A stretch of 64,000 bases of DNA, from the NCBI GenBank assembly GCA_022823605.1, contig JAJEHS010000001.1:124001-188000 (forward strand), read 5' to 3'. Below the pieces are notes generated by a model. It was given only the letters and a program-made list of their open reading frames with translations, was not told the origin of the DNA and did not search any database. The position numbers were made by a program, and so were the translations under genes. Position 1 is the first letter of the stretch, and every line of letters begins with the position of its first letter. Below are positions 1-64,000 of this stretch, one piece after another. The DNA is from Paracoccaceae bacterium (GTDB taxonomy: Bacteria > Pseudomonadota > Alphaproteobacteria > Rhodobacterales > Rhodobacteraceae).

Positions 1-1156
1 CATCAAATCGTACCATCGTCCTCCAAATATTTCCAGGGATAAGCATTTTACCAAAGGAAGAAAGGTAGGGTTCATCTATGATAAGCTGATTAGAAATTCT
101 CCTAGCTCTTCCCCTCACTACAGGAAATATAGGCTCATCCATACCCGGATATGTCATATGATAGGCAGGCATTCTTGTAATCGTTGCTGCAGCCTCTCGA
201 AGGGCATTATGTACGGTTTTGGCATTTTCACCAGTAAACCTACTTCCCACACGAAAATCTATCGGTACTAACTCAGAAACAACATTCCAAGTTTCTTTTT
301 TTACAAATCCAAGATTTTTTATACCTCTATTTTTAGGGCTTTGTGGTAAATCGGAATTAATAAGGGGATGGTAAAGCCTTAACCAATTGAGGGCTACCAG
401 ACCCAATGGAATGTAAACCTCACCTTCAGAACCATGCTCGGCCATACCTTGAGAACCATCAGCTGCTCTGGCAACAGAACGCAATAATCCAAGTTTGTAT
501 GTCGAGGACTTTGCATCGTTTAGAACAACATGTCTAAGTATTGGAAGAGCATCTGTGCCATCATCATGCAACTGTAGAACCAATTGCTCCCACAAAAGTT
601 CAGTTCGACCCCATACATCTGGTCTTGATTGTTGATAAACAACCGACATGCCATTGACTTGAGCAAGTGAGATTAATTCTTCAGAACTAACTGGATGCAT
701 TGATCGGGATTGATCCACTTGGCCCATGCGGAGACTGATGAACAATTTGCCACCCGGTTTCAGAAGCCCGGCCAATTTTCTAAAGGCCCGTTCCCTGGCA
801 TTTGGAGGTACATGCATCCAAACAGCAGAGACAAATATGGCATCGAATGCAGTTCCGATTCTATAAACCTCTTTTAAACCCGGAAGGCTGTCATCAAGCC
901 ATTCAAATTGTGAATCCTTATGTCGCTTCATTCCAAATGAACGCATTGTTGCTGCAGGTTCTACCGCAAGTACTGTATAGCCCAGTTCAGCGAACCAAGC
1001 TGCATCCCTTCCGGAACCTGCCCCTACATCAAGGAAGGCCGCAGGTTGTGAAGGTAACAAATCGATCACAGGTGAAAATAGTTCCTCTGGATTAACCGTT
1101 TCGTAACGATTGGCCAACAATCGACCAGATTCACCCTCATAAGCCTCAATAGACAT
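1..1156 (-). CDS. SAM-dependent methyltransferase with unidentified C-terminal domain (partial, cut at left edge)
   Basis: The frame starts at an ATG (1156-1154) and stays open for about 385 codons to the left edge, so the C-terminus is missing. Residues of roughly 35-150 form a class I SAM-binding fold: the motif I stretch DVGAGSGRD is followed by VLAVEP (acidic residue of strand 2) and then by LLKPGGKLFISL (strand 5 region). The 200 or so residues after it contain the stretch LRHVVLNDAKSSTYKLG and do not belong to the methyltransferase core; I do not recognise this domain. It probably modifies a small molecule, a protein or nucleic acid, but nothing in the sequence fixes the substrate. It is transcribed away from nadD's 3' end with a 29-base gap and could be co-transcribed downstream of nadD. 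Confidence 0.75.
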   Translation of the reverse strand, partial: MSIEAYEGESGRLLANRYETVNPEELFSPVIDLLPSQPAAFLDVGAGSGRDAAWFAELGYTVLAVEPAATMRSFGMKRHKDSQFEWLDDSLPGLKEVYRIGTAFDAIFVSAVWMHVPPNARERAFRKLAGLLKPGGKLFISLRMGQVDQSRSMHPVSSEELISLAQVNGMSVVYQQSRPDVWGRTELLWEQLVLQLHDDGTDALPILRHVVLNDAKSSTYKLGLLRSVARAADGSQGMAEHGSEGEVYIPLGLVALNWLRLYHPLINSDLPQSPKNRGIKNLGFVKKETWNVVSELVPIDFRVGSRFTGENAKTVHNALREAAATITRMPAYHMTYPGMDEPIFPVVRGRARRISNQLIIDEPYLSSFGKMLIPGNIWRTMVRFD

Positions 1157-1185
1157 TTTGCAACTAAATATTCATTCGGTTGAAG

Positions 1186-1776
1186 TTAAACGGCATTCCA
1201 CAAGCCTTTTGCCCGGTACTGTGATGAGGATACATGAATATTGGGGGTTTTGACCAATGTCCAGACTGGTGGTTCATGACAGGCGATGTTCCTAGCCAAA
1301 TTCGAAGGTATGTAATTTTGGGAAAAAGCGCTTGCTGCCCTTGAAGCCAAACCTGGCAAGTCAGATTTTGTTCGGGACAATACCACAATGGGAATATTTC
1401 GAAAAATCCAGTCCCAATTTTTCCATTGGTCGAATTGAACAAGATTATCCGATCCCATTAACCAGATAAAGAGGTGATCAGGGTACCGATGATTGAGTTT
1501 GCTGATTGTCTCAAAGGTATTGTGGATACGATATGTATATTCAAATTCAGAAACCCTGATTCTTGGGTTGTGAATAATGGACTGTGCTCTTTCATACCGT
1601 CTCTGGAATGAAGCGGGTTTCTCTATCTTGAGGGGGTTTCCAGGACTAACGAGCCACCAGACTTCATCCAGACCAAACAACTTGAGTGCCAGGTTGGATA
1701 TGTGAATATGTCCTTGATGAGGAGGATTAAATGAACCTCCCAGTAATCCGACCAATCTGCATTTGTGGCAAATCAT
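1186..1776 (-). CDS. nadD: Nicotinate-nucleotide adenylyltransferase
   Basis: Cytoplasmic NAD biosynthesis enzyme that transfers AMP from ATP to nicotinate mononucleotide. At 196 aa it has the usual family length. The nucleotidyltransferase signature GGSFNPPHQGH lies near residue 14, and the C-terminal VSSSQYRAKG matches the ISSTxIR-type ATP-binding motif of the family. WLMGSDNL in the middle corresponds to the conserved GxD region. The start is an ATG with only a short leader before the first beta strand. It is divergent from ettA across 351 bases and precedes the partial methyltransferase gene on the same strand. In many alphaproteobacteria nadD sits with rsfS and proA, which are not here. 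Confidence 0.93.
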   Translation of the reverse strand: MICHKCRLVGLLGGSFNPPHQGHIHISNLALKLFGLDEVWWLVSPGNPLKIEKPASFQRRYERAQSIIHNPRIRVSEFEYTYRIHNTFETISKLNHRYPDHLFIWLMGSDNLVQFDQWKNWDWIFRNIPIVVLSRTKSDLPGLASRAASAFSQNYIPSNLARNIACHEPPVWTLVKTPNIHVSSSQYRAKGLWNAV

Positions 1777-2127
1777 GCAATTTCCATAAGATAAACATCA
1801 ATTGACATCCATATCTTACTGATTTTTTCAGCCGTTTCTAATGTAGTATATCGTTGAAATGGTACCGATGGATTGGAGCAGTTCGGGCTATCTGATATGT
1901 GATTACATACAAGAAGAATCTGCCAACTTGCATTGAATTTCTCAATTTTAGTTGGCTTTGATTATCTGGGTATGGATTTTCTGAAAGGGTTCTGACAATT
2001 TCCCCCTTGTTAAATCCATGAGAGAAGATAAATGGGTTTATTCCAGAGATTAAATTTTTCCATGAAGGGTTAGAGATTAGATTACCAGTGGTTGATCTTG
2101 AACTACCCGAGAATTTACGGCTTTTCA
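1777..2127. other. Intergenic region between nadD and ettA
   Basis: This 351-base divergent spacer must hold the promoters of nadD and ettA. I see no convincing coding region, tRNA or terminator in it. A 110-codon minus-strand open frame crosses it but has no recognisable motif and runs into the ettA start. Confidence 0.5.
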
Positions 2128-3783
2128 ATGTCAAAATACGAATATGTCTTTCATATGGAGGGGGTTTCAAAGACCTATCCAGGTGGCAAAAAATGCTTCG
2201 AAAACATTAACCTTTCATTTCTACCCGGAGTAAAGATTGGGGTCGTGGGAGTGAATGGATCAGGAAAATCCACCCTGATGAAAATCATGGCAGGTATCGA
2301 AACCGAGTTTGGGGGTGAAGCCTGGGCTGCCAAGGGAGTTGCCGTGGGATACCTACCTCAGGAACCGCAATTAAATCCCGATCTCAATGTCAGGGAAAAT
2401 GTCATGCTTGGAGTCAAGGAGAAAAAGGATCTGCTGGATCGATTCAATGAGCTTGCCATGAACTATTCGGATGAAACTGCTGATGAAATGGCCATGCTTC
2501 AGGACAAGATAGATTCCGAGAACCTCTGGGATCTGGATACTCAAATCGACCAGGCCATGGATGCAATAAGGTGTCCGGAGGACGAAGCCACTGTTGCCTC
2601 CCTTTCCGGTGGGGAGAGAAGAAGAGTGGCCCTGTGTCGACTTTTGTTGGAAGCACCGGAAATTCTCTTGCTTGATGAACCGACCAACCATCTAGATGCT
2701 GAAACAGTCGCATGGCTTCAGCAATACCTCATTGATTACAAGGGTACCTGCCTGATCGTTACGCATGATCGATATTTTCTGGATGAAATCACCGGTTGGA
2801 TTCTGGAATTGGATCGCGGTAGGGGAATTCCATACCAAGGAAATTACTCCAGTTGGCTGGAACAAAAGGCCAAGCGGCTGGAACATGAGGCCCGACAGGA
2901 AAAATCACGACAAAGAACCCTCAATAGGGAATTGGAGTGGATTAGATCTGGTGTACAGGCTAGACGTACAAAGCAAAAAGCCAGAATCAATGCCTATAAC
3001 GACATGATTTCACAAACCGAGAGGGAAAAAATCAGGACTTCCCAGATTGTCATTCCAAATGGTCCGAGATTAAGTTCCAATGTCATCAAGGTTGAAGGTT
3101 TGAAAAAATCCCACGGGGACAATCTGCTGTTTGAGGATGTTTCCTTTGCTATCCCACCCGGAGGAATTGTGGGGGTCATTGGTCCGAATGGTGCTGGTAA
3201 AACGACACTATTCAGGATATTGACCGATAACGAAAGCCATTATGGGGGAAAGGTAAGTGTCGGTGAAGGAACAATCCTTTCCTATGTTGACCAGAACAGG
3301 GATAACCTTGATCCCAAAAACACTGTTTGGGAAGAAATATCTGGTGGCGCCGACATCATTGAGCTGGGTAATGCTGAAGTCAATTCGCGGGCCTATTGTT
3401 CTGCTTTCAATTTCAAGGGAACGGACCAGCAAAAGAAAACCGGTCTCTTGTCAGGAGGGGAAAGAAACAGGGTTCACCTGGCCAAACTCTTGAAAGAAGG
3501 TGGAAACCTGCTCCTGTTGGACGAACCAACCAATGATCTTGATGTCGAAACCCTTAGGGCACTGGAGGATGCACTGGAGGAGTTTGCTGGGAGTGCTATG
3601 ATCATATCGCATGACCGTTTCTTTTTGGACAGGTTGTGTACCCATATTCTGGCCTTTGAGGGCGAAGGGCATGTCGAGTGGTTTGAAGGTAACTTCGAAT
3701 CCTACATCGAAGACAAGACCCGTCGTTTGGGTCCCGACTCAATCATTCCAAAACGAATCAAATACAAGAAGTTTGTAAGGTGA
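2128..3783 (+). CDS. ettA: Energy-dependent translational throttle protein EttA (ABC-F ATPase)
   Basis: Soluble ABC-F protein that binds the ribosomal E site and couples translation to the ATP/ADP ratio. The 551-aa product has two ABC cassettes. The first has Walker A GVNGSGKST, signature LSGGERRR and Walker B LLLDEPTNHLD; the second has GPNGAGKTT, LSGGERNR and LLLDEPTNDLD. A charged linker of about 80 residues (RQEKSRQRTLNRELEW and onward) separates them, as in EttA. The chosen ATG at 2128 gives the family-typical N-terminus MSKYEYVF; an upstream in-frame codon at 2092 would add 12 residues with no family support. There are no membrane segments. It converges on the sterol desaturase gene with a 4-base gap. 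Confidence 0.93.
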   Translation: MSKYEYVFHMEGVSKTYPGGKKCFENINLSFLPGVKIGVVGVNGSGKSTLMKIMAGIETEFGGEAWAAKGVAVGYLPQEPQLNPDLNVRENVMLGVKEKKDLLDRFNELAMNYSDETADEMAMLQDKIDSENLWDLDTQIDQAMDAIRCPEDEATVASLSGGERRRVALCRLLLEAPEILLLDEPTNHLDAETVAWLQQYLIDYKGTCLIVTHDRYFLDEITGWILELDRGRGIPYQGNYSSWLEQKAKRLEHEARQEKSRQRTLNRELEWIRSGVQARRTKQKARINAYNDMISQTEREKIRTSQIVIPNGPRLSSNVIKVEGLKKSHGDNLLFEDVSFAIPPGGIVGVIGPNGAGKTTLFRILTDNESHYGGKVSVGEGTILSYVDQNRDNLDPKNTVWEEISGGADIIELGNAEVNSRAYCSAFNFKGTDQQKKTGLLSGGERNRVHLAKLLKEGGNLLLLDEPTNDLDVETLRALEDALEEFAGSAMIISHDRFFLDRLCTHILAFEGEGHVEWFEGNFESYIEDKTRRLGPDSIIPKRIKYKKFVR

Positions 3784-3787
3784 CCCG

Positions 3788-4810
3788 TTATTGGGATTGA
3801 TACATCCTTTTTTTCCTTTGCCAGGTTTCGGTGGTAGCCTCTTCACTACCATCATGAAAGGAGCCGAACCACTTGTCCCAGGGCATTTCCACTGTACCAT
3901 AATTGCATTCAAAATAGCGATGATGAAGTTGGTGAAAGAAATCTGCCAGCTGAATTTGCTTTTTATCCCTGTAAACCAAACTCTCAAATCCTGAATGATT
4001 GGCAACTGCCCCCAATGTCTGGAAATAGGCATGGAACAGGATATGAACTGGATGGGAAGGCACAACTAAATGGATCAGGAAATTGGTGAAATACAAGGCA
4101 TGCTCAATCGGATGCATGGAGATACCTGACCAGGGACCGACATTAACATTCCGATGATGAAGTGCATGGGCAATTTTGTAGAGAGGTGGCCAATGCAGGA
4201 ACCTGTGGACCCAGTAGAAATGGAATGAAGACCAGAGGGGAATCAGGAAAAACAACAGGACAAACCAGATCAGGGGTAACAATTTACCCCAATATCCACT
4301 CGAAAATTCAAATAACGGAGCCAATCCGCTGGCACCTGCGTGGAAAACAAGGCATTGAAAGAAGGTCCAGAATGATACGCCACTAACCAGGGTCCAGAAC
4401 ATATTGTCGTGAACCTGATTTCTAAAGGTGAATACCCCGCTGTCCTTGCCCAGGTCCCTTGGATCATATTTTAATTTATCTCCCTGTTTCCTCATACTGT
4501 AAAGGTAAAAATGCATGGAACCGGCAAAAGCCGACAATAATATGATATTGGTCAACCAAACCTTGAAAACCCAGCCAAACTGAAGTACTGCCATCTCCTC
4601 AAGGGGTGGAAAAATAAACAAATAGACAACAACAGCCAGAACGATTTGGATGGCCACCTGACTTAAGGCCAACCAGTTTTTTGCAAACCATCTGAATGCC
4701 AAACGAGGTTCGGGTGGCCAATTGAAAAGCGGGTTGGTTTGAATTGGCAAGGCCGGTTGATGGTTCCAGTCCTTGCTTTTAGAGGAATTGGAAATTGAGC
4801 TGTCAGTCAT
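3788..4810 (-). CDS. Sterol desaturase / fatty acid hydroxylase family membrane protein
   Basis: Integral membrane di-iron enzyme of the sterol desaturase superfamily, 340 aa. Several hydrophobic segments (for example around WLALSQVAIQIVLAVVVYLF and LPLIWFVLLFFLIPLW) surround the histidine clusters HRFLHW, HALHHRN, HPIEHA and HQLHHRYFECNYG, which supply the iron ligands of this superfamily. The family introduces a hydroxyl or double bond into lipids or sterol-like molecules using oxygen; the substrate here cannot be read from sequence. The downstream neighbour (in transcription) is ettA, convergent; the upstream neighbour is the class II aldolase, 19 bases away on the same strand, so the two may form one transcript. 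Confidence 0.85.
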   Translation of the reverse strand: MTDSSISNSSKSKDWNHQPALPIQTNPLFNWPPEPRLAFRWFAKNWLALSQVAIQIVLAVVVYLFIFPPLEEMAVLQFGWVFKVWLTNIILLSAFAGSMHFYLYSMRKQGDKLKYDPRDLGKDSGVFTFRNQVHDNMFWTLVSGVSFWTFFQCLVFHAGASGLAPLFEFSSGYWGKLLPLIWFVLLFFLIPLWSSFHFYWVHRFLHWPPLYKIAHALHHRNVNVGPWSGISMHPIEHALYFTNFLIHLVVPSHPVHILFHAYFQTLGAVANHSGFESLVYRDKKQIQLADFFHQLHHRYFECNYGTVEMPWDKWFGSFHDGSEEATTETWQRKKRMYQSQ

Positions 4811-4829
4811 TTGGAATCCCCTCCAGTAG

Positions 4830-5603
4830 TCAGGTTGCGTAATCGGGTTCTTCCCGATCCAGAATTACCTTTATTTCTTCAAAATGCTTTTGACCGAGGC
4901 CGGGATAATTTTCTACTGCGGTGGCAACCTTCTCGGCAATGTGATCTGGCATTACCCTTAATTTTTGACCTGTTTGCAAAGCCCTGATGTAATTCCCAGC
5001 AGCCCTTTCAAACAGATATGTCCGATCAAATGTATCAGCAACCGTTTGTCCGATTACCAACAGCCCATGATTGCCCATTACCATGACCTGCTTCTTGGGA
5101 TCCGAAAACAGGGCTGCACATCTGTTTCCTTCTTCCTCAAATGCCAATCCGCCATAATCCTCATCAATTATGACCCGGTTGAAAAAGATTGCAGCATTCT
5201 GATCAACCGGTGGGAGTGAACTGTCCACCAGACTGGCAAGAACCGTTGAATAGATGGGATGGAGATGGATGGCACAGCGTGCGTGAGGACAGAGTCTGTG
5301 TAGTGCCCCGTGCAAACCCCATGCAGTAGGGTCAGGACAATCGGGCCTGTTCATGGTTTCAGGATCGTTCACATCAACCAGCAATAAATTGGAGGCACGA
5401 ATATTTGAAAAGTGAACCTGATTAGGGTTGATCAGGAATTTTGTTCCACTTTCATTGACTGCGAGGGAAAAGTGATTTGCCACAGCCTCATGGAAATTCA
5501 TTTTCACCGACCACCTGAAGGCAGCTGCAAGATCCAGCCTTTCCTGCCAGTGGTTGTTATCTACCTGGTTATTTTCATCATGTGAATAATCTGTTTTCAA
5601 CAT
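4830..5603 (-). CDS. Class II aldolase/adducin family protein
   Basis: A 257-aa soluble protein of the class II aldolase/adducin fold, a zinc-dependent family that includes fuculose-phosphate aldolase and many uncharacterised members. The metal-binding pair appears in CAIHLHPIYSTVLA, and a third histidine in MVMGNHGLLVIG, the usual arrangement. The N-terminus FRWSVKMNFHEAVANHFSLAV matches the family helix with the conserved N-H-x-S. Alphaproteobacteria often carry several such paralogues of unknown substrate, and neither the neighbours nor the sequence settle the reaction here. Confidence 0.85.
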   Translation of the reverse strand: MLKTDYSHDENNQVDNNHWQERLDLAAAFRWSVKMNFHEAVANHFSLAVNESGTKFLINPNQVHFSNIRASNLLLVDVNDPETMNRPDCPDPTAWGLHGALHRLCPHARCAIHLHPIYSTVLASLVDSSLPPVDQNAAIFFNRVIIDEDYGGLAFEEEGNRCAALFSDPKKQVMVMGNHGLLVIGQTVADTFDRTYLFERAAGNYIRALQTGQKLRVMPDHIAEKVATAVENYPGLGQKHFEEIKVILDREEPDYAT

Positions 5604-5873
5604 TTCGATACCTCTCCCTCAATATCTTTGAATAAGAAATATATTAGGGAATAAAATATACTTTCAATTATTGGAAAGATTAATTTAAAAATTAGTTTTT
5701 CTTCAATCATTTTCTTTCTTTGAAAGCCATCCCCTTGAGAATTTCTCAGAATTGCCAAGATGCTGTCAAATAAATGAATTTGTCGAATTGGTATTCAGTT
5801 CCTTTAGTCTTGGATTAAGACCAGTAATTTGTTTGTATCGATATTTTAAACAACTTGAATTTGAGGATGTATT

Positions 5874-6959
5874 TTGGACAAGATCGGAGTTATGGTATGC
5901 GGGCACGGTTCCCGATCAAATGAAGCGGTAATGGAGTTTGCCAATGCTGTCAAGCAGATTCCTGATTATCTCCCCAAGGAATGGGAACTTGAATTCGGAT
6001 ATCTTGAATTTGCCAATCCTGTCATCAGAAAAGGACTTGACGGGTTAAGGGAAAAGGGATGTACAAAGATTCTTGCCATACCGGGGATGCTATTCGCCGC
6101 CATGCATGTCAAGAACGATATTCCTTCGGTGCTGAACAGCTATTCCAAAGAACATTCCATTCCCATTCAGTTCGGCAAGGAACTGGGAATTGACCCCAAA
6201 CTGCTGGAAGCATCGGCCCAGAGAATTCGTGAAGCCCTGGACATGGAAAATGCCGATGACTCCATACCCTTGTCGGAAACATGTCTGGTTGTAATAGGCA
6301 GGGGAGCTTCGGACCCGGATGCCAACTCAAATGTATCAAAAGTGGCCAGATTACTGCAAGAAGGCATGGGCTTTGGTTGGTGTGAAGTAGGCTATTCCGG
6401 GGTAACCTTCCCGCTGGTTGAACCCTGTCTTGAACATGTTACAAAATTGGGATATCACAAGGTGGTGGTTTTTCCCTATTTCCTGTTTGGCGGGATTTTG
6501 ATTGATCGGATATACGGCTTTACCGATCTAGTTGCCCAACGAAATCCCGAAATACAATTCCTGAAGGCCTCCTATCTGAATGATCATCCATTGGTGCTCG
6601 AAGTCTTTGCCGACCGGGCCAAGGATATACTAAGTGGAGATACAGCCATGAACTGTTCCCTTTGCAAGTATCGAACCAATGTCTTGGGATTTGAGGACGA
6701 GGTTGGGATGAAACAGGAAAGCCATCACCATCATGTTGAGGGACAAGGCGCATCGGCACCAGGATCAAATGTTCAAAATTGTGATCTTTGTGACGATTTT
6801 TGTTCAGGTGCATGCCGATTGCAACATACCCATGATCATGAGAATGGTCACCATCATTACGGAGATCATGATCACCAGCATGATCACCATCACCATCCTT
6901 ACCCCCATAGCAAACATCCCTTGGGGCCGGAAAGTGTAAGAAAGTACTTGAAGGATTGA
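5874..6959 (+). CDS. cbiX: Sirohydrochlorin cobaltochelatase CbiX, long form with His-rich tail
   Basis: Inserts Co2+ into sirohydrochlorin, the early cobalt-insertion step. The 361-aa product contains two CbiX half-domains (about residues 1-120 and 130-245), with HGSR and AAMHVKNDIP in the first and GRGASDPDANS with FPYFLFGG in the second. After these come Cys pairs (CSLCKYR, CDLCDDFC) and an extremely His-rich tail, a likely metal store or delivery segment. The start is a TTG with GAGGA seven bases upstream; no in-frame ATG fits the domain. It is the first gene of the cobalamin run, and its stop overlaps the cobH start (TGATG). No B12-box-like element was seen in the 270 bases upstream. Confidence 0.92.
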   Translation: MDKIGVMVCGHGSRSNEAVMEFANAVKQIPDYLPKEWELEFGYLEFANPVIRKGLDGLREKGCTKILAIPGMLFAAMHVKNDIPSVLNSYSKEHSIPIQFGKELGIDPKLLEASAQRIREALDMENADDSIPLSETCLVVIGRGASDPDANSNVSKVARLLQEGMGFGWCEVGYSGVTFPLVEPCLEHVTKLGYHKVVVFPYFLFGGILIDRIYGFTDLVAQRNPEIQFLKASYLNDHPLVLEVFADRAKDILSGDTAMNCSLCKYRTNVLGFEDEVGMKQESHHHHVEGQGASAPGSNVQNCDLCDDFCSGACRLQHTHDHENGHHHYGDHDHQHDHHHHPYPHSKHPLGPESVRKYLKD

Positions 6960-7594
6960 TGTTTACTTACGAAAAGAACCCTGAAAGGATTTACCAAAAA
7001 AGTTTTGAAATCATTAAGGATGAAATTGATATTGAAACTTATCCCGAAGGTATCAGGGAAGTAGTAATTCGAATTATCCATTCATGCGGCATGACTGATA
7101 TCACCGAGGATATTCACTATTCCGGGAATTTTCTTAGGGCCGGTCTTGAATCCCTACAGGCTGGCAAACCTGTTTTCTGTGACAGTTTCATGACCTCACA
7201 CGGGATAATCCGAAAGAATCTACTTTGGGATAATGAAGTAAAAGTCACTCTAAATGAAGTACTCCCCCCTGAAGCATCCAATCCAAACATGACAAGGTCT
7301 GCAGCCGCAATTGATCAATGGTTTCCTTCCTGCAACGGAGCACTCGCGGTCATTGGAAATGCACCTACGGCACTTTTCCGTTTGTTGGAGCTGGTGCAAT
7401 CCCACAAGATAAAACCAGCCCTTGTCATTGGTGTTCCAGTCGGATTTGTCGGAGCAATGGAAAGCAAAGCGGAACTGATCAATTCAGAACTGGGAATTGA
7501 GTTTATAACGATTGCCGGTAGGAGAGGAGGATCGGCCATAGCAGCCTCGATAGTAAATGCCATGTCCCTTTTGTTGAAGAATTCCAATTCCTGA
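6959..7594 (+). CDS. cobH: Precorrin-8X methylmutase
   Basis: Moves the methyl group from C11 to C12, turning precorrin-8X into hydrogenobyrinic acid (or the cobalt form). The 211-aa length fits CobH/CbiC. Family features visible are IIHSCGMTDI with the catalytic histidine near residue 42, FCDSFMTSHGI, TRSAAAID and PVGFVGAMESKAEL. The ATG at 6959 overlaps the cbiX stop; a TTG one codon earlier is also possible. It is followed after eight bases by cobL, in the same operon. Confidence 0.94.
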   Translation: MFTYEKNPERIYQKSFEIIKDEIDIETYPEGIREVVIRIIHSCGMTDITEDIHYSGNFLRAGLESLQAGKPVFCDSFMTSHGIIRKNLLWDNEVKVTLNEVLPPEASNPNMTRSAAAIDQWFPSCNGALAVIGNAPTALFRLLELVQSHKIKPALVIGVPVGFVGAMESKAELINSELGIEFITIAGRRGGSAIAASIVNAMSLLLKNSNS

Positions 7595-7602
7595 AGGATT
7601 CC

Positions 7603-8835
7603 ATGACCACTTCAAGAACCAATATCCAACCGTGGCTTCATGTCATTGGAATTGGGGAGTCTGGCCTGAAGAGTCTGGGGTCCGAAGCTTTGGATGTATT
7701 AAATCGGACAGATATCATAATTGGTGGCGAAAGACACCACAAGTTGACCAAAGGCTTCACGGCCAAGCGAATAAAATGGCCATCGCCCTTTTCAACCATG
7801 GTCGGCAAGATCGGTGAATTTCGACCCAAGAATGTAGCAATTCTGGTAACCGGAGATCCACTCTGGTACTCTGCTGGTGCCTTATTGGCTAGGGAATGGC
7901 CGAGTGAGGAAATAAAATTTTATCCACAACTATCGGCATTCCAATTGGCTTGCTCGAAGATGGGCTGGAGTTTACCTGATGTTGATAAGATAACCGTTCA
8001 TGGCCGACCAGTGGAGCAAGTCATTCCATGGTTCAGGCCTTATAACAACCTTGTTGTGTTGACTGCTGATTCCAAATGCCCATCCAAAATTGCAAACCTG
8101 TTGAAGGAAAAAGGATATGGTGCAAGCAAGTTGACAGTTCTCGGCGAGTTGGGAGGACCAAATGAATCAATGATTCAGGGTCTGGCAGATTCATGGAATC
8201 TGACAGAAGAAAATCACACAATTCCTGAGTTTCATACCCTTTGCATCGAGTGTATTCCCACCGATAGGGAAGATATACTTCCATCACCGCCAGGTTTGCC
8301 AGACGATGCTTTTATTTCGGACGGTAACTTCACCAAGAAAGAGGTACGTTCCCTCACGGTAAACTCATTAAATCCGGGTAAAAACAAAATCCTGTGGGAT
8401 CTTGGTTGTGGATGTGGATCAGTCGGGATCGAATGGCTGCTCTTGTCATTCAATGGACGGGCCTATGGGGTGGAAAAAAACCAAAAGCGGTGCGGAATGG
8501 CACAATCGAATGCCTTGAAGTTTGGAACACCCCGATTTTCAATCACATGCGGTTTATCCTCCGACCTGATTTCCACATTTCCTGACCCTGACGCGGTTTT
8601 TATCGGTGGTGGACTGGAATCTGACCTCGTTCAGGTGGCATTGGATCGTCTCAAGCCATATGGTTGTCTGGTGGCGAATTCTGTTACCCTTGAATCGGAA
8701 GCAATATTGGTTGATCTGCAAAAAGAATTCGGAGGCACGTTGACCAGAGTTGCTATCTCCAGAAGCAGAACATTGGGGAAACTGACCACCTGGGATCAAT
8801 TACTACCTGTCACCCAATGGATGGTTCGGAAATGA
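7603..8835 (+). CDS. cobL: Precorrin-6Y C5,15-methyltransferase (decarboxylating), CbiE-CbiT fusion
   Basis: Bifunctional 410-aa enzyme that methylates C5 and C15 and decarboxylates the C12 acetate side chain. The N-terminal half (about 1-215) is the CbiE tetrapyrrole methyltransferase, with VIGIGESGLKSL, GGERHH and VTGDPLWYSAG. The C-terminal half is the CbiT class I methyltransferase, with LWDLGCGCGSVGIEW as SAM motif I and VFIGGGLE later. Fused CobL of this size is standard in aerobic-type cobalamin producers. Its TGA overlaps the cobI ATG by four bases (ATGA), showing translational coupling. Confidence 0.94.
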   Translation: MTTSRTNIQPWLHVIGIGESGLKSLGSEALDVLNRTDIIIGGERHHKLTKGFTAKRIKWPSPFSTMVGKIGEFRPKNVAILVTGDPLWYSAGALLAREWPSEEIKFYPQLSAFQLACSKMGWSLPDVDKITVHGRPVEQVIPWFRPYNNLVVLTADSKCPSKIANLLKEKGYGASKLTVLGELGGPNESMIQGLADSWNLTEENHTIPEFHTLCIECIPTDREDILPSPPGLPDDAFISDGNFTKKEVRSLTVNSLNPGKNKILWDLGCGCGSVGIEWLLLSFNGRAYGVEKNQKRCGMAQSNALKFGTPRFSITCGLSSDLISTFPDPDAVFIGGGLESDLVQVALDRLKPYGCLVANSVTLESEAILVDLQKEFGGTLTRVAISRSRTLGKLTTWDQLLPVTQWMVRK

Positions 8836-9536
8836 CAGGCAAGATAATCGGTGTTGGTGTGGGACCAGGAGATCCCGAGCTGCTTACTCTCAAGGCTCTG
8901 AAGGTAATCAGGAAAGCAAGGGTCATTGCTTATCCGTCGACTGAAACCGGTGAGAGTTTTGCCAGAAACATCGTCAAGGAATTTATGCCTGAAGATGTTC
9001 AAGAAATACCCATCAAAATCCCGATGGTGGAAAGCCGGTTTCCAAGCCAGCTCATCTACAATTCAGCCTCGGATGAAATAGCAACCCACCTTAAACGTGA
9101 AGTGAATGTCATTGTCCTGTGTCAGGGTGATCCCTTTTTCTATGGATCATTCATGTACCTTTTTTCCAGGTTTGTAGGAAAATACTCGGTCGAAATCATA
9201 CCCGGAATATCTTCCTTGAATGCCTGTTCTGCCGTTGCACAAAGACCCCTCTGTTCCCGTCTTGAATCACTTTCGGTAATTCCCGGCGGAATGGATGATG
9301 AGGCCTTTCTGAAACAACTGGAGAAGGAAGATGCCTTTGCCATCATGAAAGTCGGCAGAAACATTGCCAAGATAAAGCGCCTGCTGGAACAGAAGGGCAT
9401 GGCCAAAAGAGCTGTATATGTTTCCCATGCCACCCTTCCCAATCAAATGGTTTTGCCCTTGGCTGAAGCTCCCGAGACAGCCCCTTACTTTTCAATGATA
9501 CTTGTGCCCAGCAAGGATGAATATGTCATCTATTAA
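8832..9536 (+). CDS. cobI: Precorrin-2 C20-methyltransferase
   Basis: Adds the C20 methyl group to precorrin-2 (or cobalt-precorrin-2). The 234-aa product opens with GVGVGPGDPELLTLKALK, the tetrapyrrole methylase glycine-rich motif, and later has LCQGDPFFYGSFMYLF and IIPGISSLNACSA. I chose the ATG at 8832 because it forms an ATGA overlap with the cobL stop; an in-frame ATG 15 bases upstream would lie inside cobL. The 3' end overlaps the start of the CbiG-CobJ gene by 14 bases. Confidence 0.94.
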   Translation: MTGKIIGVGVGPGDPELLTLKALKVIRKARVIAYPSTETGESFARNIVKEFMPEDVQEIPIKIPMVESRFPSQLIYNSASDEIATHLKREVNVIVLCQGDPFFYGSFMYLFSRFVGKYSVEIIPGISSLNACSAVAQRPLCSRLESLSVIPGGMDDEAFLKQLEKEDAFAIMKVGRNIAKIKRLLEQKGMAKRAVYVSHATLPNQMVLPLAEAPETAPYFSMILVPSKDEYVIY

Positions 9537-11361
9537 ACCTGGCATCTTTACCTTCACTTTGGGTGGGCAGCTGATAGGGCAGGAAATAGCCGATTTCCTG
9601 GGGTCGACTTTAACCTCGCCTGCAAATGTTCCCAGTTCGGAAATTGCTGCCAGGATCAGGGAAGCTTTCATCGCAAACGTCCCGATTATCGGAGTGTGTG
9701 CAACAGGCATACTCATTCGTACCATCAGCCCACTGATCAGGAACAAACAGACCGAACCTCCCGTGATTGCAGTTTCCGAGGATGGCCAATTCGTCATACC
9801 ATTGCTGGGAGGTCATTATTCCGCCAACAAACTGGCTGTGGAGATAGGCAGTTTGTTGAATTCCAATCCTGCCCTCTCAACCGGTAGTTATGTAACTTTT
9901 GGTCTTGCCCTTGGTGAACCACCTGATAACTGGACGCTCTTGAACCCCTCTGATATCAAGGGCATGACCACAGCACTTCTTCGGGGAGAGAAAGTAGAAA
10001 TTCTTGGTTATGACGAGTGGTTGTCTCCCTTACAAGCCAAGGACAACATAAAGATCACAAAAACGACAGACAAGAACCGAATTGTTGTATCATCCAACGA
10101 TTTACCATCACTGGTCTACCAAAAGAAGGATTATGCCCTTGGGGTAGGATGCATCAGAAACTGTCCTCCTGATGAATTAGTGGAATTTGTCAATAGAAAC
10201 CTGTCCGAACTTGGAATAAGTCAGGGAAGTATCGAGGGTATCTATTCGATAGATTTGAAATCAGATGAACCTGCCATCCACCTTTTGGCCCAAAACATTG
10301 GTGTCGAAGCCAGGTTTTATACCCCAGAGATATTGGAAACCCAGTACGATAAATTGAAAAACCCCTCTGAAGCCGTTTACAGGGAAGTAGGTTGCCATGG
10401 TGTGAGTGAAGGTGCCTGTCTGGCTAGAGCAGGACAGGATGGCAGGCTTGTGATTGAAAAAATCAAGTCAGATACGGCAACCATGGCCCTGGCAAAATTG
10501 GGAGGGGATACCGGCAATCACGGGATACCACGAGGTCAATTATCGGTTGTTGGTATTGGTCCCGGCAATAGGTTTTCTCGGACACCTGCAGTAACAAAGG
10601 TCTTGACTGAAGCTGAAGTCATTGTTGGTTACAAAGGATATCTTGATCTTTTGGAACCCTTACCGACCAACCAGGAAATTGTGGCCTTTGAGCTCGGAGA
10701 AGAGGAAAAACGCTGTCGGTATTCACTTGAAACGGCGGGACTTGGTAAAAGGGTTGTCCTGGTATGCTCGGGAGACAGCAATATTTTTGCCATGAATTCA
10801 CTTGTCATGGAATTGCTTGATCTTCCGGAAAAAGGGGGAGGTGTCTCTGCAAGGTCAAAACGGGCCCATGTTCAATGTCTTCCCGGTATCACGGTCATGC
10901 AAGCCGCCGCAGCCAGGGGTGGTGGTTTGATTGGGCATGATTTTTGTGTGATATCACTATCCAACCTGCTGACCGATGAAAATACCATTCTTGATCGGGT
11001 ACGAAATGCCGCAGAGGGGGATTTTGTTATTTCGCTTTACAACCCGGCTTCAACAAAAAGAAGAATCCTGTTGGAAAAAGCCCTGGAAATTATACGCCAA
11101 CATCGACCGGACAGCACTCCCGTTCTGATAGCCAGAAATGTTGAACGTGAAGGGGAAAGTTATACCCTTCGGGATCTTTCAACTTTCCAGCCTGAAGAGA
11201 TTGACATGCTGACCTTATTGATAATCGGAAACAGCCATACCAAAACCTTTGTAACCAATTCAAACCTTAATGGGCTCGGTGGACAGTGGGTATATACACC
11301 GAGGGGGTATAATAAAAAGATTCAGGCTGACAACAAGGTTGGTAAAGGGTCAAGCAAGTGA
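9523..11361 (+). CDS. cobJ: CbiG-CobJ fusion: cobalt-precorrin-5A hydrolase / precorrin-3B C17-methyltransferase
   Basis: A 612-aa fusion. Residues of about 1-140 are the CbiG N-terminal domain (GVCATGILIRTISPL, LLGGHYSANKLA); about 205-335 is the CbiG C-terminal/CobE domain (GVGCIRNCPPDEL, CHGVSEGACLA); about 345-590 is CobJ/CbiH, with LSVVGIGPGN, VCSGDSNIFAMNS and CLPGITVMQAAAARGG. CobJ methylates C17 and drives ring contraction; CbiG opens the resulting lactone in the anaerobic route. Aerobic-type alphaproteobacteria usually carry only the small CobE piece, so a full CbiG is notable; CbiG-CobJ fusions are known from cyanobacteria. The ATG at 9523 has AAGGA six bases upstream; an ATG two codons earlier is possible. 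The stop overlaps cobM (GTGA). Confidence 0.92.
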   Translation: MSSIKPGIFTFTLGGQLIGQEIADFLGSTLTSPANVPSSEIAARIREAFIANVPIIGVCATGILIRTISPLIRNKQTEPPVIAVSEDGQFVIPLLGGHYSANKLAVEIGSLLNSNPALSTGSYVTFGLALGEPPDNWTLLNPSDIKGMTTALLRGEKVEILGYDEWLSPLQAKDNIKITKTTDKNRIVVSSNDLPSLVYQKKDYALGVGCIRNCPPDELVEFVNRNLSELGISQGSIEGIYSIDLKSDEPAIHLLAQNIGVEARFYTPEILETQYDKLKNPSEAVYREVGCHGVSEGACLARAGQDGRLVIEKIKSDTATMALAKLGGDTGNHGIPRGQLSVVGIGPGNRFSRTPAVTKVLTEAEVIVGYKGYLDLLEPLPTNQEIVAFELGEEEKRCRYSLETAGLGKRVVLVCSGDSNIFAMNSLVMELLDLPEKGGGVSARSKRAHVQCLPGITVMQAAAARGGGLIGHDFCVISLSNLLTDENTILDRVRNAAEGDFVISLYNPASTKRRILLEKALEIIRQHRPDSTPVLIARNVEREGESYTLRDLSTFQPEEIDMLTLLIIGNSHTKTFVTNSNLNGLGGQWVYTPRGYNKKIQADNKVGKGSSK

Positions 11362-12137
11362 CCGTATATTTTATAGGGGCCGGACCCGGTGATCCCGATT
11401 TGATAACCGTCAAGGGCCAGAAATTGATTTCCCAATGTCCCGTTTGTATTTATGCTGGATCCCTAGTTCCCGAAGATGTTATCACCTCCGCACCTGAAGA
11501 TGCCCTGGTAATGGATTCAGCCTCCATGAATCTGGAAGAAATCATGGAAATAATCACCAAGGCACACAATGAGGGCAAGGACATTGCCAGGGTTCATTCC
11601 GGAGACCCCTCGATCTATGGTGCAATTGCAGAACAGATAGAAAGGTTGAAGAATCTTGATATTCCCTTTGAGATCGTACCCGGGGTTCCAGCATTTGCCG
11701 CAGCAGCTGCAGCTTTCGGGCAGGAATTAACGATTCCAAAAATCTCCCAAACGCTTATTCTGACCAGAACCTCGATGAAATCAACTGATATGCCGGAAGA
11801 TGAGGATCTGGCCATACTTGGAGCATCCCAAGCGACCCTGATCATTCACTTGTCGGTCAGAAATTCCCTAGCAATCCAGAGAAAACTCATTCCCCTGTAT
11901 GGTGAGGACTGTCCTGTTATCATTGCCTACAGGATAGGTTGGGCTGATCAACAAATTATTCGAACCAACCTGCAATCACTTCGGGATGAAATACGGGCTT
12001 ACAAACTCACTCGTACCGTTTTGATTTTTGTTGGAAAGTCCCTCGATCCAAAAATCATTGAGGAAAGTGCTCTCTATGACAAAAACCATAGTCATATTCT
12101 CAGGTTCAAGAAACGCACCCCACAAGGTCAATCCTGA
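11358..12137 (+). CDS. cobM: Precorrin-4 C11-methyltransferase
   Basis: Methylates C11 of precorrin-4 (or the cobalt form). The 259-aa product has the tetrapyrrole methylase motifs IGAGPGDPDLITVKG, RVHSGDPSIYGAIAEQ and VPGVPAFAAAAAA, and family signatures such as TLILTRTSMKSTDMP. Translation starts at GTG 11358, overlapping the cobJ stop (GTGA). It is the last gene of the first plus-strand cobalamin run and overlaps the convergent cobB 3' end by ten bases. Confidence 0.94.
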   Translation: MTVYFIGAGPGDPDLITVKGQKLISQCPVCIYAGSLVPEDVITSAPEDALVMDSASMNLEEIMEIITKAHNEGKDIARVHSGDPSIYGAIAEQIERLKNLDIPFEIVPGVPAFAAAAAAFGQELTIPKISQTLILTRTSMKSTDMPEDEDLAILGASQATLIIHLSVRNSLAIQRKLIPLYGEDCPVIIAYRIGWADQQIIRTNLQSLRDEIRAYKLTRTVLIFVGKSLDPKIIEESALYDKNHSHILRFKKRTPQGQS

Positions 12138-13447
12138 CTTGCACAAATCAAATGCTGGTAGGAGCCGAAAACATTTCCATCGACCAGGCCAGCATCAGGC
12201 AATCTATTGCCAAAAGAGTCTTCCACTTTAAACAGGCCTTTACTGCCACCAGCAACCTCAAGGTTCGTGTAATGGAACTCATGGCCACAGAATTTTCCCC
12301 TGAAATGAGGATTGGGCAAGGCCTCAAAACGTCTGTACCCTAAATGCAAGCTAGTTTTTTGATAGGAAGTTACATGGTTCAGAAACCCCAACATTCGATG
12401 TGATTTACCCTTGGAATCCCTAATGGCATCCCCTAGAACCATAAAACCACCACACTCGCCATATATCAAAGCACTCCGCTCCCTGGCCTTATTCATCCCT
12501 GAAATGAATTTGGATTTACCTGCCAATTGGGGTAAATGAATTTCCGGATACCCTCCCGGCAGAAAAACAGCATCCGCTTCAGCATCCGGTCCTTCATCGG
12601 CGAGTGGTGAAAAGGGTAAAATATTTGCACCCCTTTCCTGCCAATATACAATCAAATGTGAATAAATGAAGGCAAAGGCCTTATCCTTGGCAATTGCTAT
12701 GTTTTGACCCAGTGGGTCAATCCCGACTTTAGGATTTACATCATTGGGTTTGGTGATTTCCATCGCACCCTTCAGAATTGTGTCCACATGGACCAATTGA
12801 TCCATTTTGACACTGATTCTTTCGATGAATTCTTCCATTTCCGGGTTCTCCTCTGGAAGGACCAAACCCAGATGGCGTTCGGGTATTTTGAATTCTGGTG
12901 ATTTAGGAAGCCAACCCAATAACTCAATGCCGTAACTATCCAGACTTTCCCTTGCTCCTGACAAATGCCGTGATGAACCAATATTATTCAGGATGACTCC
13001 CAGAAGATTGATCTTCGGTCGGGCTTTCACCAACCCCATTGGAGCAAGTGCAACCGAGTGAAACTGTTTGCTGGCATCAATCACTAGTATTATCGGTACT
13101 GACAACATTTCAGCAAGGTCTGCGACACTTCCCCTGCCGTCCTTGCCACCTCCGTCAAGGATGCCCATAGCTCCTTCAATCAGCATCAGTTCATTGGAAG
13201 CGGATGTATCCACCCTACTGGAATTATTCGCCAAGTGTGAAACCAGATCTGGTTTCATCGCCCAGCAATCAAGATTTATGGATGATCTCCCGCCAGCAAC
13301 CTGGTGAAACTTTGGATCGATGTAATCAGGACCCGATTTAGCCGGATATACGTTTATATTCCGCTTTTGGAGGGTTCGGAGCAATCCCAGTGTAATAATG
13401 GTTTTTCCGGCACCCGAATTAGGTGCTGAGACAATTAAACCCCTAAT
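12128..13447 (-). CDS. cobB: (Hydrogeno)cobyrinic acid a,c-diamide synthase, apparent AUU start
   Basis: ATP- and glutamine-dependent amidation of the a and c carboxylates. The N-terminal P-loop reads SAPNSGAGKT, followed by KSGPDYIDPKFH, VADLAEML and the C-terminal class I glutamine amidotransferase domain with the nucleophile in LIYGECGGFMVLG. The first ATG/GTG/TTG in frame (TTG at 13384) lies after the P-loop and would destroy the ATPase. The in-frame region upstream of the P-loop is closed by TAA at 13468-13466 and offers only ATT codons. The ATT at 13447-13445 lies nine bases after a perfect AGGAGG and overlaps the cobA UAG (ATTAG). The product would then be 439 aa, close to family length. 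It is co-directional with and coupled to cobA. Confidence 0.9.
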   Translation of the reverse strand: MRGLIVSAPNSGAGKTIITLGLLRTLQKRNINVYPAKSGPDYIDPKFHQVAGGRSSINLDCWAMKPDLVSHLANNSSRVDTSASNELMLIEGAMGILDGGGKDGRGSVADLAEMLSVPIILVIDASKQFHSVALAPMGLVKARPKINLLGVILNNIGSSRHLSGARESLDSYGIELLGWLPKSPEFKIPERHLGLVLPEENPEMEEFIERISVKMDQLVHVDTILKGAMEITKPNDVNPKVGIDPLGQNIAIAKDKAFAFIYSHLIVYWQERGANILPFSPLADEGPDAEADAVFLPGGYPEIHLPQLAGKSKFISGMNKARERSALIYGECGGFMVLGDAIRDSKGKSHRMLGFLNHVTSYQKTSLHLGYRRFEALPNPHFRGKFCGHEFHYTNLEVAGGSKGLFKVEDSFGNRLPDAGLVDGNVFGSYQHLICASQD

Positions 13448-14324
13448 TTGAATTCTCCTCCTGAATTAGGGTGGATTCTTTATCACCAATATGTCCCTGT
13501 AGATTCAATCCGGTTTCCAGACTTGGATTGATCACCCCGTTGAGGATTCTAAGGAATGGAACATTTCTCCCGACACAAATTATGGCTGGTGCCTTCAATC
13601 CATTGTTCCGGACATCCTCAACAGCATGGGAAAGTGTGGTTTCCAGAACAATTTGATCCTTTAGGGTGGCATTGGACACGACTGCTACAGGTTCAAAAGG
13701 GTTTCTACCGTATTCAATTAGCTTGGCAACAATTTGGGAAAGGTTTTTCATTGCCATGTATATTACCAAAACCTGAGCTCCCTTGGCACATAATTCCCAA
13801 TTTATGGCACTAGGGGTTTCACCGAATTGATCATGCCCAGTAAGAAACGTTATGCTTTGGTTCGTTTCCCTGTAGGTCAATGGAATGCCCGCATAAGCCA
13901 TGGCACCTACCCCTGCAGTAATACCAGGGGTAATTCGGATGGGAATGTTCTCCTTCGCGAGAAATAAGGCTTCATCGCCTCCACGGGCAAATATAAACGG
14001 ATCTCCCCCTTTGAGTCGAACCACCCGTTTTCCCTTTTTGGAATAATCAACCAACTTCAATGAAATATCCCTTTGGTGGAAAGATGGTTTTCCTCCTCTC
14101 TTACCGGAAAAAACCTTTTCTGCACCATCTTTGCAAAGGTTCAGGATTTCCTGATTGACCAAGGCATCATAGATAATGACATCTGCCTGCTGCAAGGCAT
14201 GGATGGCATGGAGTGTCAACAACCCAGGATCACCTGGACCGGCCCCAACCAACCAAACCAATCCCTCGGGAAATGATGGTAACTCAACCCCTGATTTTCC
14301 TATGATATGTTCTAAGTCTGGCAT
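13443..14324 (-). CDS. cobA: Uroporphyrinogen-III C-methyltransferase (SUMT)
   Basis: Makes precorrin-2 from uroporphyrinogen III by two SAM-dependent methylations, the branch point from haem to corrin. The 293-aa product has LVGAGPGDPGLLTLHA, VVRLKGGDPFIFARGG, PGITAGVGAMAYAGIPLT and the C-terminal PAIICVGRNV. It lacks the CysG N-terminal dehydrogenase, so precorrin-2 oxidation (if CbiX is used) would need another protein. No clear ribosome-binding site precedes the ATG at 14324. Its last codons contain the cobB Shine-Dalgarno and its UAG overlaps the cobB AUU. Confidence 0.94.
   Translation of the reverse strand: MPDLEHIIGKSGVELPSFPEGLVWLVGAGPGDPGLLTLHAIHALQQADVIIYDALVNQEILNLCKDGAEKVFSGKRGGKPSFHQRDISLKLVDYSKKGKRVVRLKGGDPFIFARGGDEALFLAKENIPIRITPGITAGVGAMAYAGIPLTYRETNQSITFLTGHDQFGETPSAINWELCAKGAQVLVIYMAMKNLSQIVAKLIEYGRNPFEPVAVVSNATLKDQIVLETTLSHAVEDVRNNGLKAPAIICVGRNVPFLRILNGVINPSLETGLNLQGHIGDKESTLIQEENSN
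13457..13462 (-). promoter_or_regulatory. Strong Shine-Dalgarno that sets the cobB AUU start
   Basis: On the minus strand AGGAGG occupies 13462-13457, inside the last codons of cobA. It lies nine bases before the ATT at 13447 and three before the ATT at 13453, so the former is the better start. This is the strongest argument that cobB starts before its P-loop. Confidence 0.75.
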
Positions 14325-14600
14325 GAAATATATAAATTAAGATTGAATCGACTCAGCCCAAAAAACCACCCTTTAGGCCTCAATAGTAATAAATGGCAAT
14401 TTAATCATTCTATTCAAACAAAAGTAGATTCTTCCTAATTTCAATTGCCAGTCAATTTATTTTCAGAAGTGAGCTTTCATAAAAGTTAGTTACAATTTGG
14501 ATATTAAATTACACTGGATATCCATACCAATTGAATGATTTAAGTAATCTTAGTAACAATTAGAATTAAACATGTTCATACAAATTTATCATTGGTGATA

Positions 14601-15101
14601 ATGGTGCATTATACGACTCGTTCCATCCAATTCTGTGCGCTTTTGTTTACAGGTGCCATTTTCGGTTTTTTTTATGCTTATGTCGTGTCATGCTTGAACG
14701 GCCTGAACACATTGTCAGCACCCGATGCCATTGAAGCAATGAATGCCATTAACATTGCGGTACGCAACTTCGGGTTCATGCCCGTATTCTTCTTTACTCC
14801 CCTTGTCTGCCTTGCAGCAGCAGGGCTTAGTTTGGTTGTGGGTGAAAGACTTACGTCTTTTTGGATATTAGCTGCGGCGGTCTTATATTTTTTTGGAGCC
14901 CTCCTACCAACAATTTTTATCAACGTTCCCATAAACGATGGACTCAAGGAAGTTGATCTAAATGGTCTAAACTTGACGATTGCTACAGATATCTGGAATA
15001 GTTATGCACGAGAATGGCAATTCTGGAACATCATCAGAACCTTCTTCTCGGGTTTGGCGTTGATATGTCTCGGTGCCGGATTAATGAAAATCAGATCATG
15101 A
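14601..15101 (+). CDS. DUF1772-family small membrane protein
   Basis: A 166-aa protein with about four hydrophobic helices: one near the N-terminus (FCALLFTGAIFGFFYAYVVS), two in the middle (FMPVFFFTPLVCLAAAGLSL and the WILAAAVLYFFGAL region) and one at the C-terminus. The spacing of NGLNTLSAPDAIEAMNAIN, VRNFGFMP and the later NVPINDGL resembles DUF1772 (anthrone-oxygenase-like) proteins. No catalytic role can be assigned. I took the ATG at 14601; a TTG nine bases upstream is in frame. It sits between divergent cobA and downstream cbiD, a position that hints at but does not prove a link with cobalamin or cobalt handling. Confidence 0.7.
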   Translation: MVHYTTRSIQFCALLFTGAIFGFFYAYVVSCLNGLNTLSAPDAIEAMNAINIAVRNFGFMPVFFFTPLVCLAAAGLSLVVGERLTSFWILAAAVLYFFGALLPTIFINVPINDGLKEVDLNGLNLTIATDIWNSYAREWQFWNIIRTFFSGLALICLGAGLMKIRS

Positions 15102-15160
15102 TAATCTTTCAGTAACCAAATAACCGAGTTAGATTATTTGTGAACTCAATTAGTGGTGAG

Positions 15161-16252
15161 ATGGACAAAACCAAATTAAGGACAGGATATACCACTGGGG
15201 CTTGTGCAACCGCTACTGCAATTGCAGCCTTTTCTGCACTGCTGACAGGCCGATGGCAAGATCCCGTTACAATCGTACTTCCCAAAGGTGAAACCGCTTC
15301 CTTTAATCTTATTGACTGTGAACTTCACAATAATTACGCGATTGCCGGAACCATAAAGGATGCCGGTGATGATCCAGATGTAACTCACGGTGCTACTATC
15401 AAGACAAAGGTCTGGTTTGACCATTCAATTCAAGGAGTATCCTTCAAGGCAGGTCAAGGAGTAGGGATAGTTACCAAACCAGGCTTGCCCATTGGGGTAG
15501 GTGAACCTGCAATCAATCCCGTTCCCAGAAAAATGATCACGGAAGGGATCAACCATTTGGCTAGGTTAAATAACGTTGATCCAAATGTTGTGGTAGAAAT
15601 ATCTGTCCCGAATGGCGAACAACTTGCTCTCCAAACCTGGAACCCCCGATTGGGTATTGTGGGGGGCATCTCCATATTGGGTACGACAGGTATTGTCCGT
15701 CCATACTCATGTGCTGCCTGGATTGCCTCCATTCATATGGGCATAGATGTAGCCAGGGCCAACGGTGCTTCCCATGTTGTTGGTTCAACAGGATCGGTTT
15801 CCGAACTAACTGCACAAGAATATTTTCAACTACCTGATTGGGCAATGTTGGATATGGGTGATTTTGTAGGTGGTATGGTTAAGTATCTCAGGAAAAACCC
15901 CATACCCAACCTTACGGTTGCTGGTGGCTTTGGCAAAATTTCCAAACTTGCCAATGGAGCAACTGATCTTCATTCCAAAAGATCACAGGTTGACTTTGAT
16001 TTTCTGAGCAGGATTGTAGCAAAATTTGATCCTGCTGTCTCTCGGCAAACCCTGGAAGCAATCAGAACTGCCAACACAGCCAATCAAATTTTGGATATTT
16101 ATGGTGATAAAATTGCCGAACCCATAGCCTTAATGGCAAAAAAAGTACTCATGGACAAACTTAAATCCTCGAACATTGAAGCGGAAGTAATGATAGTTAA
16201 CCGTTCAGGAAAAATAATAGCTGCAACCCATAAATCTGCAAATGGTGGTTGA
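15161..16252 (+). CDS. cbiD: Cobalt-precorrin-5B C1-methyltransferase
   Basis: Methylates C1 in the corrin pathway; it replaces CobF in organisms that lack it. The 363-aa product begins LRTGYTTGACATATA, the CbiD signature, and carries KDAGDDPDVTHGA, GVGIVTKPGLPI and GGISILGTTGIVRPYS. I chose the ATG at 15161 preceded by GTGGTGAG; a GTG at 15140 is in frame but adds seven residues the family does not need. It starts the second plus-strand cobalamin run and its stop overlaps the region of the cobK start. Confidence 0.93.
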   Translation: MDKTKLRTGYTTGACATATAIAAFSALLTGRWQDPVTIVLPKGETASFNLIDCELHNNYAIAGTIKDAGDDPDVTHGATIKTKVWFDHSIQGVSFKAGQGVGIVTKPGLPIGVGEPAINPVPRKMITEGINHLARLNNVDPNVVVEISVPNGEQLALQTWNPRLGIVGGISILGTTGIVRPYSCAAWIASIHMGIDVARANGASHVVGSTGSVSELTAQEYFQLPDWAMLDMGDFVGGMVKYLRKNPIPNLTVAGGFGKISKLANGATDLHSKRSQVDFDFLSRIVAKFDPAVSRQTLEAIRTANTANQILDIYGDKIAEPIALMAKKVLMDKLKSSNIEAEVMIVNRSGKIIAATHKSANGG

Positions 16253-16257
16253 ATTCA

Positions 16258-17034
16258 ATGAAAATACTGGTACTGGCAGGAACTGAGGAAGCTCGGGTAC
16301 TTTGCCATAGGCTAAGTGAAATAAAGGGGTTAGAGGTCATAGTTTCCCTTTTTCAGAAAATACTGCCGTCAGATTATCCGGGGCAGATAATTGCTGGTGG
16401 ATTTGGAGGTGCCGATGGTTTGGCAAACTATCTTCAAAAGGAACGGATAGATTTGCTGATTGACGCTACCCATCCTTACTCAAGTACAATCAATTCAAAT
16501 GCTATCGCTGCTTCACGTAAGACTGGCACGGAATACATCCGGCTGGTAAGGAAGAAATGGGTTGCAAGTCCTGTTGATAAATGGTTGGAATTCCCAACCA
16601 TTCTTCAGGCATGCCAGAAGATACCCTCGAATTCCAGAATATTTGCAGCCCTTGGAGGCAAGAACCTGGGTCGGGACATAGAAGAAATCGACAACTCCTT
16701 GGCTCATTCCCGAGTTTATCTAAGGGTTATGGAACACCCCTCTTTTCAACTTCCTCCAAATTGGATCATGTTAGAGTACACCCCGCCAATTACATTTGAG
16801 GGTGAAAAGGCCTTATTGATGAAGTATGGCATTACCCACATTCTTTGTCGCAATTCTGGAGGTGAAATCAGTAAACTCAAACTGAAAGCTGGGGCTGAAT
16901 TGGGTTTGGACGTATTCATGCTTGCGAGACCTTGTGATTCTGATGGTAATCGGGATTTTAAAATATTTTCGACCGTAGAAGAACTCTTGAAGTCTAGATT
17001 CAAAATGGGCAATTACCTATTTGAACCGAATTGA
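16258..17034 (+). CDS. cobK: Precorrin-6A reductase
   Basis: NADPH-dependent reduction of the corrin macrocycle (precorrin-6A to -6B, or the cobalt form with CbiJ-type members). At 258 aa it fits CobK/CbiJ. Visible motifs are ILVLAGTEEARVL at the N-terminus, GGFGGADGLANYL, DATHPYSSTINSNA, and a late KNSGGE-like stretch reading CRNSGGEISKLK. The ATG at 16258 has GGTGG nine bases upstream; a TTG at 16249 that overlaps the cbiD stop is an alternative. A 38-base gap separates it from cobW. Confidence 0.92.
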   Translation: MKILVLAGTEEARVLCHRLSEIKGLEVIVSLFQKILPSDYPGQIIAGGFGGADGLANYLQKERIDLLIDATHPYSSTINSNAIAASRKTGTEYIRLVRKKWVASPVDKWLEFPTILQACQKIPSNSRIFAALGGKNLGRDIEEIDNSLAHSRVYLRVMEHPSFQLPPNWIMLEYTPPITFEGEKALLMKYGITHILCRNSGGEISKLKLKAGAELGLDVFMLARPCDSDGNRDFKIFSTVEELLKSRFKMGNYLFEPN

Positions 17035-17072
17035 ATTCAATTCCGGATATTTGACAAGATTCTAGGGCATCA

Positions 17073-18116
17073 ATGGCAAAAATACCCACTACAATCATTA
17101 CAGGTTTTCTGGGAGCAGGTAAAACCACCTTGATCAGAAACCTTCTTGAACAGTCCAAGGGCAAGCAGATTGCCCTTATTATAAATGAATTCGGGGATCT
17201 GGGGATTGATGGTGACATCCTGAATCATTGTGGTATAGAGGATTGCGATGAGAGTGGCATCATTGAACTCACCAACGGATGTATCTGCTGTACGGTAGCC
17301 GAGGATTTCACACCTGCAATGGAGCAGTTGATCAGTAGAACTCCACAACCTGACCATATTATCATTGAAACCTCTGGATTGGCCCTTCCACAACCTTTGG
17401 TACGTGCCTTCAACTGGCCTGAAATAAGATCACAGGTTTCTGTTGACGGTGTGATCGTCGTGGTTGATGGACCGGCGGTTCTTGCGGGTCAGTTTGTTGC
17501 CGACAGGGATGCCATCGAAAAACAAAGGCTTGATGATGAGAATCTCAGCCACGAGACACCATTGTCGGAACTATTCGAAGACCAGATGGTTTGTGCTGAT
17601 CTTGTGGTTGTGAACAAGACAGACTTGATTTCCGAGGAGGAGGCCGAACACCTGTTATCTGAAATCTCCAAGGTTTCGCGTGATGGCACCAAGGCAATTA
17701 AATCCCAAATGGGCAGAGTGGATCCAAAGGTTATTCTCGGACTGGGGATCGGTTCTGAAAAGGATGTGTCTTCCAGACATGAAGTTCATCATCACCATGG
17801 CGAAGACGATGATCACGACCATGACGATTTTGAAAGCCTGGTACTGAAATTACCCCCCATTGACAATCCGGATAGGTTCAAGAATACCTTACGGGAAGCC
17901 ATCATTGAACATAATCTTTTGAGGGTCAAGGGTTTTGGTACAGTCACGGGATCACCGATGCGAATGGTTATACAGGCAGTTGGACCGAGAATTAACAGTT
18001 ATTTTGACCGCCCCCTCAATCCTGGGGAACCCAACGATACCAGATTGGTAATAATTGGAGAAACAGGTATCAAGCAAGCCGACCTTTTCAAAATGTTGGA
18101 TTGTGTTCCTGTCTAG
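17073..18116 (+). CDS. cobW: CobW-type metal-chaperone GTPase
   Basis: COG0523/CobW GTPase, proposed to deliver cobalt to the CobN chelatase. The 347-aa product has the P-loop GFLGAGKTT near residue 11, the metal-binding motif NGCICC near residue 70, NKTD as the guanine-specificity motif, and a His/Asp-rich loop (HHHHGEDDDHDHDD) before the C-terminal CobW domain. Its place five bases before cobN in the same direction supports the cobalt role over zinc homeostasis. It ends four bases before the cobN start. Confidence 0.93.
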   Translation: MAKIPTTIITGFLGAGKTTLIRNLLEQSKGKQIALIINEFGDLGIDGDILNHCGIEDCDESGIIELTNGCICCTVAEDFTPAMEQLISRTPQPDHIIIETSGLALPQPLVRAFNWPEIRSQVSVDGVIVVVDGPAVLAGQFVADRDAIEKQRLDDENLSHETPLSELFEDQMVCADLVVVNKTDLISEEEAEHLLSEISKVSRDGTKAIKSQMGRVDPKVILGLGIGSEKDVSSRHEVHHHHGEDDDHDHDDFESLVLKLPPIDNPDRFKNTLREAIIEHNLLRVKGFGTVTGSPMRMVIQAVGPRINSYFDRPLNPGEPNDTRLVIIGETGIKQADLFKMLDCVPV

Positions 18117-18120
18117 CTGA

Positions 18121-21100
18121 ATGCATATCCTTTCCACTACTTCCGGCCAGATAACAGATGGAAATGAACCAGTTGATCCAGATCATCTACCTGCAGACCT
18201 GATATTTCTATCGACTGCTGATACCGACCTAGCCATCCTCTCGCAAGCCAGCAGAAAATATACGAGCAAAGCCGATTTTATTCGTCTGGGGCAACTTGCC
18301 TGGCTTACCCATCCCTATTCAATCGATCTCTATCTGGACAAAACGGCAACCAAATCGAAACTGATCATAATCAGGGCCTTGGGAGGCGTATCCTACTGGC
18401 AACATTGCCTAGAACAATTCGCTATCCGATTGCAGGAAGCAGGATGCACATTTGTTGTACTGCCAGGTGACGACAAGCCCGATCCTGAGTTATTGTCCCT
18501 GTCCAACATCTCCAAAAACCATTGGGAGAACCTGTTTGGTTATCTGTTGGAAGGAGGTTTGAATAATGCTGACAATTTCCTCAAATACTGCTGTCACCTT
18601 CTTTATCATGATCCACTCCCACCCCTGCCCTCACCCGAGTTGAAGAATGGTCTCTATTATCCGGAAACAGACTATTACGGATTGGAAGAACTCCGACAAG
18701 TCTGGAATCCAGAATGGCCGGTAGCAGCCATTGTCTTTTATCGGGCACTTTATGTAAACGGCAATACCGATCCTGTCGAAAAACTGATATCGGGTTTAAG
18801 GAAAAGAAAGGTAAACGCACTTCCGATCTTTGTGTCTTCACTTAAGGATAAGGTCTCGATCGCCTTTTGCGAGGAACTTTTTCAAAAAGCCAATCCCGAT
18901 ATTGTCCTGAACATGACTGGGTTTGCCCTTGGTAAAATATCCAAGGGTATGGATTGGGAACCTACCATATTGGATAAAATCAACAAGCCTGTACTTCAGG
19001 TTGTCCTGGGATCGGCAGATTTGACTTCCTGGCAGGAAAATACCTTTGGATTGCCACCGAGGGATATAGCCATGTTTGTATCCCTCCCGGAAATAGACGG
19101 CAGGATACTGTCCCGGGCCATAGCTTTTAAATCCCAATCCAAGGCAAACCCCAATACCCAGTATTCAGTCAATCTGCACGAAGTCAAAGATGATCGATTG
19201 GATTTCGTTGCCGACTTAACTAAAAATTGGATAAGATTGGGTCAAACCGAACCCAAGGACAAGAAACTGGCCCTGATTTTGGCCAACTACCCCAACAGGG
19301 ATGGACGATTGGCAAATGGTGTTGGATTGGATACTCCCGAAACGGCAGCATTGATCCTGGAAGCGCTACGTGAAAGCGGATACAATGTATCCAATCAGCC
19401 CAGGAATTCTGCAGAATTGATGGATATCCTATTGAAGGGTAGAACCAATAATCCTGCCAAGGTCAATGTGGATAAACAATCACCCCGGTTATCCGCCGAA
19501 GAATATGAGCTTTACTGGAAGCAACTGCCTCAGAGGATCAGAAACGAGGTTATTGACCAGTGGGGTCCGATCGAGAATGATCCCTTTCTGGTCAATTCCG
19601 AATTTGAATTGCCACTCCACCAGTTCGGCAATGTGATATTGGGTATCCAACCGGCCCGGGGATACAATATTGATCCCAAGGATACCTACCATAGTCCCGA
19701 TCTCGTTCCTCCCCATAATTATTTTGCCTTTTATTTCTGGATTCGCCTAAAGTTTGAAGCCGATGCAATCGTACACCTTGGGAAACACGGAAACCTTGAA
19801 TGGTTGCCTGGAAAAGCCCTTGCATTGTCTGAAAACTGTTATTCCGAAGCGGTCCTTGGTCCCATGCCCCATTTCTATCCATTTATCATCAATGATCCCG
19901 GTGAAGGCACACAGGCAAAAAGAAGATCCCAGGCTGTCATAATTGATCATTTGACTCCACCCCTGACACGTGCTGAATCATATGGCGTGTACCGTGACCT
20001 GGAAATACTCGTGGATGAATATTACGAGGCCATTGGACTTGATACCAAGCGGACCAAGTTGCTGGAACAACAGATTGTTGAAACCATGTCCAGAAGTAAT
20101 CTTGAGGAGGATATTGGAATTGAAACACCTGACAATACCGCAAGCAAATTGCAAAAGCTGGATGCCTACCTTTGTGAGTTGAAGGAACGTCAAATCAGGG
20201 ATGGATTGCATGTTTTTGGACAATCTCCACAAGGTGTTCAGGAACGCGATCTAATGGCTTCCCTATTGAGAGTACCACGAAACAGGGGTGAGGGTGGCGA
20301 TTCATCCTATCTTCAAAGTCTGGCTCTGGATTTTGGTTTTCCGGATGATTTCGACCCCCTTGATTGTGAACTCTCTGCCAATTGGCAAGACAGCAAACCT
20401 TTGTTGCTTGCAGAGGTTTGCAATGATCCTTGGCGAACCAATGGTGATACCGTCGAAAGGCTTGAACTCTTCTTTCTGAAATTGCTTGAAGGCGAGGGAA
20501 AAGCAGAAAAACAAACTGAAAGAGTCATGACCTATATTGAGGATACGTTGAAACCACTATTGCGATCCTGCGGTGCACTCGAAATGGTAAGCTTGTTGAG
20601 TGGTCTTGATGGCAAGTTTGTTCGACCTGGCCCGTCAGGTGCCCCTTCTAGGGGTCGGGTCGATATACTGCCCACGGGAAGAAATTTTTATTCAGTTGAC
20701 AGCAGATCAATTCCAACCCGAACGGCATGGACACTGGGTTGGAAATCGGCCAACCTGCTGATCGAGCGGTATGTTCAGGACAAGGGGGATTGGCCTAGGA
20801 AAATGGCCCTGACAGCCTGGGGCACTTCAAATATGAGAACCGGAGGTGATGATATTGCCCAGGCCCTTGCCCTGATGGGTGTAAAACCCCAATGGGATGA
20901 CAACAGCGGGCGAGTAACTGGATTTGAAATCATACCACACACAACCCTGGGACGTCCAAGGGTTGATGTTACCCTTCGGGTTTCGGGTTTCTTTCGGGAT
21001 GCCTTCCCCTCACAGGTTGATCTTGTTGCCTCGGCAGCGAGAGCAGTGATGAACCTTGATGAACCGGAATTCTATAACCCTGCTGCAAACCGATATAGGC

Positions 21101-21861
21101 AGGATATGGATCAAATTGGCGAAACGAGAGCCGGATTCAGGGTTTTCGGCTCCATGCCCGGTTCCTATGGGGCGGGCTTGCAATCACTCATTGACGAGCA
21201 GCTCTGGAACAACCGCGAAGATTTGGGACAGGCCTATCTTGAATGGGGAAGTTTCCCGCTCGGAACCGAAGCTGATGGTAAAAAGGATTTGGAAGCCTTT
21301 ACCCTCAGATTGGGAGAAATCGATACCGTGGTCCAAAATCAGGACAATTATGAACATGATATACTGGACAGTGATGATTATTATCAGTTTGAAGGAGGGA
21401 TTTCAGCTGCCATTGAAAAAATACGGGGAACCCAGCCCATGATTTATCACAATGACCATTCCCGGCCGGAAAGACCTGTCATCAGGACCCTTGAGGAGGA
21501 GATTGGCAGGGTTGTCCGCTCTAGGTCGGTTAATCCCAAATGGATCAATGGTGTCAAGCGGCATGGCTACAAGGGGGCATTTGAGATTGCTGCCACCGTG
21601 GATTATCTTTTCGCGTTTGCTGCCACCACCGGCGCAGCCAAGTCTCATCATTTTGATCTGGCCTATTCCGCCTATCTGGAAGATGATGATACCAGAAAGT
21701 TCATTCAGGACAACAACCCTGATGCACTAAGGGAAATCGTCAATCGGTTTCTTGAAGCCATGGACAGGAACCTCTGGAAACCGAAATTGAATTCCACAAG
21801 AAATTTACTGATGGAAATATTAAGCCTATACTCAGCAGAGGAGAAAACCGATGAGTACTGA
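18121..21861 (+). CDS. cobN: Cobaltochelatase subunit CobN
   Basis: Large subunit (1246 aa) of the ATP-dependent cobaltochelatase, which inserts cobalt into hydrogenobyrinic acid a,c-diamide in the oxygen-dependent route and normally works with CobS and CobT. It is homologous to magnesium-chelatase subunit H. Family landmarks include LALILANYPNRDGRLANGVGL, HLGKHGNLEWLPGKA, RAESYGVYRDLE and RVDVTLRVSGFFRDAF. CobS and CobT are absent from this window, so they (or ChlI/ChlD-type partners) must lie elsewhere. The start follows the cobW stop by four bases, and the end overlaps cobO by eleven. Confidence 0.95.
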   Translation: MHILSTTSGQITDGNEPVDPDHLPADLIFLSTADTDLAILSQASRKYTSKADFIRLGQLAWLTHPYSIDLYLDKTATKSKLIIIRALGGVSYWQHCLEQFAIRLQEAGCTFVVLPGDDKPDPELLSLSNISKNHWENLFGYLLEGGLNNADNFLKYCCHLLYHDPLPPLPSPELKNGLYYPETDYYGLEELRQVWNPEWPVAAIVFYRALYVNGNTDPVEKLISGLRKRKVNALPIFVSSLKDKVSIAFCEELFQKANPDIVLNMTGFALGKISKGMDWEPTILDKINKPVLQVVLGSADLTSWQENTFGLPPRDIAMFVSLPEIDGRILSRAIAFKSQSKANPNTQYSVNLHEVKDDRLDFVADLTKNWIRLGQTEPKDKKLALILANYPNRDGRLANGVGLDTPETAALILEALRESGYNVSNQPRNSAELMDILLKGRTNNPAKVNVDKQSPRLSAEEYELYWKQLPQRIRNEVIDQWGPIENDPFLVNSEFELPLHQFGNVILGIQPARGYNIDPKDTYHSPDLVPPHNYFAFYFWIRLKFEADAIVHLGKHGNLEWLPGKALALSENCYSEAVLGPMPHFYPFIINDPGEGTQAKRRSQAVIIDHLTPPLTRAESYGVYRDLEILVDEYYEAIGLDTKRTKLLEQQIVETMSRSNLEEDIGIETPDNTASKLQKLDAYLCELKERQIRDGLHVFGQSPQGVQERDLMASLLRVPRNRGEGGDSSYLQSLALDFGFPDDFDPLDCELSANWQDSKPLLLAEVCNDPWRTNGDTVERLELFFLKLLEGEGKAEKQTERVMTYIEDTLKPLLRSCGALEMVSLLSGLDGKFVRPGPSGAPSRGRVDILPTGRNFYSVDSRSIPTRTAWTLGWKSANLLIERYVQDKGDWPRKMALTAWGTSNMRTGGDDIAQALALMGVKPQWDDNSGRVTGFEIIPHTTLGRPRVDVTLRVSGFFRDAFPSQVDLVASAARAVMNLDEPEFYNPAANRYRQDMDQIGETRAGFRVFGSMPGSYGAGLQSLIDEQLWNNREDLGQAYLEWGSFPLGTEADGKKDLEAFTLRLGEIDTVVQNQDNYEHDILDSDDYYQFEGGISAAIEKIRGTQPMIYHNDHSRPERPVIRTLEEEIGRVVRSRSVNPKWINGVKRHGYKGAFEIAATVDYLFAFAATTGAAKSHHFDLAYSAYLEDDDTRKFIQDNNPDALREIVNRFLEAMDRNLWKPKLNSTRNLLMEILSLYSAEEKTDEY

Positions 21862-22462
21862 TGACTTTGAAAGACACAAGGTAAAGATGGCCAAGAAGAA
21901 GGTTGTTCGGGATAAAATCATGTCAACCAAGACCGAATCAAAGGGTTTGGTCATTGTCCATACCGGCAAGGGAAAAGGGAAATCCTCAGCTGCTTTCGGC
22001 ATGATCTTCAGATGCATTGCCCATGAAATACCAAGTGCCGTGGTGCAATTCATCAAGGGTGGCATGTCAACCGGTGAAAGGGATCTGATCCAGAAACATT
22101 TTTCGGACCGTTGCAAGTTTTTCACCATGGGTGAAGGGTTTACCTGGGAAACCCAGGACAAGGAACGGGATATCCTGATGACCAGAAGGGCTTGGGACCT
22201 TTCGAAACAATTGATTTCCAACCCGGAAATCAAAATGATTCTGCTGGATGAGATCAATATTTCATTGCGATATGGTTACCTACCTGTTGAAGAAGTGGTT
22301 GAATTTCTGACAGATCACAAACCGGAAGATACCCATGTGATCCTCACAGGCAGAAATGCCAGTGAGCAACTCATCGAAATAGCTGATCTGGCTACGGAAA
22401 TGGAAATGATCAAACATCCATTCCGATCAGGTGTCAAGGCTCAAAAGGGTATAGAATTCTAA
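21851..22462 (+). CDS. cobO: Cob(I)yrinic acid a,c-diamide adenosyltransferase
   Basis: Transfers the 5'-deoxyadenosyl group of ATP to Co(I) corrinoids. The 203-aa product has the modified P-loop HTGKGKGKSSAAFG, VVQFIKGG, LLDEINISLRYGYL and LTGRNAS, all diagnostic for the CobA/CobO/BtuR family. The ATG at 21851 has GAGGAG eight bases upstream and overlaps the cobN end. It is followed by cobQ after 25 bases. Confidence 0.95.
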   Translation: MSTDDFERHKVKMAKKKVVRDKIMSTKTESKGLVIVHTGKGKGKSSAAFGMIFRCIAHEIPSAVVQFIKGGMSTGERDLIQKHFSDRCKFFTMGEGFTWETQDKERDILMTRRAWDLSKQLISNPEIKMILLDEINISLRYGYLPVEEVVEFLTDHKPEDTHVILTGRNASEQLIEIADLATEMEMIKHPFRSGVKAQKGIEF

Positions 22463-22487
22463 ACCCTGCTGGTATAGACTGTTAACA

Positions 22488-23954
22488 ATGTCTCCCCTCG
22501 CCGTCATGATTCAGGGTACTGGATCAAACGTGGGAAAATCCCTGCTAGTGGCCAGTATTTGCCGAGCCTATACCAACAGAGGGTACAAGGTTGCACCCTT
22601 CAAGCCCCAGAATATGTCGAACAATTCTTCCGTTACCAATGAGGGCTTGGAAATAGGAAGGGCACAATCCCTTCAGGCCATTGCCTGCAAGTCCAAACCC
22701 TCGGTTCACATGAATCCGGTATTGCTCAAGCCGGAATCCAATCGAAGGTCCCAAATCATTGTCCAGGGTAAAGTTCATGCAATCTGCGATTCCAGGGATT
22801 ATTCCAACCTGAAACCGTCCCTGATGCCCACTGTCATGGAAAGTTTCGGACTACTTGGCAAAACTTGTGACATGATCATTGCCGAAGGAGCCGGTAGTCC
22901 TGCCGAAATCAACCTGCGGAAAGACGATATAGCCAATATGGGATTTGCACGGAATTCCAGTACAACCGTAGTACTTATAGGAGACATTGATAGGGGAGGT
23001 GTCATTGCCCAAATGGTCGGAACCAGGCAGGTCCTCTCCAAAGAAGACAGGGAAATGATCAAGGGGTTTATCATCAACAAGTTCAGGGGAACAACTGAAT
23101 TGTTTGAAGAAGGATACAGATATATTGAAGAACAAACGAAATGGGCTGGGCTGGGAATACTTCCATGGCTTGAAGCTGCCGGCAATCTACCATCCGAGGA
23201 TTCACTTTCGCTGACCTCTTCAGGATCAGACAAGCAAGGTATCCTGAAGGTTTACTATCTGTTCTTGGACAAGATAGCTAATTTTGATGACCTCGATCCG
23301 CTGAATAACCATCCGGAAATAATTGTCAGGCCTGTCAAGCCCGGCAATCCCCTGCCCTTGGATGCCGATCTGGTCATTATACCAGGAAGCAAGTCAACCA
23401 GAAACGATATGGCCTTCATCAGAAAGCATGGATGGGATCATGATCTCATTGCATATTCCCGCCGAGGAGGCAGAATTCTGGGCTTGTGTGGTGGCTATCA
23501 GATACTTGGCAAAAAAATCAATGATCCAGGGGGTATCGAGGGGGAACCGGGTTCACAACCGGGGTTGGGTTTATTGGACGTCGAAACGAGTATGGCTGAT
23601 GAAAAACAGGTAGGGGTTACCAACGCAAGGTGGAGGAATCATGCTTTCACTGCCTATGAAATTCACAAGGGAAAAACTTCCGGGCCTGATTGCAACCGGT
23701 ACTTTGCCCAAACCGAGTGGGAGGGAAACTGGATCAATGAAGGTGCAACCTCACCTGATGGCAGGGTTCAGGGAACCTATTTGCATGGGTTGTTCACAAA
23801 TGACAATTTTCGTTCCAAATACCTAGCTTCAATCAGGCAAGGTCTGGCTGATTACAATTATGGGGAACTGGTTGAAAAGACGCTGGATGATATGGCCCAT
23901 CAGGTCGAGACACATCTTGACCTCGACCGCATGTTGAAATTGATGGAATCCTGA
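22488..23954 (+). CDS. cobQ: Adenosylcobyric acid synthase
   Basis: Amidates the b, d, e and g carboxylates of adenosylcobyrinic acid a,c-diamide using glutamine and ATP. The 488-aa product has an N-terminal dethiobiotin-synthetase-like ATPase domain (IQGTGSNVGKSLL, PFKPQNMSNNS, AEGAGSPAEINL, DIDRGGVIA) and a C-terminal amidotransferase domain with the nucleophile in ILGLCGGYQILG and the late histidine in GTYLHGLF. It is the last gene of the run and converges on hemA with a five-base gap. Confidence 0.95.
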   Translation: MSPLAVMIQGTGSNVGKSLLVASICRAYTNRGYKVAPFKPQNMSNNSSVTNEGLEIGRAQSLQAIACKSKPSVHMNPVLLKPESNRRSQIIVQGKVHAICDSRDYSNLKPSLMPTVMESFGLLGKTCDMIIAEGAGSPAEINLRKDDIANMGFARNSSTTVVLIGDIDRGGVIAQMVGTRQVLSKEDREMIKGFIINKFRGTTELFEEGYRYIEEQTKWAGLGILPWLEAAGNLPSEDSLSLTSSGSDKQGILKVYYLFLDKIANFDDLDPLNNHPEIIVRPVKPGNPLPLDADLVIIPGSKSTRNDMAFIRKHGWDHDLIAYSRRGGRILGLCGGYQILGKKINDPGGIEGEPGSQPGLGLLDVETSMADEKQVGVTNARWRNHAFTAYEIHKGKTSGPDCNRYFAQTEWEGNWINEGATSPDGRVQGTYLHGLFTNDNFRSKYLASIRQGLADYNYGELVEKTLDDMAHQVETHLDLDRMLKLMES

Positions 23955-23959
23955 TTGTT

Positions 23960-25207
23960 TCAGGCAACCGCCCGAGACAATGCGCATTGGGACCACAACA
24001 CTGAAAGGGCGTTGGCCAAATACTCCACATCCTTCTCACCATGCAGGGCCGAGGGTGTAATTCGCAATCTCTCAGTTCCCTTGGGCACGGTTGGGTAATT
24101 TATCGGCTGAACATAGATGCCGAAATCCTCCAACAGCAGGTTGGCCACCATATTGCACTTGGCCGGATCCTTGATCATTACCGGTACGATATGACCTGGA
24201 TTGTCAATATGGGGAACACCATGATCATCAAGTCTCGAACGAAGCAGATGTACCATGTTATTCTGACAAGCTCTCTCAACCTGGCTTTCTTTCAAATGCC
24301 TAACTGAAACAAGTGCTCCAGCCAAAATTGCCGGTGGAAGGGCCGTTGTAAAAATAAACCCGCTGGCAAAGGATCTGATGAAATCGACACTTTCTCTGGT
24401 ACCTGCAATGTATCCACCGATCAAACCATACGCTTTGCCGAGTGTACCCTGAATGATGGACACCTGATCCATCACCCCATCCCGCTCGGCAATTCCACCC
24501 CCACGATTACCATAAATACCTACGGCATGGACCTCATCAAGATAGGTCAAGGCACCATGTTTATTGGCAACTTCACAGATTTCACCAACCGGTGCTATGT
24601 CTCCATCCATGGAATGAATGGATTCGAAGGCGACAATTTTCATGGTTGATGAATCATGGGCAGAAAGTTTCCTTTCAAGGTCTTCAACATTGTTCCGCTG
24701 CCAGATTTCTTTTCTGACTCTGGAATGTCTTATGCCTTCAATCATGGAAGCATGGTTTTTTTCATCGGAAAAGATGACTGCATTGGGCAAGCGGGATCCA
24801 AGGGTAGAAAGGGATGCCCAATTGGCAACATATCCTGAGGTAAACAGGAGGGCCGCCTCCTTGTTGTGCAGGTCGGCCAATTCCTGTTCGAGCAATTCAT
24901 GATAATGGGTCGTACCGGAAATATTTCTCGTTCCTCCTGCCCCGGCACCACTCTGCCAGGCGGCATCGGTCATGGCCTGAATGACTTCCGTATTTTGTCC
25001 CATGCCCAAATAATCATTCGAGCACCAGACTGATACATCCCTTGTACCATCTGGGGTGTAGTTTCTGGCCTTGGGGAATTCACCCCTGTATCTTTCAATT
25101 TCGGCAAAAACACGGTAATTTCCCTCCTCCTTGAGGGCCCCAAGCTGCTTTTTGAATTGCTGGTTAAAAGAATGATCCAAAATTGTTTCTCCTAGCCTCT
25201 TTTGCAT
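23960..25207 (-). CDS. hemA: 5-aminolevulinate synthase
   Basis: PLP enzyme that condenses glycine with succinyl-CoA to make 5-aminolevulinate, the first step of tetrapyrrole synthesis in alphaproteobacteria (C4 pathway). The 415-aa product shows [35 protein letters not shown] and the PLP-lysine region [16 protein letters not shown]. It has the expected length, and the reading frame is intact. Its placement at the end of the cobalamin locus, although convergent with cobQ, groups precursor supply with corrin synthesis. Confidence 0.95.
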
Positions 25208-25280
25208 AACTCAAAATGGTATCGCTTGTTAAATCCATTTATACTGGTTTGCTGTAATTTTAACAGGTAATCCCGTAATA

Positions 25281-26201
25281 TCAAGGTGCCTGAATACCTT
25301 CACGATTCAGTGCAATAGAGTAAATGGAATTTGTGGCGGTAATGTAAAGGGTTTGTTTGGCCCTTCCACCAAAACAGACATTGGAAACCACTTCCGGAAT
25401 GTAGATCTTCCCAAGCAATTTGAAATCGGGTGATATGCAATGAACACCATCCCCTGCCGAAGTCCAGATATTTCCATCGGTATCCAGCCTGAACCCATCG
25501 GGTACCCCAGCGTCAATTTCAAGATACTCGAAACTTTTTGATATCTTTTGATTGACAAAAACCTTGAACCTGTAAAGTCCGGTTTTGGCATGCGGATCAT
25601 GCCGCAAACCCGTTTCAGAAACATAAAGGTAATCTTCGTCTGGGCTGAAGGCCAATCCGTTGGGGCAATCCAGAACAGTTGAAACACACCTTAAGGAACC
25701 ATTTGATGGATCAAAACGATATATTGCTCCAGGTAATTCAGGTTCAGCCTTGTGACCTTCATAATTGGTAATTATGCCATAGTAGGGATCGGTAAACCAG
25801 ATGGTACCATCAGACTTGACGACTACATCATTGGGTGAATTGAGTTTCTTGCCCTTGTATTTCTGGGCAATTACCTTCACCCTGCCGTCATGTTCCATGC
25901 GTGTTATACTTCTGGAACCGTGTTCGCAGGATATCAACCGTCCCTGCAGGTCCCGGTAATGACCATTGGCAAAGTTTGAAGGGGCGAGGTATGTGGACAA
26001 ACCCATTTCCTCATTCCACCTGTAAACCTTGTTGTTGGGAATATCCGAAAACAAAAGGAAACCCGAATCCCCCATCCACACAGGTCCCTCGGCCCAATCA
26101 AAGCCAGATGCCAATTTTTTCAGTTTCACATTAGCAAGCAGATAGGTACTGAATCTTTCATCCAGTATTTCATACTCGGGTTTGATGCGTTCTATCGTCA
26201 T
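25281..26201 (-). CDS. SMP-30/gluconolactonase-family lactonase
   Basis: A 306-aa six-bladed beta-propeller enzyme of the SMP-30/LRE family, which hydrolyses sugar lactones using a divalent metal. Family motifs are GFDWAEGPVW (with the metal-ligand glutamate), LNSPNDVVVKSDGTIWFTDP, DCPNGLAFSPDE and the conserved GVPDGFRLDTDGNIW. There is no signal peptide. A XylB-like sugar dehydrogenase and an aldose epimerase occur 8-10 kb away, so a sugar-oxidation role is plausible, though the genes are not clustered. It lies 73 bases upstream of the hemA start on the same strand. Confidence 0.88.
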   Translation of the reverse strand: MTIERIKPEYEILDERFSTYLLANVKLKKLASGFDWAEGPVWMGDSGFLLFSDIPNNKVYRWNEEMGLSTYLAPSNFANGHYRDLQGRLISCEHGSRSITRMEHDGRVKVIAQKYKGKKLNSPNDVVVKSDGTIWFTDPYYGIITNYEGHKAEPELPGAIYRFDPSNGSLRCVSTVLDCPNGLAFSPDEDYLYVSETGLRHDPHAKTGLYRFKVFVNQKISKSFEYLEIDAGVPDGFRLDTDGNIWTSAGDGVHCISPDFKLLGKIYIPEVVSNVCFGGRAKQTLYITATNSIYSIALNREGIQAP

Positions 26202-26281
26202 GACTTTACATTATTACCTGATTGCGGGAACCGTATTCCTGATTCTGAATTGTTTCATGCATGGAGGAATTTGGCCAAAGT

Positions 26282-28435
26282 CTAATCAGAATCCTCTGTA
26301 TCGTCTTCCTGCAGATTAACTTGGGTATTTTCGGGTATTTCGATTATGAATTCCGTAAATTTCCCTACCTGTGAGTTTACACTTAACGTTCCGCCATGTT
26401 CCCTGACGATGTCATTTGACATGGCCAGGCCAAGTCCTGTTCCCTCATCAGTAGGTTTGGTTGTGAAGAATGGATTGAAAATCTTTTCCTTTATTTCGTC
26501 AGGAATACCATCCCCATTGTCCCGGATGATAATCTGAATCATATTATCTACTCGCAGGGTCTTGATTTTCAGTTCAGGATGGTAATCAGGGTTATCATCC
26601 GCCTCCAATTGAACCCGTTTTTTATGCGTTGCATAACATGCGTTGGTTACAATATTCAATATGACCCGACCCATGTCCATTGGTATGACAACAACCTCCC
26701 CAACGTTTGGATCAAACTCCGAGACAATATGCACATTGAAACCCTCTGTGGTTGCCCGAGAGCTGTGATATGCCAGTTTTGCATGCTCGTCAACCAACTG
26801 GTTAATGGGAATCTTTTGAGCCTGTCCTTCACCCCTGCCCATACTTAACATGTCATGAACAATCCGATCAGCCCTGCTTCCATGACTTACTATCTTTTCA
26901 AGGTTTTCCTTGATTATCGATGCCAAATCCTTGATTTCCTCTATCAGCTCCTCATGGTCCTCGATTTCCGTGGCCTCTTCCAGTTCATCAATCAACTCCA
27001 GTGACGCTTCAGAGAAATTCTTCACAAAATTCAATGGATTCTTGATTTCATGTGCAACACCAGCAGTCAATTCCCCCAATGCTGCCAGTTTTTCACGCAT
27101 GACAATCTGGTTTTGAGCCTTTTGAAGTTCATCCAGTACTTTCTCAAGTTCCTGATTTTTACTGACAACCTCTTCAGCCAATTCTTCCACCAAATTCAAC
27201 CTTTGGGCCTCAAGTGAATTCTTGCGGAATATCTCCAGGGCTTCGGCCATTTCGGCAATTTCGTCTCTACCCTTAACTACAACCTCCTCGTCAAAGTCAC
27301 CCGTAGCCATGGTCCGCATTTTTGTTGATAATTCCTCCAGTCGTTTCAGAATGTGTTTTCCTACAAACAACCATGCAATCAAAAACGCCAATACGACACT
27401 TGCAATTGCAAGTATCAGGAGGAGTCTATTTGCGGCGGAAACAGTAGCATTAGCTTCCTCGATGGCAATATTTGCCTGTTCATTGCTGTTGCTGACTATG
27501 GCCTCTACCTGATTGACCAGTCTGGCTGAAATGATCCTGTTTTGTTGTAACAACTCGACCAGTCGGTTTTGAATTCTTATTTCATCGACCCGAAGTTGAA
27601 AACCATTTTCTTCGCCTGACCCGTAAAGGTTCAGCGCATCGAAAAGCGGGAGAGTATCTTCCAATATACTCCCCCTGTCAATTTCTTTCAGGGTTCTTTG
27701 AATACCGTCATAGGATGATTCAAATTGATCTCTCAAAACATCAATCAGGGCAGCATCATTCAGTGCTGCTGTCGATGCAAGCACTTGTATGGCGATATTG
27801 ACTTCTTTCTCCAGATTTGACAAATGGCGGAATAAATTGATTTCCTTCTCGGAGCGGTAAGTATTGGGATCTCCGATTCCCTTGTTGAGACTCTCATAAC
27901 CTGTCATCACATAAAAAAACTGATTGTCGATCAATGGGAGAAGGTCTGTTCTGATTGTTTGTTCAAGTCGATTAACCGAGATGTTAAATTTTTCTGATTT
28001 GCCTCTAAGAACAAAAGTTTCCTTCATGAGAGATTCAATCTCGTCAATATTTTGTTTCAATTCCCGGGCACTTTCAGTCAGACTATTCTCAAAATCCCTA
28101 TTGTTTTCCAATGTCAAAAGATTTTCCAGGTTTCTTTCGAACTCCACTACGTAGGTATCAATTTCTTCTGAAACATTATTCAAATCGATTTCGTTTTGGG
28201 CCGTGGTCAATCTTGGGGCAGCTGCACTCAAGGCCGAATTTGTTCTTGCCAGTCCGAATGCGGAGATCATCTCAGGAAGGCTGACATTATTTACCTTTTG
28301 TTGAGCTTCACCGACTCTCTCAAATGACAACCAAGCAATTATGACAGCTATAATTGTAATGAGAACAGTTACAAATATTGCCGCATACAATTGCGTTGAC
28401 AGTTTGTTAACGCTAATGGCCGATCCCCTTGTCAT
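26282..28435 (-). CDS. TorS-like membrane sensor histidine kinase
   Basis: A 717-aa sensor kinase. TM1 spans about residues 15-36 and TM2 about 337-358, leaving a 300-residue helical periplasmic domain whose beginning (LPEMISAFGLARTNSALSAAAP) resembles the four-helix sensor module of TorS. A HAMP linker (about 358-412) and a short coiled coil lead to HisKA with His462 in VAHEIKNPLNF, then HATPase with NIVTNACYA, DNGDGIP and GTGLGLAMSN. There is no receiver or HPt domain, unlike TorS itself. The ATG overlaps the stop of the binding-protein gene by one base (TAATG), so both are made together; the upstream gene is a receiver-phosphatase. Confidence 0.9.
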   Translation of the reverse strand: MTRGSAISVNKLSTQLYAAIFVTVLITIIAVIIAWLSFERVGEAQQKVNNVSLPEMISAFGLARTNSALSAAAPRLTTAQNEIDLNNVSEEIDTYVVEFERNLENLLTLENNRDFENSLTESARELKQNIDEIESLMKETFVLRGKSEKFNISVNRLEQTIRTDLLPLIDNQFFYVMTGYESLNKGIGDPNTYRSEKEINLFRHLSNLEKEVNIAIQVLASTAALNDAALIDVLRDQFESSYDGIQRTLKEIDRGSILEDTLPLFDALNLYGSGEENGFQLRVDEIRIQNRLVELLQQNRIISARLVNQVEAIVSNSNEQANIAIEEANATVSAANRLLLILAIASVVLAFLIAWLFVGKHILKRLEELSTKMRTMATGDFDEEVVVKGRDEIAEMAEALEIFRKNSLEAQRLNLVEELAEEVVSKNQELEKVLDELQKAQNQIVMREKLAALGELTAGVAHEIKNPLNFVKNFSEASLELIDELEEATEIEDHEELIEEIKDLASIIKENLEKIVSHGSRADRIVHDMLSMGRGEGQAQKIPINQLVDEHAKLAYHSSRATTEGFNVHIVSEFDPNVGEVVVIPMDMGRVILNIVTNACYATHKKRVQLEADDNPDYHPELKIKTLRVDNMIQIIIRDNGDGIPDEIKEKIFNPFFTTKPTDEGTGLGLAMSNDIVREHGGTLSVNSQVGKFTEFIIEIPENTQVNLQEDDTEDSD

Positions 28436-29643
28436 TACTGGTTACCCTGTGGATTATCCAAAAGGGATCGAACTGGGACAAATCCTTCCTCAGGAACAAA
28501 CTGTGTTAAAAAAACTTCATCCGAACCTTGATTGTCAAATTCTCCAAAATAGAAATCCATGTCCCCAACAGTGATTTCATTGGTCTGGTTGAATTTATTC
28601 AAAAAGCAATCCCGGTCAACTTCACGACCACACTGTTTCAATGCCTCAATTGTTACCCTTGCTGCCAAATATCCTTCAAACGAACCAAAGCCATAGCTTT
28701 CACCCGGACGAAAAGTTGATATCGCCTCACGGTATTGTAGTGCCACTTCAGAATTTGTGGCCAAGAAATCAGGTACGACTTGGGTCATGTAAACATCCGG
28801 GAAATCCTGTTCACCCAAAGAGGAAGCAAGGGCGTTTCCTCCAACGAAGGAAATGGTCATGAAGATTGGCTTGAAGTCAACCTTGTGTGCCCACTTGATG
28901 GCTGTGGCTACAGGATCATAAGCCCCGACAACTATAATGGCTTCAGGATTCTTGATCATCAGATCATAAAGAGCTGTTTTTACCGCAGTCGTATTTCGGG
29001 GATATACGCTTCTGCCTATCAATTGAAGACCATAAATCTTCAAGGCATTAATTGTCCCATTATAACCAACTCGTCCAAAGGAATCATTTTGATAAAGGAC
29101 TGCTATCCTTGATATTCTACGATCCTGGGTTAGCCGCTCAATCATTTCATTGATTTCCTGCTGATAGGAGGCACGAATATTTATAACCGTCTTGAATCTA
29201 GTACTGTCTCTCAGGAAACCTGCTCCCGTGAAAGGTGCTATGAATGGAACACCTGCTTCTTCACTTATGTTTACAACAGCTCGTGAGGTGGGGGTCCCTA
29301 CTTCACCAATGACAGCAAATACATTCTGGTTTTCGATCAGCTCTCTGGTATTGGATACTGCTCTATCCGGTTCATAAACATCATCAAGGTGGATTAGATG
29401 AACTTCCCTACCATGTACCCCACCGCTTGAATTCACCTCTTCAAAAGCTGCCTGGATCCCAAGTCTCATAGCCTTGCCCAATTCACCTGCTGGACCGGTA
29501 AATGCCGCTGACTGTCCAAAGGTAATCCGGTTTTCATCTATACCCATATTTTCCTGAGAATTCATGGGGGTACCGAGTATTCCCAATAACATCAAAAAGG
29601 GGAAAAAAATCGATTTTGTCAAATACTTGCGCATAAATTTCAT
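28435..29643 (-). CDS. Periplasmic binding protein, Leu/Ile/Val-receptor family
   Basis: A 402-aa exported type I periplasmic binding protein (Peripla_BP_6). A basic N-terminus and hydrophobic core (FFPFLMLLGILG) form a signal peptide. The mature part has ITFGQSAAFTGPAGELGKAM, AFEEVNSSGGVHGR, VIGEVGTPTS and IAVLYQNDSFGRVG, the classic ligand-lobe motifs. No permease or ATPase genes are nearby. Instead it lies between a response-regulator phosphatase and a sensor kinase, so it most likely presents a ligand to the kinase, as TorT does for TorS. The ligand cannot be read from the sequence. Confidence 0.9.
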   Translation of the reverse strand: MKFMRKYLTKSIFFPFLMLLGILGTPMNSQENMGIDENRITFGQSAAFTGPAGELGKAMRLGIQAAFEEVNSSGGVHGREVHLIHLDDVYEPDRAVSNTRELIENQNVFAVIGEVGTPTSRAVVNISEEAGVPFIAPFTGAGFLRDSTRFKTVINIRASYQQEINEMIERLTQDRRISRIAVLYQNDSFGRVGYNGTINALKIYGLQLIGRSVYPRNTTAVKTALYDLMIKNPEAIIVVGAYDPVATAIKWAHKVDFKPIFMTISFVGGNALASSLGEQDFPDVYMTQVVPDFLATNSEVALQYREAISTFRPGESYGFGSFEGYLAARVTIEALKQCGREVDRDCFLNKFNQTNEITVGDMDFYFGEFDNQGSDEVFLTQFVPEEGFVPVRSLLDNPQGNQ

Positions 29644-29706
29644 TTTGTATTCAAAATCGCTCAGATTTATTCAAGGAAGATTAAATTAATTTCAAAGTCC
29701 AGCTAT

Positions 29707-30882
29707 TTAAACTCTTGAACTAGCCGGGCCATCGTACCAAAGTGAAATACAGGTTAAATCATCAGACTGCCGAACATCTTTGGAAAACTCCCTCACGTTA
29801 CTTACTATTGCTTGGTTGAATTGCTCTATATTTAAATCCTTATTGGATTTTACAGCCTGTATTAATCCCTTATTTCCATATAATTCATCATTTGCGTTCA
29901 TGGTTTCTGTTATGCCATTTGTATAAAATACCACTCTGTCATTTGGCTCAAGTGTAATTTGTTGGTCTTTGAATTCAATTTCTTCAAACATCCCCAAGGC
30001 AACTCCACTTTCCATTTCTAAAAACTTGGAACTACCATCCGGCTTCACGATCAAGGGAGGATTATGCCCTCCATTGGAATAGAAGAATTGTCCTGTTCTG
30101 GTATCAACAACACAATAAAAAACTGATACAAACATACCAGTCAAATTGTCTTCAACCAATAATCTGTTGACTTCCTTCAAAACATCGCTGGGATTTTTAT
30201 TGCCGATAGCCGAGCCTTTTATCAATGTTCTGCTAGACATCATGAACATTGCAGCCGGTACTCCCTTGCCGGATACATCTGCAACCACAATGCCGATTTT
30301 GCCTTCTCCACAATTGATTACATCAAAAAAGTCCCCTCCTACATTCCTAGCGGGCAACATTGTACCTGCAATTTTGTAATTCTCTCCGCTGGGAAATATT
30401 CTCGGTAAAATAGATTGCTGCATTTTATCAGCAATTGACAACTCATTATTGAGTGAAGTCAGTTTATCCCTTGCCGCCAAAGCATCACGCCAAAGCTCAA
30501 GGTGCTTGGCTGTTCGCTCGATAGTTGTTTTCAAGTCCATAAAATCAATCGGTTTGGTTACAAAATCAAAGGCCCCTCGATTCATGGCCTTCCTGATATT
30601 TTTCATATCCCCATAGGCCGAAACAATTACCGATCTGATGTTGGGATTTATACTTGGGATTTGCTCAAGGAGAGTTAAGCCATCCATCTTCGGCATGTTT
30701 ATGTCCGAGAGAACAATGTCAATTCCTTCGTCCGCATTAAGCTGGTCAAGAGCTCTAATACCATCATTTGCAAAAGCAAATTCGTAAGTATTGTTTCTTA
30801 TTTCCCTGCGCATTCTTTGGAGAACCAAAGGTTCCAGGTCCGGTTCGTCATCAACTACTAGAATCTTGTGAGGTCTTGACAT
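29707..30882 (-). CDS. Response regulator with PP2C (RsbU/SpoIIE-type) phosphatase output
   Basis: A 391-aa cytoplasmic protein. Residues of about 5-125 are a receiver domain with the acidic pair VVDDEP, phosphoacceptor Asp60 in VLSDINMPKMDG, and FDVTKP-like FDFVTKPID. A helical linker follows, and about 185-385 is a PP2C phosphatase with GGDFFDV, VVADVSGKGVPAA, SNGGHNPP and SDDLTCIS, the metal-binding set of SpoIIE/RsbU enzymes. Such proteins dephosphorylate anti-anti-sigma factors in partner-switching cascades, but no anti-sigma kinase or antagonist is encoded here. It is the first gene of a three-gene minus-strand operon, 63 bases before the binding protein. Confidence 0.92.
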   Translation of the reverse strand: MSRPHKILVVDDEPDLEPLVLQRMRREIRNNTYEFAFANDGIRALDQLNADEGIDIVLSDINMPKMDGLTLLEQIPSINPNIRSVIVSAYGDMKNIRKAMNRGAFDFVTKPIDFMDLKTTIERTAKHLELWRDALAARDKLTSLNNELSIADKMQQSILPRIFPSGENYKIAGTMLPARNVGGDFFDVINCGEGKIGIVVADVSGKGVPAAMFMMSSRTLIKGSAIGNKNPSDVLKEVNRLLVEDNLTGMFVSVFYCVVDTRTGQFFYSNGGHNPPLIVKPDGSSKFLEMESGVALGMFEEIEFKDQQITLEPNDRVVFYTNGITETMNANDELYGNKGLIQAVKSNKDLNIEQFNQAIVSNVREFSKDVRQSDDLTCISLWYDGPASSRV

Positions 30883-31130
30883 GAAAATCCATTCCCTAGG
30901 TTAAAAAATTAATCCGCTCGACTTAATTGCCCCAATTCTTGAATTTTGGATAAAGCCGCAACTTGCGGTTGTATGTTTATACGAAAATTAATAACTAAAT
31001 ATACATATTTTTTTTGTGGTAGAAAGTGTAGCAATTAGAACATTGTTCAAATGCTTGAATTCAATAACACTATAAAGGACCATCCATTCAAAAATCTGCT
31101 ACATTTTCATATAAAATTATCGGAAATTAT

Positions 31131-31859
31131 ATGAAGTTAACTGACTACAAGGTGTTATCCTTCGATTGTTATGGAACACTTATTGATTGGGAATCTGGCA
31201 TTCTTGAAAGTTTATGGCCCCTGATTCAAAAACTCGATTATACACCTGTGCCTGATAAGGTATTGGAAGCACATGCAAAATTTGAAGCCAAAACCCAGTC
31301 CTTGCATCCAGATCTGAAATATCCCCAACTTTTGTCAAGGGTGTATGAACAAATAGCTGCTGAATGGGATATCAGCATTGATCCCGAAGAAAGCAGGAAT
31401 TATGGCAATTCTGTAGGTACCTGGCCTGCCTTTGATGATTCTGTTTCTGCTCTGAAAACCTTGAAGAAACATTTCCAATTGGTGATCCTTTCCAATGTGG
31501 ATAACACTAGTTTCAGCAAATCCAATAACAGATTGGAAGTTGAATTCGATGATATTATCACGGCTGAGGATGTGGGAACCTATAAACCCAACCCAAATAA
31601 TTTTAAATTCATGTTTGGAAAGCTCGCTCAAAAGGGAATTGAAAAGCATGAAATCCTTCATGTTGCTGAGAGCCTTTTTCATGACCACATTCCTGCAAAC
31701 CACTTCGAATTAGACAATTGCTGGATTTATAGGAGGCACCAGAAAAAAGGGTATGGTGCTACTAAAACTCCCGAAACAATGCCCACATTCAACTTTCGGT
31801 ACAATAGCATGAAAGAATTGGCTGATGCTGTTGTGAATGAGAACATTGCGGTGGAATGA
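31131..31859 (+). CDS. Haloacid dehalogenase-type hydrolase (type II)
   Basis: A 242-aa HAD-superfamily enzyme. The nucleophile motif is FDCYGTLIDWE near residue 14, motif II is LSNVDN, and motif III/IV lies in EDVGTYKPNPNNF. The length and the WES-type cap resemble L-2-haloacid dehalogenase subfamily members, many of which are annotated by similarity only. A phosphatase role cannot be excluded. It stands alone between the divergent sensory operon and the amt operon. Confidence 0.82.
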   Translation: MKLTDYKVLSFDCYGTLIDWESGILESLWPLIQKLDYTPVPDKVLEAHAKFEAKTQSLHPDLKYPQLLSRVYEQIAAEWDISIDPEESRNYGNSVGTWPAFDDSVSALKTLKKHFQLVILSNVDNTSFSKSNNRLEVEFDDIITAEDVGTYKPNPNNFKFMFGKLAQKGIEKHEILHVAESLFHDHIPANHFELDNCWIYRRHQKKGYGATKTPETMPTFNFRYNSMKELADAVVNENIAVE

Positions 31860-31981
31860 AAAACTAATTCAAGTTTTTACAATATTAATATACAATACCC
31901 TTTGAACATTTGCTTTGTCTGTAAATTGGTTTTTCAGTTCTTTAGAATTGGCTGTTCACGTTTAATGACTGGGAGATGTAC

Positions 31982-31997
31982 TGGGAGAATGGTTGCA
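31982..31997 (+). promoter_or_regulatory. Possible sigma-54 promoter of the amt gene
   Basis: TGGGAGAATGGTTGCA has GG and GC ten bases apart, the spacing of -24/-12 elements, with a full TTGCA at -12 but a weak -24 (TGGGAG against TGGCAC). It lies 85 bases upstream of amt. Nitrogen-controlled amt genes often use sigma-54. Confidence 0.3.
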
Positions 31998-32081
31998 GGG
32001 TTTTTATTTTGTTAACTTTCGTTCACACAATAACTCAACGAGCATATTCCCATTAAATTGTAAATAATTAGGGAGAGAATT

Positions 32082-33443
32082 ATGGGGAATAATCTTGATG
32101 CATTGACTACGATTTTTACCGAGTTCTATTACTGGTTGACCGTAGCTTTGATGTTTTTGATTCACGTAGGTTTCTGCATGTATGAAGTCGGAGCCAGCAG
32201 GCGGCGCAATCATATGCATACCCTGTTGAAAAATTCAATGCTGATACCTTTGGTCACAATTACCTTCTTTTTCTTCGGTTGGTGGATTTATTGGGCATTT
32301 CCAAATGGTCCATTCATTACCGGGGGCATTGAATGGGAAGCGGCAAATGCCAATTCGCCTGTTTCCGATATTATGGGGACCAACCTTAGCGATCGAATAA
32401 CCGGTGTGTTTTGGGCTGCATTTTTGCTCTTCTCCTGGACTGCAGCATCGATTGTATCTGGTTCAGTAATCGAAAGAATCAATTCAGGAGCCTTTTGGAT
32501 TCTGGCAGTGTTGATTGGCTCAGGTGCCTGGATAATTGATGCAGCCTGGGGTTGGCATTACCAAGGTTGGATGGTCCAACTTCTTGGCTATCATGATGCC
32601 TATGCCAGCGGAGTAATTCACGCTGTAGCAGGTGGATTTGCCTTGGGGGTATTGGTAGTTCTTGGACCACGATTGGGTAAATTTGCTGCTGATGGGAAAC
32701 CGAGGGATATACTTCCCCACAACCCATGGTTAGTTTGTATAGGTCTGTTCCTGATCTATACCGGTTTTTGGGGTTTCTATGTCGCCTGTAATGTTCCTTT
32801 GATTTCTCCAGAAGGGATCGGCGGAAATATTACCGGGGAAACCTGGACCGCGACGACGATTTATTTGACGCCCACAACTCTGGGTGCCATTACCTTCAAT
32901 TTCCTCATGTCCCTTTCCGGAGGCATGATGATGGGTTACTTTGTTTCCAGGGGTAACGCCTTCTGGACTTACTCGGGGGGATTGGCTGGAATCATTACGG
33001 CCTCGGCCGGTAATGACCTGTATCATCCGATACAAGCCATGATTATAGGTGGTGTTGGAACATACCTCGCCTACAAGTTGCATTATTGGGTTGAAAACAA
33101 GTTCAAGATCGATGATGCCGTAGGTGCTGTTGCTGTCCATGGTTATGCCGGTTTCATCGGTTTGGTCATCTGTGGATTTGTACTTTGGGGACACCCAAGT
33201 TCACCTTACGATGGTTATGCCGCAATCAATCCATTGGGTAACTTCATTGGGGCCATCATCATGTTTGGTGTACTTGGTTTCCTGCCGGGATATATTGCAT
33301 CCAAGATCCTTCATGCCTTTGGATTGTTGAGAATTCCAAAGGAAGTTGAATTGATGGGACTTGATTTCGGTACTGCCTTGGAAGAAGAAGCGGCCGCAAG
33401 GGAAGTACGTGAAGCAGAAATTGCCATGGCAAATGGCAAATAA
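32082..33443 (+). CDS. amt: Amt-family ammonium/methylammonium transporter
   Basis: A 453-aa inner-membrane protein with about eleven hydrophobic helices. The channel histidines are seen in ASGVIHAVAGG and GAVAVHGYAGF, and the external aromatic region in DAAWGWHYQGW. The sequence TAASIVSGSVIERI differs from the usual enteric AmtB vestibule, so this is a divergent member. The C-terminus is a charged tail rather than the standard AmtB GlnK-docking tail. An AGGGAGAG ribosome-binding site precedes the ATG. The neighbouring methylated-amine genes make either ammonium recovery or methylammonium uptake possible. It is followed by a small membrane protein and a terminator. Confidence 0.9.
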   Translation: MGNNLDALTTIFTEFYYWLTVALMFLIHVGFCMYEVGASRRRNHMHTLLKNSMLIPLVTITFFFFGWWIYWAFPNGPFITGGIEWEAANANSPVSDIMGTNLSDRITGVFWAAFLLFSWTAASIVSGSVIERINSGAFWILAVLIGSGAWIIDAAWGWHYQGWMVQLLGYHDAYASGVIHAVAGGFALGVLVVLGPRLGKFAADGKPRDILPHNPWLVCIGLFLIYTGFWGFYVACNVPLISPEGIGGNITGETWTATTIYLTPTTLGAITFNFLMSLSGGMMMGYFVSRGNAFWTYSGGLAGIITASAGNDLYHPIQAMIIGGVGTYLAYKLHYWVENKFKIDDAVGAVAVHGYAGFIGLVICGFVLWGHPSSPYDGYAAINPLGNFIGAIIMFGVLGFLPGYIASKILHAFGLLRIPKEVELMGLDFGTALEEEAAAREVREAEIAMANGK

Positions 33444-33463
33444 CTTTTAGAAAGGAGTAAATC

Positions 33464-33685
33464 ATGAATACAACCGGAATATCATCCTGGGCGGTAGACC
33501 TCGCTGATGTTGGGGCCATTTACCCCTTTCAGGGCTTGGAATTGATCCTGCTCATCATTGCCTTGGTTTTCTGGATTTGGTGGCACATCGTCACCTTCCG
33601 CATGGAATTTGATCGACAAGATGAAAAAATCCGCAAATATGGCAATTCGGAACATATCACCCAAGCGATAGAAAACGATAAATAG
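33464..33685 (+). CDS. Small single-TM protein encoded with amt
   Basis: A 73-aa protein preceded by AAAGGAG at an ideal distance. It has a short N-terminus, one strong transmembrane helix (LELILLIIALVFWIWWHI) and a charged cytoplasmic tail rich in Asp, Glu, Lys and Gln. It lies 20 bases after amt and 22 before a Rho-independent terminator, so it belongs to the amt transcript. It is not a PII protein. I do not recognise the family; an accessory subunit for the transporter is a guess from position only. Confidence 0.75.
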   Translation: MNTTGISSWAVDLADVGAIYPFQGLELILLIIALVFWIWWHIVTFRMEFDRQDEKIRKYGNSEHITQAIENDK

Positions 33686-33707
33686 CCACCATTTTGGTCT
33701 ATTTTTT

Positions 33708-33733
33708 CAGGGGGCTTCAGGGCCCCCTGTTTT
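33708..33733 (+). terminator. Rho-independent terminator of the amt operon
   Basis: CAGGGGGC, a six-base loop, GCCCCCTG, then TTTTA: an eight-pair GC-rich stem followed by a short T run, 22 bases past the small-protein stop. Confidence 0.9.
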
Positions 33734-33831
33734 ATTGAATTTCTAAATTTCATTTTGAAAGGGAATGGATTTCCGTATTTTTATGGACAAGTTTCGCATC
33801 CTCGTTCATTCTGCCAATTAGGGAGGCACCA

Positions 33832-34251
33832 GTGTCAATAGAAATTCAAGCAAATGTTTCTGTACCGGTTGATCAGGTTTGGGAATACTACACCAATCCA
33901 GAACATATCATATATTGGAATTTTGCTTCCGATGACTGGGAATGTACCCGGGCTGAAAGCGATCTTTGTCCAGGAGGAAGATTCATTTACCACATGGCTG
34001 CCAAGGACAGGAGTATGGGTTTTGATTTTGAGGGAGCCTTCACGGTTATAGAGCCAAGCAAACACCTAGCCTATAAATTGGATGATGATCGAAACGTTCA
34101 GGTTCTCTTTTGTCCCCAAAATAATACCAAAACCACAGTAAAAATCACATTTGATCCCGATTCAGTGCATGATGATGAATTTCAACGTCTGGGGTGGCAA
34201 AGCATTCTTAACAATTTCAAAAAATATGCTGAAGCCAGGATTTGTGATTGA
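33832..34251 (+). CDS. SRPBCC-fold protein (AHSA1/START-like)
   Basis: A 139-aa soluble protein of the SRPBCC superfamily, built around a hydrophobic ligand cavity. The pattern VPVDQVWEYYTNPEHIIYWNFASDDW, CPGGRFIYHMAA, and the C-terminal GWQSILNNFKKYAE helix fits the activator-of-Hsp90/YndB-type branch. Ligand and role are unknown. The GTG start is preceded by GGGAGG. It converges on the aldose epimerase gene with a 36-base gap. Confidence 0.82.
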   Translation: MSIEIQANVSVPVDQVWEYYTNPEHIIYWNFASDDWECTRAESDLCPGGRFIYHMAAKDRSMGFDFEGAFTVIEPSKHLAYKLDDDRNVQVLFCPQNNTKTTVKITFDPDSVHDDEFQRLGWQSILNNFKKYAEARICD

Positions 34252-34287
34252 GGCATTGCATATTGCCGGGTTGAATTTGTCCCAAGG

Positions 34288-35163
34288 TCATAGAGCATTT
34301 ACACTCATATCTAGCCAGATCGTTTCCCCTGCCTTTACTTTTTGCATACCGGCAAATCTGTTCCATCTTTGATCATGCATGGCATTTGTTACATGACTGA
34401 CAGGTTCTGCACAAATGGCATCAAGATCCTTATTGATATAGACATGAAGATTATTTGCACTTGAAGAAATAGCTACCTCTGCATCAATGCTTTCCAATGT
34501 CAATTTGGCACTTCCTTCCCAATTCCCAAAGCACGAATCAATCCCATTATTATGTTGGGAACTCAATAGAACTTCCTTGTTTCCCAATTCATTGTAGGAA
34601 GTAGGTATGTACCGCCGGTCAGTCTCGAACTTTCCACCGGCAACGAATTCCACTTTTCCCTCACCCCCTGAAAGGTTGAACCATGGATGAAAACCCAAAC
34701 CCGCAAAAATCCAGTCAAACTGGTTATTGCAATACCCGACACGAGATACCAAGCCACTTTCCTCTGATACTTTAAATTCCTGAATACCAATTCCGACGTT
34801 CCGTCCCTCACTGGTTTTAAGTGGTGTTGACAGGGAACAGAAATCCTTCCTAACCTCCTGAGGTATCCATGTCATCGTTACCCCAAAACCATGAATGGCA
34901 CAGGATTCCGGAGTCCAGTTTTTACTGACAGCCAAGGTTCCCTCACTTGTCACGATCTTTGGTTGTGATAACCTGTTACTAAATGGGACCATGACAAATG
35001 AGCCATAGAGTGGTATCCGGTCCTGATCATGATTGTTTGGCGGCTTGGGTTTCAATAAATCAATTGTCTTGCCCTTTGTTGTATAGGAAAGAGATTCGAT
35101 CCTTCCACCCTCATCGGGATTGATTTTGATCACATAACTTTTTGACGAGATGTCCAGAAGCAT
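34288..35163 (-). CDS. Aldose 1-epimerase family protein
   Basis: A 291-aa beta-sandwich protein of the galactose mutarotase-like superfamily, which interconverts sugar anomers. Matching features are SFVMVPFSNRL (the N-R dyad region), AIHGFGVTMTWIP with the conserved histidine, LGFHPWFNLS with the second histidine, and a C-terminal glutamate region near ICAEPVSHVTNA. I chose the ATG at 35163 with AGGAAGGA upstream; a TTG seven codons earlier is in frame but lacks a ribosome-binding site. It is divergent from the sugar dehydrogenase, which suggests a shared sugar-oxidation function. Confidence 0.85.
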   Translation of the reverse strand: MLLDISSKSYVIKINPDEGGRIESLSYTTKGKTIDLLKPKPPNNHDQDRIPLYGSFVMVPFSNRLSQPKIVTSEGTLAVSKNWTPESCAIHGFGVTMTWIPQEVRKDFCSLSTPLKTSEGRNVGIGIQEFKVSEESGLVSRVGYCNNQFDWIFAGLGFHPWFNLSGGEGKVEFVAGGKFETDRRYIPTSYNELGNKEVLLSSQHNNGIDSCFGNWEGSAKLTLESIDAEVAISSSANNLHVYINKDLDAICAEPVSHVTNAMHDQRWNRFAGMQKVKAGETIWLDMSVNAL

Positions 35164-35332
35164 TATTTCCTTCCTGCTTGACAATTAATGATTTGATAGT
35201 GAATAAAATTCTAGGTGCATTTCTGTTGTTGCTTTACCTTTGGTTTAATATTGCTGTACATCCAACTTTAAATATAATTGAACGCTCATTTGAAATAAAT
35301 ATCCGAGCCTTTTCCAACAATAGAGAAATCAC

Positions 35333-36112
35333 ATGACCAACAGTATTCCATTGAGCAAAGTTAAATATTATTGCCTTGAAGGCAGAAATGTCTTTATTTC
35401 CGGTGGTGCAACTGGTATCGGTAAATCCCTTGTGGAAGATTTTGCCAAACAAGGATCAGTCGTTGGTTTTGTCGATATCGCAACCAAAGAAGGACAAGCC
35501 CTGGCAGATGACCTTAACGAACGTGGGCATCAGGTGGAATTTACGCAATGTGATATCACGAAAACCCAAAATTACCAGGCTGTCATCCAGGACTTTATCG
35601 ATCGCAATGGTCCTTGTAAGGCCTTGCTCAATAATGCAGCCAATGATACAAGACATGGATGGTCTGATGTTACACCAGAACAATTCAACAACATTATTTC
35701 GGTAAATCTGAAGCACAGTTTTTTTGCCATCCAGACCGTACTCCCCGGCATGATTGACTCAGGAGGTGGTTCCATCATCAACTTTGGATCCTCCAGTTGG
35801 TATGTTGGTTCCCAAAATCTCCCAGTTTATGGGACCTCAAAAGCTGGCGTACATGGTATGACAAGGTGCTTTGCAACCGATCTGGGAAAGCATGATATCA
35901 GAGTCAACACCATCGTACCGGGATGGATTATGACACAAAGACAATTGGATTTGTGGGTTGATGAAAAAGCCGAGGAAACACTTGATCAAAACCAGCGGCT
36001 TGCAGGTCGGGTTTTACCTGAAGATGTATCAGCACTTTCGCTATTTCTGGCCTCTGATCAATCTCGCATGTGTTCGGCCCAGAACTTTATAGTCGATGCA
36101 GGCTGGATTTAG
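35333..36112 (+). CDS. SDR sugar dehydrogenase, XylB-like
   Basis: A 259-aa classical short-chain dehydrogenase. The cofactor motif is GGATGIG (residues 24-30), the NNAG-equivalent is LLNNAAND, and the catalytic Ser and Tyr-Lys are in FGSSSWY and YGTSKAG; the end is SAQNFIVDAGWI. The pattern NDTRHGWSDVT with VVPGWIMTQRQ closely recalls Caulobacter D-xylose 1-dehydrogenase XylB, so an aldose-to-lactone oxidation is likely, with an SMP-30 lactonase gene 9 kb away. The stop codon overlaps the convergent demethylase gene by four bases. Confidence 0.85.
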   Translation: MTNSIPLSKVKYYCLEGRNVFISGGATGIGKSLVEDFAKQGSVVGFVDIATKEGQALADDLNERGHQVEFTQCDITKTQNYQAVIQDFIDRNGPCKALLNNAANDTRHGWSDVTPEQFNNIISVNLKHSFFAIQTVLPGMIDSGGGSIINFGSSSWYVGSQNLPVYGTSKAGVHGMTRCFATDLGKHDIRVNTIVPGWIMTQRQLDLWVDEKAEETLDQNQRLAGRVLPEDVSALSLFLASDQSRMCSAQNFIVDAGWI

Positions 36113-38505
36113 GTATAGTTTCCACGAACTCGTTTCTTTTCCGGGTCGAAATGTGGGAAAGGTACAATCTTCGCCTTCAGACGTTTCTGTTGACCATCAA
36201 GCTGTCCAACCTCAAGTTCAGCTCCAAGTTCTGAATGGGTGATATCTACCCGAGCCAAGGCAATGGTTTTACCCAGGATTGGTGATTTCATGGCCGATGT
36301 GATTTCCCCAACCTGAGCCTTGCCCATCCTTATGCAATCACCATTTGAAGGCACCAGTCCAGTTTCAATATCAAGCCCTACCAGTTTTCTTGCCGGATTT
36401 TGCTTTCTTCTTTCCAAGGCCTTTCTACCTATGAAGTCATCCTTTTGAGACACTAGTGGAACAGTAAAGCCAATGCCAGCCTCAAACGGATCGGTTTGAT
36501 CGGAAAATTCATAGCCAGCAAAGATGAGACCGGCCTCAATTCTCACCAAATCCAGGGCCTCCAAGCCGAAGGGTATCATGCCAAATTCCTGACCTGCATC
36601 CCATACGGCATCAAATACCTTTGCGGCATCTTGTGGATGACAGAAGATTTCGTACCCCAATTCACCTGTATATCCTGTTCTGCTGACAACACAGGCTATT
36701 CCCTTGGAGCCTCCTATCCGAGCTACGGTAAATCTAAACCATCCAAGTTCTTCAATGGAGGATTCAACCGGTGGGGTCCAGAATACCTTTTGCAAAACCT
36801 CCCTCGACTTTGGACCTTGAACGGCTATGTTATGCAATTGATCGGTGGAGTTTCTAACCCAAGCGTTCAGACCCAGTTCCCGGGCCTGTTTCTGAAGCCA
36901 TAAACCGGATTCATCATTGCCTCCAACCCACCTGAAATTGTCCTGCAGCCGAAATACCGTTCCATCATCAATCATGCCACCATGCTCATAGCACATTGCC
37001 GTGTAAACCACCTGACGGTTAGACAGTTTCCGGATATCCCTGGTTACACAATGTTGCATGAGTTGTTCCGCATCCGGACCGGTAATTTCATATTTACGCA
37101 AGGGGGACAAATCCGTTACGACGACTTTCTCCCGACAAGCCCAATACTCGCTGATGGCACCATGATTGCGTATTGTGTTGGGAAGCCAGTATCCACTGTA
37201 TTCGACAAAATCGCGTGTATGTTTGGCAAAACTGTCATAAAAACCGGTTTTTTTCGTTTCAATCAAATCGCCCTCCTGTGACTTGCGATATCCTATCGAT
37301 GGTTTGAAATCCTCGTCCTTGCCATAGGTACGAACCTGTATATCGGTGGGATTCCACCCATTGGCAGCGTCAATATCACAAGGACAGCCCGTGGAAACAC
37401 AAACCAGATCCGTCAATGCCTTGAGCATGACATAATCCCCTGGTCGCGACCAGGGATCATCGAACATCATGGCATGATTACCATCAAGACCTGTATTGAA
37501 AAAGAAATTGATGGCTGGCCACCCTTCCCTTTCACGTATTTCATAGTGGGCAAGTTTGCGTGACATATTGGTGGAACAGTTCTTGTGACCCGGGTATCCC
37601 ATATCCTCGTAATACTTGGCAGTACAGGCCAATCCGAATGCATCATGGCGACCACAGGTGTCCTGAACTATCTGTACCAGAGGGTCAAAGTTGACATTGA
37701 AAAACTTTGAGTAGAGACCCGGTGTCGGATAAATGGTCCCCCCCAGTGTTCTTGTGGCCGTTGGATCAATTTCCCTTTCAAGACCCTTGTCGAGATCACG
37801 CATCGAAAAGGCCTGAAAATCAGAACACTCCCTGCCTTGCACGTCCAGAATCTGGATGTATTCCCCAGCTTTGACCTCATAAACAAAGGCCTCTCCGGGC
37901 ATCACATTGCTGTCCACAATCGGATCAGCCAATGGTGGGGGTGGTTTCAGATGATTGGTTTCATCAGATGGATGAGCACGTTTTACATAGAGGGCTATCT
38001 CCGTAAGGGCGTTTTGTTCCCAAGGCAACATTGCACTACCAGTCAAGGATACGATCAAGACGCCAGACTGGGAGGAATAGAACCTGTCCAATTGACCAGC
38101 CGGGGTATCCTGACCATGAAGCAAGACGGTATCACCATCCTCAATGTCAATTCCCATGTTTTGCAACGAATCAAGAGGAAAATCCTGACCGTGCAAGGGA
38201 TGTTTTATCAGTGCTATTGTACCATTGGGTTTTCCTGAACCTTTTGTGCCAAGGAAACCGGCATCAGATTTTCCTTCATGGTTGAACATGATCATTTCGA
38301 CAGCCTGATTGCCCTCCAGATTCAAAATGCCGATTTCATCACCTTCACAGATTGGAATGGTACGACTGCCACCTCCGGGAATAATGTACCTTTCCGTTCC
38401 TGGCAGCAGAATTGGTCTTCCAGGCTCAATAATTCCTCCCCGCTCAAAGGGAACTTCGTATCTGGGCCTATTCTGTTGGGCGACAGCTATCGGTATATCA
38501 TCCAT
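36109..38505 (-). CDS. tdm: DUF1989-GcvT fusion, trimethylamine-N-oxide demethylase-like
   Basis: A 798-aa soluble protein. Residues of about 20-175 are a first DUF1989-like barrel, about 195-390 a second DUF1989 domain with Cys284, Cys310, Cys374 and Cys376 (CGRHD, HKNC, GCPCD) as likely zinc ligands, and about 415-798 a GcvT-type folate-binding aminomethyltransferase domain (LDLVRIEAGLIFAGYE, GYTGELGYEIF). DUF1989 plus GcvT is the architecture of TMAO demethylase, which splits TMAO to dimethylamine and formaldehyde, the latter passed to tetrahydrofolate. It is the last gene of the nine-gene amine operon. No TMAO transporter or TMA monooxygenase lies in the window, so a related substrate is possible and the symbol is provisional. 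GGGGTAGG precedes the ATG. Confidence 0.78.
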   Translation of the reverse strand: MDDIPIAVAQQNRPRYEVPFERGGIIEPGRPILLPGTERYIIPGGGSRTIPICEGDEIGILNLEGNQAVEMIMFNHEGKSDAGFLGTKGSGKPNGTIALIKHPLHGQDFPLDSLQNMGIDIEDGDTVLLHGQDTPAGQLDRFYSSQSGVLIVSLTGSAMLPWEQNALTEIALYVKRAHPSDETNHLKPPPPLADPIVDSNVMPGEAFVYEVKAGEYIQILDVQGRECSDFQAFSMRDLDKGLEREIDPTATRTLGGTIYPTPGLYSKFFNVNFDPLVQIVQDTCGRHDAFGLACTAKYYEDMGYPGHKNCSTNMSRKLAHYEIREREGWPAINFFFNTGLDGNHAMMFDDPWSRPGDYVMLKALTDLVCVSTGCPCDIDAANGWNPTDIQVRTYGKDEDFKPSIGYRKSQEGDLIETKKTGFYDSFAKHTRDFVEYSGYWLPNTIRNHGAISEYWACREKVVVTDLSPLRKYEITGPDAEQLMQHCVTRDIRKLSNRQVVYTAMCYEHGGMIDDGTVFRLQDNFRWVGGNDESGLWLQKQARELGLNAWVRNSTDQLHNIAVQGPKSREVLQKVFWTPPVESSIEELGWFRFTVARIGGSKGIACVVSRTGYTGELGYEIFCHPQDAAKVFDAVWDAGQEFGMIPFGLEALDLVRIEAGLIFAGYEFSDQTDPFEAGIGFTVPLVSQKDDFIGRKALERRKQNPARKLVGLDIETGLVPSNGDCIRMGKAQVGEITSAMKSPILGKTIALARVDITHSELGAELEVGQLDGQQKRLKAKIVPFPHFDPEKKRVRGNYT

Positions 38506-38510
38506 TCAAC

Positions 38511-39095
38511 CTACCCCTTGTTCTCCGATGATCTTTCCCAGTCGGGTGTAAATCCCAGAACCTTTATGGCAGGGGACAGATTGGGATTGAACAATAAATT
38601 GTGCCAATAGGTCGCTTGCCAGAAATAATCACTGACAGGAAACTCTTCCACCTTGCAGGACAATGTGTACCTCTTGTTAAATGCTTCAAACCGCAGGACA
38701 CAGGTACCTGAATGAAACAAATCCCGATACCTGTCCGAGTTTTCTTCAAAAGTTGCTGTAATTGTATCAGAAAATCGATCGAATTGCTGATAATATCTTT
38801 CGGAAAAGAACTTGATTGCCTTATCCCGGACCTGAAAGGGGTCATTGGTGGATTTAACCATGTGATGCATTTCCGGTGTAACCGAATGCTGGAGATTGCG
38901 GCAAAGAACGGTAATCACCTGAAAAGGTTCCCAGATACCGGTATCGGAATGAACGAGAGGCATGATGGAGCGGTCGGGTTTGCCATCATTTTCACGCACG
39001 ATGATTTGTCGTAAACGGCACTGCCATTTGAGAAATTCTTCCCTCAGCGGTATCTTCTTTGGTGTGTTTTCCCTGTTTGGAAAGAAATAGGTCAT
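38511..39095 (-). CDS. Unknown protein of the amine operon (194 aa)
   Basis: A 194-aa soluble protein with no signal peptide or membrane segment. I do not recognise its family. It is rich in aromatic residues and histidine, with runs such as WQCRLRQIIVREND, TPEMHHMVKSTNDPFQ, YYQQFDRFSDTITATF and QATYWHNLLFNP, which look like conserved segments rather than low-complexity sequence. It starts 17 bases after the nitrilase stop and ends five bases before the DUF1989-GcvT gene, so it is embedded in the operon. It is not obviously a DUF3445-type haem demethylase: the typical arginine-rich signature of that family is not seen. Confidence 0.8.
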   Translation of the reverse strand: MTYFFPNRENTPKKIPLREEFLKWQCRLRQIIVRENDGKPDRSIMPLVHSDTGIWEPFQVITVLCRNLQHSVTPEMHHMVKSTNDPFQVRDKAIKFFSERYYQQFDRFSDTITATFEENSDRYRDLFHSGTCVLRFEAFNKRYTLSCKVEEFPVSDYFWQATYWHNLLFNPNLSPAIKVLGFTPDWERSSENKG

Positions 39096-39112
39096 CGATT
39101 CGCTATGAGTGT

Positions 39113-39928
39113 CTAGCTGATTTCATACTCTCTGTCATGGCTGAGGCTGGGTATTTTTTGCCTCATTTCCCTTGCTTTATCAATGTCTATTTCTGACACG
39201 ATGACACCGGGGCTGTCACCACCATCTGCCAAGACCTGTCCCCAGGGATCAATGATCAGGGAATGACCATAGGAAGCTCCTCCACCCGGAATGTCACCAA
39301 CGGCACAGGGAGAAACAACGAAGGCACCGTTTTCAATGGCCCTTGCCCTGTTCAGGACATGCCAATGTGCTTGCCCGGTCGTTTTGATGAAGGCTGCCGG
39401 TACGGTAAGGATACTTGCCCCTTTTTGAGCCAGGTCCCTGTATAGTTTGGGGAATCTCAGGTCATAACAAACCGACAATCCGAGGGCACCGATACAAGTT
39501 TGCGCTATTACTGCCTGTCTACCGGGCTCTACAACGGCGCTTTCCCTATATTCAAGGGTTTCCGACAGTTTGATGTCAAACAGGTGAATCTTGTCATAGC
39601 GTGCGACTATCTCACCATGATTGTTGATGACAAATGATCTGTTTTGGAAGAGTTCATTGGTACCTTCAATGGCAATCGAACCACACAATACCCACACATT
39701 GTCATTTTTTGCCTTGGCTTGAAGCTGATGAAGAACTGGATGGTTTTCTTCCCTTGCAACGGGAGGTGCGAGCAATCCATTCCTGCTTGTTAAGCCACCG
39801 CAATATTCTGGCAGGAAAATGAATTCCGCACCTTGGTCCACAGCTGACTGGAAATGGACCTCGATCTCTTCTTCTGCTTCCTTGAAACTTGCCCTCGGGG
39901 CCAATTGCAAACAGGCTACCTTTACCAT
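39113..39928 (-). CDS. Carbon-nitrogen hydrolase (nitrilase superfamily, Nit/omega-amidase type)
   Basis: A 271-aa amidase-type enzyme with the Glu-Lys-Cys triad: Glu in FLPEYCGG, Lys in RYDKIHLFDI and Cys in LSVCYDLRFPKLYRDL. The pattern best fits the Nit1/Nit2 branch, whose members hydrolyse omega-amides such as alpha-ketoglutaramate or deaminated glutathione. In this operon, next to glutamine-synthetase-like and glutamate-synthase-like genes, an amide intermediate of glutamate is a reasonable substrate (inference). It follows the 137-aa gene with a two-base gap. Confidence 0.9.
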   Translation of the reverse strand: MVKVACLQLAPRASFKEAEEEIEVHFQSAVDQGAEFIFLPEYCGGLTSRNGLLAPPVAREENHPVLHQLQAKAKNDNVWVLCGSIAIEGTNELFQNRSFVINNHGEIVARYDKIHLFDIKLSETLEYRESAVVEPGRQAVIAQTCIGALGLSVCYDLRFPKLYRDLAQKGASILTVPAAFIKTTGQAHWHVLNRARAIENGAFVVSPCAVGDIPGGGASYGHSLIIDPWGQVLADGGDSPGVIVSEIDIDKAREMRQKIPSLSHDREYEIS

Positions 39929-39930
39929 TT

Positions 39931-40344
39931 TCAGAATTTCATGTAAGCCTTTCGCAACAATACCAGCGGGTGGCGATCCGACATCTGAAACTTGATCAGC
40001 AATTCTCGAGCAATCATATCCCGGTCCTGCTGGTTATCGGGCAATTCAATTGAATCCGGAACCCTGACCCAACCATTGATATTGCGGTCGAATACAGCCG
40101 GCTTGCCATCTTCATAACCCATGTGGACATCTTCAAGCCAATTGAGATCATCCCACCCCATGACTTCCATGTACTCTTTCAGGAACGGTGTCAATCGATC
40201 ATGATCGGGAACCAGATTAACATCATAACGGTAGCCGATATGCTGACCAATCTCAACCTCTCGCTCCGAACCCAATCCATCCTTGTCCTTGATGAACTGA
40301 TCGATGTCGGATATTTCCGAACCTCTATATTTTGTTCCAGCCAT
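39931..40344 (-). CDS. Unknown protein of the amine operon (137 aa)
   Basis: A 137-aa acidic soluble protein without cysteine, signal peptide or membrane segment. I do not recognise the family. Notable runs are EIGQHIGYRYDVNLVPDHD, EYMEVMGWDDLNWLEDVHMG and the C-terminal HPLVLLRKAYMKF. It sits between mgsC (eleven bases) and the nitrilase (two bases) and is surely translated with them. A small accessory or regulatory subunit of the MgsABC-like synthase is possible but unproven. Confidence 0.78.
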   Translation of the reverse strand: MAGTKYRGSEISDIDQFIKDKDGLGSEREVEIGQHIGYRYDVNLVPDHDRLTPFLKEYMEVMGWDDLNWLEDVHMGYEDGKPAVFDRNINGWVRVPDSIELPDNQQDRDMIARELLIKFQMSDRHPLVLLRKAYMKF

Positions 40345-40355
40345 CTGGTTACTCC

Positions 40356-41720
40356 TTATAAATGGTGATAGTCTTCTATTCCGACCGTGTGGTTGGTACC
40401 AGCCAGCGGAACCCCGGCCATGGCCGAAGCTTCCATGGTCAATGCAGCCAAATCCTCAACCTCCAGGGAATGAATGTTCGTCTTACCACAGGCTCGAGCA
40501 AATAGCTGTGCCTCAATCGTCAGGGTGTGAAGAAAGTTGTAAACCCTTTCCGCCGCCTCATCGGGATCTAGCCGTGATCTCAAAACCGGATCCTGGGTAG
40601 CCACTCCAACCGGGCATCTTCCCGTATGGCAATGATAGCAATAACCGGGTTCAACGCCCATTTCCTCAGGAAAATTCGCTTCCGGAATATCCTTGTTACA
40701 ATTCAGGGCCATCATTACCGAGTGCCCCAGGGCAATGGCATCAGCGCCCAGTGCTATGGCCTTGGCCACATCGGCACCATTCCTTATGCCACCAGCATAT
40801 ACGAGGCTTATCTTGCCCTTCATGCCCAGATCATCAATAGCCTTTCTGGCCTGACGGATTGCCGCCATACCCGGTACCCCGGTATCTTCGGTAGCCAAAT
40901 GGGGTCCTGCACCAGTACCACCTTCCATACCGTCGATATAAATGGAATCCGGATCGCACTTTACCGCCATTCGTACATCATCGTAGACCCTTGCGGCACC
41001 TAGTTTCAACTGGATTGGAATCTGCCAATCCGTGGCTTCCCTGATTTCCTGAATCTTCAGAGCAAGGTCATCAGGCCCCAGCCAGTCCGGATGTCTGGCA
41101 GGTGATCTTTGATCGATTCCAGCAGGTAGGGACCTCATTTCAGCAACCTGATCGGTCACCTTCTGACCCATGAGATGTCCTCCAAGACCCACCTTACAGC
41201 CTTGGCCAATGAAAAATTCACACCCATCAGCCAATACCAGATGATGGGGGTTAAAGCCATAACGGGACTGAATACACTGATAAAACCATTTGGAAGAGTA
41301 TCTTCTTTCATCAGGTATCATGCCACCTTCACCCGAGCAGGTCGCTGTTCCGGCCATCGTGGCACCACGTGCCAAGGCAGTTTTGGCCTCATAGGAAAGG
41401 GCCCCGAAACTCATGCCTGTTACATAGACTGGAATGTCCAACTCAAGGGGACGCTTGGCCCTTGAACCGATGATGGTCTTGGTATCACATTTTTCACGAT
41501 AACCCTCAATGACAAATCTTGTCAAAGTACCTGGCAGAAAAGTCAGATCATCCCAGTGGGGAATTTTCTTGAAAAGGGAAAATCCCCGCATCCGATATCG
41601 ACCCAGTTCCGATTTGACATGAATATCATCAATAACATGGGGTGGAAAAATGAACGATTTACCGAGATTGTACCTGTCCCGCTTCATCGGTTGCTTCTGA
41701 CTGTCTTCAGATTTTAACAT
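40356..41720 (-). CDS. mgsC: N-methylglutamate synthase subunit C (FMN glutamate-synthase-like)
   Basis: A 454-aa protein homologous to the FMN/Fe-S synthase domain of glutamate synthase. Motifs include GMSFGALSYEAKTALARGA, YIDGMEGGTGAGPHL, VYAGGIRNGADVAKAIALGADA and the cluster-binding CYHCHTGRCPVGVATQDP. In the NMG pathway it forms N-methylglutamate from methylamine donors and glutamate, with MgsA and MgsB. It is the same family as rhizobial GlxD. The order mgsA-mgsB-mgsC with small gaps supports the assignment over a generic glutamate synthase. Confidence 0.9.
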   Translation of the reverse strand: MLKSEDSQKQPMKRDRYNLGKSFIFPPHVIDDIHVKSELGRYRMRGFSLFKKIPHWDDLTFLPGTLTRFVIEGYREKCDTKTIIGSRAKRPLELDIPVYVTGMSFGALSYEAKTALARGATMAGTATCSGEGGMIPDERRYSSKWFYQCIQSRYGFNPHHLVLADGCEFFIGQGCKVGLGGHLMGQKVTDQVAEMRSLPAGIDQRSPARHPDWLGPDDLALKIQEIREATDWQIPIQLKLGAARVYDDVRMAVKCDPDSIYIDGMEGGTGAGPHLATEDTGVPGMAAIRQARKAIDDLGMKGKISLVYAGGIRNGADVAKAIALGADAIALGHSVMMALNCNKDIPEANFPEEMGVEPGYCYHCHTGRCPVGVATQDPVLRSRLDPDEAAERVYNFLHTLTIEAQLFARACGKTNIHSLEVEDLAALTMEASAMAGVPLAGTNHTVGIEDYHHL

Positions 41721-41741
41721 TCCGGTTGTCTCCTCTTGAAT

Positions 41742-42611
41742 TTATAAAATCAATTTCTTCTCGGTCGGTTCAAGATTATCGTAGTTCCACAGCTGCTTGC
41801 CAGCCACGATCTTGGTGAAATGATCAATTCCCTGTTCCGGAACCATGCCGTATAGGTTGAGTTTTCGATGCAACCAACTCTTGTCCAGATCGGTCAATTC
41901 GGCCGTAACCGCATCAACGCCCAAACTCTGGATCTTGCCACCGATATAGATGGTGCCATCATACATGGAGTCACCCAGGTTTTTGCCGGCATTGCCGCAA
42001 ACGATCATGCGTCCCCTTTGCATCATGAAACCCGAAAGTGCCCCTGTATCACCACCGACAATGATGGTACCGCCCTTCATATCTATGCCTGTTCTAGACC
42101 CCACGGACCCCTTGCAGACAAGATCACCCCCCCTGATGGCTGCACCAAAGGTTGAACCGGCATTCTTCTCGACGACGATTGAACCCGACATCATGTTTTC
42201 ACCACAGGACCAGCCAACCCGACCATTGATCCTGACATTGGGGCCATCGTTCAAACCGACGGCGAAATAACCCAATGATCCTTCAAAAATCAGGTTCAGG
42301 CGGCTCAGAATGCCGACCCCAAGACCATGTTTGCCCCTTGGGTTCTTGATAACTATTGATCCATAGCCCTCATCCATCAGATTTCTGATTCGGGTGTTTA
42401 TTTCCGTGGTTGTTCCATCATCCGCATCAATTTCAGTACGCTTGTTGTAATCCACGTCCGGAGCCCAGGGATAAAGAAATCTTTGTTTTTCATCAGGATC
42501 AAACTCAATTGCCATTGACCTTCCGGTCAACTGCTCCGTTGTCATCCCGAGAGCCTTGACCCGTTCCTCCTGGGTCATTTCCCTCAATTCGGAATCACTT
42601 AGGTGTGCCAT
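41742..42611 (-). CDS. mgsB: N-methylglutamate synthase subunit B (GXGXG beta-helix)
   Basis: A 289-aa protein whose C-terminal half is a right-handed beta-helix with repeated glycine turns (GSIVVEKNAGSTFGAAIRGG, GGTIIVGGDTGALSG, GRMIVCGNAGKNLG), as in the GXGXG domain of glutamate synthase, GlxC and formylmethanofuran dehydrogenase C. It is a structural subunit bridging MgsA and MgsC. The ATG overlaps the mgsA end by 13 bases. A 21-base gap leads to mgsC. Confidence 0.9.
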   Translation of the reverse strand: MAHLSDSELREMTQEERVKALGMTTEQLTGRSMAIEFDPDEKQRFLYPWAPDVDYNKRTEIDADDGTTTEINTRIRNLMDEGYGSIVIKNPRGKHGLGVGILSRLNLIFEGSLGYFAVGLNDGPNVRINGRVGWSCGENMMSGSIVVEKNAGSTFGAAIRGGDLVCKGSVGSRTGIDMKGGTIIVGGDTGALSGFMMQRGRMIVCGNAGKNLGDSMYDGTIYIGGKIQSLGVDAVTAELTDLDKSWLHRKLNLYGMVPEQGIDHFTKIVAGKQLWNYDNLEPTEKKLIL

Positions 42612-43531
42612 ACACGTACCTCCTCGTCATAGGGATCATAGGTATCAATTTCCTGCGGAAGTATTGACCGAATTGCAACCTCTTCCGATGCCATGGCAAT
42701 CAGGTCGTCACTTTCATACAGGACCAGTGGTTTCGCTGCCATGGTATCCTTGGCCATTCCAAGTTCATCCCTGGTTGCGACCAAGTAGGTAAATACTCCA
42801 TCGATTTCATGGATTGACTTGGTCAGGCTTTCTTCAAGTGTTTCACCATTCGAAAGATTGTGCGCGGTATAAACGGCAAGAAGTTCGGAGTCACAATTCG
42901 ACATGAATCTGTGCCCCATTCTTTCCATTTCCCTCCGCATGATCCAGTAATTGGTAATTTGGCCATTGTGAACAACTGAAATATCGTTGTAAGGAAATGC
43001 CCAATACGGATGTGCCGACCTAATATCAACATCTGATTCGGTTGCCATCCTGGTGTGTCCTATGGCATGCGTGCCATTGAATGATTTCAAATCGTAATCC
43101 GAGGCCACTTCGGCGGCATCGCCCAAATCCTTCACCAATTCCAGTCTTCGACCGAGGGAAAGAATTTCCACCCCTTCAAGTTCCTCGATGGTTTCTGCCA
43201 TCTCGGTCGGTTTGTCCTTGATTGAAAGGACATATCGCAGGGCATAATCAGTAGCCTGATCCTTGGATTTGATGGTTGCATGCTCTTTGACTATATTTTC
43301 CACCTCTCCGATACGTTCGCGAATCAAGGACTTGATTTTGCTTCCCTTGTCCAAATCCTCTCGTTCGGCTACCTTTACCCGCATGATTAGGTCACCATCA
43401 CCAATGTCGCCATAGATGGCATAGCCTGTTGAATCAGGTCCCCTGTGCTTCAGAGCCTGAAGCATATCGGTCATTTCAGAACCAACACCAGAGGATTTTC
43501 CCCGATGAATTATCCCTGCAATTCCACACAT
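42599..43531 (-). CDS. mgsA: N-methylglutamate synthase subunit A (class II amidotransferase)
   Basis: A 310-aa class II (Ntn) glutamine amidotransferase. After Met removal Cys2 is the nucleophile (MCGIAGIIHRG); RHMA-equivalent IGHTRMATESD and VVHNGQITN, with SNCDSE, complete the glutaminase site. It releases the amine from gamma-glutamylmethylamide or glutamine and channels it to MgsC. It is homologous to rhizobial GlxB. It follows the glutamine-synthetase-like gene by 69 bases. Confidence 0.9.
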   Translation of the reverse strand: MCGIAGIIHRGKSSGVGSEMTDMLQALKHRGPDSTGYAIYGDIGDGDLIMRVKVAEREDLDKGSKIKSLIRERIGEVENIVKEHATIKSKDQATDYALRYVLSIKDKPTEMAETIEELEGVEILSLGRRLELVKDLGDAAEVASDYDLKSFNGTHAIGHTRMATESDVDIRSAHPYWAFPYNDISVVHNGQITNYWIMRREMERMGHRFMSNCDSELLAVYTAHNLSNGETLEESLTKSIHEIDGVFTYLVATRDELGMAKDTMAAKPLVLYESDDLIAMASEEVAIRSILPQEIDTYDPYDEEVRVWHT

Positions 43532-43600
43532 TTCAAAATACTCCCAAAATGCTTTAGTGATAGCCAGGGTGTACTATCACACCCTGACTCTTGATTTATA

Positions 43601-45079
43601 TTATGGTAAACAATCGATGTATTCTTCCTGATCCCAATCGGAGACCGAATGCATGAACCGTTCCCACTCATCGGTTTTGTATTCATGATACAAGCGGTAC
43701 ATTTCACCAGGCATGCCACCTTGAATGATTTCATCATTGGCCAAGGCTTCAAGGGCTTCACCAAGTGACATCGGCAGTTTACGGACATCCTTGCCGGCTT
43801 TGATTGCCTCGTAAATGTTTCTTTCCTCGGGTTCGCCCGGATCAAGGTTGTTTTCTATACCATCCTTGACGGCAGCCAGAATGACCGATCCCATAAGGTA
43901 TGGATTGACCATTGAATCGACCGATCTGTATTCAAACCTTCCGGGTGCGGATACCCGCAAACCGGTGGTTCTATTTTGAAAGCCCCAATCGGCAAAGACA
44001 GGTGCCCAGAAACCGGTATCCCAAAGTCTGCGGTATGAATTTACAGTAGATGAACCAACTGCTGTCAATGCCCTGAGGTGTTTGACAATTCCACCGATGG
44101 CCATCAATCCAACCTTGCCAGGCATTCTGGGATTATCCGAATCAGGCATGAAGGTGTTTTCACCACCAACCGTATACATGTAATTGTCTTTCATGCCTGG
44201 CAGGTTGTTCGGGTCATTGCCCACCCTGCTGAATGATTTTTCACCACCTTTCCAAAGCGAGAGATTGTGATGACAACCGGAAGCAGAAACACCCATAAAC
44301 GGTTTTGACATGAAACAGGCAATCAGATTGAACTCCCTGGCAACCTGGGCACAAATTTGCCGGTAGGTTGTAAGGCGGTCAGCATTCTTCAAAACGTCAT
44401 CAAACATCCAGTTGAGTTCCAACTGCCCGGGAGCATCTTCATGATCTCCTTGAATCATGTCCAGTCCCATCTTGCGGGCATATTCGATAACCTTCATGTA
44501 AACCGGACGTAGTGATTCAAATTGATCGATGTGATAACAGAACGGTTTGGAGAACCCGCCTGCAGGTTTTCCATCCTCACCCCTTTTAAGCCACATCATT
44601 TCGGGTTCGGTACCCATCCTCAACTGCAAGCCATGCTTGTTCTGGAACTCATCATGGAGGCGACGCAAATTCCCCCTGCAATCGGCAGTCAGAAATGCAC
44701 CGGGATCTTCCGGCTCTTCCCTGTTTCGGAAAAGGGTGCAATAAAATCTGGCAATCTTCGGTTCCCATGGCAATTGCATCATGGTTTCAGGTTCGGGTAT
44801 ACCTACCAGTTCGGCAGCCTCGGGTCCATAACCCAGATAATCGCCATGACGATTCGTAAACAGGTTCACGGTTGCACCATAAACTAGTTGAAATCCCTTT
44901 TTGGCAATGCTTTCCCAGTGGTCTGCAGGAATGCCCTTGCCCATAATTTTCCCGGTGACAGAGACAAATTGCAAATAAATGTACTCGACACCCAATTTAT
45001 CAATTTTTGCCCTTACCTCCTTGACCTGTTCATCCCGACCAGGGGCATTAACAAATTTTTCGATATCCGTTTCTGGCAT
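43601..45079 (-). CDS. Glutamine synthetase family protein (GlnT-like, not GmaS)
   Basis: A 492-aa glutamine-synthetase-fold ligase. The catalytic core is seen in GTEPEMMWLKRG, GDHEDAPGQLELNW, GCHHNLSLW, PGRFEYRSVDSMVNPYL. It has a longer N-terminus than the 425-aa GmaS encoded at 51876-53153, from which it differs throughout. Its company (FAD oxidoreductase, mgsABC) recalls the rhizobial glnT-glxBCD arrangement. It probably ligates glutamate to an amine; whether ammonia, methylamine or another N-methyl compound is not evident. A 21-base gap separates it from the upstream FAD gene. Confidence 0.85.
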   Translation of the reverse strand: MPETDIEKFVNAPGRDEQVKEVRAKIDKLGVEYIYLQFVSVTGKIMGKGIPADHWESIAKKGFQLVYGATVNLFTNRHGDYLGYGPEAAELVGIPEPETMMQLPWEPKIARFYCTLFRNREEPEDPGAFLTADCRGNLRRLHDEFQNKHGLQLRMGTEPEMMWLKRGEDGKPAGGFSKPFCYHIDQFESLRPVYMKVIEYARKMGLDMIQGDHEDAPGQLELNWMFDDVLKNADRLTTYRQICAQVAREFNLIACFMSKPFMGVSASGCHHNLSLWKGGEKSFSRVGNDPNNLPGMKDNYMYTVGGENTFMPDSDNPRMPGKVGLMAIGGIVKHLRALTAVGSSTVNSYRRLWDTGFWAPVFADWGFQNRTTGLRVSAPGRFEYRSVDSMVNPYLMGSVILAAVKDGIENNLDPGEPEERNIYEAIKAGKDVRKLPMSLGEALEALANDEIIQGGMPGEMYRLYHEYKTDEWERFMHSVSDWDQEEYIDCLP

Positions 45080-45100
45080 ACTACCTCCTATTTTACTTTT

Positions 45101-46444
45101 CTAACTCCACGGGTACGGACTGTTTGAAACGGGATGCAATTCCCCATTTTCAAAACGGGAAAACCTGAATGGCTCCAGCAATTCCTGATTCTCACCCATA
45201 ACTTCATCGGCCACAAGGTGACCAACACCTAGCATTTTCCAACCGTGATTGGAATCTGCAATTATAAACACATTTTCATTGAATTTATCAAATACCGGAA
45301 AACTGTCAGGTGTAAAACATCCTATTCCGCCAGATGGTTCTCTATGGTATTTGGGCATTGTTCCTTCAAATCGCTTGTGACAATGGGCCAATGCCGAAAC
45401 CCACATATGAGCAAATTCCTGACTGGAAACAAACTCTGGACTTGAAGGTCCGTAGGGGTCTATCGCCACTTCATCAACCGGTGTATTCACCTTGTAGGGA
45501 GAAGCGCCTCCCTGAACTCCACCAAAATGCCAATCCGGCTTATAGTAAATGCCCCACATTTCCTCTGTAATTACCGAACCATCAACATCCGAGTAGAGTG
45601 GTGCATCGGTGTCCACATGAATAACCGGTGGCATTTTACCATCATCAGTTAGGAGGGCTTCGGGTGGAACCGTAAGAACACCCTCTTCCAGCTGCCAATA
45701 TCTCCACATGTCAACATTCTTGTGAATTTCCCCATCCAGATCTTTCACTGTAATCTGCTTGGGTAGATCAAGCATGGACCAAAAATCCCTAACCCAGGGA
45801 CCAGCACCAATAATTATCTGCTCGCAGGTTATATCACCCTTGTCTGTAACTACAGTGGAAACTGCATTCGATGTCGAATCAGTTATAAACCCCTTGACTT
45901 CAATCCCTGAAATTATTCGTACCCCGAGTTTCTCCACTTTTGCCGACAATCCATACATTGCCTTAGTATTGTTGGAGTATCCACCTCTTTTTTCGTGCAG
46001 AACCGAGGTAATGTTTTTTGCCTGCCAATCCTCGAACATGCCCCTCATGTAATTCGTGGAAGCATTTTCACCTTCTATGAAAACACTTTCGTATCCTATT
46101 TCCTGTTGCTGTTCAAAGATTGTTCGCACATCTTCTCTCATAGCCTCACATGATATCTGCATATATCCAACCGGATGATAGCTCAGACCTTCGGGGTCGG
46201 ACTCCCAAACATCCACGGAATGTGCCATAAGCCTCCTCATGGCAGGTTGGAAATAGTTGTTTCTTACAACTCCACAGGCAATACCGGAGGCACCCGAGGC
46301 AATGCCGGATTTATCAAGAACAACTATTCTGCCTTCAACCTCTTCACCTTTGTCAATTAGTTTTTGTGCCAATCTCCAAGAGGTAGAGAGCCCATGAATA
46401 CCGGCACCAATAATTACAAATTCCACATGTTCAGGAATAGCCAT
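45101..46444 (-). CDS. FAD-dependent oxidoreductase, sarcosine-oxidase-beta-like
   Basis: A 447-aa flavoprotein of the DAO/sarcosine-oxidase superfamily. The dinucleotide-binding motif IIGAGIHGLSTSWRLA lies near residue 11, with GVVRNNYFQ, IIGAGPWVRDF and the C-terminal GWKMLGVGHLVADE. Such enzymes oxidise N-methyl or secondary amino groups. It lacks the GGTVRHDAVVWG covalent-flavin segment of MgdA/SoxB. It is the first gene of the nine-gene minus-strand operon, with GGAGGA before the ATG, and is divergent from a GntR regulator. Confidence 0.88.
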   Translation of the reverse strand: MAIPEHVEFVIIGAGIHGLSTSWRLAQKLIDKGEEVEGRIVVLDKSGIASGASGIACGVVRNNYFQPAMRRLMAHSVDVWESDPEGLSYHPVGYMQISCEAMREDVRTIFEQQQEIGYESVFIEGENASTNYMRGMFEDWQAKNITSVLHEKRGGYSNNTKAMYGLSAKVEKLGVRIISGIEVKGFITDSTSNAVSTVVTDKGDITCEQIIIGAGPWVRDFWSMLDLPKQITVKDLDGEIHKNVDMWRYWQLEEGVLTVPPEALLTDDGKMPPVIHVDTDAPLYSDVDGSVITEEMWGIYYKPDWHFGGVQGGASPYKVNTPVDEVAIDPYGPSSPEFVSSQEFAHMWVSALAHCHKRFEGTMPKYHREPSGGIGCFTPDSFPVFDKFNENVFIIADSNHGWKMLGVGHLVADEVMGENQELLEPFRFSRFENGELHPVSNSPYPWS

Positions 46445-46566
46445 TAATCCTCCGCCAAAACCAAAATCATCATTAAATTCAATTTATGCATTTTGAAATA
46501 TCTTAAAATGAACCAATTTTATAACAGGTTAAACCAAAAAAATGCCATTTATTGATTTTTTTCTTG

Positions 46567-46597
46567 TTTTGGTATATTTTTGGTTTGTTATTTTGGT
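46567..46597 (+). promoter_or_regulatory. Three spaced TTTTGGT repeats before the GntR gene
   Basis: TTTTGGT occurs at 46567, 46578 and 46591 (11- and 13-base steps), just upstream of the regulator start. Inverse ACCAA copies occur further left in the same spacer. They could be operator half-sites of the divergent GntR protein. Confidence 0.35.
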
Positions 46598-46605
46598 TTG
46601 ATTAT

Positions 46606-47283
46606 ATGGAAAAACGAAAATCATACTCTGACATTGCAGCTCAATTGCGTGGGGAAATATACGCTGGTGGTTACAAGATGAATGACCGCTTTCCCCCGGA
46701 AAGGGAGTTGGCAGAAAAAATGAAAGCATCTAGAGGAACCGTTAGAAAGGCCCTTGGGCAACTTGAGAGTGAGGGTTTGGTAGCCATCGCGAATAACAGT
46801 GGAACCTACGTTAGGTTTAACACCAAAAGTTTTCGTCAGCCCATTTTCGAATCAGCTCGTCCTCTCGAATTGATGGATGCACGTTTTGCTTTTGAACCAC
46901 ATATTTGCAGATTGTCTGTTCTGAATGCGCGTCCCATAGACATTCTCGAAATATCCGGTATCCTGGATTCCATGGAAACCAAGGTAAATGATGCTGTTGC
47001 CTTTGCCAATCTGGATACACAATTTCATATGAAACTGGTTGCTACCACAGGCAATCCCCTGCTTGAATGGATCGCCATGCAAATCAATTCGGTTCGAGGC
47101 AACCAGTCATGGACCCGAATGAGAAAACTTACACTTGAGCCCAACATAATTTACCAATACAATCTGCAACACCGACAAATACTGGATGCGATCAAATTCA
47201 GGGAACCTGAACTTGCTGCTGAACGGATGAAGGAACATCTTGAAACCGCCAGGCTTTCCTTGACTAGGGCATCTGCCACCTGA
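46606..47283 (+). CDS. GntR/FadR-family transcriptional regulator
   Basis: A 225-aa regulator with an N-terminal winged helix-turn-helix (FPPERELAEKMKASRGTVRKALGQLESEGLV, here split: FPPERELAEKM then RGTVRKAL) and a C-terminal FCD ligand domain with the metal histidines in LDTQFHMKL and HRQILDAI plus a late EHLE. The ATG at 46606 gives the normal GntR N-terminus; the longer frame from 46552 would add 18 hydrophobic residues that do not belong to the family. It diverges from the amine operon across 161 bases and most likely controls it in response to an organic acid or amine-derived ligand. Confidence 0.88.
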   Translation: MEKRKSYSDIAAQLRGEIYAGGYKMNDRFPPERELAEKMKASRGTVRKALGQLESEGLVAIANNSGTYVRFNTKSFRQPIFESARPLELMDARFAFEPHICRLSVLNARPIDILEISGILDSMETKVNDAVAFANLDTQFHMKLVATTGNPLLEWIAMQINSVRGNQSWTRMRKLTLEPNIIYQYNLQHRQILDAIKFREPELAAERMKEHLETARLSLTRASAT

Positions 47284-47333
47284 ATTAACAAACAATTTCT
47301 CCTTGAGATAAGCATAAGTTAGTGAGATTTTCG

Positions 47334-48017
47334 ATGAACAAACTACCGTATCTGTTTCTTGGTTTTTTGGTAATGCTTGCGGGATTTCCGGGTATCATTC
47401 AAGCCAATCAAAGTTGTGCTGATTCGTTAACTGGGGATTTCTACAAAAAAGTCATCCCCATCAATCTTGACCGATGTCTAGATGAACAGCCCGCGCTCAT
47501 AAAACTAACCACTTCTGGTGGATTAACCGTCCTTCATCTGGCTGCAGGCAATACCCAAGATCCCGAAATTATCAATATTCTGATAAATGCCGGTGCCAAT
47601 ATTGAAACCAAGAGCAGTGAGGGATTTACACCCTTGCACATAGCTGCAGCACATAACACCAACCCCACAATCACCAAAGCATTTCTTGATGCTGGTGCCA
47701 ACATCGAAGCCAAGGCTGAATTGGGACTGACCCCTTTGCATTCAGCAGCTGCCTATAACACCAATAACGAGATAATCGAAGTACTACTTGATGCAGGAGC
47801 ACAAATCAATCCAAAAATTGTTTTGATTGGTTGGACACCTTTGCACGCAGCAGCTGCCTATAATGGTAATCCGAATATTATTGTAACCTTGCTTGATAAC
47901 GGGGCTGATCCAGGGGAACCGGACTCACAGGGGAAAATCCCCCTCGATCTTCTATCTGAGAATACTAATCTGGCTTATGACAAAAATATTTATGAAAGAC
48001 TTTCTGAAGGAAAGTAA
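47334..48017 (+). CDS. Exported ankyrin-repeat protein
   Basis: A 227-aa protein with a signal peptide (LFLGFLVMLAGFPG then an alanine cleavage region) and four ankyrin repeats from about residue 55 to 205: each has the TxLHxAA helix start (TVLHLAAG, TPLHIAAAH, TPLHSAAAY, TPLHAAAAY) and a LLDAGANIE-type turn. Two cysteines near the N-terminus of the mature chain could form a disulfide. The role is protein binding in the periplasm; the partner is unknown. I used the ATG at 47334; a GTG four codons earlier is in frame. It stands alone between the GntR gene and the restriction system. Confidence 0.85.
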   Translation: MNKLPYLFLGFLVMLAGFPGIIQANQSCADSLTGDFYKKVIPINLDRCLDEQPALIKLTTSGGLTVLHLAAGNTQDPEIINILINAGANIETKSSEGFTPLHIAAAHNTNPTITKAFLDAGANIEAKAELGLTPLHSAAAYNTNNEIIEVLLDAGAQINPKIVLIGWTPLHAAAAYNGNPNIIVTLLDNGADPGEPDSQGKIPLDLLSENTNLAYDKNIYERLSEGK

Positions 48018-48146
48018 AATCCTGATTTTTGTTCTGAAATGATCAGATGTTTTAAAATCAGAACTACAAGCAATGTAAATCCACATTGGTTTTCATGATC
48101 TACCGATATGTGTTCCTTAATTTCGTTCATAAAATGGTTGATTCCT

Positions 48147-49175
48147 ATGGATTTTACAAAAGATAAATACACTGAGGCAATTAGTAAAAGCGAGATAACG
48201 ATCTATGACACAACAAGATTAGATCTAAAGATACCCACCCCTAATCTGGAAATTATCCTAAATAAATATATGAAAGGTATTTCTGTAGAAGGCTATGCTC
48301 TAAGATCAAGATCAAAATTCATTAAGCAAAATGTATGTTCTGCCTTGGGTTACCCTGTACCCTTAAATTTTAAACGAACCAAACCTCGTTTTCCTGGTCA
48401 AAATTTTGATGTCTATAGTCAAAAATCAAATAATCTTCAGGTCTGGAATGAGGATATTGAGCTTGAGAGGCGTTATGTAATAATTCGAATTGGGGTAAAT
48501 AATAAAATAGAAAAAGTAAAAGTAGTATCGGGCAATAAACTTAAGGAACTGGATAATACCGGTACTTTGACCAAAAAATATCAGGCAAGAGTTCGTTCGG
48601 AGACTGAACAATCTGTGTTGGTTACCGAAAAGGATTCGGATTTGCTGAAAAGCATCACTAAAAACGGTATAAAAATCGATCCTGAGTGGAGTCCAGTGAA
48701 CTTTCCCGAATCCAACCAATTGATTTCGATTAATGATCTTTACAAGAAGCTTGAATCTCTTAATGGGAAATTAATTCCCAATAGTGGGAATGATCAAGAA
48801 CGGAGGAGAGGAGATGAACTTCACAAAAAAATTTGTGAGGTACTGGGTTATAAATATATAGATGATGGACAGTTTCCTGATATTATGCATCAATTATTGG
48901 AAGTAAAACTTCAGACATCACCCACGATTGACTTGGGTTTAATCAATCCAACTTGTAAGAAAATCATGGATATCCCCAAAATAGAGGGAAAAAGAGTTAG
49001 GTATTGTGATGTTCGATATGCAGTTTTCTTTGGTAAATCAGAAGATGATAATATTAAACTGACACACTTCTATTTAACAACAGGAGAGAAATTTTTTCAA
49101 TTCTCTGACCAGACCGGAGGAAAAGTCTCTAACAAAAAAATACAAATTCCTTTACCGGCTGGATTCTTCGACTAA
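48147..49175 (+). CDS. Putative type II restriction endonuclease (PD-(D/E)XK)
   Basis: A 342-aa protein next to a convergent DNA methyltransferase. Near residue 245 it has FPDIMHQLLEVK, fitting the PD-(D/E)XK catalytic core (Asp245, Glu252, Lys254), preceded by a helix with a conserved-looking glutamate (RRGDELHKKICE). I do not recognise the subfamily, and the target site cannot be predicted. The ATG at 48147 was chosen over one 39 bases upstream that would add a hydrophobic run. The gene is visibly richer in A and T than its neighbours, as expected of a mobile restriction cassette. Confidence 0.72.
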   Translation: MDFTKDKYTEAISKSEITIYDTTRLDLKIPTPNLEIILNKYMKGISVEGYALRSRSKFIKQNVCSALGYPVPLNFKRTKPRFPGQNFDVYSQKSNNLQVWNEDIELERRYVIIRIGVNNKIEKVKVVSGNKLKELDNTGTLTKKYQARVRSETEQSVLVTEKDSDLLKSITKNGIKIDPEWSPVNFPESNQLISINDLYKKLESLNGKLIPNSGNDQERRRGDELHKKICEVLGYKYIDDGQFPDIMHQLLEVKLQTSPTIDLGLINPTCKKIMDIPKIEGKRVRYCDVRYAVFFGKSEDDNIKLTHFYLTTGEKFFQFSDQTGGKVSNKKIQIPLPAGFFD

Positions 49176-49185
49176 TGCAGATAAT

Positions 49186-50898
49186 TCAAATTATACAATT
49201 TGAATTTCCCGTAAACCCCTTCCAAATCATACTATTTACCTCAAGTTTTAAACTATCAGCAATTTTAGATGGTGTAAGTTCAAATATTTGTTTTGATTTT
49301 TGTACAATAGATTGACCGAGGGAACTGTGAACATCGAGTAAAGGAAATTTTTCAACGTATTGAGTAATGAATCTTCTTCGACCTGCATATAGTTTATTAT
49401 TGAAACAAAGGTCATAATAATAAATTATGAATGAAGAATTGCCTATGGCTGCTGCTAACCAAAGTAGATCAATTTCTGATGGATCCTTAGGTACAATCCA
49501 ATAACAGTCACCATTAACCACAGAGCAACTAAAATCCATCCAAAATTTTGGTTGATCAGCAATGTCATTAAAAACAAGCTTTGGATATTTCCATGCATCA
49601 GGATCCTGAGGAACCCAAATTTCGTACCACTTCCGACCCGAATCAATTAGGTACTTTCTTTTTTCAAGTAACTTTCTGTTTGATAGTAAATAGGCGTGGG
49701 AACAGGGATATTTTGTTAAATCAACAGCCTTACGCTGGCCATCAACTACTTCATGTGGATAGAGTATTTGTCTTGGATTTTTTAATGTTAATGTTTTATA
49801 ACTTTGAGCAATATGATGGGTACTAAGAGGTTTTAGGAGTTCTGGCCGACAATTCAAATTCATTTCATTCCAATCATTACGAATAAATATTTTATCAGCG
49901 CATGTTTTAACTCCCACTCGTATTTTACCGATATCTCGAAAAGTTCCCTTGCTGTTATCTTCTACTTTCCTTAACCAAGAAATATTTTTTTTCGTCAAGA
50001 GACGCCAAACACCATATTGATGTCCTTCAGTGTCCAATTTTCCATGCTTGACCTGAAAATTTCGACCATCCCTAATTTTTACGATTCCATTTTCATTTAG
50101 GGCAGAAATAGCATCTGAAGTTATCTTTCTTGAGGGTTTTGAAGTCTCATAAATCGTTGTAAATAATGGTTGTATACTTTGTTTATCACCCTTTTTTCTA
50201 ACTACCAGTACTGCGGGTAAAATTGCAGCACTAAAAAGTTTTGTATCTCCCAAATCCCAAGTATGTAGCAAATCAAATTTATCTATTAGCTCATTTCTTA
50301 CCTTCGACCCGGATTTAGTAGTCATAAAACGATTAGATACAATTATACCAGCAATTCCATTGGGCCTGAGTACTTTAGAAATACCCACAACAAATGGATA
50401 ATATAAATCTATACGTCCTGATAAGTCGAATTGCTTCGAAATTAACTGCGACTTTTTAGTACCTAATATTTGGGTTCGAACATAGGGCGGATTGGCTATA
50501 ATGATGTCAAAACCATTCAAAATATTTACTTGGGGTAGATTACCAAATTTGAACTCCTTGAAAATGTACTCTAAGAAATCACCTTTTTTGAAAAACACAG
50601 AAATATTTGGGAATTGCTCAAGTCTTATCTTTGCATTGTGCAAAGCATTTGAATTAATCTCAAACCCATAAACTTCAATCTTAACATTTTTAGGAAGATC
50701 AAGATTGTTTAGAAGGCATACGAGGAGCTCGCCATCACCTAATGCGGGGTCCAAAATACGTATTGTTTTGCTGGTTTCAATTAAATTAACATATTTGATT
50801 ATTTGCTGTGAAACAAAATCGGCTAATTTTTTTGGCGTATAAACCGCACCTGATACTTTGTTATCTGAAACCAAATCATGATGATTTCTGACATGCAT
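49186..50898 (-). CDS. Type II N6-adenine DNA methyltransferase
   Basis: A 570-aa methyltransferase of the gamma (TaqI/Eco57I-like) class. Motif X is GAVYTPKKLADFVSQQ (about 17-33), motif I DPALGDGE (50-57), motif IV NPPY (136-139), with the order X-I-IV typical of N6-adenine enzymes. The 350-residue C-terminal part would be the target-recognition domain. It protects DNA from the nuclease encoded at 48147-49175, with which it converges (ten-base gap). The AT-rich base composition matches the nuclease and differs from the flanking amine genes. Confidence 0.88.
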   Translation of the reverse strand: MHVRNHHDLVSDNKVSGAVYTPKKLADFVSQQIIKYVNLIETSKTIRILDPALGDGELLVCLLNNLDLPKNVKIEVYGFEINSNALHNAKIRLEQFPNISVFFKKGDFLEYIFKEFKFGNLPQVNILNGFDIIIANPPYVRTQILGTKKSQLISKQFDLSGRIDLYYPFVVGISKVLRPNGIAGIIVSNRFMTTKSGSKVRNELIDKFDLLHTWDLGDTKLFSAAILPAVLVVRKKGDKQSIQPLFTTIYETSKPSRKITSDAISALNENGIVKIRDGRNFQVKHGKLDTEGHQYGVWRLLTKKNISWLRKVEDNSKGTFRDIGKIRVGVKTCADKIFIRNDWNEMNLNCRPELLKPLSTHHIAQSYKTLTLKNPRQILYPHEVVDGQRKAVDLTKYPCSHAYLLSNRKLLEKRKYLIDSGRKWYEIWVPQDPDAWKYPKLVFNDIADQPKFWMDFSCSVVNGDCYWIVPKDPSEIDLLWLAAAIGNSSFIIYYYDLCFNNKLYAGRRRFITQYVEKFPLLDVHSSLGQSIVQKSKQIFELTPSKIADSLKLEVNSMIWKGFTGNSNCII

Positions 50899-51030
50899 GA
50901 AATGATAGCTCCCTTAAATTATTATTGGTTTTTTTGACACTTCAATAAATTAAAACTGCCATTTAATTATAAACAATTTTTCTTACGAATCGGTCCTTAG
51001 GCTTTTTTTTGTTGAGAGCCGGTGGAAATC

Positions 51031-51044
51031 ATAAATATATTTAT
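51031..51044. repeat. Perfect AT palindrome
   Basis: ATAAATATATTTAT is a 14-base perfect palindrome in the 196-base spacer between the methyltransferase gene and the amidotransferase gene. It may be a protein-binding site or chance in AT-rich sequence. Confidence 0.3.
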
Positions 51045-51094
51045 ATTATCGCCTAGATCACTGCCAATCCAGTATTTGGATAATTTTTAATCTT

Positions 51095-51811
51095 TTATTT
51101 GGATGCTGCATGTAACCAATTGATGTAGACTCGCTCAGCCATTGATTCAAAATTACTCATTACACGGTTGCAATCACTTCGCAAGCGGGAAACTCCTCCT
51201 TGACCAAATGTCTTGTCCAAGGCTGATTCGTAAGCAGGTATTTCAGCCCAGTTATCAACGGTATTAGGTTCAACTTCCAAATGAAACTGTACCGAGAATG
51301 CACGGGTGTACCAACTCATTGCCTGGATTTTACAGAGAGGTGAGTTTGCCAGACAAACCGCACCTTCGGGCATTTGCTGAACTTCGGCACCATGCCACTG
51401 CAAACAGTCGAAAGTGTCCGGTATACCATCAAAGAAAATACTTTCACTTCCCTCTTCAGTAAGATCTACTCCCATGACCCCGACTTCGGGGGATTCGGAC
51501 TTGCCGCATTTGCCGCCAAGTGCTTCGGCAAGTAATTGATGTCCAAGGCATAGCCCCAAGAAGGGCAATCCCCTTTCCTTGACCGCTTCTCTGATGAATT
51601 CCTTTTCAGGTTTAAGCCAAGGGTGAATATCCTCTTCCCAGACATCCATGGGTCCACCAAGGACCCAAAGAGCATCATAGCCATCCAGACCAGGCAATTG
51701 TTCACCTTCATCAAGTTCAATCGGATCCCAGGTATGTCCATCATCTCGTAGCATTTTCCTGAATGAACCAGGATGTTCGACCTTGGCATGTTGAAGTACC
51801 AGAATATGCAT
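51095..51811 (-). CDS. Class I glutamine amidotransferase (GMP-synthase-like)
   Basis: A 238-aa stand-alone class I amidotransferase. The nucleophile elbow is LGLCLGHQLLAEALGG, and the catalytic His-Glu pair is in FSVQFHLEVE. There is no synthase domain. It follows gmaS by 64 bases on the same strand, so it could hydrolyse gamma-glutamyl amides formed by GmaS or act in nitrogen release; this is inference from position. AGGGGGAAAA precedes the ATG. Confidence 0.88.
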   Translation of the reverse strand: MHILVLQHAKVEHPGSFRKMLRDDGHTWDPIELDEGEQLPGLDGYDALWVLGGPMDVWEEDIHPWLKPEKEFIREAVKERGLPFLGLCLGHQLLAEALGGKCGKSESPEVGVMGVDLTEEGSESIFFDGIPDTFDCLQWHGAEVQQMPEGAVCLANSPLCKIQAMSWYTRAFSVQFHLEVEPNTVDNWAEIPAYESALDKTFGQGGVSRLRSDCNRVMSNFESMAERVYINWLHAASK

Positions 51812-51875
51812 TGGCTTTTCCCCCTTGAGGTTGGTTTAACTTTTAGTGGGCATTTCAGCCCTGAATGGGAAGACC

Positions 51876-53153
51876 CTATACGTCCAAGGCGTTTGCTTTC
51901 TCCCATGCTGAAAAATACCTCATATATTCATCCCATTCCTCTCCCTTCAGTTTGGTATAGGCAGTGTGGAATTCTTTACCAAAATATTTTTCAACAAAAT
52001 CCGAGTTTTCGAATAACCGGAGGGAATCAAGCATGTTCAGGGGAAGTTTTGGGGCATTTTTCACCTTATAACCCTCGGCATACATATCCAAATCAATTCG
52101 TTCGCCTGGATCCACAGTGCGTTCAATTCCATCCAGGGCTGATGCAATCATGGCGGCTTGCAATAGGTATGGATTGGTTGCCCCGTCAGCCAACCGAACT
52201 TCAACCCGGTTATCACCGGGAATCCTGATCATGTGGGTACGATTATTTCCACCATAGGTTACCGTATTGGGGGACCACGTAGCTCCCGAGGTGGTTCTTG
52301 GTGCATTGATCCGCTTGTAGGAATTGACCACGGGATTGGTGATCAGAGCAAGACTCTTTGCATTTTCAAGCAAGCCGCCAATTACATTGTAGGCCAATTT
52401 TGAAAGACCCAACTCGCCATCACCCTTCATCAGGTTTTTGCCACTTTCTGCATCCCAGATAGACAGATGTACATGACAACCGTTGCCAGTAAGGTTGGCC
52501 ATTGGTTTGGGCATGAACGTTGCCTTGAAACCATGGATTTCAGCCAACGACTTGACCATGACCTTGAAAAATGTATGACGGTCTGCTGTGGTGAGGGGAT
52601 CAGTAAAACCCCAATTCATTTCAAATTGACCATTCGCATCCTCATGGTCATTTTGATATGGCTCCCATCCCATGGAAATCATCGCATCACTGATTTCGGA
52701 AATCACGTCATACCTTCGCATCAACGCTTGCTGGTCATAACATGGTTTGCTTCTTGTATCCGAATCATCAGAGAGCTCATCACCTGAAGAGGAAAGCAAA
52801 AAGAACTCTGGCTCAACCCCTGTCATCACCTTGTAACCCATGTCCTTGGCTCTCGATATGAGTCTTTTCAAAACCAATCTGGGCGCATGATCAACTTCTT
52901 GATCATCCATTTGAAGATCACTGGGAATCCACGCAACCTCCGGCTTCCATGGCAAGGGGTAAATATTGTCAGATGGCATGGCCAACATATCAGGATGGGC
53001 CGGTGTCATATCCAGATGCGCAGCAAAACCGGCAAACCCGGCACCCTCTTCCCGCATATCGTCAATTGCTGTTGCAGGTACGAGTTTCGAGCGGACAACC
53101 CCAAACAGGTCTGTAAAACTTACCAGATAATACCTGATTCCATCTTTAGTCAT
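51876..53153 (-). CDS. gmaS: Gamma-glutamylmethylamide synthetase
   Basis: ATP-dependent ligase of the glutamine synthetase family (type III branch) that joins methylamine to glutamate. The 425-aa product starts IRYYLVSFTDLFGVVRSKLVPA and has GAGFAGFAAHLDMTPAHPDM, GVEPEFFLL, NDHEDANGQFEMNWGF and GNGCHVHLSIWD, all strongly typical of GmaS. GGAGG precedes the ATG. The pairing with divergent glxA-mgdABCD next door supports the methylamine role. The other NMG genes (mgsABC) lie about 9 kb away. Confidence 0.9.
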   Translation of the reverse strand: MTKDGIRYYLVSFTDLFGVVRSKLVPATAIDDMREEGAGFAGFAAHLDMTPAHPDMLAMPSDNIYPLPWKPEVAWIPSDLQMDDQEVDHAPRLVLKRLISRAKDMGYKVMTGVEPEFFLLSSSGDELSDDSDTRSKPCYDQQALMRRYDVISEISDAMISMGWEPYQNDHEDANGQFEMNWGFTDPLTTADRHTFFKVMVKSLAEIHGFKATFMPKPMANLTGNGCHVHLSIWDAESGKNLMKGDGELGLSKLAYNVIGGLLENAKSLALITNPVVNSYKRINAPRTTSGATWSPNTVTYGGNNRTHMIRIPGDNRVEVRLADGATNPYLLQAAMIASALDGIERTVDPGERIDLDMYAEGYKVKNAPKLPLNMLDSLRLFENSDFVEKYFGKEFHTAYTKLKGEEWDEYMRYFSAWEKANALDV

Positions 53154-53321
53154 ATTTCCTCCAATACTAATCCGGAATAATCGTTTTTATCATTCAACCA
53201 AAATGGCTTCGATCCTTCCAGTGATTTATTTCCCAATAGGCAATTGCCAAAAAATTTGCAATCGGACTTGTCCCGACAAAACTATTTTACCTATTCCATT
53301 TCTTCGGTCAAAATATACATC

Positions 53322-54275
53322 TCAGGATTTTTTTCCTTTTCTATAACTTGTCGGTGGTAATCCAAATTGTTCGCTGAATGCCCTTGAGAAGTGAACCGGA
53401 GAGGAAAAACCGGTTGCTTGCAATATTTCGTTGGTTGTCAGGGATGAACTTTCAATCAATTTTCTGGCAATCTCCAGTCTGGTATTTCGGCAAAATTTCA
53501 TGACCGATGTTCCTATTTCCCGCTGGAATAATCTGTTCAGATGGCGGGAACTCATCCCGACCAACCTGGCTAATTGCTCCAAAGTCAGCGGGTCAGCTAT
53601 GTGGTTTTCGATCAGTTCTATTGAACTGAGGACAGGCCTGACCTGTGTTCCAAACCGTTCTTCCAACCCCGATCTCTGTGCCTCACCCGGCTTGCGTACA
53701 TCAGTATGAATAAACCAATCGGAAACATCCCTGGCAAATTTTGTTCCAAACTCCCTTGCAATCAACAGATGCATTAGATCCAGCGGCGCGGTACCACCCG
53801 AACAGGTTATTCGATTACGGTCAATGACAAAGAGCGATCTCTCCAAGATCAAATTCGGATACATTTGTTCAAGCAATGAAGCGTGTTCCCAATGAACTGT
53901 CATGCGGTAATCCTTCATCAATCCGGCTTTGGTAAGAATTACCGGACCTCCGGAAATACCCCCCAACACGGTATCGGTTTGGGGTACTTCGGCAAGCCAC
54001 TCGAATAGTTCCGGATTGTCAACGTTGAAGGGATCACCACCTGCTACAAGAAACAAGAAATCCAGACTCGGTGCTTGATCATAACACCGGGTCTCTACCT
54101 CTGCCCCGGAGGAGCTCTTGATACGATTACCTTTTGCCGAAAAATGACTGATCTCAAATAGGTCTTCACCCGAAAGTAGGTTTCCAGCCCTCAATGGTTC
54201 AATTGCACTCGAATACGACAAAAGTGGAAAGCCATCTATCAACAGAAAGCCGATTTTGATTTTATTACCCAGCAA
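53322..54275 (-). CDS. GlxA-type AraC-family transcriptional regulator with DJ-1/PfpI domain
   Basis: A 317-aa regulator. The N-terminal 190 residues are a class I amidotransferase-like (DJ-1/PfpI) ligand domain (IGFLLIDGFPLLSY, FLVAGGDPF, LGGISGGPVILTKAGL); the C-terminal 100 are two AraC helix-turn-helix motifs (LARLVGMSSRHLNRLFQREIG, TNEILQATGFSSPVHFSRAFS). This is the family of GlxA, ArgR (Pseudomonas), GbdR and CdhR, which respond to amino acids and quaternary amines. Translation seems to begin at TTG 54275 with GGGA upstream; no ATG is available in frame. It is divergent from mgdA and likely activates it. Confidence 0.9.
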   Translation of the reverse strand: MLGNKIKIGFLLIDGFPLLSYSSAIEPLRAGNLLSGEDLFEISHFSAKGNRIKSSSGAEVETRCYDQAPSLDFLFLVAGGDPFNVDNPELFEWLAEVPQTDTVLGGISGGPVILTKAGLMKDYRMTVHWEHASLLEQMYPNLILERSLFVIDRNRITCSGGTAPLDLMHLLIAREFGTKFARDVSDWFIHTDVRKPGEAQRSGLEERFGTQVRPVLSSIELIENHIADPLTLEQLARLVGMSSRHLNRLFQREIGTSVMKFCRNTRLEIARKLIESSSLTTNEILQATGFSSPVHFSRAFSEQFGLPPTSYRKGKKS

Positions 54276-54281
54276 AAAACA

Positions 54282-54317
54282 TGTCCCATTTTGTTAAGTT
54301 TTTGTCCTGTTTTGCAA
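54282..54317 (+). promoter_or_regulatory. Tandem ArgR-like half-sites between glxA and mgdA
   Basis: TGTCCCATTTTGTTA (54282-54296) and TGTCCTGTTTTGCAA (54303-54317) are direct repeats exactly 21 bases (two helical turns) apart, 12 of 15 positions identical or purine/pyrimidine matched. The first also fits TGTCSC-N8-AA, the half-site of the related Pseudomonas ArgR. They lie 55-90 bases upstream of mgdA. Confidence 0.6.
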
Positions 54318-54371
54318 TATACATTTAATATGAATAGCAATATTATGCATCGATTGCGAGTTTGGTAATCA

Positions 54372-55619
54372 ATGAAGTATTCAGTCTGGAACATATTTAG
54401 ACAAGGTCTGAGAGGCAATAAGGATTGGCCTGTAATGTGGCGTGATCCGGAACCTCAGCAGCACTATGATGTCATAATAATTGGTGCTGGGCATGGAATG
54501 GCCGCGGCCTACTACCTGGCAAAGGTATATGGCATAAGAAAGGTCGCTGTATTGGAGAAAGGATGGCTTGGTTCAGGCAATACCGGACGCAACACAACCA
54601 TAATCAGATCAAACTACCTTCTGCCTGGCAACGAACCCTTTTATGAATTTTCAATGAAACTATGGGAGGGACTGGAACAGGATTTCAACTTCAACGCCAT
54701 GGTTTCACAACGAGGCATACTGAATCTGTTTCATTCCGACCCTCAACGGGATGCCTTTGCGAGAAGAGGCAACTCAATGCTTCTGGCAGGTGCTGATGCC
54801 GTTCTGCTAGATGAAAACCTCATCCGTAAAATGTGTCCTTTCCTGGATTACGAAAACGCTCGTTTCCCTGTCAAGGGAGCTCTTTGGCAACCACGTGGGG
54901 GTACGGTACGACACGATGCAGTGGTATGGGGTTATGCCAGGGGAGCAGATCGCTTGGGAGTCGATATCATCCAAAATTGTGAAGTAACCGGATTTGATAT
55001 CCAAGATGGTGTCTGTCGGGGGGTCGAAACAACTAAAGGACCGATAAAAGCCAATAATGTTGGTGTAAGCGTCGCTGGATCCTCCAGCAAGGTCATGGCG
55101 CAGGCGGGAATGCGTTTGCCCATGGAATCCCATGTATTGCAAGCCTTTGTTTCAGAAGGATTGAAACCTTGCCTTCCTGGCGTCATTACCTTTGGTGCAG
55201 GTCATTTCTATGTCAGCCAATCAGACAAGGGAGGGTTGGTTTTCGGTGGAGACCTTGATGGTTACAATTCTTACGCACAAAGGGGAAATCTACCAACCGT
55301 AGAGGATGTTTGTGAAGGAGGCATGGCGATCATGCCGATGATAGGAAAGGCCAGGTTGTTGAGGATGTGGGGAGGTCTAATGGATATGTCCATGGACGGT
55401 TCGCCCATAATTGACAAAACCCACATTTCCGGATTGTATTTCAATGGCGGCTGGTGCTATGGAGGATTCAAGGCTACCCCTGCTTCGGGATATTGCATGG
55501 CTCATTTGCTAGCCACGGATGAACCGCATCATACTGCAACCGCATTTCGCTTTGACCGCTTCAACAAGGGGCTGATGATTGATGAAAAGGGTGTTGGGGC
55601 CCAACCCAATCTTCATTAG
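54372..55619 (+). CDS. mgdA: N-methylglutamate dehydrogenase subunit A (SoxB-like)
   Basis: Flavoprotein subunit (415 aa) of the heterotetrameric N-methylglutamate dehydrogenase/sarcosine-oxidase family, which oxidises the N-methyl group and passes the C1 unit to folate. The FAD motif VIIIGAGHGMAAAYYLA begins near residue 34; His181 in GGTVRHDAVVWGYARGA corresponds to the histidine that binds FMN covalently in SoxB. Other landmarks are SGNTGRNTTIIRSNYL and FNGGWCYGGFKATPASG. It leads the operon mgdA-B-C-D. Proximity of gmaS and mgsABC, and the divergent SoxD-like subunit, favour Mgd over Sox. Confidence 0.9.
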   Translation: MKYSVWNIFRQGLRGNKDWPVMWRDPEPQQHYDVIIIGAGHGMAAAYYLAKVYGIRKVAVLEKGWLGSGNTGRNTTIIRSNYLLPGNEPFYEFSMKLWEGLEQDFNFNAMVSQRGILNLFHSDPQRDAFARRGNSMLLAGADAVLLDENLIRKMCPFLDYENARFPVKGALWQPRGGTVRHDAVVWGYARGADRLGVDIIQNCEVTGFDIQDGVCRGVETTKGPIKANNVGVSVAGSSSKVMAQAGMRLPMESHVLQAFVSEGLKPCLPGVITFGAGHFYVSQSDKGGLVFGGDLDGYNSYAQRGNLPTVEDVCEGGMAIMPMIGKARLLRMWGGLMDMSMDGSPIIDKTHISGLYFNGGWCYGGFKATPASGYCMAHLLATDEPHHTATAFRFDRFNKGLMIDEKGVGAQPNLH

Positions 55620-55631
55620 GATTATAGATTA

Positions 55632-55913
55632 ATGATTATTGACCATCCACTTCTGGGCCCGAGAGATGCCGCTGAATTCGTTTATCTGGGGGATGCAAGC
55701 CTGATCGATCGTCCCGACTTGAACAATCCGGAAGCCGGTAAGGAATTTTTTGAGTATCTCTACCTAAGGGACAACCCCGAAGGCATACACCGGGAACTCT
55801 GGTATCACGAGCAGGGTGACAGATCCTGGCTGGTAGTTACCAGAAACACACTTACCCATGAAATCTTGAATGTGGAGTTGGCCAGACAAGTAGCACTGGC
55901 AATGGGGCGTTGA
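55632..55913 (+). CDS. mgdB: N-methylglutamate dehydrogenase subunit B (SoxD-like)
   Basis: A 93-aa small subunit of the SoxD family. The start of the chain reads IDHPLLGPRDAAEFVYLGDA where sarcosine oxidase delta subunits have a CPxCG zinc motif, and WYHEQGDRSW where they have HxxxC; so the zinc-binding cysteines are missing and only the histidine remains. The C-terminal THEILNVELARQVA helix is conserved. It follows mgdA by 12 bases, and its stop overlaps the possible TTG start of mgdC (TTGA). Confidence 0.88.
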   Translation: MIIDHPLLGPRDAAEFVYLGDASLIDRPDLNNPEAGKEFFEYLYLRDNPEGIHRELWYHEQGDRSWLVVTRNTLTHEILNVELARQVALAMGR

Positions 55914-55918
55914 GAGTC

Positions 55919-58861
55919 ATGTTTTCCAGATTTCCAGAGGGCGGGTTGATTGACAGGGAGCATTCCTTTACCTTTTCCTTCAACAACAAAAAATGGACTG
56001 GGTACAAGGGGGACACCCTTGCTTCTGCTCTGCTGGCAAACAATCAACTGTTCATTGCACGGTCTTTTAAATACCATCGCCCAAGAGGTGTATTTTCAGC
56101 CGGTTCGGAAGAACCCAATGCACTGGTCCAACTCGGTCGTGCCAGTTTTTCGGAACCGAATACCAAGGCAACCAACATTGAATTGTATGACAATCTCAAT
56201 GCCAAAAGCCAGAACTACAAACTCTCCCTTCAGTTCGACCTTTTGGGAATCAATGACAAACTTTCACCTTTCCTGTCGGCGGGTTTCTATTACAAAACCT
56301 TCATGTGGCCCAAACTGTTCTGGGAAAAGCTATATGAACCAGTAATTCGAAGTTCGGCCGGATTGGGTAAACTGTCCGGGTATCCTGATCCAGACAATTA
56401 TGACAAGGGATTCCTTCATTGTGATATACTGGTTGTTGGAGGCGGTCCAAGCGGCTTGCTTTCCGCCCTTGTGGCCGGACGAGCAGGCGCGAGGGTCATT
56501 TTGGCTGACGAGGATTTTCGTTTGGGGGGCAGGTTGAATTCCGACAGGGAAGAAATCAACAACCAATCAGGTCAGGAATGGGTAGCCCAAACGATAGCAG
56601 AATTAAAATCCCTGGATAATGTAAGGTTGCTTCCCAGAACAGTGGTTTTCGGCAATTATGATCATGGTATTTTTGGAGCCCTGGAACAAAGACCTGATGC
56701 TTTGCCAGGCATCAATAAAAAACCCAAAACGGTTCTCTGGAGAATCTATTCCAAGCGGTCAATCATTTGTACCGGTGCTACCGAGCGGTCCATTGGTTTT
56801 GGCAATAATGACAGGCCGGGAATTCTGCTGGCAGGAGCAATGAGAACCTATCTCAATCGATTTGCCGTCAAGCCGGGAGATCGAGTTGCATTATTCACCA
56901 ATAATGATTCGGGGTTGAAAACGGCCAATGACCTTGCCGATAAGGAAATTGCCGTAACAGTCATTGATACACGACCGAATCAGGGTCAAAATACCGACAA
57001 AAAATATCATGACTACATTGCGGGGGGAAGAATTGCCGATGTCAGGGGTCAAAAAGCAATAAACTCCATAATCCTGGCTGATGGAAAAAGCATCACGGTC
57101 GATTCACTGGCTGTTTCCGGTGGCTGGAATCCCAATGTTCACCTGACTTGTCATAAACGTACAAAACCTGTGTGGAACGAAAAAATCCAGGCGTTCGTAC
57201 CAGGTGAGAATTTAACCGATGGCATGAGAGTTGCGGGCTCGGCCAACGGCCTGTTTGATCTGTCCTCAACCCTTCTTTCCGGTGTTGTTACAGCCAATCT
57301 GGCACTTGAGGATCTTGGCTTCCCAACGTGTCAGCATCCCGACTTTGAGACATCGGTTGAAACTACTGATATAACACCCTTCTGGTATGTGAAGGAAGTC
57401 CGATCAAGATCATGGATTGATTTACAGAATGATGTAACCACCAAGGATATTTCCCAGGCCCATGATGAGGGGTTTCGGGATGTTGAACACCTCAAAAGGT
57501 ATACCACCCTGGGGATGGCGACCGATCAAGGCAGGACTTCGAATGTATCAGCTCTCGCCATCATGTCTGAACGTACAGGTAAATCCATATCCGAAACCAG
57601 CACCACAATTTTTCGACCTCCTTATACCCCTATTCCCATAGGAGCACTTGCAGGTCGTTCCCGAGGCAAGCATTTCCGCCCGACCAGATTTACTCCAAGT
57701 CACCGATGGGCTGAAAAGCAGGGAGCTGTTTTTGTTGAAACCGGCAATTGGCTCAGGGCACAATGGTATCCCCTTGAGGGTGAAACACATTGGCGCCAAA
57801 GCGTTGATCGTGAGGTGTTGGCCACACGTAACTCGGTAGGAGTTTGTGATGTTTCCACTCTCGGTAAAATAGATTGTCAGGGTACTGATGCGGCCGAATT
57901 CCTGAACAGGGTCTATGCCAATCCCTTCCTGAAACTCCCGGTTGGCAAGGTTCGGTACGGGCTTATGATGCGGGAAGACGGGATTGTTTATGATGATGGT
58001 ACAGTAGCCAGATTGGATGAGAATCATTATGTCATTACCACAACCACGGCCAATGCCGTTTTGGTATTTCGACAACTGGAGTTTGCCCGGCAATGCCTAT
58101 GGCCACAATTGGATGTGCATCTGATTTCCACTACCGATGGCTGGGCACAGTTTTCAGTTGCAGGTCCGAATTCAAGAAACCTTCTTGCCAAGATAACCGA
58201 TGATTTCGATCTTTCAAATGAGGTATTTCCCTTTATGGCATGTGCCAATCTCACGGTTTGTGGAGGTCGGAAGGCACGTTTGTTCAGAATTTCCTTTTCG
58301 GGTGAACTCGCCTATGAAATTGCAGTACCGTCCCGCTATGGCAATTCCATGATGGAGACCTTGATGGAGGCAGGCCAAGAATTCAATGTCGTACCTTATG
58401 GTACAGAAGCACTTGGTGTCATGCGAATTGAAAAGGGTCATTTTGCCGGAAATGAACTTACAGGCCAGACGACTGCATTTAACCTCGGTTTGGAGCGTAT
58501 GGTTTCAAAGAAAAAGGATTCCATTGGCAACAAATTGTCTGAACGGTCCGGACTGAACCAGCCAGATGGTATCCGGTTGGTTGGATTTGTTCCCGTGGAC
58601 AAAAACATGCAGTTCAATGCCGGAGCTCATTTTGTATCCAAGGGAAAGGAAAAAATTCTTGAAAATGATGAGGGATGGATGACCTCGGTTGCCTATTCTC
58701 CTACACTGGGACACACCATTGGATTGGGATTCATCAAGAATGGTTTGAACCGGTTTGGCGAAATTGTTCATGCCGTTGACCCTCTCCGAGGCAACAACAC
58801 CGATGTGGAAATCTGCTCACCCCATTTTTATGATCCTGACGGGGGTAGACAGCGTGGCTGA
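55919..58861 (+). CDS. mgdC: N-methylglutamate dehydrogenase subunit C (SoxA-like)
   Basis: A 980-aa large subunit. Residues of about 1-95 are a ferredoxin-like Fer2_4 module (FSFNNKKWTGYKGDTLASAL), about 165-430 a pyridine-nucleotide/FAD domain with VVGGGPSGLLSALVAGRAGA, and about 590-980 a GcvT folate domain (LRAQWYPLEGE, FAGPNSRNLL-like VAGPNSRNLL, GTEALGVMRIEKGHFAGNE). It takes the formaldehyde-level carbon to tetrahydrofolate. The ATG at 55919 follows GAGAG closely; a TTG at 55910 overlapping the mgdB stop is an alternative. It overlaps mgdD by eight bases. Confidence 0.92.
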   Translation: MFSRFPEGGLIDREHSFTFSFNNKKWTGYKGDTLASALLANNQLFIARSFKYHRPRGVFSAGSEEPNALVQLGRASFSEPNTKATNIELYDNLNAKSQNYKLSLQFDLLGINDKLSPFLSAGFYYKTFMWPKLFWEKLYEPVIRSSAGLGKLSGYPDPDNYDKGFLHCDILVVGGGPSGLLSALVAGRAGARVILADEDFRLGGRLNSDREEINNQSGQEWVAQTIAELKSLDNVRLLPRTVVFGNYDHGIFGALEQRPDALPGINKKPKTVLWRIYSKRSIICTGATERSIGFGNNDRPGILLAGAMRTYLNRFAVKPGDRVALFTNNDSGLKTANDLADKEIAVTVIDTRPNQGQNTDKKYHDYIAGGRIADVRGQKAINSIILADGKSITVDSLAVSGGWNPNVHLTCHKRTKPVWNEKIQAFVPGENLTDGMRVAGSANGLFDLSSTLLSGVVTANLALEDLGFPTCQHPDFETSVETTDITPFWYVKEVRSRSWIDLQNDVTTKDISQAHDEGFRDVEHLKRYTTLGMATDQGRTSNVSALAIMSERTGKSISETSTTIFRPPYTPIPIGALAGRSRGKHFRPTRFTPSHRWAEKQGAVFVETGNWLRAQWYPLEGETHWRQSVDREVLATRNSVGVCDVSTLGKIDCQGTDAAEFLNRVYANPFLKLPVGKVRYGLMMREDGIVYDDGTVARLDENHYVITTTTANAVLVFRQLEFARQCLWPQLDVHLISTTDGWAQFSVAGPNSRNLLAKITDDFDLSNEVFPFMACANLTVCGGRKARLFRISFSGELAYEIAVPSRYGNSMMETLMEAGQEFNVVPYGTEALGVMRIEKGHFAGNELTGQTTAFNLGLERMVSKKKDSIGNKLSERSGLNQPDGIRLVGFVPVDKNMQFNAGAHFVSKGKEKILENDEGWMTSVAYSPTLGHTIGLGFIKNGLNRFGEIVHAVDPLRGNNTDVEICSPHFYDPDGGRQRG

Positions 58862-59423
58862 TTATAAACTGGAACCATTCCCATTTCTCTGGGGTAGAGA
58901 ACGCTATTTTGGTAACAATTATCTGGATATTGTTTCTACCCAGGCCATCGTTTCAATTGCAATTCCAAGAGGAAGCGAGAAAGATTTTTCCAGTGAATTT
59001 ACCAATGCCTTTGGCACATATCTACCTGAACCCGGACATTCTGTTTTTTCCAAAAACCGGGAGTTTTTGTTTCTGTGGATGAGTCCTGACCAGATTTTTG
59101 CCCTCTTCGAGCGGGATGGGCTTTATCCGGAATTAACAGTTCGGGAAAAATTGGGCGATACAGGCTATATTACCGATCAAACCGATAATTGGTGCCAGAT
59201 CAGACTGACCGGACAGGACATTGTTCAGGCCATGGAAAGAATTTGCCCCCTGGATTTGAATCAATTCCCCTTGGGAAAATGTGCCAGAACCGTGATGGAA
59301 CACCTCAGCTCGGTTCTGGTTCGAGAATCCGATGAAGGTTTTCTGTTGCTGTCTCCCAGTTCCTCAGCTCAATCGTTTCTCGAAGCGATTGAACAATCTT
59401 TTCTTAATACAGGGGATTATTAG
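58854..59423 (+). CDS. mgdD: N-methylglutamate dehydrogenase subunit D (SoxG-like)
   Basis: A 189-aa SoxG-family subunit. The GTG at 58854, with GGGGG eight bases upstream and an eight-base overlap with mgdC, gives the expected short N-terminus; an in-frame ATG at 58755 would lie well inside mgdC. Family patterns include LWMSPDQIFALF, VTDQTD-like YITDQTDNWCQIRLTG and CPLDLNQFPLGKCARTVMEH. It ends the mgd operon; 230 bases without a supported gene follow before the convergent higA-like gene. Confidence 0.88.
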   Translation: MADYKLEPFPFLWGRERYFGNNYLDIVSTQAIVSIAIPRGSEKDFSSEFTNAFGTYLPEPGHSVFSKNREFLFLWMSPDQIFALFERDGLYPELTVREKLGDTGYITDQTDNWCQIRLTGQDIVQAMERICPLDLNQFPLGKCARTVMEHLSSVLVRESDEGFLLLSPSSSAQSFLEAIEQSFLNTGDY

Positions 59424-59544
59424 GAAGGATTTTCGGGATTCTTGTAAGCCAATAACTAGATAATTTAATCCCGATATGGTTCCTAAGTTTCTTGGAGCCA
59501 AAACCTTGTTCGATTCAATGTTTAACCCACTGAACTCCCCTGTG

Positions 59545-59584
59545 TCCCAAATTGTACCTTTGTGGCAAAGGTACTTCCTTGGGA
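59545..59584. repeat. Long imperfect hairpin after the mgd operon
   Basis: GTACCTTTG-TGG-CAAAGGTAC is a perfect nine-pair stem with a three-base loop; outside it, TCCCAA and TTGGGA pair again across a 3-by-4 internal loop. There is no following T run, so it is not a classic terminator. It lies in the 230-base gap between mgdD and the higA-like gene. Confidence 0.6.
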
Positions 59585-59653
59585 AACGACTATATATCTT
59601 TCAAGAACCACATCACGATTCTTGGATAAAAAGGGGAACTATAATTGCCTTCT

Positions 59654-59968
59654 TCAGGCAAATTCCTTTTCACCAGCCATGAGGGTATAAGGCACTATAC
59701 CTTCAACCTGCTTAGCCATTGAACGTTTTGCTTCCATTGTATCATATGTATTTTGTAGACGCAGGAAGTAGCCTTCAGAAAGCCCAAAAAACTTGCATAA
59801 CCTGAGATCGGTATCAGCTGTTATCCTACGCGAACCCTTTACAATTGAATGAATTCTATTAGGCGATACACCAAGACAATCAGCAAGTTTATTCTGGCTC
59901 ATCCCGATTTCGTCAATAAACTCATGTTTTAAAATATCACCAGGATGTGGATTCTTTAACATGTCCAT
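59654..59968 (-). CDS. HigA-type helix-turn-helix protein (orphan antitoxin-like)
   Basis: A 104-aa XRE-family protein whose start MDMLKNPHPGDILKHEFID is the HigA/VapI signature, followed by the helix-turn-helix LADCLGVSPNRIHSIVKGSRRITADTDLRL and FFGLSEGYFLRLQ. HigA normally follows the toxin gene higB. The 60 bases upstream run directly into trkH, and the 3' side holds only the hairpin region, so no toxin partner is present. I chose the ATG at 59968, with GGAAGGA upstream, over a TTG 14 codons earlier. It may now be a free-standing regulator. Confidence 0.82.
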   Translation of the reverse strand: MDMLKNPHPGDILKHEFIDEIGMSQNKLADCLGVSPNRIHSIVKGSRRITADTDLRLCKFFGLSEGYFLRLQNTYDTMEAKRSMAKQVEGIVPYTLMAGEKEFA

Positions 59969-60028
59969 TTTCGTATAATCCTTCCAAAAATCTTCCACTA
60001 TTTTTGACAATAAACAGTTTGAACCTGA

Positions 60029-61483
60029 TCAGGATTGCCAGAATTTCAAGGTCAGAATGACAAACACGGCCAATAACTCCAACCTTCCCGTGGCCATTGT
60101 AATGGCAAGTATCAGCTTGGCAACATCCCCAAGGCTTTGATAATTTCCGGTTGGGCCAATTATATCACCCAAGCCCGGACCGATATTTGCAAGAGCTGCG
60201 GCACTACCTGAAATTGATGTTATGAAATCCAGTCCGGTCATTGCCAAAAGAAGTGCAGAAACCATCAGGGTAAACAAGAACATTACAATGAACAGGATAA
60301 CCGAAATCATGATTTCACCAGGTATGTTCTTGCCCTGATATCTTGGCTTGATAATGGCATGTGGGGAATAGATTTTCTTGATTTGCGCAACAAGGCTGGC
60401 AAAAAGGACCTGATATCTGAATACCTTGACCGAACAACTTGTCGATCCGGCACAACCACCAATAAGACCGATCAAAAAGAAGATGGCAACCGGGAAACTG
60501 CCCCATGCATTATAATCGGCACTGACATATCCGGTCCCTGTCATGATCGAAATGCTGTTGAACAGTGCCTTTCTTATGGCAATTTCGGAACCTTGACCAT
60601 TAACCAGTATTTGCCATAAGGTTAGAGCTGTTCCGATAAACAAGATAATTCCAAAGAAGCCCTGGACCTGGCGGTCAAGGATGAGTGACTTTCCTGAATC
60701 ATTGAATATTGTCAGGTATCTTATAAACGGTATCGAGGCCAAGATCATGAAAACAATTGCTACATATTCCGCTTTATATCCAAGGTTCTGAAAGGAACTG
60801 TCATAGTTTCCAAATCCACCAGTGGCAACCGTAGTCATTGAATGCACCAATGAATCAAATATTGATAAGCCGGCAATATTATAGGACATGAAACACAGAA
60901 GCGAAACTGCAAGGTAAGTTATTGAAATTCCCCTGGCCGTTGATATGGCTTGGGGAATGACAGTTGTGATGGTTTCAAAATTGCTTTTCATGAAATACTG
61001 CATTCCACCGATTCTCAGTCTTGGAAAAACAGTCATTGCAATAATGATAATCAGAATACCACCGATCCATTGCAAGATTCCGCGCCACAAGAGATATCCC
61101 TCAGGTAAATTCTCAATATCTGAAAATACAGTTGCTCCAGTGGTTGTAAGCCCTGAAACAGACTCGAAATAGGCATCAATGATACGGAAATTCGGCTCTC
61201 CCAATACAAAGGGGATGGCTGCAAAGAGTGGTATTACTGTATATAAGCATACCGTAATGAGGATGGTCTCTCTCAGACTTGTACCCTGAGTTGTCAGTTT
61301 TGTCGAAGAAGTGGCAAGGACAAGGACCGAACCAATAAATATTGTAAAAGCGGAAGAGATTGCGAAGGTGGTCCACTGGCCATTCATGAATATTATATCA
61401 ACCAGCATTGGAACCAGCATCGATGATCCCAATCCAATGATCAACCATCCAATTACATATCCGACAGGTCGAGAGTCAATCAT
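60029..61483 (-). CDS. trkH: TrkH-family potassium uptake protein
   Basis: A 484-aa inner-membrane K+ translocation subunit with four pseudo-repeats, each with a pore loop glycine: TTTGATVFSD, VATGGFGNYD, MTGTGYVSAD and ANIGPGLGD. About ten hydrophobic segments are seen. Its cytoplasmic partner TrkA is not in the window. The 3' end lies 60 bases before the higA-like start on the same strand. Confidence 0.93.
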   Translation of the reverse strand: MIDSRPVGYVIGWLIIGLGSSMLVPMLVDIIFMNGQWTTFAISSAFTIFIGSVLVLATSSTKLTTQGTSLRETILITVCLYTVIPLFAAIPFVLGEPNFRIIDAYFESVSGLTTTGATVFSDIENLPEGYLLWRGILQWIGGILIIIIAMTVFPRLRIGGMQYFMKSNFETITTVIPQAISTARGISITYLAVSLLCFMSYNIAGLSIFDSLVHSMTTVATGGFGNYDSSFQNLGYKAEYVAIVFMILASIPFIRYLTIFNDSGKSLILDRQVQGFFGIILFIGTALTLWQILVNGQGSEIAIRKALFNSISIMTGTGYVSADYNAWGSFPVAIFFLIGLIGGCAGSTSCSVKVFRYQVLFASLVAQIKKIYSPHAIIKPRYQGKNIPGEIMISVILFIVMFLFTLMVSALLLAMTGLDFITSISGSAAALANIGPGLGDIIGPTGNYQSLGDVAKLILAITMATGRLELLAVFVILTLKFWQS

Positions 61484-61682
61484 TGCTTAAACTACTTTCT
61501 GACAAGGCAATTTACCTGTAATAATTTTACTCGTATTATTTCGAAAAAAAATGTCGGGTGAATTTCAAAAAGGAAATCGTCAACATTTTTCAATTGGGGT
61601 AATAAATTTACGAACTATATATTGGTTGTATTTGCAATGGCATCAAAATTTCAGTCCCAATATTGAATTATATTATTTTTCG

Positions 61683-62426
61683 ATGAAAGTAGCAAAATTA
61701 TTTGATTATGGATGTGTGTGCAAACATCGAAAAAGAATTGATCCAAGCCATCATTCAAGCATTTACTTCCACAATGAGATAATTGCTGAATTCAAGGAAA
61801 GGTTAGATGATTCCTTTGAGACCTCTCCAAAATTGGCAATTGTTACAGGACTTCCGGAATTGTGGATTAAACATTTTTCTGGCGCTGATGTTTTGCCAGA
61901 TACGGACGTACTGAATTTTTCAGGTAATCAATATGACCTGATCCTCCACAGTCTTTGTCTACATTGGTCAAATGATCCGGTGGGACAACTTATTCAATGC
62001 AAGCAATCTTGCAATCCAGGTGGGATGATATTGGCAGTATTGTTCGGTGGGCAGAACCTCGTGGAACTGAGAACAGCATTGATTTCAGGTGAAACCACAA
62101 TAAAAAATGGTGCAACACCCCGCGTATCCCCAATGGGTGATATTCTGGACTTAGGGAATCTGATGGTCCGGGCAAATTTTACAAATCCCATTTCCGACCG
62201 CCTAGAGTTCAAGCTTGAGTATGAATCCCTACCTGACTTGATGAAGCATCTAAGATTGATGGGGGAAACGAATGCACTTGTGAATAGGAACAAGAACTTT
62301 ACCGGACGTAAAATATTCCAGGAAGCTGAAAAAAATTATATCGAACATTTTTCACTTCCCTCGGGAAAGATTTATGCGACTTTTGAATTGATCTTTCTTA
62401 CCGGTTGGGTACCAAAAAATGTATAA
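61683..62426 (+). CDS. BioC/NDUFAF5-like SAM-dependent methyltransferase
   Basis: A 247-aa protein resembling alphaproteobacterial methyltransferases related to BioC and mitochondrial NDUFAF5. The typical parts are VAKLFDYGCVCKHRKRID at the N-terminus, YDLILHSLCLHWSNDPVGQL and GGMILAVLFGGQNLVELRTAL. The glycine-rich motif I is weak: AIVTGLPELWIKHF stands where a LDLGCGxG is expected, so SAM binding may be altered or lost. The ATG at 61683 gives the family N-terminus; a frame from 61551 would add 44 residues without support. It ends 29 bases before hemH. Confidence 0.8.
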   Translation: MKVAKLFDYGCVCKHRKRIDPSHHSSIYFHNEIIAEFKERLDDSFETSPKLAIVTGLPELWIKHFSGADVLPDTDVLNFSGNQYDLILHSLCLHWSNDPVGQLIQCKQSCNPGGMILAVLFGGQNLVELRTALISGETTIKNGATPRVSPMGDILDLGNLMVRANFTNPISDRLEFKLEYESLPDLMKHLRLMGETNALVNRNKNFTGRKIFQEAEKNYIEHFSLPSGKIYATFELIFLTGWVPKNV

Positions 62427-62455
62427 ATCCATCATTCCGTTCAAGAGAGATTGAA

Positions 62456-63508
62456 ATGCCAGAACCGAACATTGAAAAGAGCTTTCTACCCGAAGACCAT
62501 CCTGAAATAAGGTTCGGCAAAACCGGCATCATACTTTCGAACCTGGGGACTCCCGACGGGTATGATTATTTCTCCATGCGTAAATACCTGAACCAGTTTC
62601 TTTCCGACAAAAGAGTCATTGATTATCCCAAATGGAAATGGCAGCCGATACTCCAATCAATCATTCTCACGAAAAGACCTTTCACTTCTGGAAAAAACTA
62701 TCAGAAAATCTGGAATCATCAACTCGATGAAAGCCCTTTATTGACCATAACAAGGCACCTTACTGACAAGGTCAGGTCCAGGTTGGAATCTCAAATTGGT
62801 TCAGACTACCTTGTTGACTTTGCCATGCGTTATGGCAACCCATCAATCGGATCAGTATTAAATGGGTTGATCAAACAGGGATGTAGCAGAATTGTGTTCT
62901 TCCCCCTGTATCCGCAATATTCGGCAACAACCACTGCCACGGCCTGTGATTCCTTGTTTGATGCGTTGAAACATCTGAACTGGCAACCCTGTGTTCGTAT
63001 CATTGAACCATATTTTGAAAATGGGGAATATATTTCAGCACTTGCCAAATCGATCAAAACCAAATACAACGAATTATCATTTGAACCCGAGGTGCTCCTT
63101 GCCTCCTATCATGGATTACCAAAGAGATATTTAATTGAAGGAGATCCATACCACTGTCAATGCCAGAAAACCACGAGATTACTCATCGATCGTTTGGGAA
63201 GCGATTTCAACCCAGTTCATACGACATTCCAGTCAACATTTGGGAAAGAAATCTGGCTTCAACCCTATACTATTGGTGAAGTCAAGCGTCTGGCCCAAAA
63301 TGGGGTGAAAAATCTGGCCATCATTTGTCCTGGATTTTCATCAGATTGTATCGAAACCCTCGAAGAAATTCAGATGGAGGTTCGTGAGGAGTTTGAAGCT
63401 CACGGGGGAGAGAATTTTGCTTACATACCTGCCTTGAATGACACGGATGATCACAGTGATCTGATCTATCGGATCATTTTGGAAAATCTCGGTGGCTGGC
63501 TGAGTTGA
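62456..63508 (+). CDS. hemH: Ferrochelatase
   Basis: Inserts ferrous iron into protoporphyrin IX, the last step of haem synthesis. The 350-aa product has ILSNLGTPDGYDYFSMRKYL, the catalytic histidine in ASYHGLPKRYL, and the glutamate in CPGFSSDCIETLEEIQ. It lacks the C-terminal Fe-S cysteines of animal enzymes. The ATG at 62456 was chosen because the upstream in-frame codon (62405) lies within the preceding methyltransferase gene. Confidence 0.95.
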   Translation: MPEPNIEKSFLPEDHPEIRFGKTGIILSNLGTPDGYDYFSMRKYLNQFLSDKRVIDYPKWKWQPILQSIILTKRPFTSGKNYQKIWNHQLDESPLLTITRHLTDKVRSRLESQIGSDYLVDFAMRYGNPSIGSVLNGLIKQGCSRIVFFPLYPQYSATTTATACDSLFDALKHLNWQPCVRIIEPYFENGEYISALAKSIKTKYNELSFEPEVLLASYHGLPKRYLIEGDPYHCQCQKTTRLLIDRLGSDFNPVHTTFQSTFGKEIWLQPYTIGEVKRLAQNGVKNLAIICPGFSSDCIETLEEIQMEVREEFEAHGGENFAYIPALNDTDDHSDLIYRIILENLGGWLS

Positions 63509-63594
63509 GGAGGTATATTCTTCTCTCCCCTGAACCCAGCCTATTTTCCTGTAGGATTGTTTGAGAATATTGCCAAATGGTCAAATGCATCCGA

Positions 63595-64000
63595 TTATAT
63601 GGATTTGATAGCAGAGACCAAGTCGTCTAGCAAGTCATCAGGATTTTCCAATCCAACCGAAACTCGGACCAAACCATCTGTAATACCCAAACTTGCTCGT
63701 TGTTCCTCGGACAATCTCTGATGGGTTGTGGTTGCCGGATGAGTCACCAAACTCTTGGCGTCACCAAAATTGTTGGAAATTCTAGCGATTTCGAGATTGT
63801 TCATGAATTTGAAGGAAGCATCCTTGTTACCATCAAAATCTATTGCAAAAACCGTACCACCCTTGGTCATCAACCCTTTGGCTATTTTATATTGGGGATG
63901 ATTGGGCAAGTGTGGATAAATAACATTGGAAAGGTTTTCATGACCCTCCAATTCCTGACAGATTCTCAGTGCCGAATCTGCCTGGCGGTTCGTTCGCAAT
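63595..64000 (-). CDS. metZ: Cys/Met-metabolism PLP enzyme, MetZ-like (partial, cut at right edge)
   Basis: The last 134 or so residues of a transsulfuration-family PLP enzyme. GGTVFAIDF, LEIARISNNFGDAKSLVTHPATTTHQRL and the end GLVRVSVGLENPDDLLDDL are C-terminal family motifs. The SNNFGDAKS wording is typical of O-succinylhomoserine sulfhydrylase. The PLP lysine lies upstream, outside the window. It converges on hemH with an 86-base gap. Confidence 0.85.
   Translation of the reverse strand, partial: LRTNRQADSALRICQELEGHENLSNVIYPHLPNHPQYKIAKGLMTKGGTVFAIDFDGNKDASFKFMNNLEIARISNNFGDAKSLVTHPATTTHQRLSEEQRASLGITDGLVRVSVGLENPDDLLDDLVSAIKSI

Follow-up and report, generated by a model that had tools for sequence, protein, structure and literature searches.

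A tandem direct repeat as the predicted operator between a TmaR-like regulator gene and the mgdABCD operon

A pair of direct repeats with a 21-bp period lies in the spacer between a TmaR-like regulator gene and the divergently transcribed mgdABCD operon. Because the pair recurs at the same spot in about a hundred relatives, it is very probably the DNA site that the regulator grips, switching the mgd genes on and holding itself in check. The fuller prediction, held with high confidence, is that the tandem repeats form the operator of this adjacent regulator and serve both class II activation of mgdA and autorepression. Autoregulation is probably part of the mechanism, a point missed in a preliminary description of the window (the whole 64-kb stretch of DNA that was analysed). 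The case also illustrates how comparison of homologous spacers can decide on a pattern that a single sequence leaves unconvincing.

The spacer and its gene neighbourhood

The spacer spans 96 bp (54276-54371), between the minus-strand regulator gene, which starts at 54275, and mgdA/soxB, which starts at 54372. The features of the locus, in window coordinates, are as follows.

51876..53153, minus strand: probable gmaS, gamma-glutamylmethylamide synthetase, downstream of the regulator gene on the same strand, with a match to 7cql
53322..54275, minus strand: TmaR-like GlxA-family regulator, with an N-terminal DJ-1/PfpI domain and a C-terminal AraC helix-turn-helix; TTG start here
54282..54297, plus strand: half-site 1, TGTCCCATTTTGTTAA, distal to mgdA and 6 bp from the regulator start codon
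54303..54318, plus strand: half-site 2, TGTCCTGTTTTGCAAT, proximal to mgdA and 21 bp after half-site 1
54318..54346, plus strand: candidate mgdA promoter, TATACA, 17 bp, TATTAT, with the inferred -10 at 54341-54346
54372..55619, plus strand: mgdA (soxB-like), N-methylglutamate dehydrogenase subunit (TIGR01373, 650 bits), its pathway assigned from linkage
55632..55913, plus strand: mgdB (soxD-like)
55910..58861, plus strand: mgdC (soxA-like; TIGR01372, 1281 bits)
58755..59423, plus strand: mgdD (soxG-like; TIGR01375 below cut-off, whole-protein E 3.5e-12)

The true start of mgdD probably lies downstream of 58755.

The regulator had been placed in the AraC/DJ-1 family, an assignment borne out by its DJ-1/PfpI and AraC helix-turn-helix domains (PF01965, PF12833 and PF00165, all above cut-off). 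Its best NCBIfam match is GbdR, at 256 bits, below the cut-off of 480 bits. TmaR (SPO1584), an AraC-type protein encoded beside mgdABCD in Ruegeria pomeroyi DSS-3, is required for growth on methylamines (PMC13390433). The present protein looks like a homologue of TmaR, with which it was compared at the levels of domains, taxonomic distribution and synteny, and agrees in all three. It adjoins mgdABCD in a methylamine gene context, as expected for the TmaR regulon. In the genus of the window, the regulator lacks the start ATG that most relatives have within half-site 1 and begins with TTG or another non-ATG codon (54270-54289, minus strand; CTG or ATT in L003). An out-of-frame ATG in the three closest species opens a five-codon frame that overlaps the regulator start.

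Gene linkage supports the identification of mgdABCD as an N-methylglutamate dehydrogenase operon rather than a sarcosine oxidase. The type III glutamine-synthetase-like gene at 51876..53153 has 7cql as its best PDB match (555 bits), and 7CQL is the gamma-glutamylmethylamide synthetase (GmaS) of Rhodovulum (PMC7948447); with this protein as its best solved relative, the gene is most likely gmaS. A gmaS-mgsABC cluster is adjacent to or in line with the locus in L065, L066, L111, L135, L157, L159, L165, L186 and L187, and lies beside the regulator locus on annotated plasmids of Paracoccus aminophilus and Rhizobium etli. In Paracoccus aminovorans, the order is dmm, regulator, mgd. These links to gmaS, mgsABC and dmm support the name N-methylglutamate dehydrogenase, already used in the preliminary description. 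The genome to which the window belongs holds three further soxB-like genes elsewhere, at 41-47%.

A cluster at 38511-46444 and 51095-51811 includes a second MgsABC-like set, about 30-47% identical to the canonical set. Its other members are a paralogue of type III glutamine synthetase, an FAD oxidoreductase, a class I amidotransferase, a carbon-nitrogen hydrolase, a GntR-type regulator and two unknown proteins. Many relatives keep this cluster beside the mgd regulator, and it may supply N-methylglutamate from another substrate; a part for Mgd in homarine breakdown is the subject of a report mentioned in PMC13390433. Between the GntR gene and the amidotransferase gene, with nothing separating the two in L072 and other relatives, stands a type II restriction enzyme with its methyltransferase (48108-50898; PADLOC REase_II 398 bits, MTase_II 620 bits), an apparent insertion into the metabolic cluster. 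An ankyrin-repeat protein with a signal-peptide-like N-terminus is encoded beside the restriction system (47322-48017).

Conservation and specificity of the repeat pair

The preliminary description reported two direct repeats 21 bases apart in this spacer, and both were confirmed, with starts at 54282 and 54303. TGTCCCATTTTGTTAA and TGTCCTGTTTTGCAAT lie on the same strand and agree at 11 of 15 positions. Judged from the window sequence alone, the pair is scarcely above chance: self-identity of at least 11/15 at lag 21 occurs at 39 window positions, where lags 10-60 average 17 each. TGTC repeated at a distance of 21 is found at only two places in the 64 kb. The site is accepted as real because of comparative evidence from relatives, namely its matrix rank, its uniqueness in the genome and the excess of repeats at a single lag.

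The regulator was searched for in 101 near genomes, 395 genomes of the family and a collection of 84,980 species, the last yielding 80 named loci. A soxBDAG/mgdABCD-like operon is its divergent neighbour in all 80 named loci, as it is for nearly every other homologue retrieved, and the taxa with the locus include Rhodobacteraceae, Roseovarius, Kiloniella, Aurantimonas, Methyloligella, Afifella and Granulosicoccus. Removal of near-duplicates reduced 126 spacers to 104, in which, with no motif supplied, repeats were most in excess at a lag of 21 bp (z 8-11). A 5-mer is shared at this lag in 40 spacers against 10.9 expected (z 8.3), and a 6-mer in 21 against 3.1 expected (z 10.7); these z-scores overstate independence, because the spacers are related by descent, whereas the preference for a single lag is not inflated.

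De novo motif search returned TGTCCATtTTnngaAAnTAta|cGTCtnTTTTaGGAAAGTC; the expectation maximisation, at width 40, gave TGTCCATtTTnngaAAnTAtac GTCtnTTTTaGGAAAGTC, with a second TGTC-like box from column 22. A paired site of at least 17 bits is present in 95 of the 104 non-redundant spacers. Across these 95, information content is high at columns 1-42 and low thereafter, rising only at A60 and T64, which are spaced like A2 and T6 in a -10 hexamer and which we infer to be a -10 signature. With a matrix trained on 98 spacers, from which the genus of the window and its near kin had been excluded, position 54282 ranks first among approximately 128,000 positions on both strands, at 21.8 bits against 9.5 for the next. 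Within the genus, the core TGTCC/AA/TGTCC is identical at 11-12 of 12 positions in four relatives. The window site is nevertheless a mediocre member of its family, with a T-run off by one base and a half-site 2 that ends in AT. The idea that both half-sites had gained one base in this genus was dropped, because the 21-bp period and the AA positions are unchanged and only the T-run moves.

An independent test used ten annotated-plasmid loci outside the training set, whose regulators are 39-48% identical. The best position of the whole locus falls in the homologous spacer in all ten, in the same orientation and 87-117 bp before the ATG; the matches are weak in four of the ten (4.9 to 6.8 bits), yet rank first. 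No site is present at twenty loci where a paralogous GlxA regulator has no sox operon next to it (maximum 2.7 bits), and the matrix likewise gives a maximum of 2.7 bits at the three other soxB copies of the genome. In 1.74 Mb of loci, there are 95 matches of at least 18 bits, against none in reversed controls, and only two of the 95 lie away from the regulator. These two extra matches, in the sister loci L117 and L141 (position 4730, minus strand; 23.4 and 20.5 bits), are 763 bp from a soxG-like gene. Within its own 2.6-Mb genome, the window site is the only match within three mismatches of a degenerate pattern. No second strong paired site was found near gmaS-mgs in six loci.

The existence of the pair, its 21-bp period, conservation, orientation and position, and its specificity to the regulator-operon pair are established by computation. 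The preliminary description had named a search for the same pair upstream of mgdA in relatives as a test; the pair recurs in about a hundred of them, so the refuting outcome, a lack of conservation in related spacers, did not occur. The reading as an operator is also strongly supported, in the form of a putative AraC/DJ-1 tandem site conserved upstream of mgdA wherever the regulator is present.

Predicted mechanism and alternative explanations

The two AraC-type DNA-binding domains of a regulator dimer would each occupy a half-site, 21 bp or two helical turns apart, on one face of the DNA. If TATTAT is the -10, half-site 1 would span about -71 to -56 and half-site 2 about -50 to -35. Two direct half-sites 21 bp apart, the proximal one at -35, are also the layout of araBAD I1-I2, and on this layout class II activation is predicted: half-site 2 would abut the mgdA -35 region, and the ligand-loaded dimer would recruit RNA polymerase as at araBAD. 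The candidate promoter matches the consensus at 9 of 12 positions, in a scan of the window whose counts are near chance level, shuffles being expected to give similar counts; its -10 (54341-54346) lies within one base of the conserved family -10. Half-site 1 lies on the start region of the regulator gene, so that the same binding event is predicted to limit expression of the regulator. The inducer would probably be N-methylglutamate, gamma-glutamylmethylamide or another methylamine catabolite.

The position of the regulator start codon raises a different explanation. The conserved block could mainly serve the regulator gene as its promoter and start region, with the ATG within TGTCCAT and TNGACT as a minus-strand -35, the repeat being a by-product. 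In most relatives, the regulator start codon does lie inside half-site 1, where TGTCCAT reads ATGGACA on the opposite strand: in 65 of 95 relatives, the CAT of columns 5-7 is the in-frame ATG of the regulator, the same codon phase is kept in 85 of 95 sites, and the reverse complement of columns 37-42, TNGACT, is close to TTGACA. Several features nonetheless make it very unlikely that the repeat is a by-product of this kind. Half-site 2, which is non-coding, is conserved as much as half-site 1; column 2 is never A, though Asp as codon 2 would permit it; and constraint on a start codon or promoter predicts no internal 21-bp repeat. Moreover, the window and most of the distant plasmid homologues hold the pair without the ATG or the codon phase, so the repeat is not accounted for by the start codon. 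A regulator promoter on the minus strand, its -35 being TNGACT (columns 42-37) and its -10 at columns 19-14 or 21-16, is a lead only, since neither the spacing (17 or 15) nor the fit of the -10 is perfect. No Shine-Dalgarno-like word precedes 61 of the 65 in-frame ATGs, and it is conceivable, though rather doubtful, that the regulator mRNA is leaderless and that one 42-bp element combines its 5' end and promoter with the mgd operator. If so, the bound dimer would cover the first codons of its own gene.

An operator for a different protein, such as a further regulator of the GlxA/GbdR type or the one of GntR/FadR type in the adjacent cluster, is highly improbable. The related AraC/DJ-1 regulators GbdR and CdhR do bind overlapping sites (PMC5806209), and a GntR-type gene often neighbours the locus. 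The site, though, tracks the regulator family, including loci that lack a GntR neighbour, and it is absent at the 20 paralogous GlxA regulator loci. Direct repeats with a 21-bp period have the AraC/DJ-1 layout, whereas the usual sites of GntR proteins are short palindromes. That the resemblance arose by chance in an AT-rich spacer can scarcely be credited: the near-chance frequency of the half-site pattern and the unremarkable self-identity in the window would allow it, but conservation across about 100 diverged spacers, together with the specificity of the site, refutes it.

Relation to known operators and regulators

The preliminary description likened the site to that of Pseudomonas ArgR, and this likeness holds for the layout (a TGTC box, AA and a 21-bp period) but not for the specificity. 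The ArgR box consists of TGTCGCN6GNAA in tandem, with 5 bp between copies and a weaker second copy (PMC10963909). Shared with the present site are the TGTC box, AA at positions 15-16, the 5 bp between copies and the less conserved second copy; by contrast, positions 5-6 are CA here and GC in the ArgR box, the regulator belongs to another clade, and arginine is not implicated. The fit of the first copy to TGTCSC-N8-AA is present but incidental, for the sixth base varies in genus and family: it is C in the window and T, G, T and T in the four relatives nearest to it, and across the family it is A in 70% of sites and C in about 3%. The family consensus box is TGTCCA, and the window boxes are TGTCCC and TGTCCT. 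Half-site 2 (TGTCCT...AT) does not match TGTCSC-N8-AA, single copies of which number 8 in the window against 5.1 expected, approximately chance level, and neither half-site contains TGTCGC-N6-G-N-AA. An ArgR identity was rejected on the variable sixth base and the closer likeness of the regulator to GbdR; the linked genes are methylamine genes. The best model is a TmaR-type site that would work like an ArgR, GbdR or CdhR operator without being an ArgR box.

GbdR, SouR and CdhR of Pseudomonas aeruginosa share with the present system direct repeats, a GTC core and regulators of the same DJ-1 plus AraC architecture. CdhR half-sites (GGTCGC, with a 15-bp spacer and hence a 21-bp period) have been likened to those of GbdR, SouR and ArgR (PMC5806209). 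The CdhR site also resembles the present one in its period and divergent catabolic operon; CdhR is described as class I, whereas class II is expected here, where half-site 2 abuts the -35. AraC at araBAD I1-I2 differs in its unrelated ligand domain and sequence, and no distal looping site of the AraC kind was found.

The closest parallel is with TmaR, likewise an AraC-type regulator next to mgdABCD, which ranges over Rhodobacterales, Hyphomicrobiales and some Gammaproteobacteria and shares the dmm, regulator, mgd neighbourhood that the present family has in Paracoccus aminovorans. TmaR activates mgdA and responds to a methylamine catabolite (PMC13390433, 2026), and the activation of N-methylglutamate dehydrogenase genes proposed in the preliminary description fits these published genetics of R. 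pomeroyi. The TmaR DNA-binding domain binds the mgd promoter weakly (Kd 2.64 uM) and the tmaR promoter better (0.13 uM), and TmaR is reported also on the gmaS-mgs, dmm and tdm promoters (PMC13390433); against this stands the lack of a second strong paired site near gmaS-mgs in the six loci of the present family. The 2026 paper presents TmaR as the master regulator by which abundant marine bacteria control methylamine use, but describes it without a ligand, and its main text gives neither a footprint nor a binding motif (PMC13390433). A predicted motif is now provided by the present site. The 42-bp conserved predicted operator thus offers a target for footprinting, reporter assays and ligand screening and a matrix for regulon prediction, and a single site provides a testable account of activation plus autoregulation.
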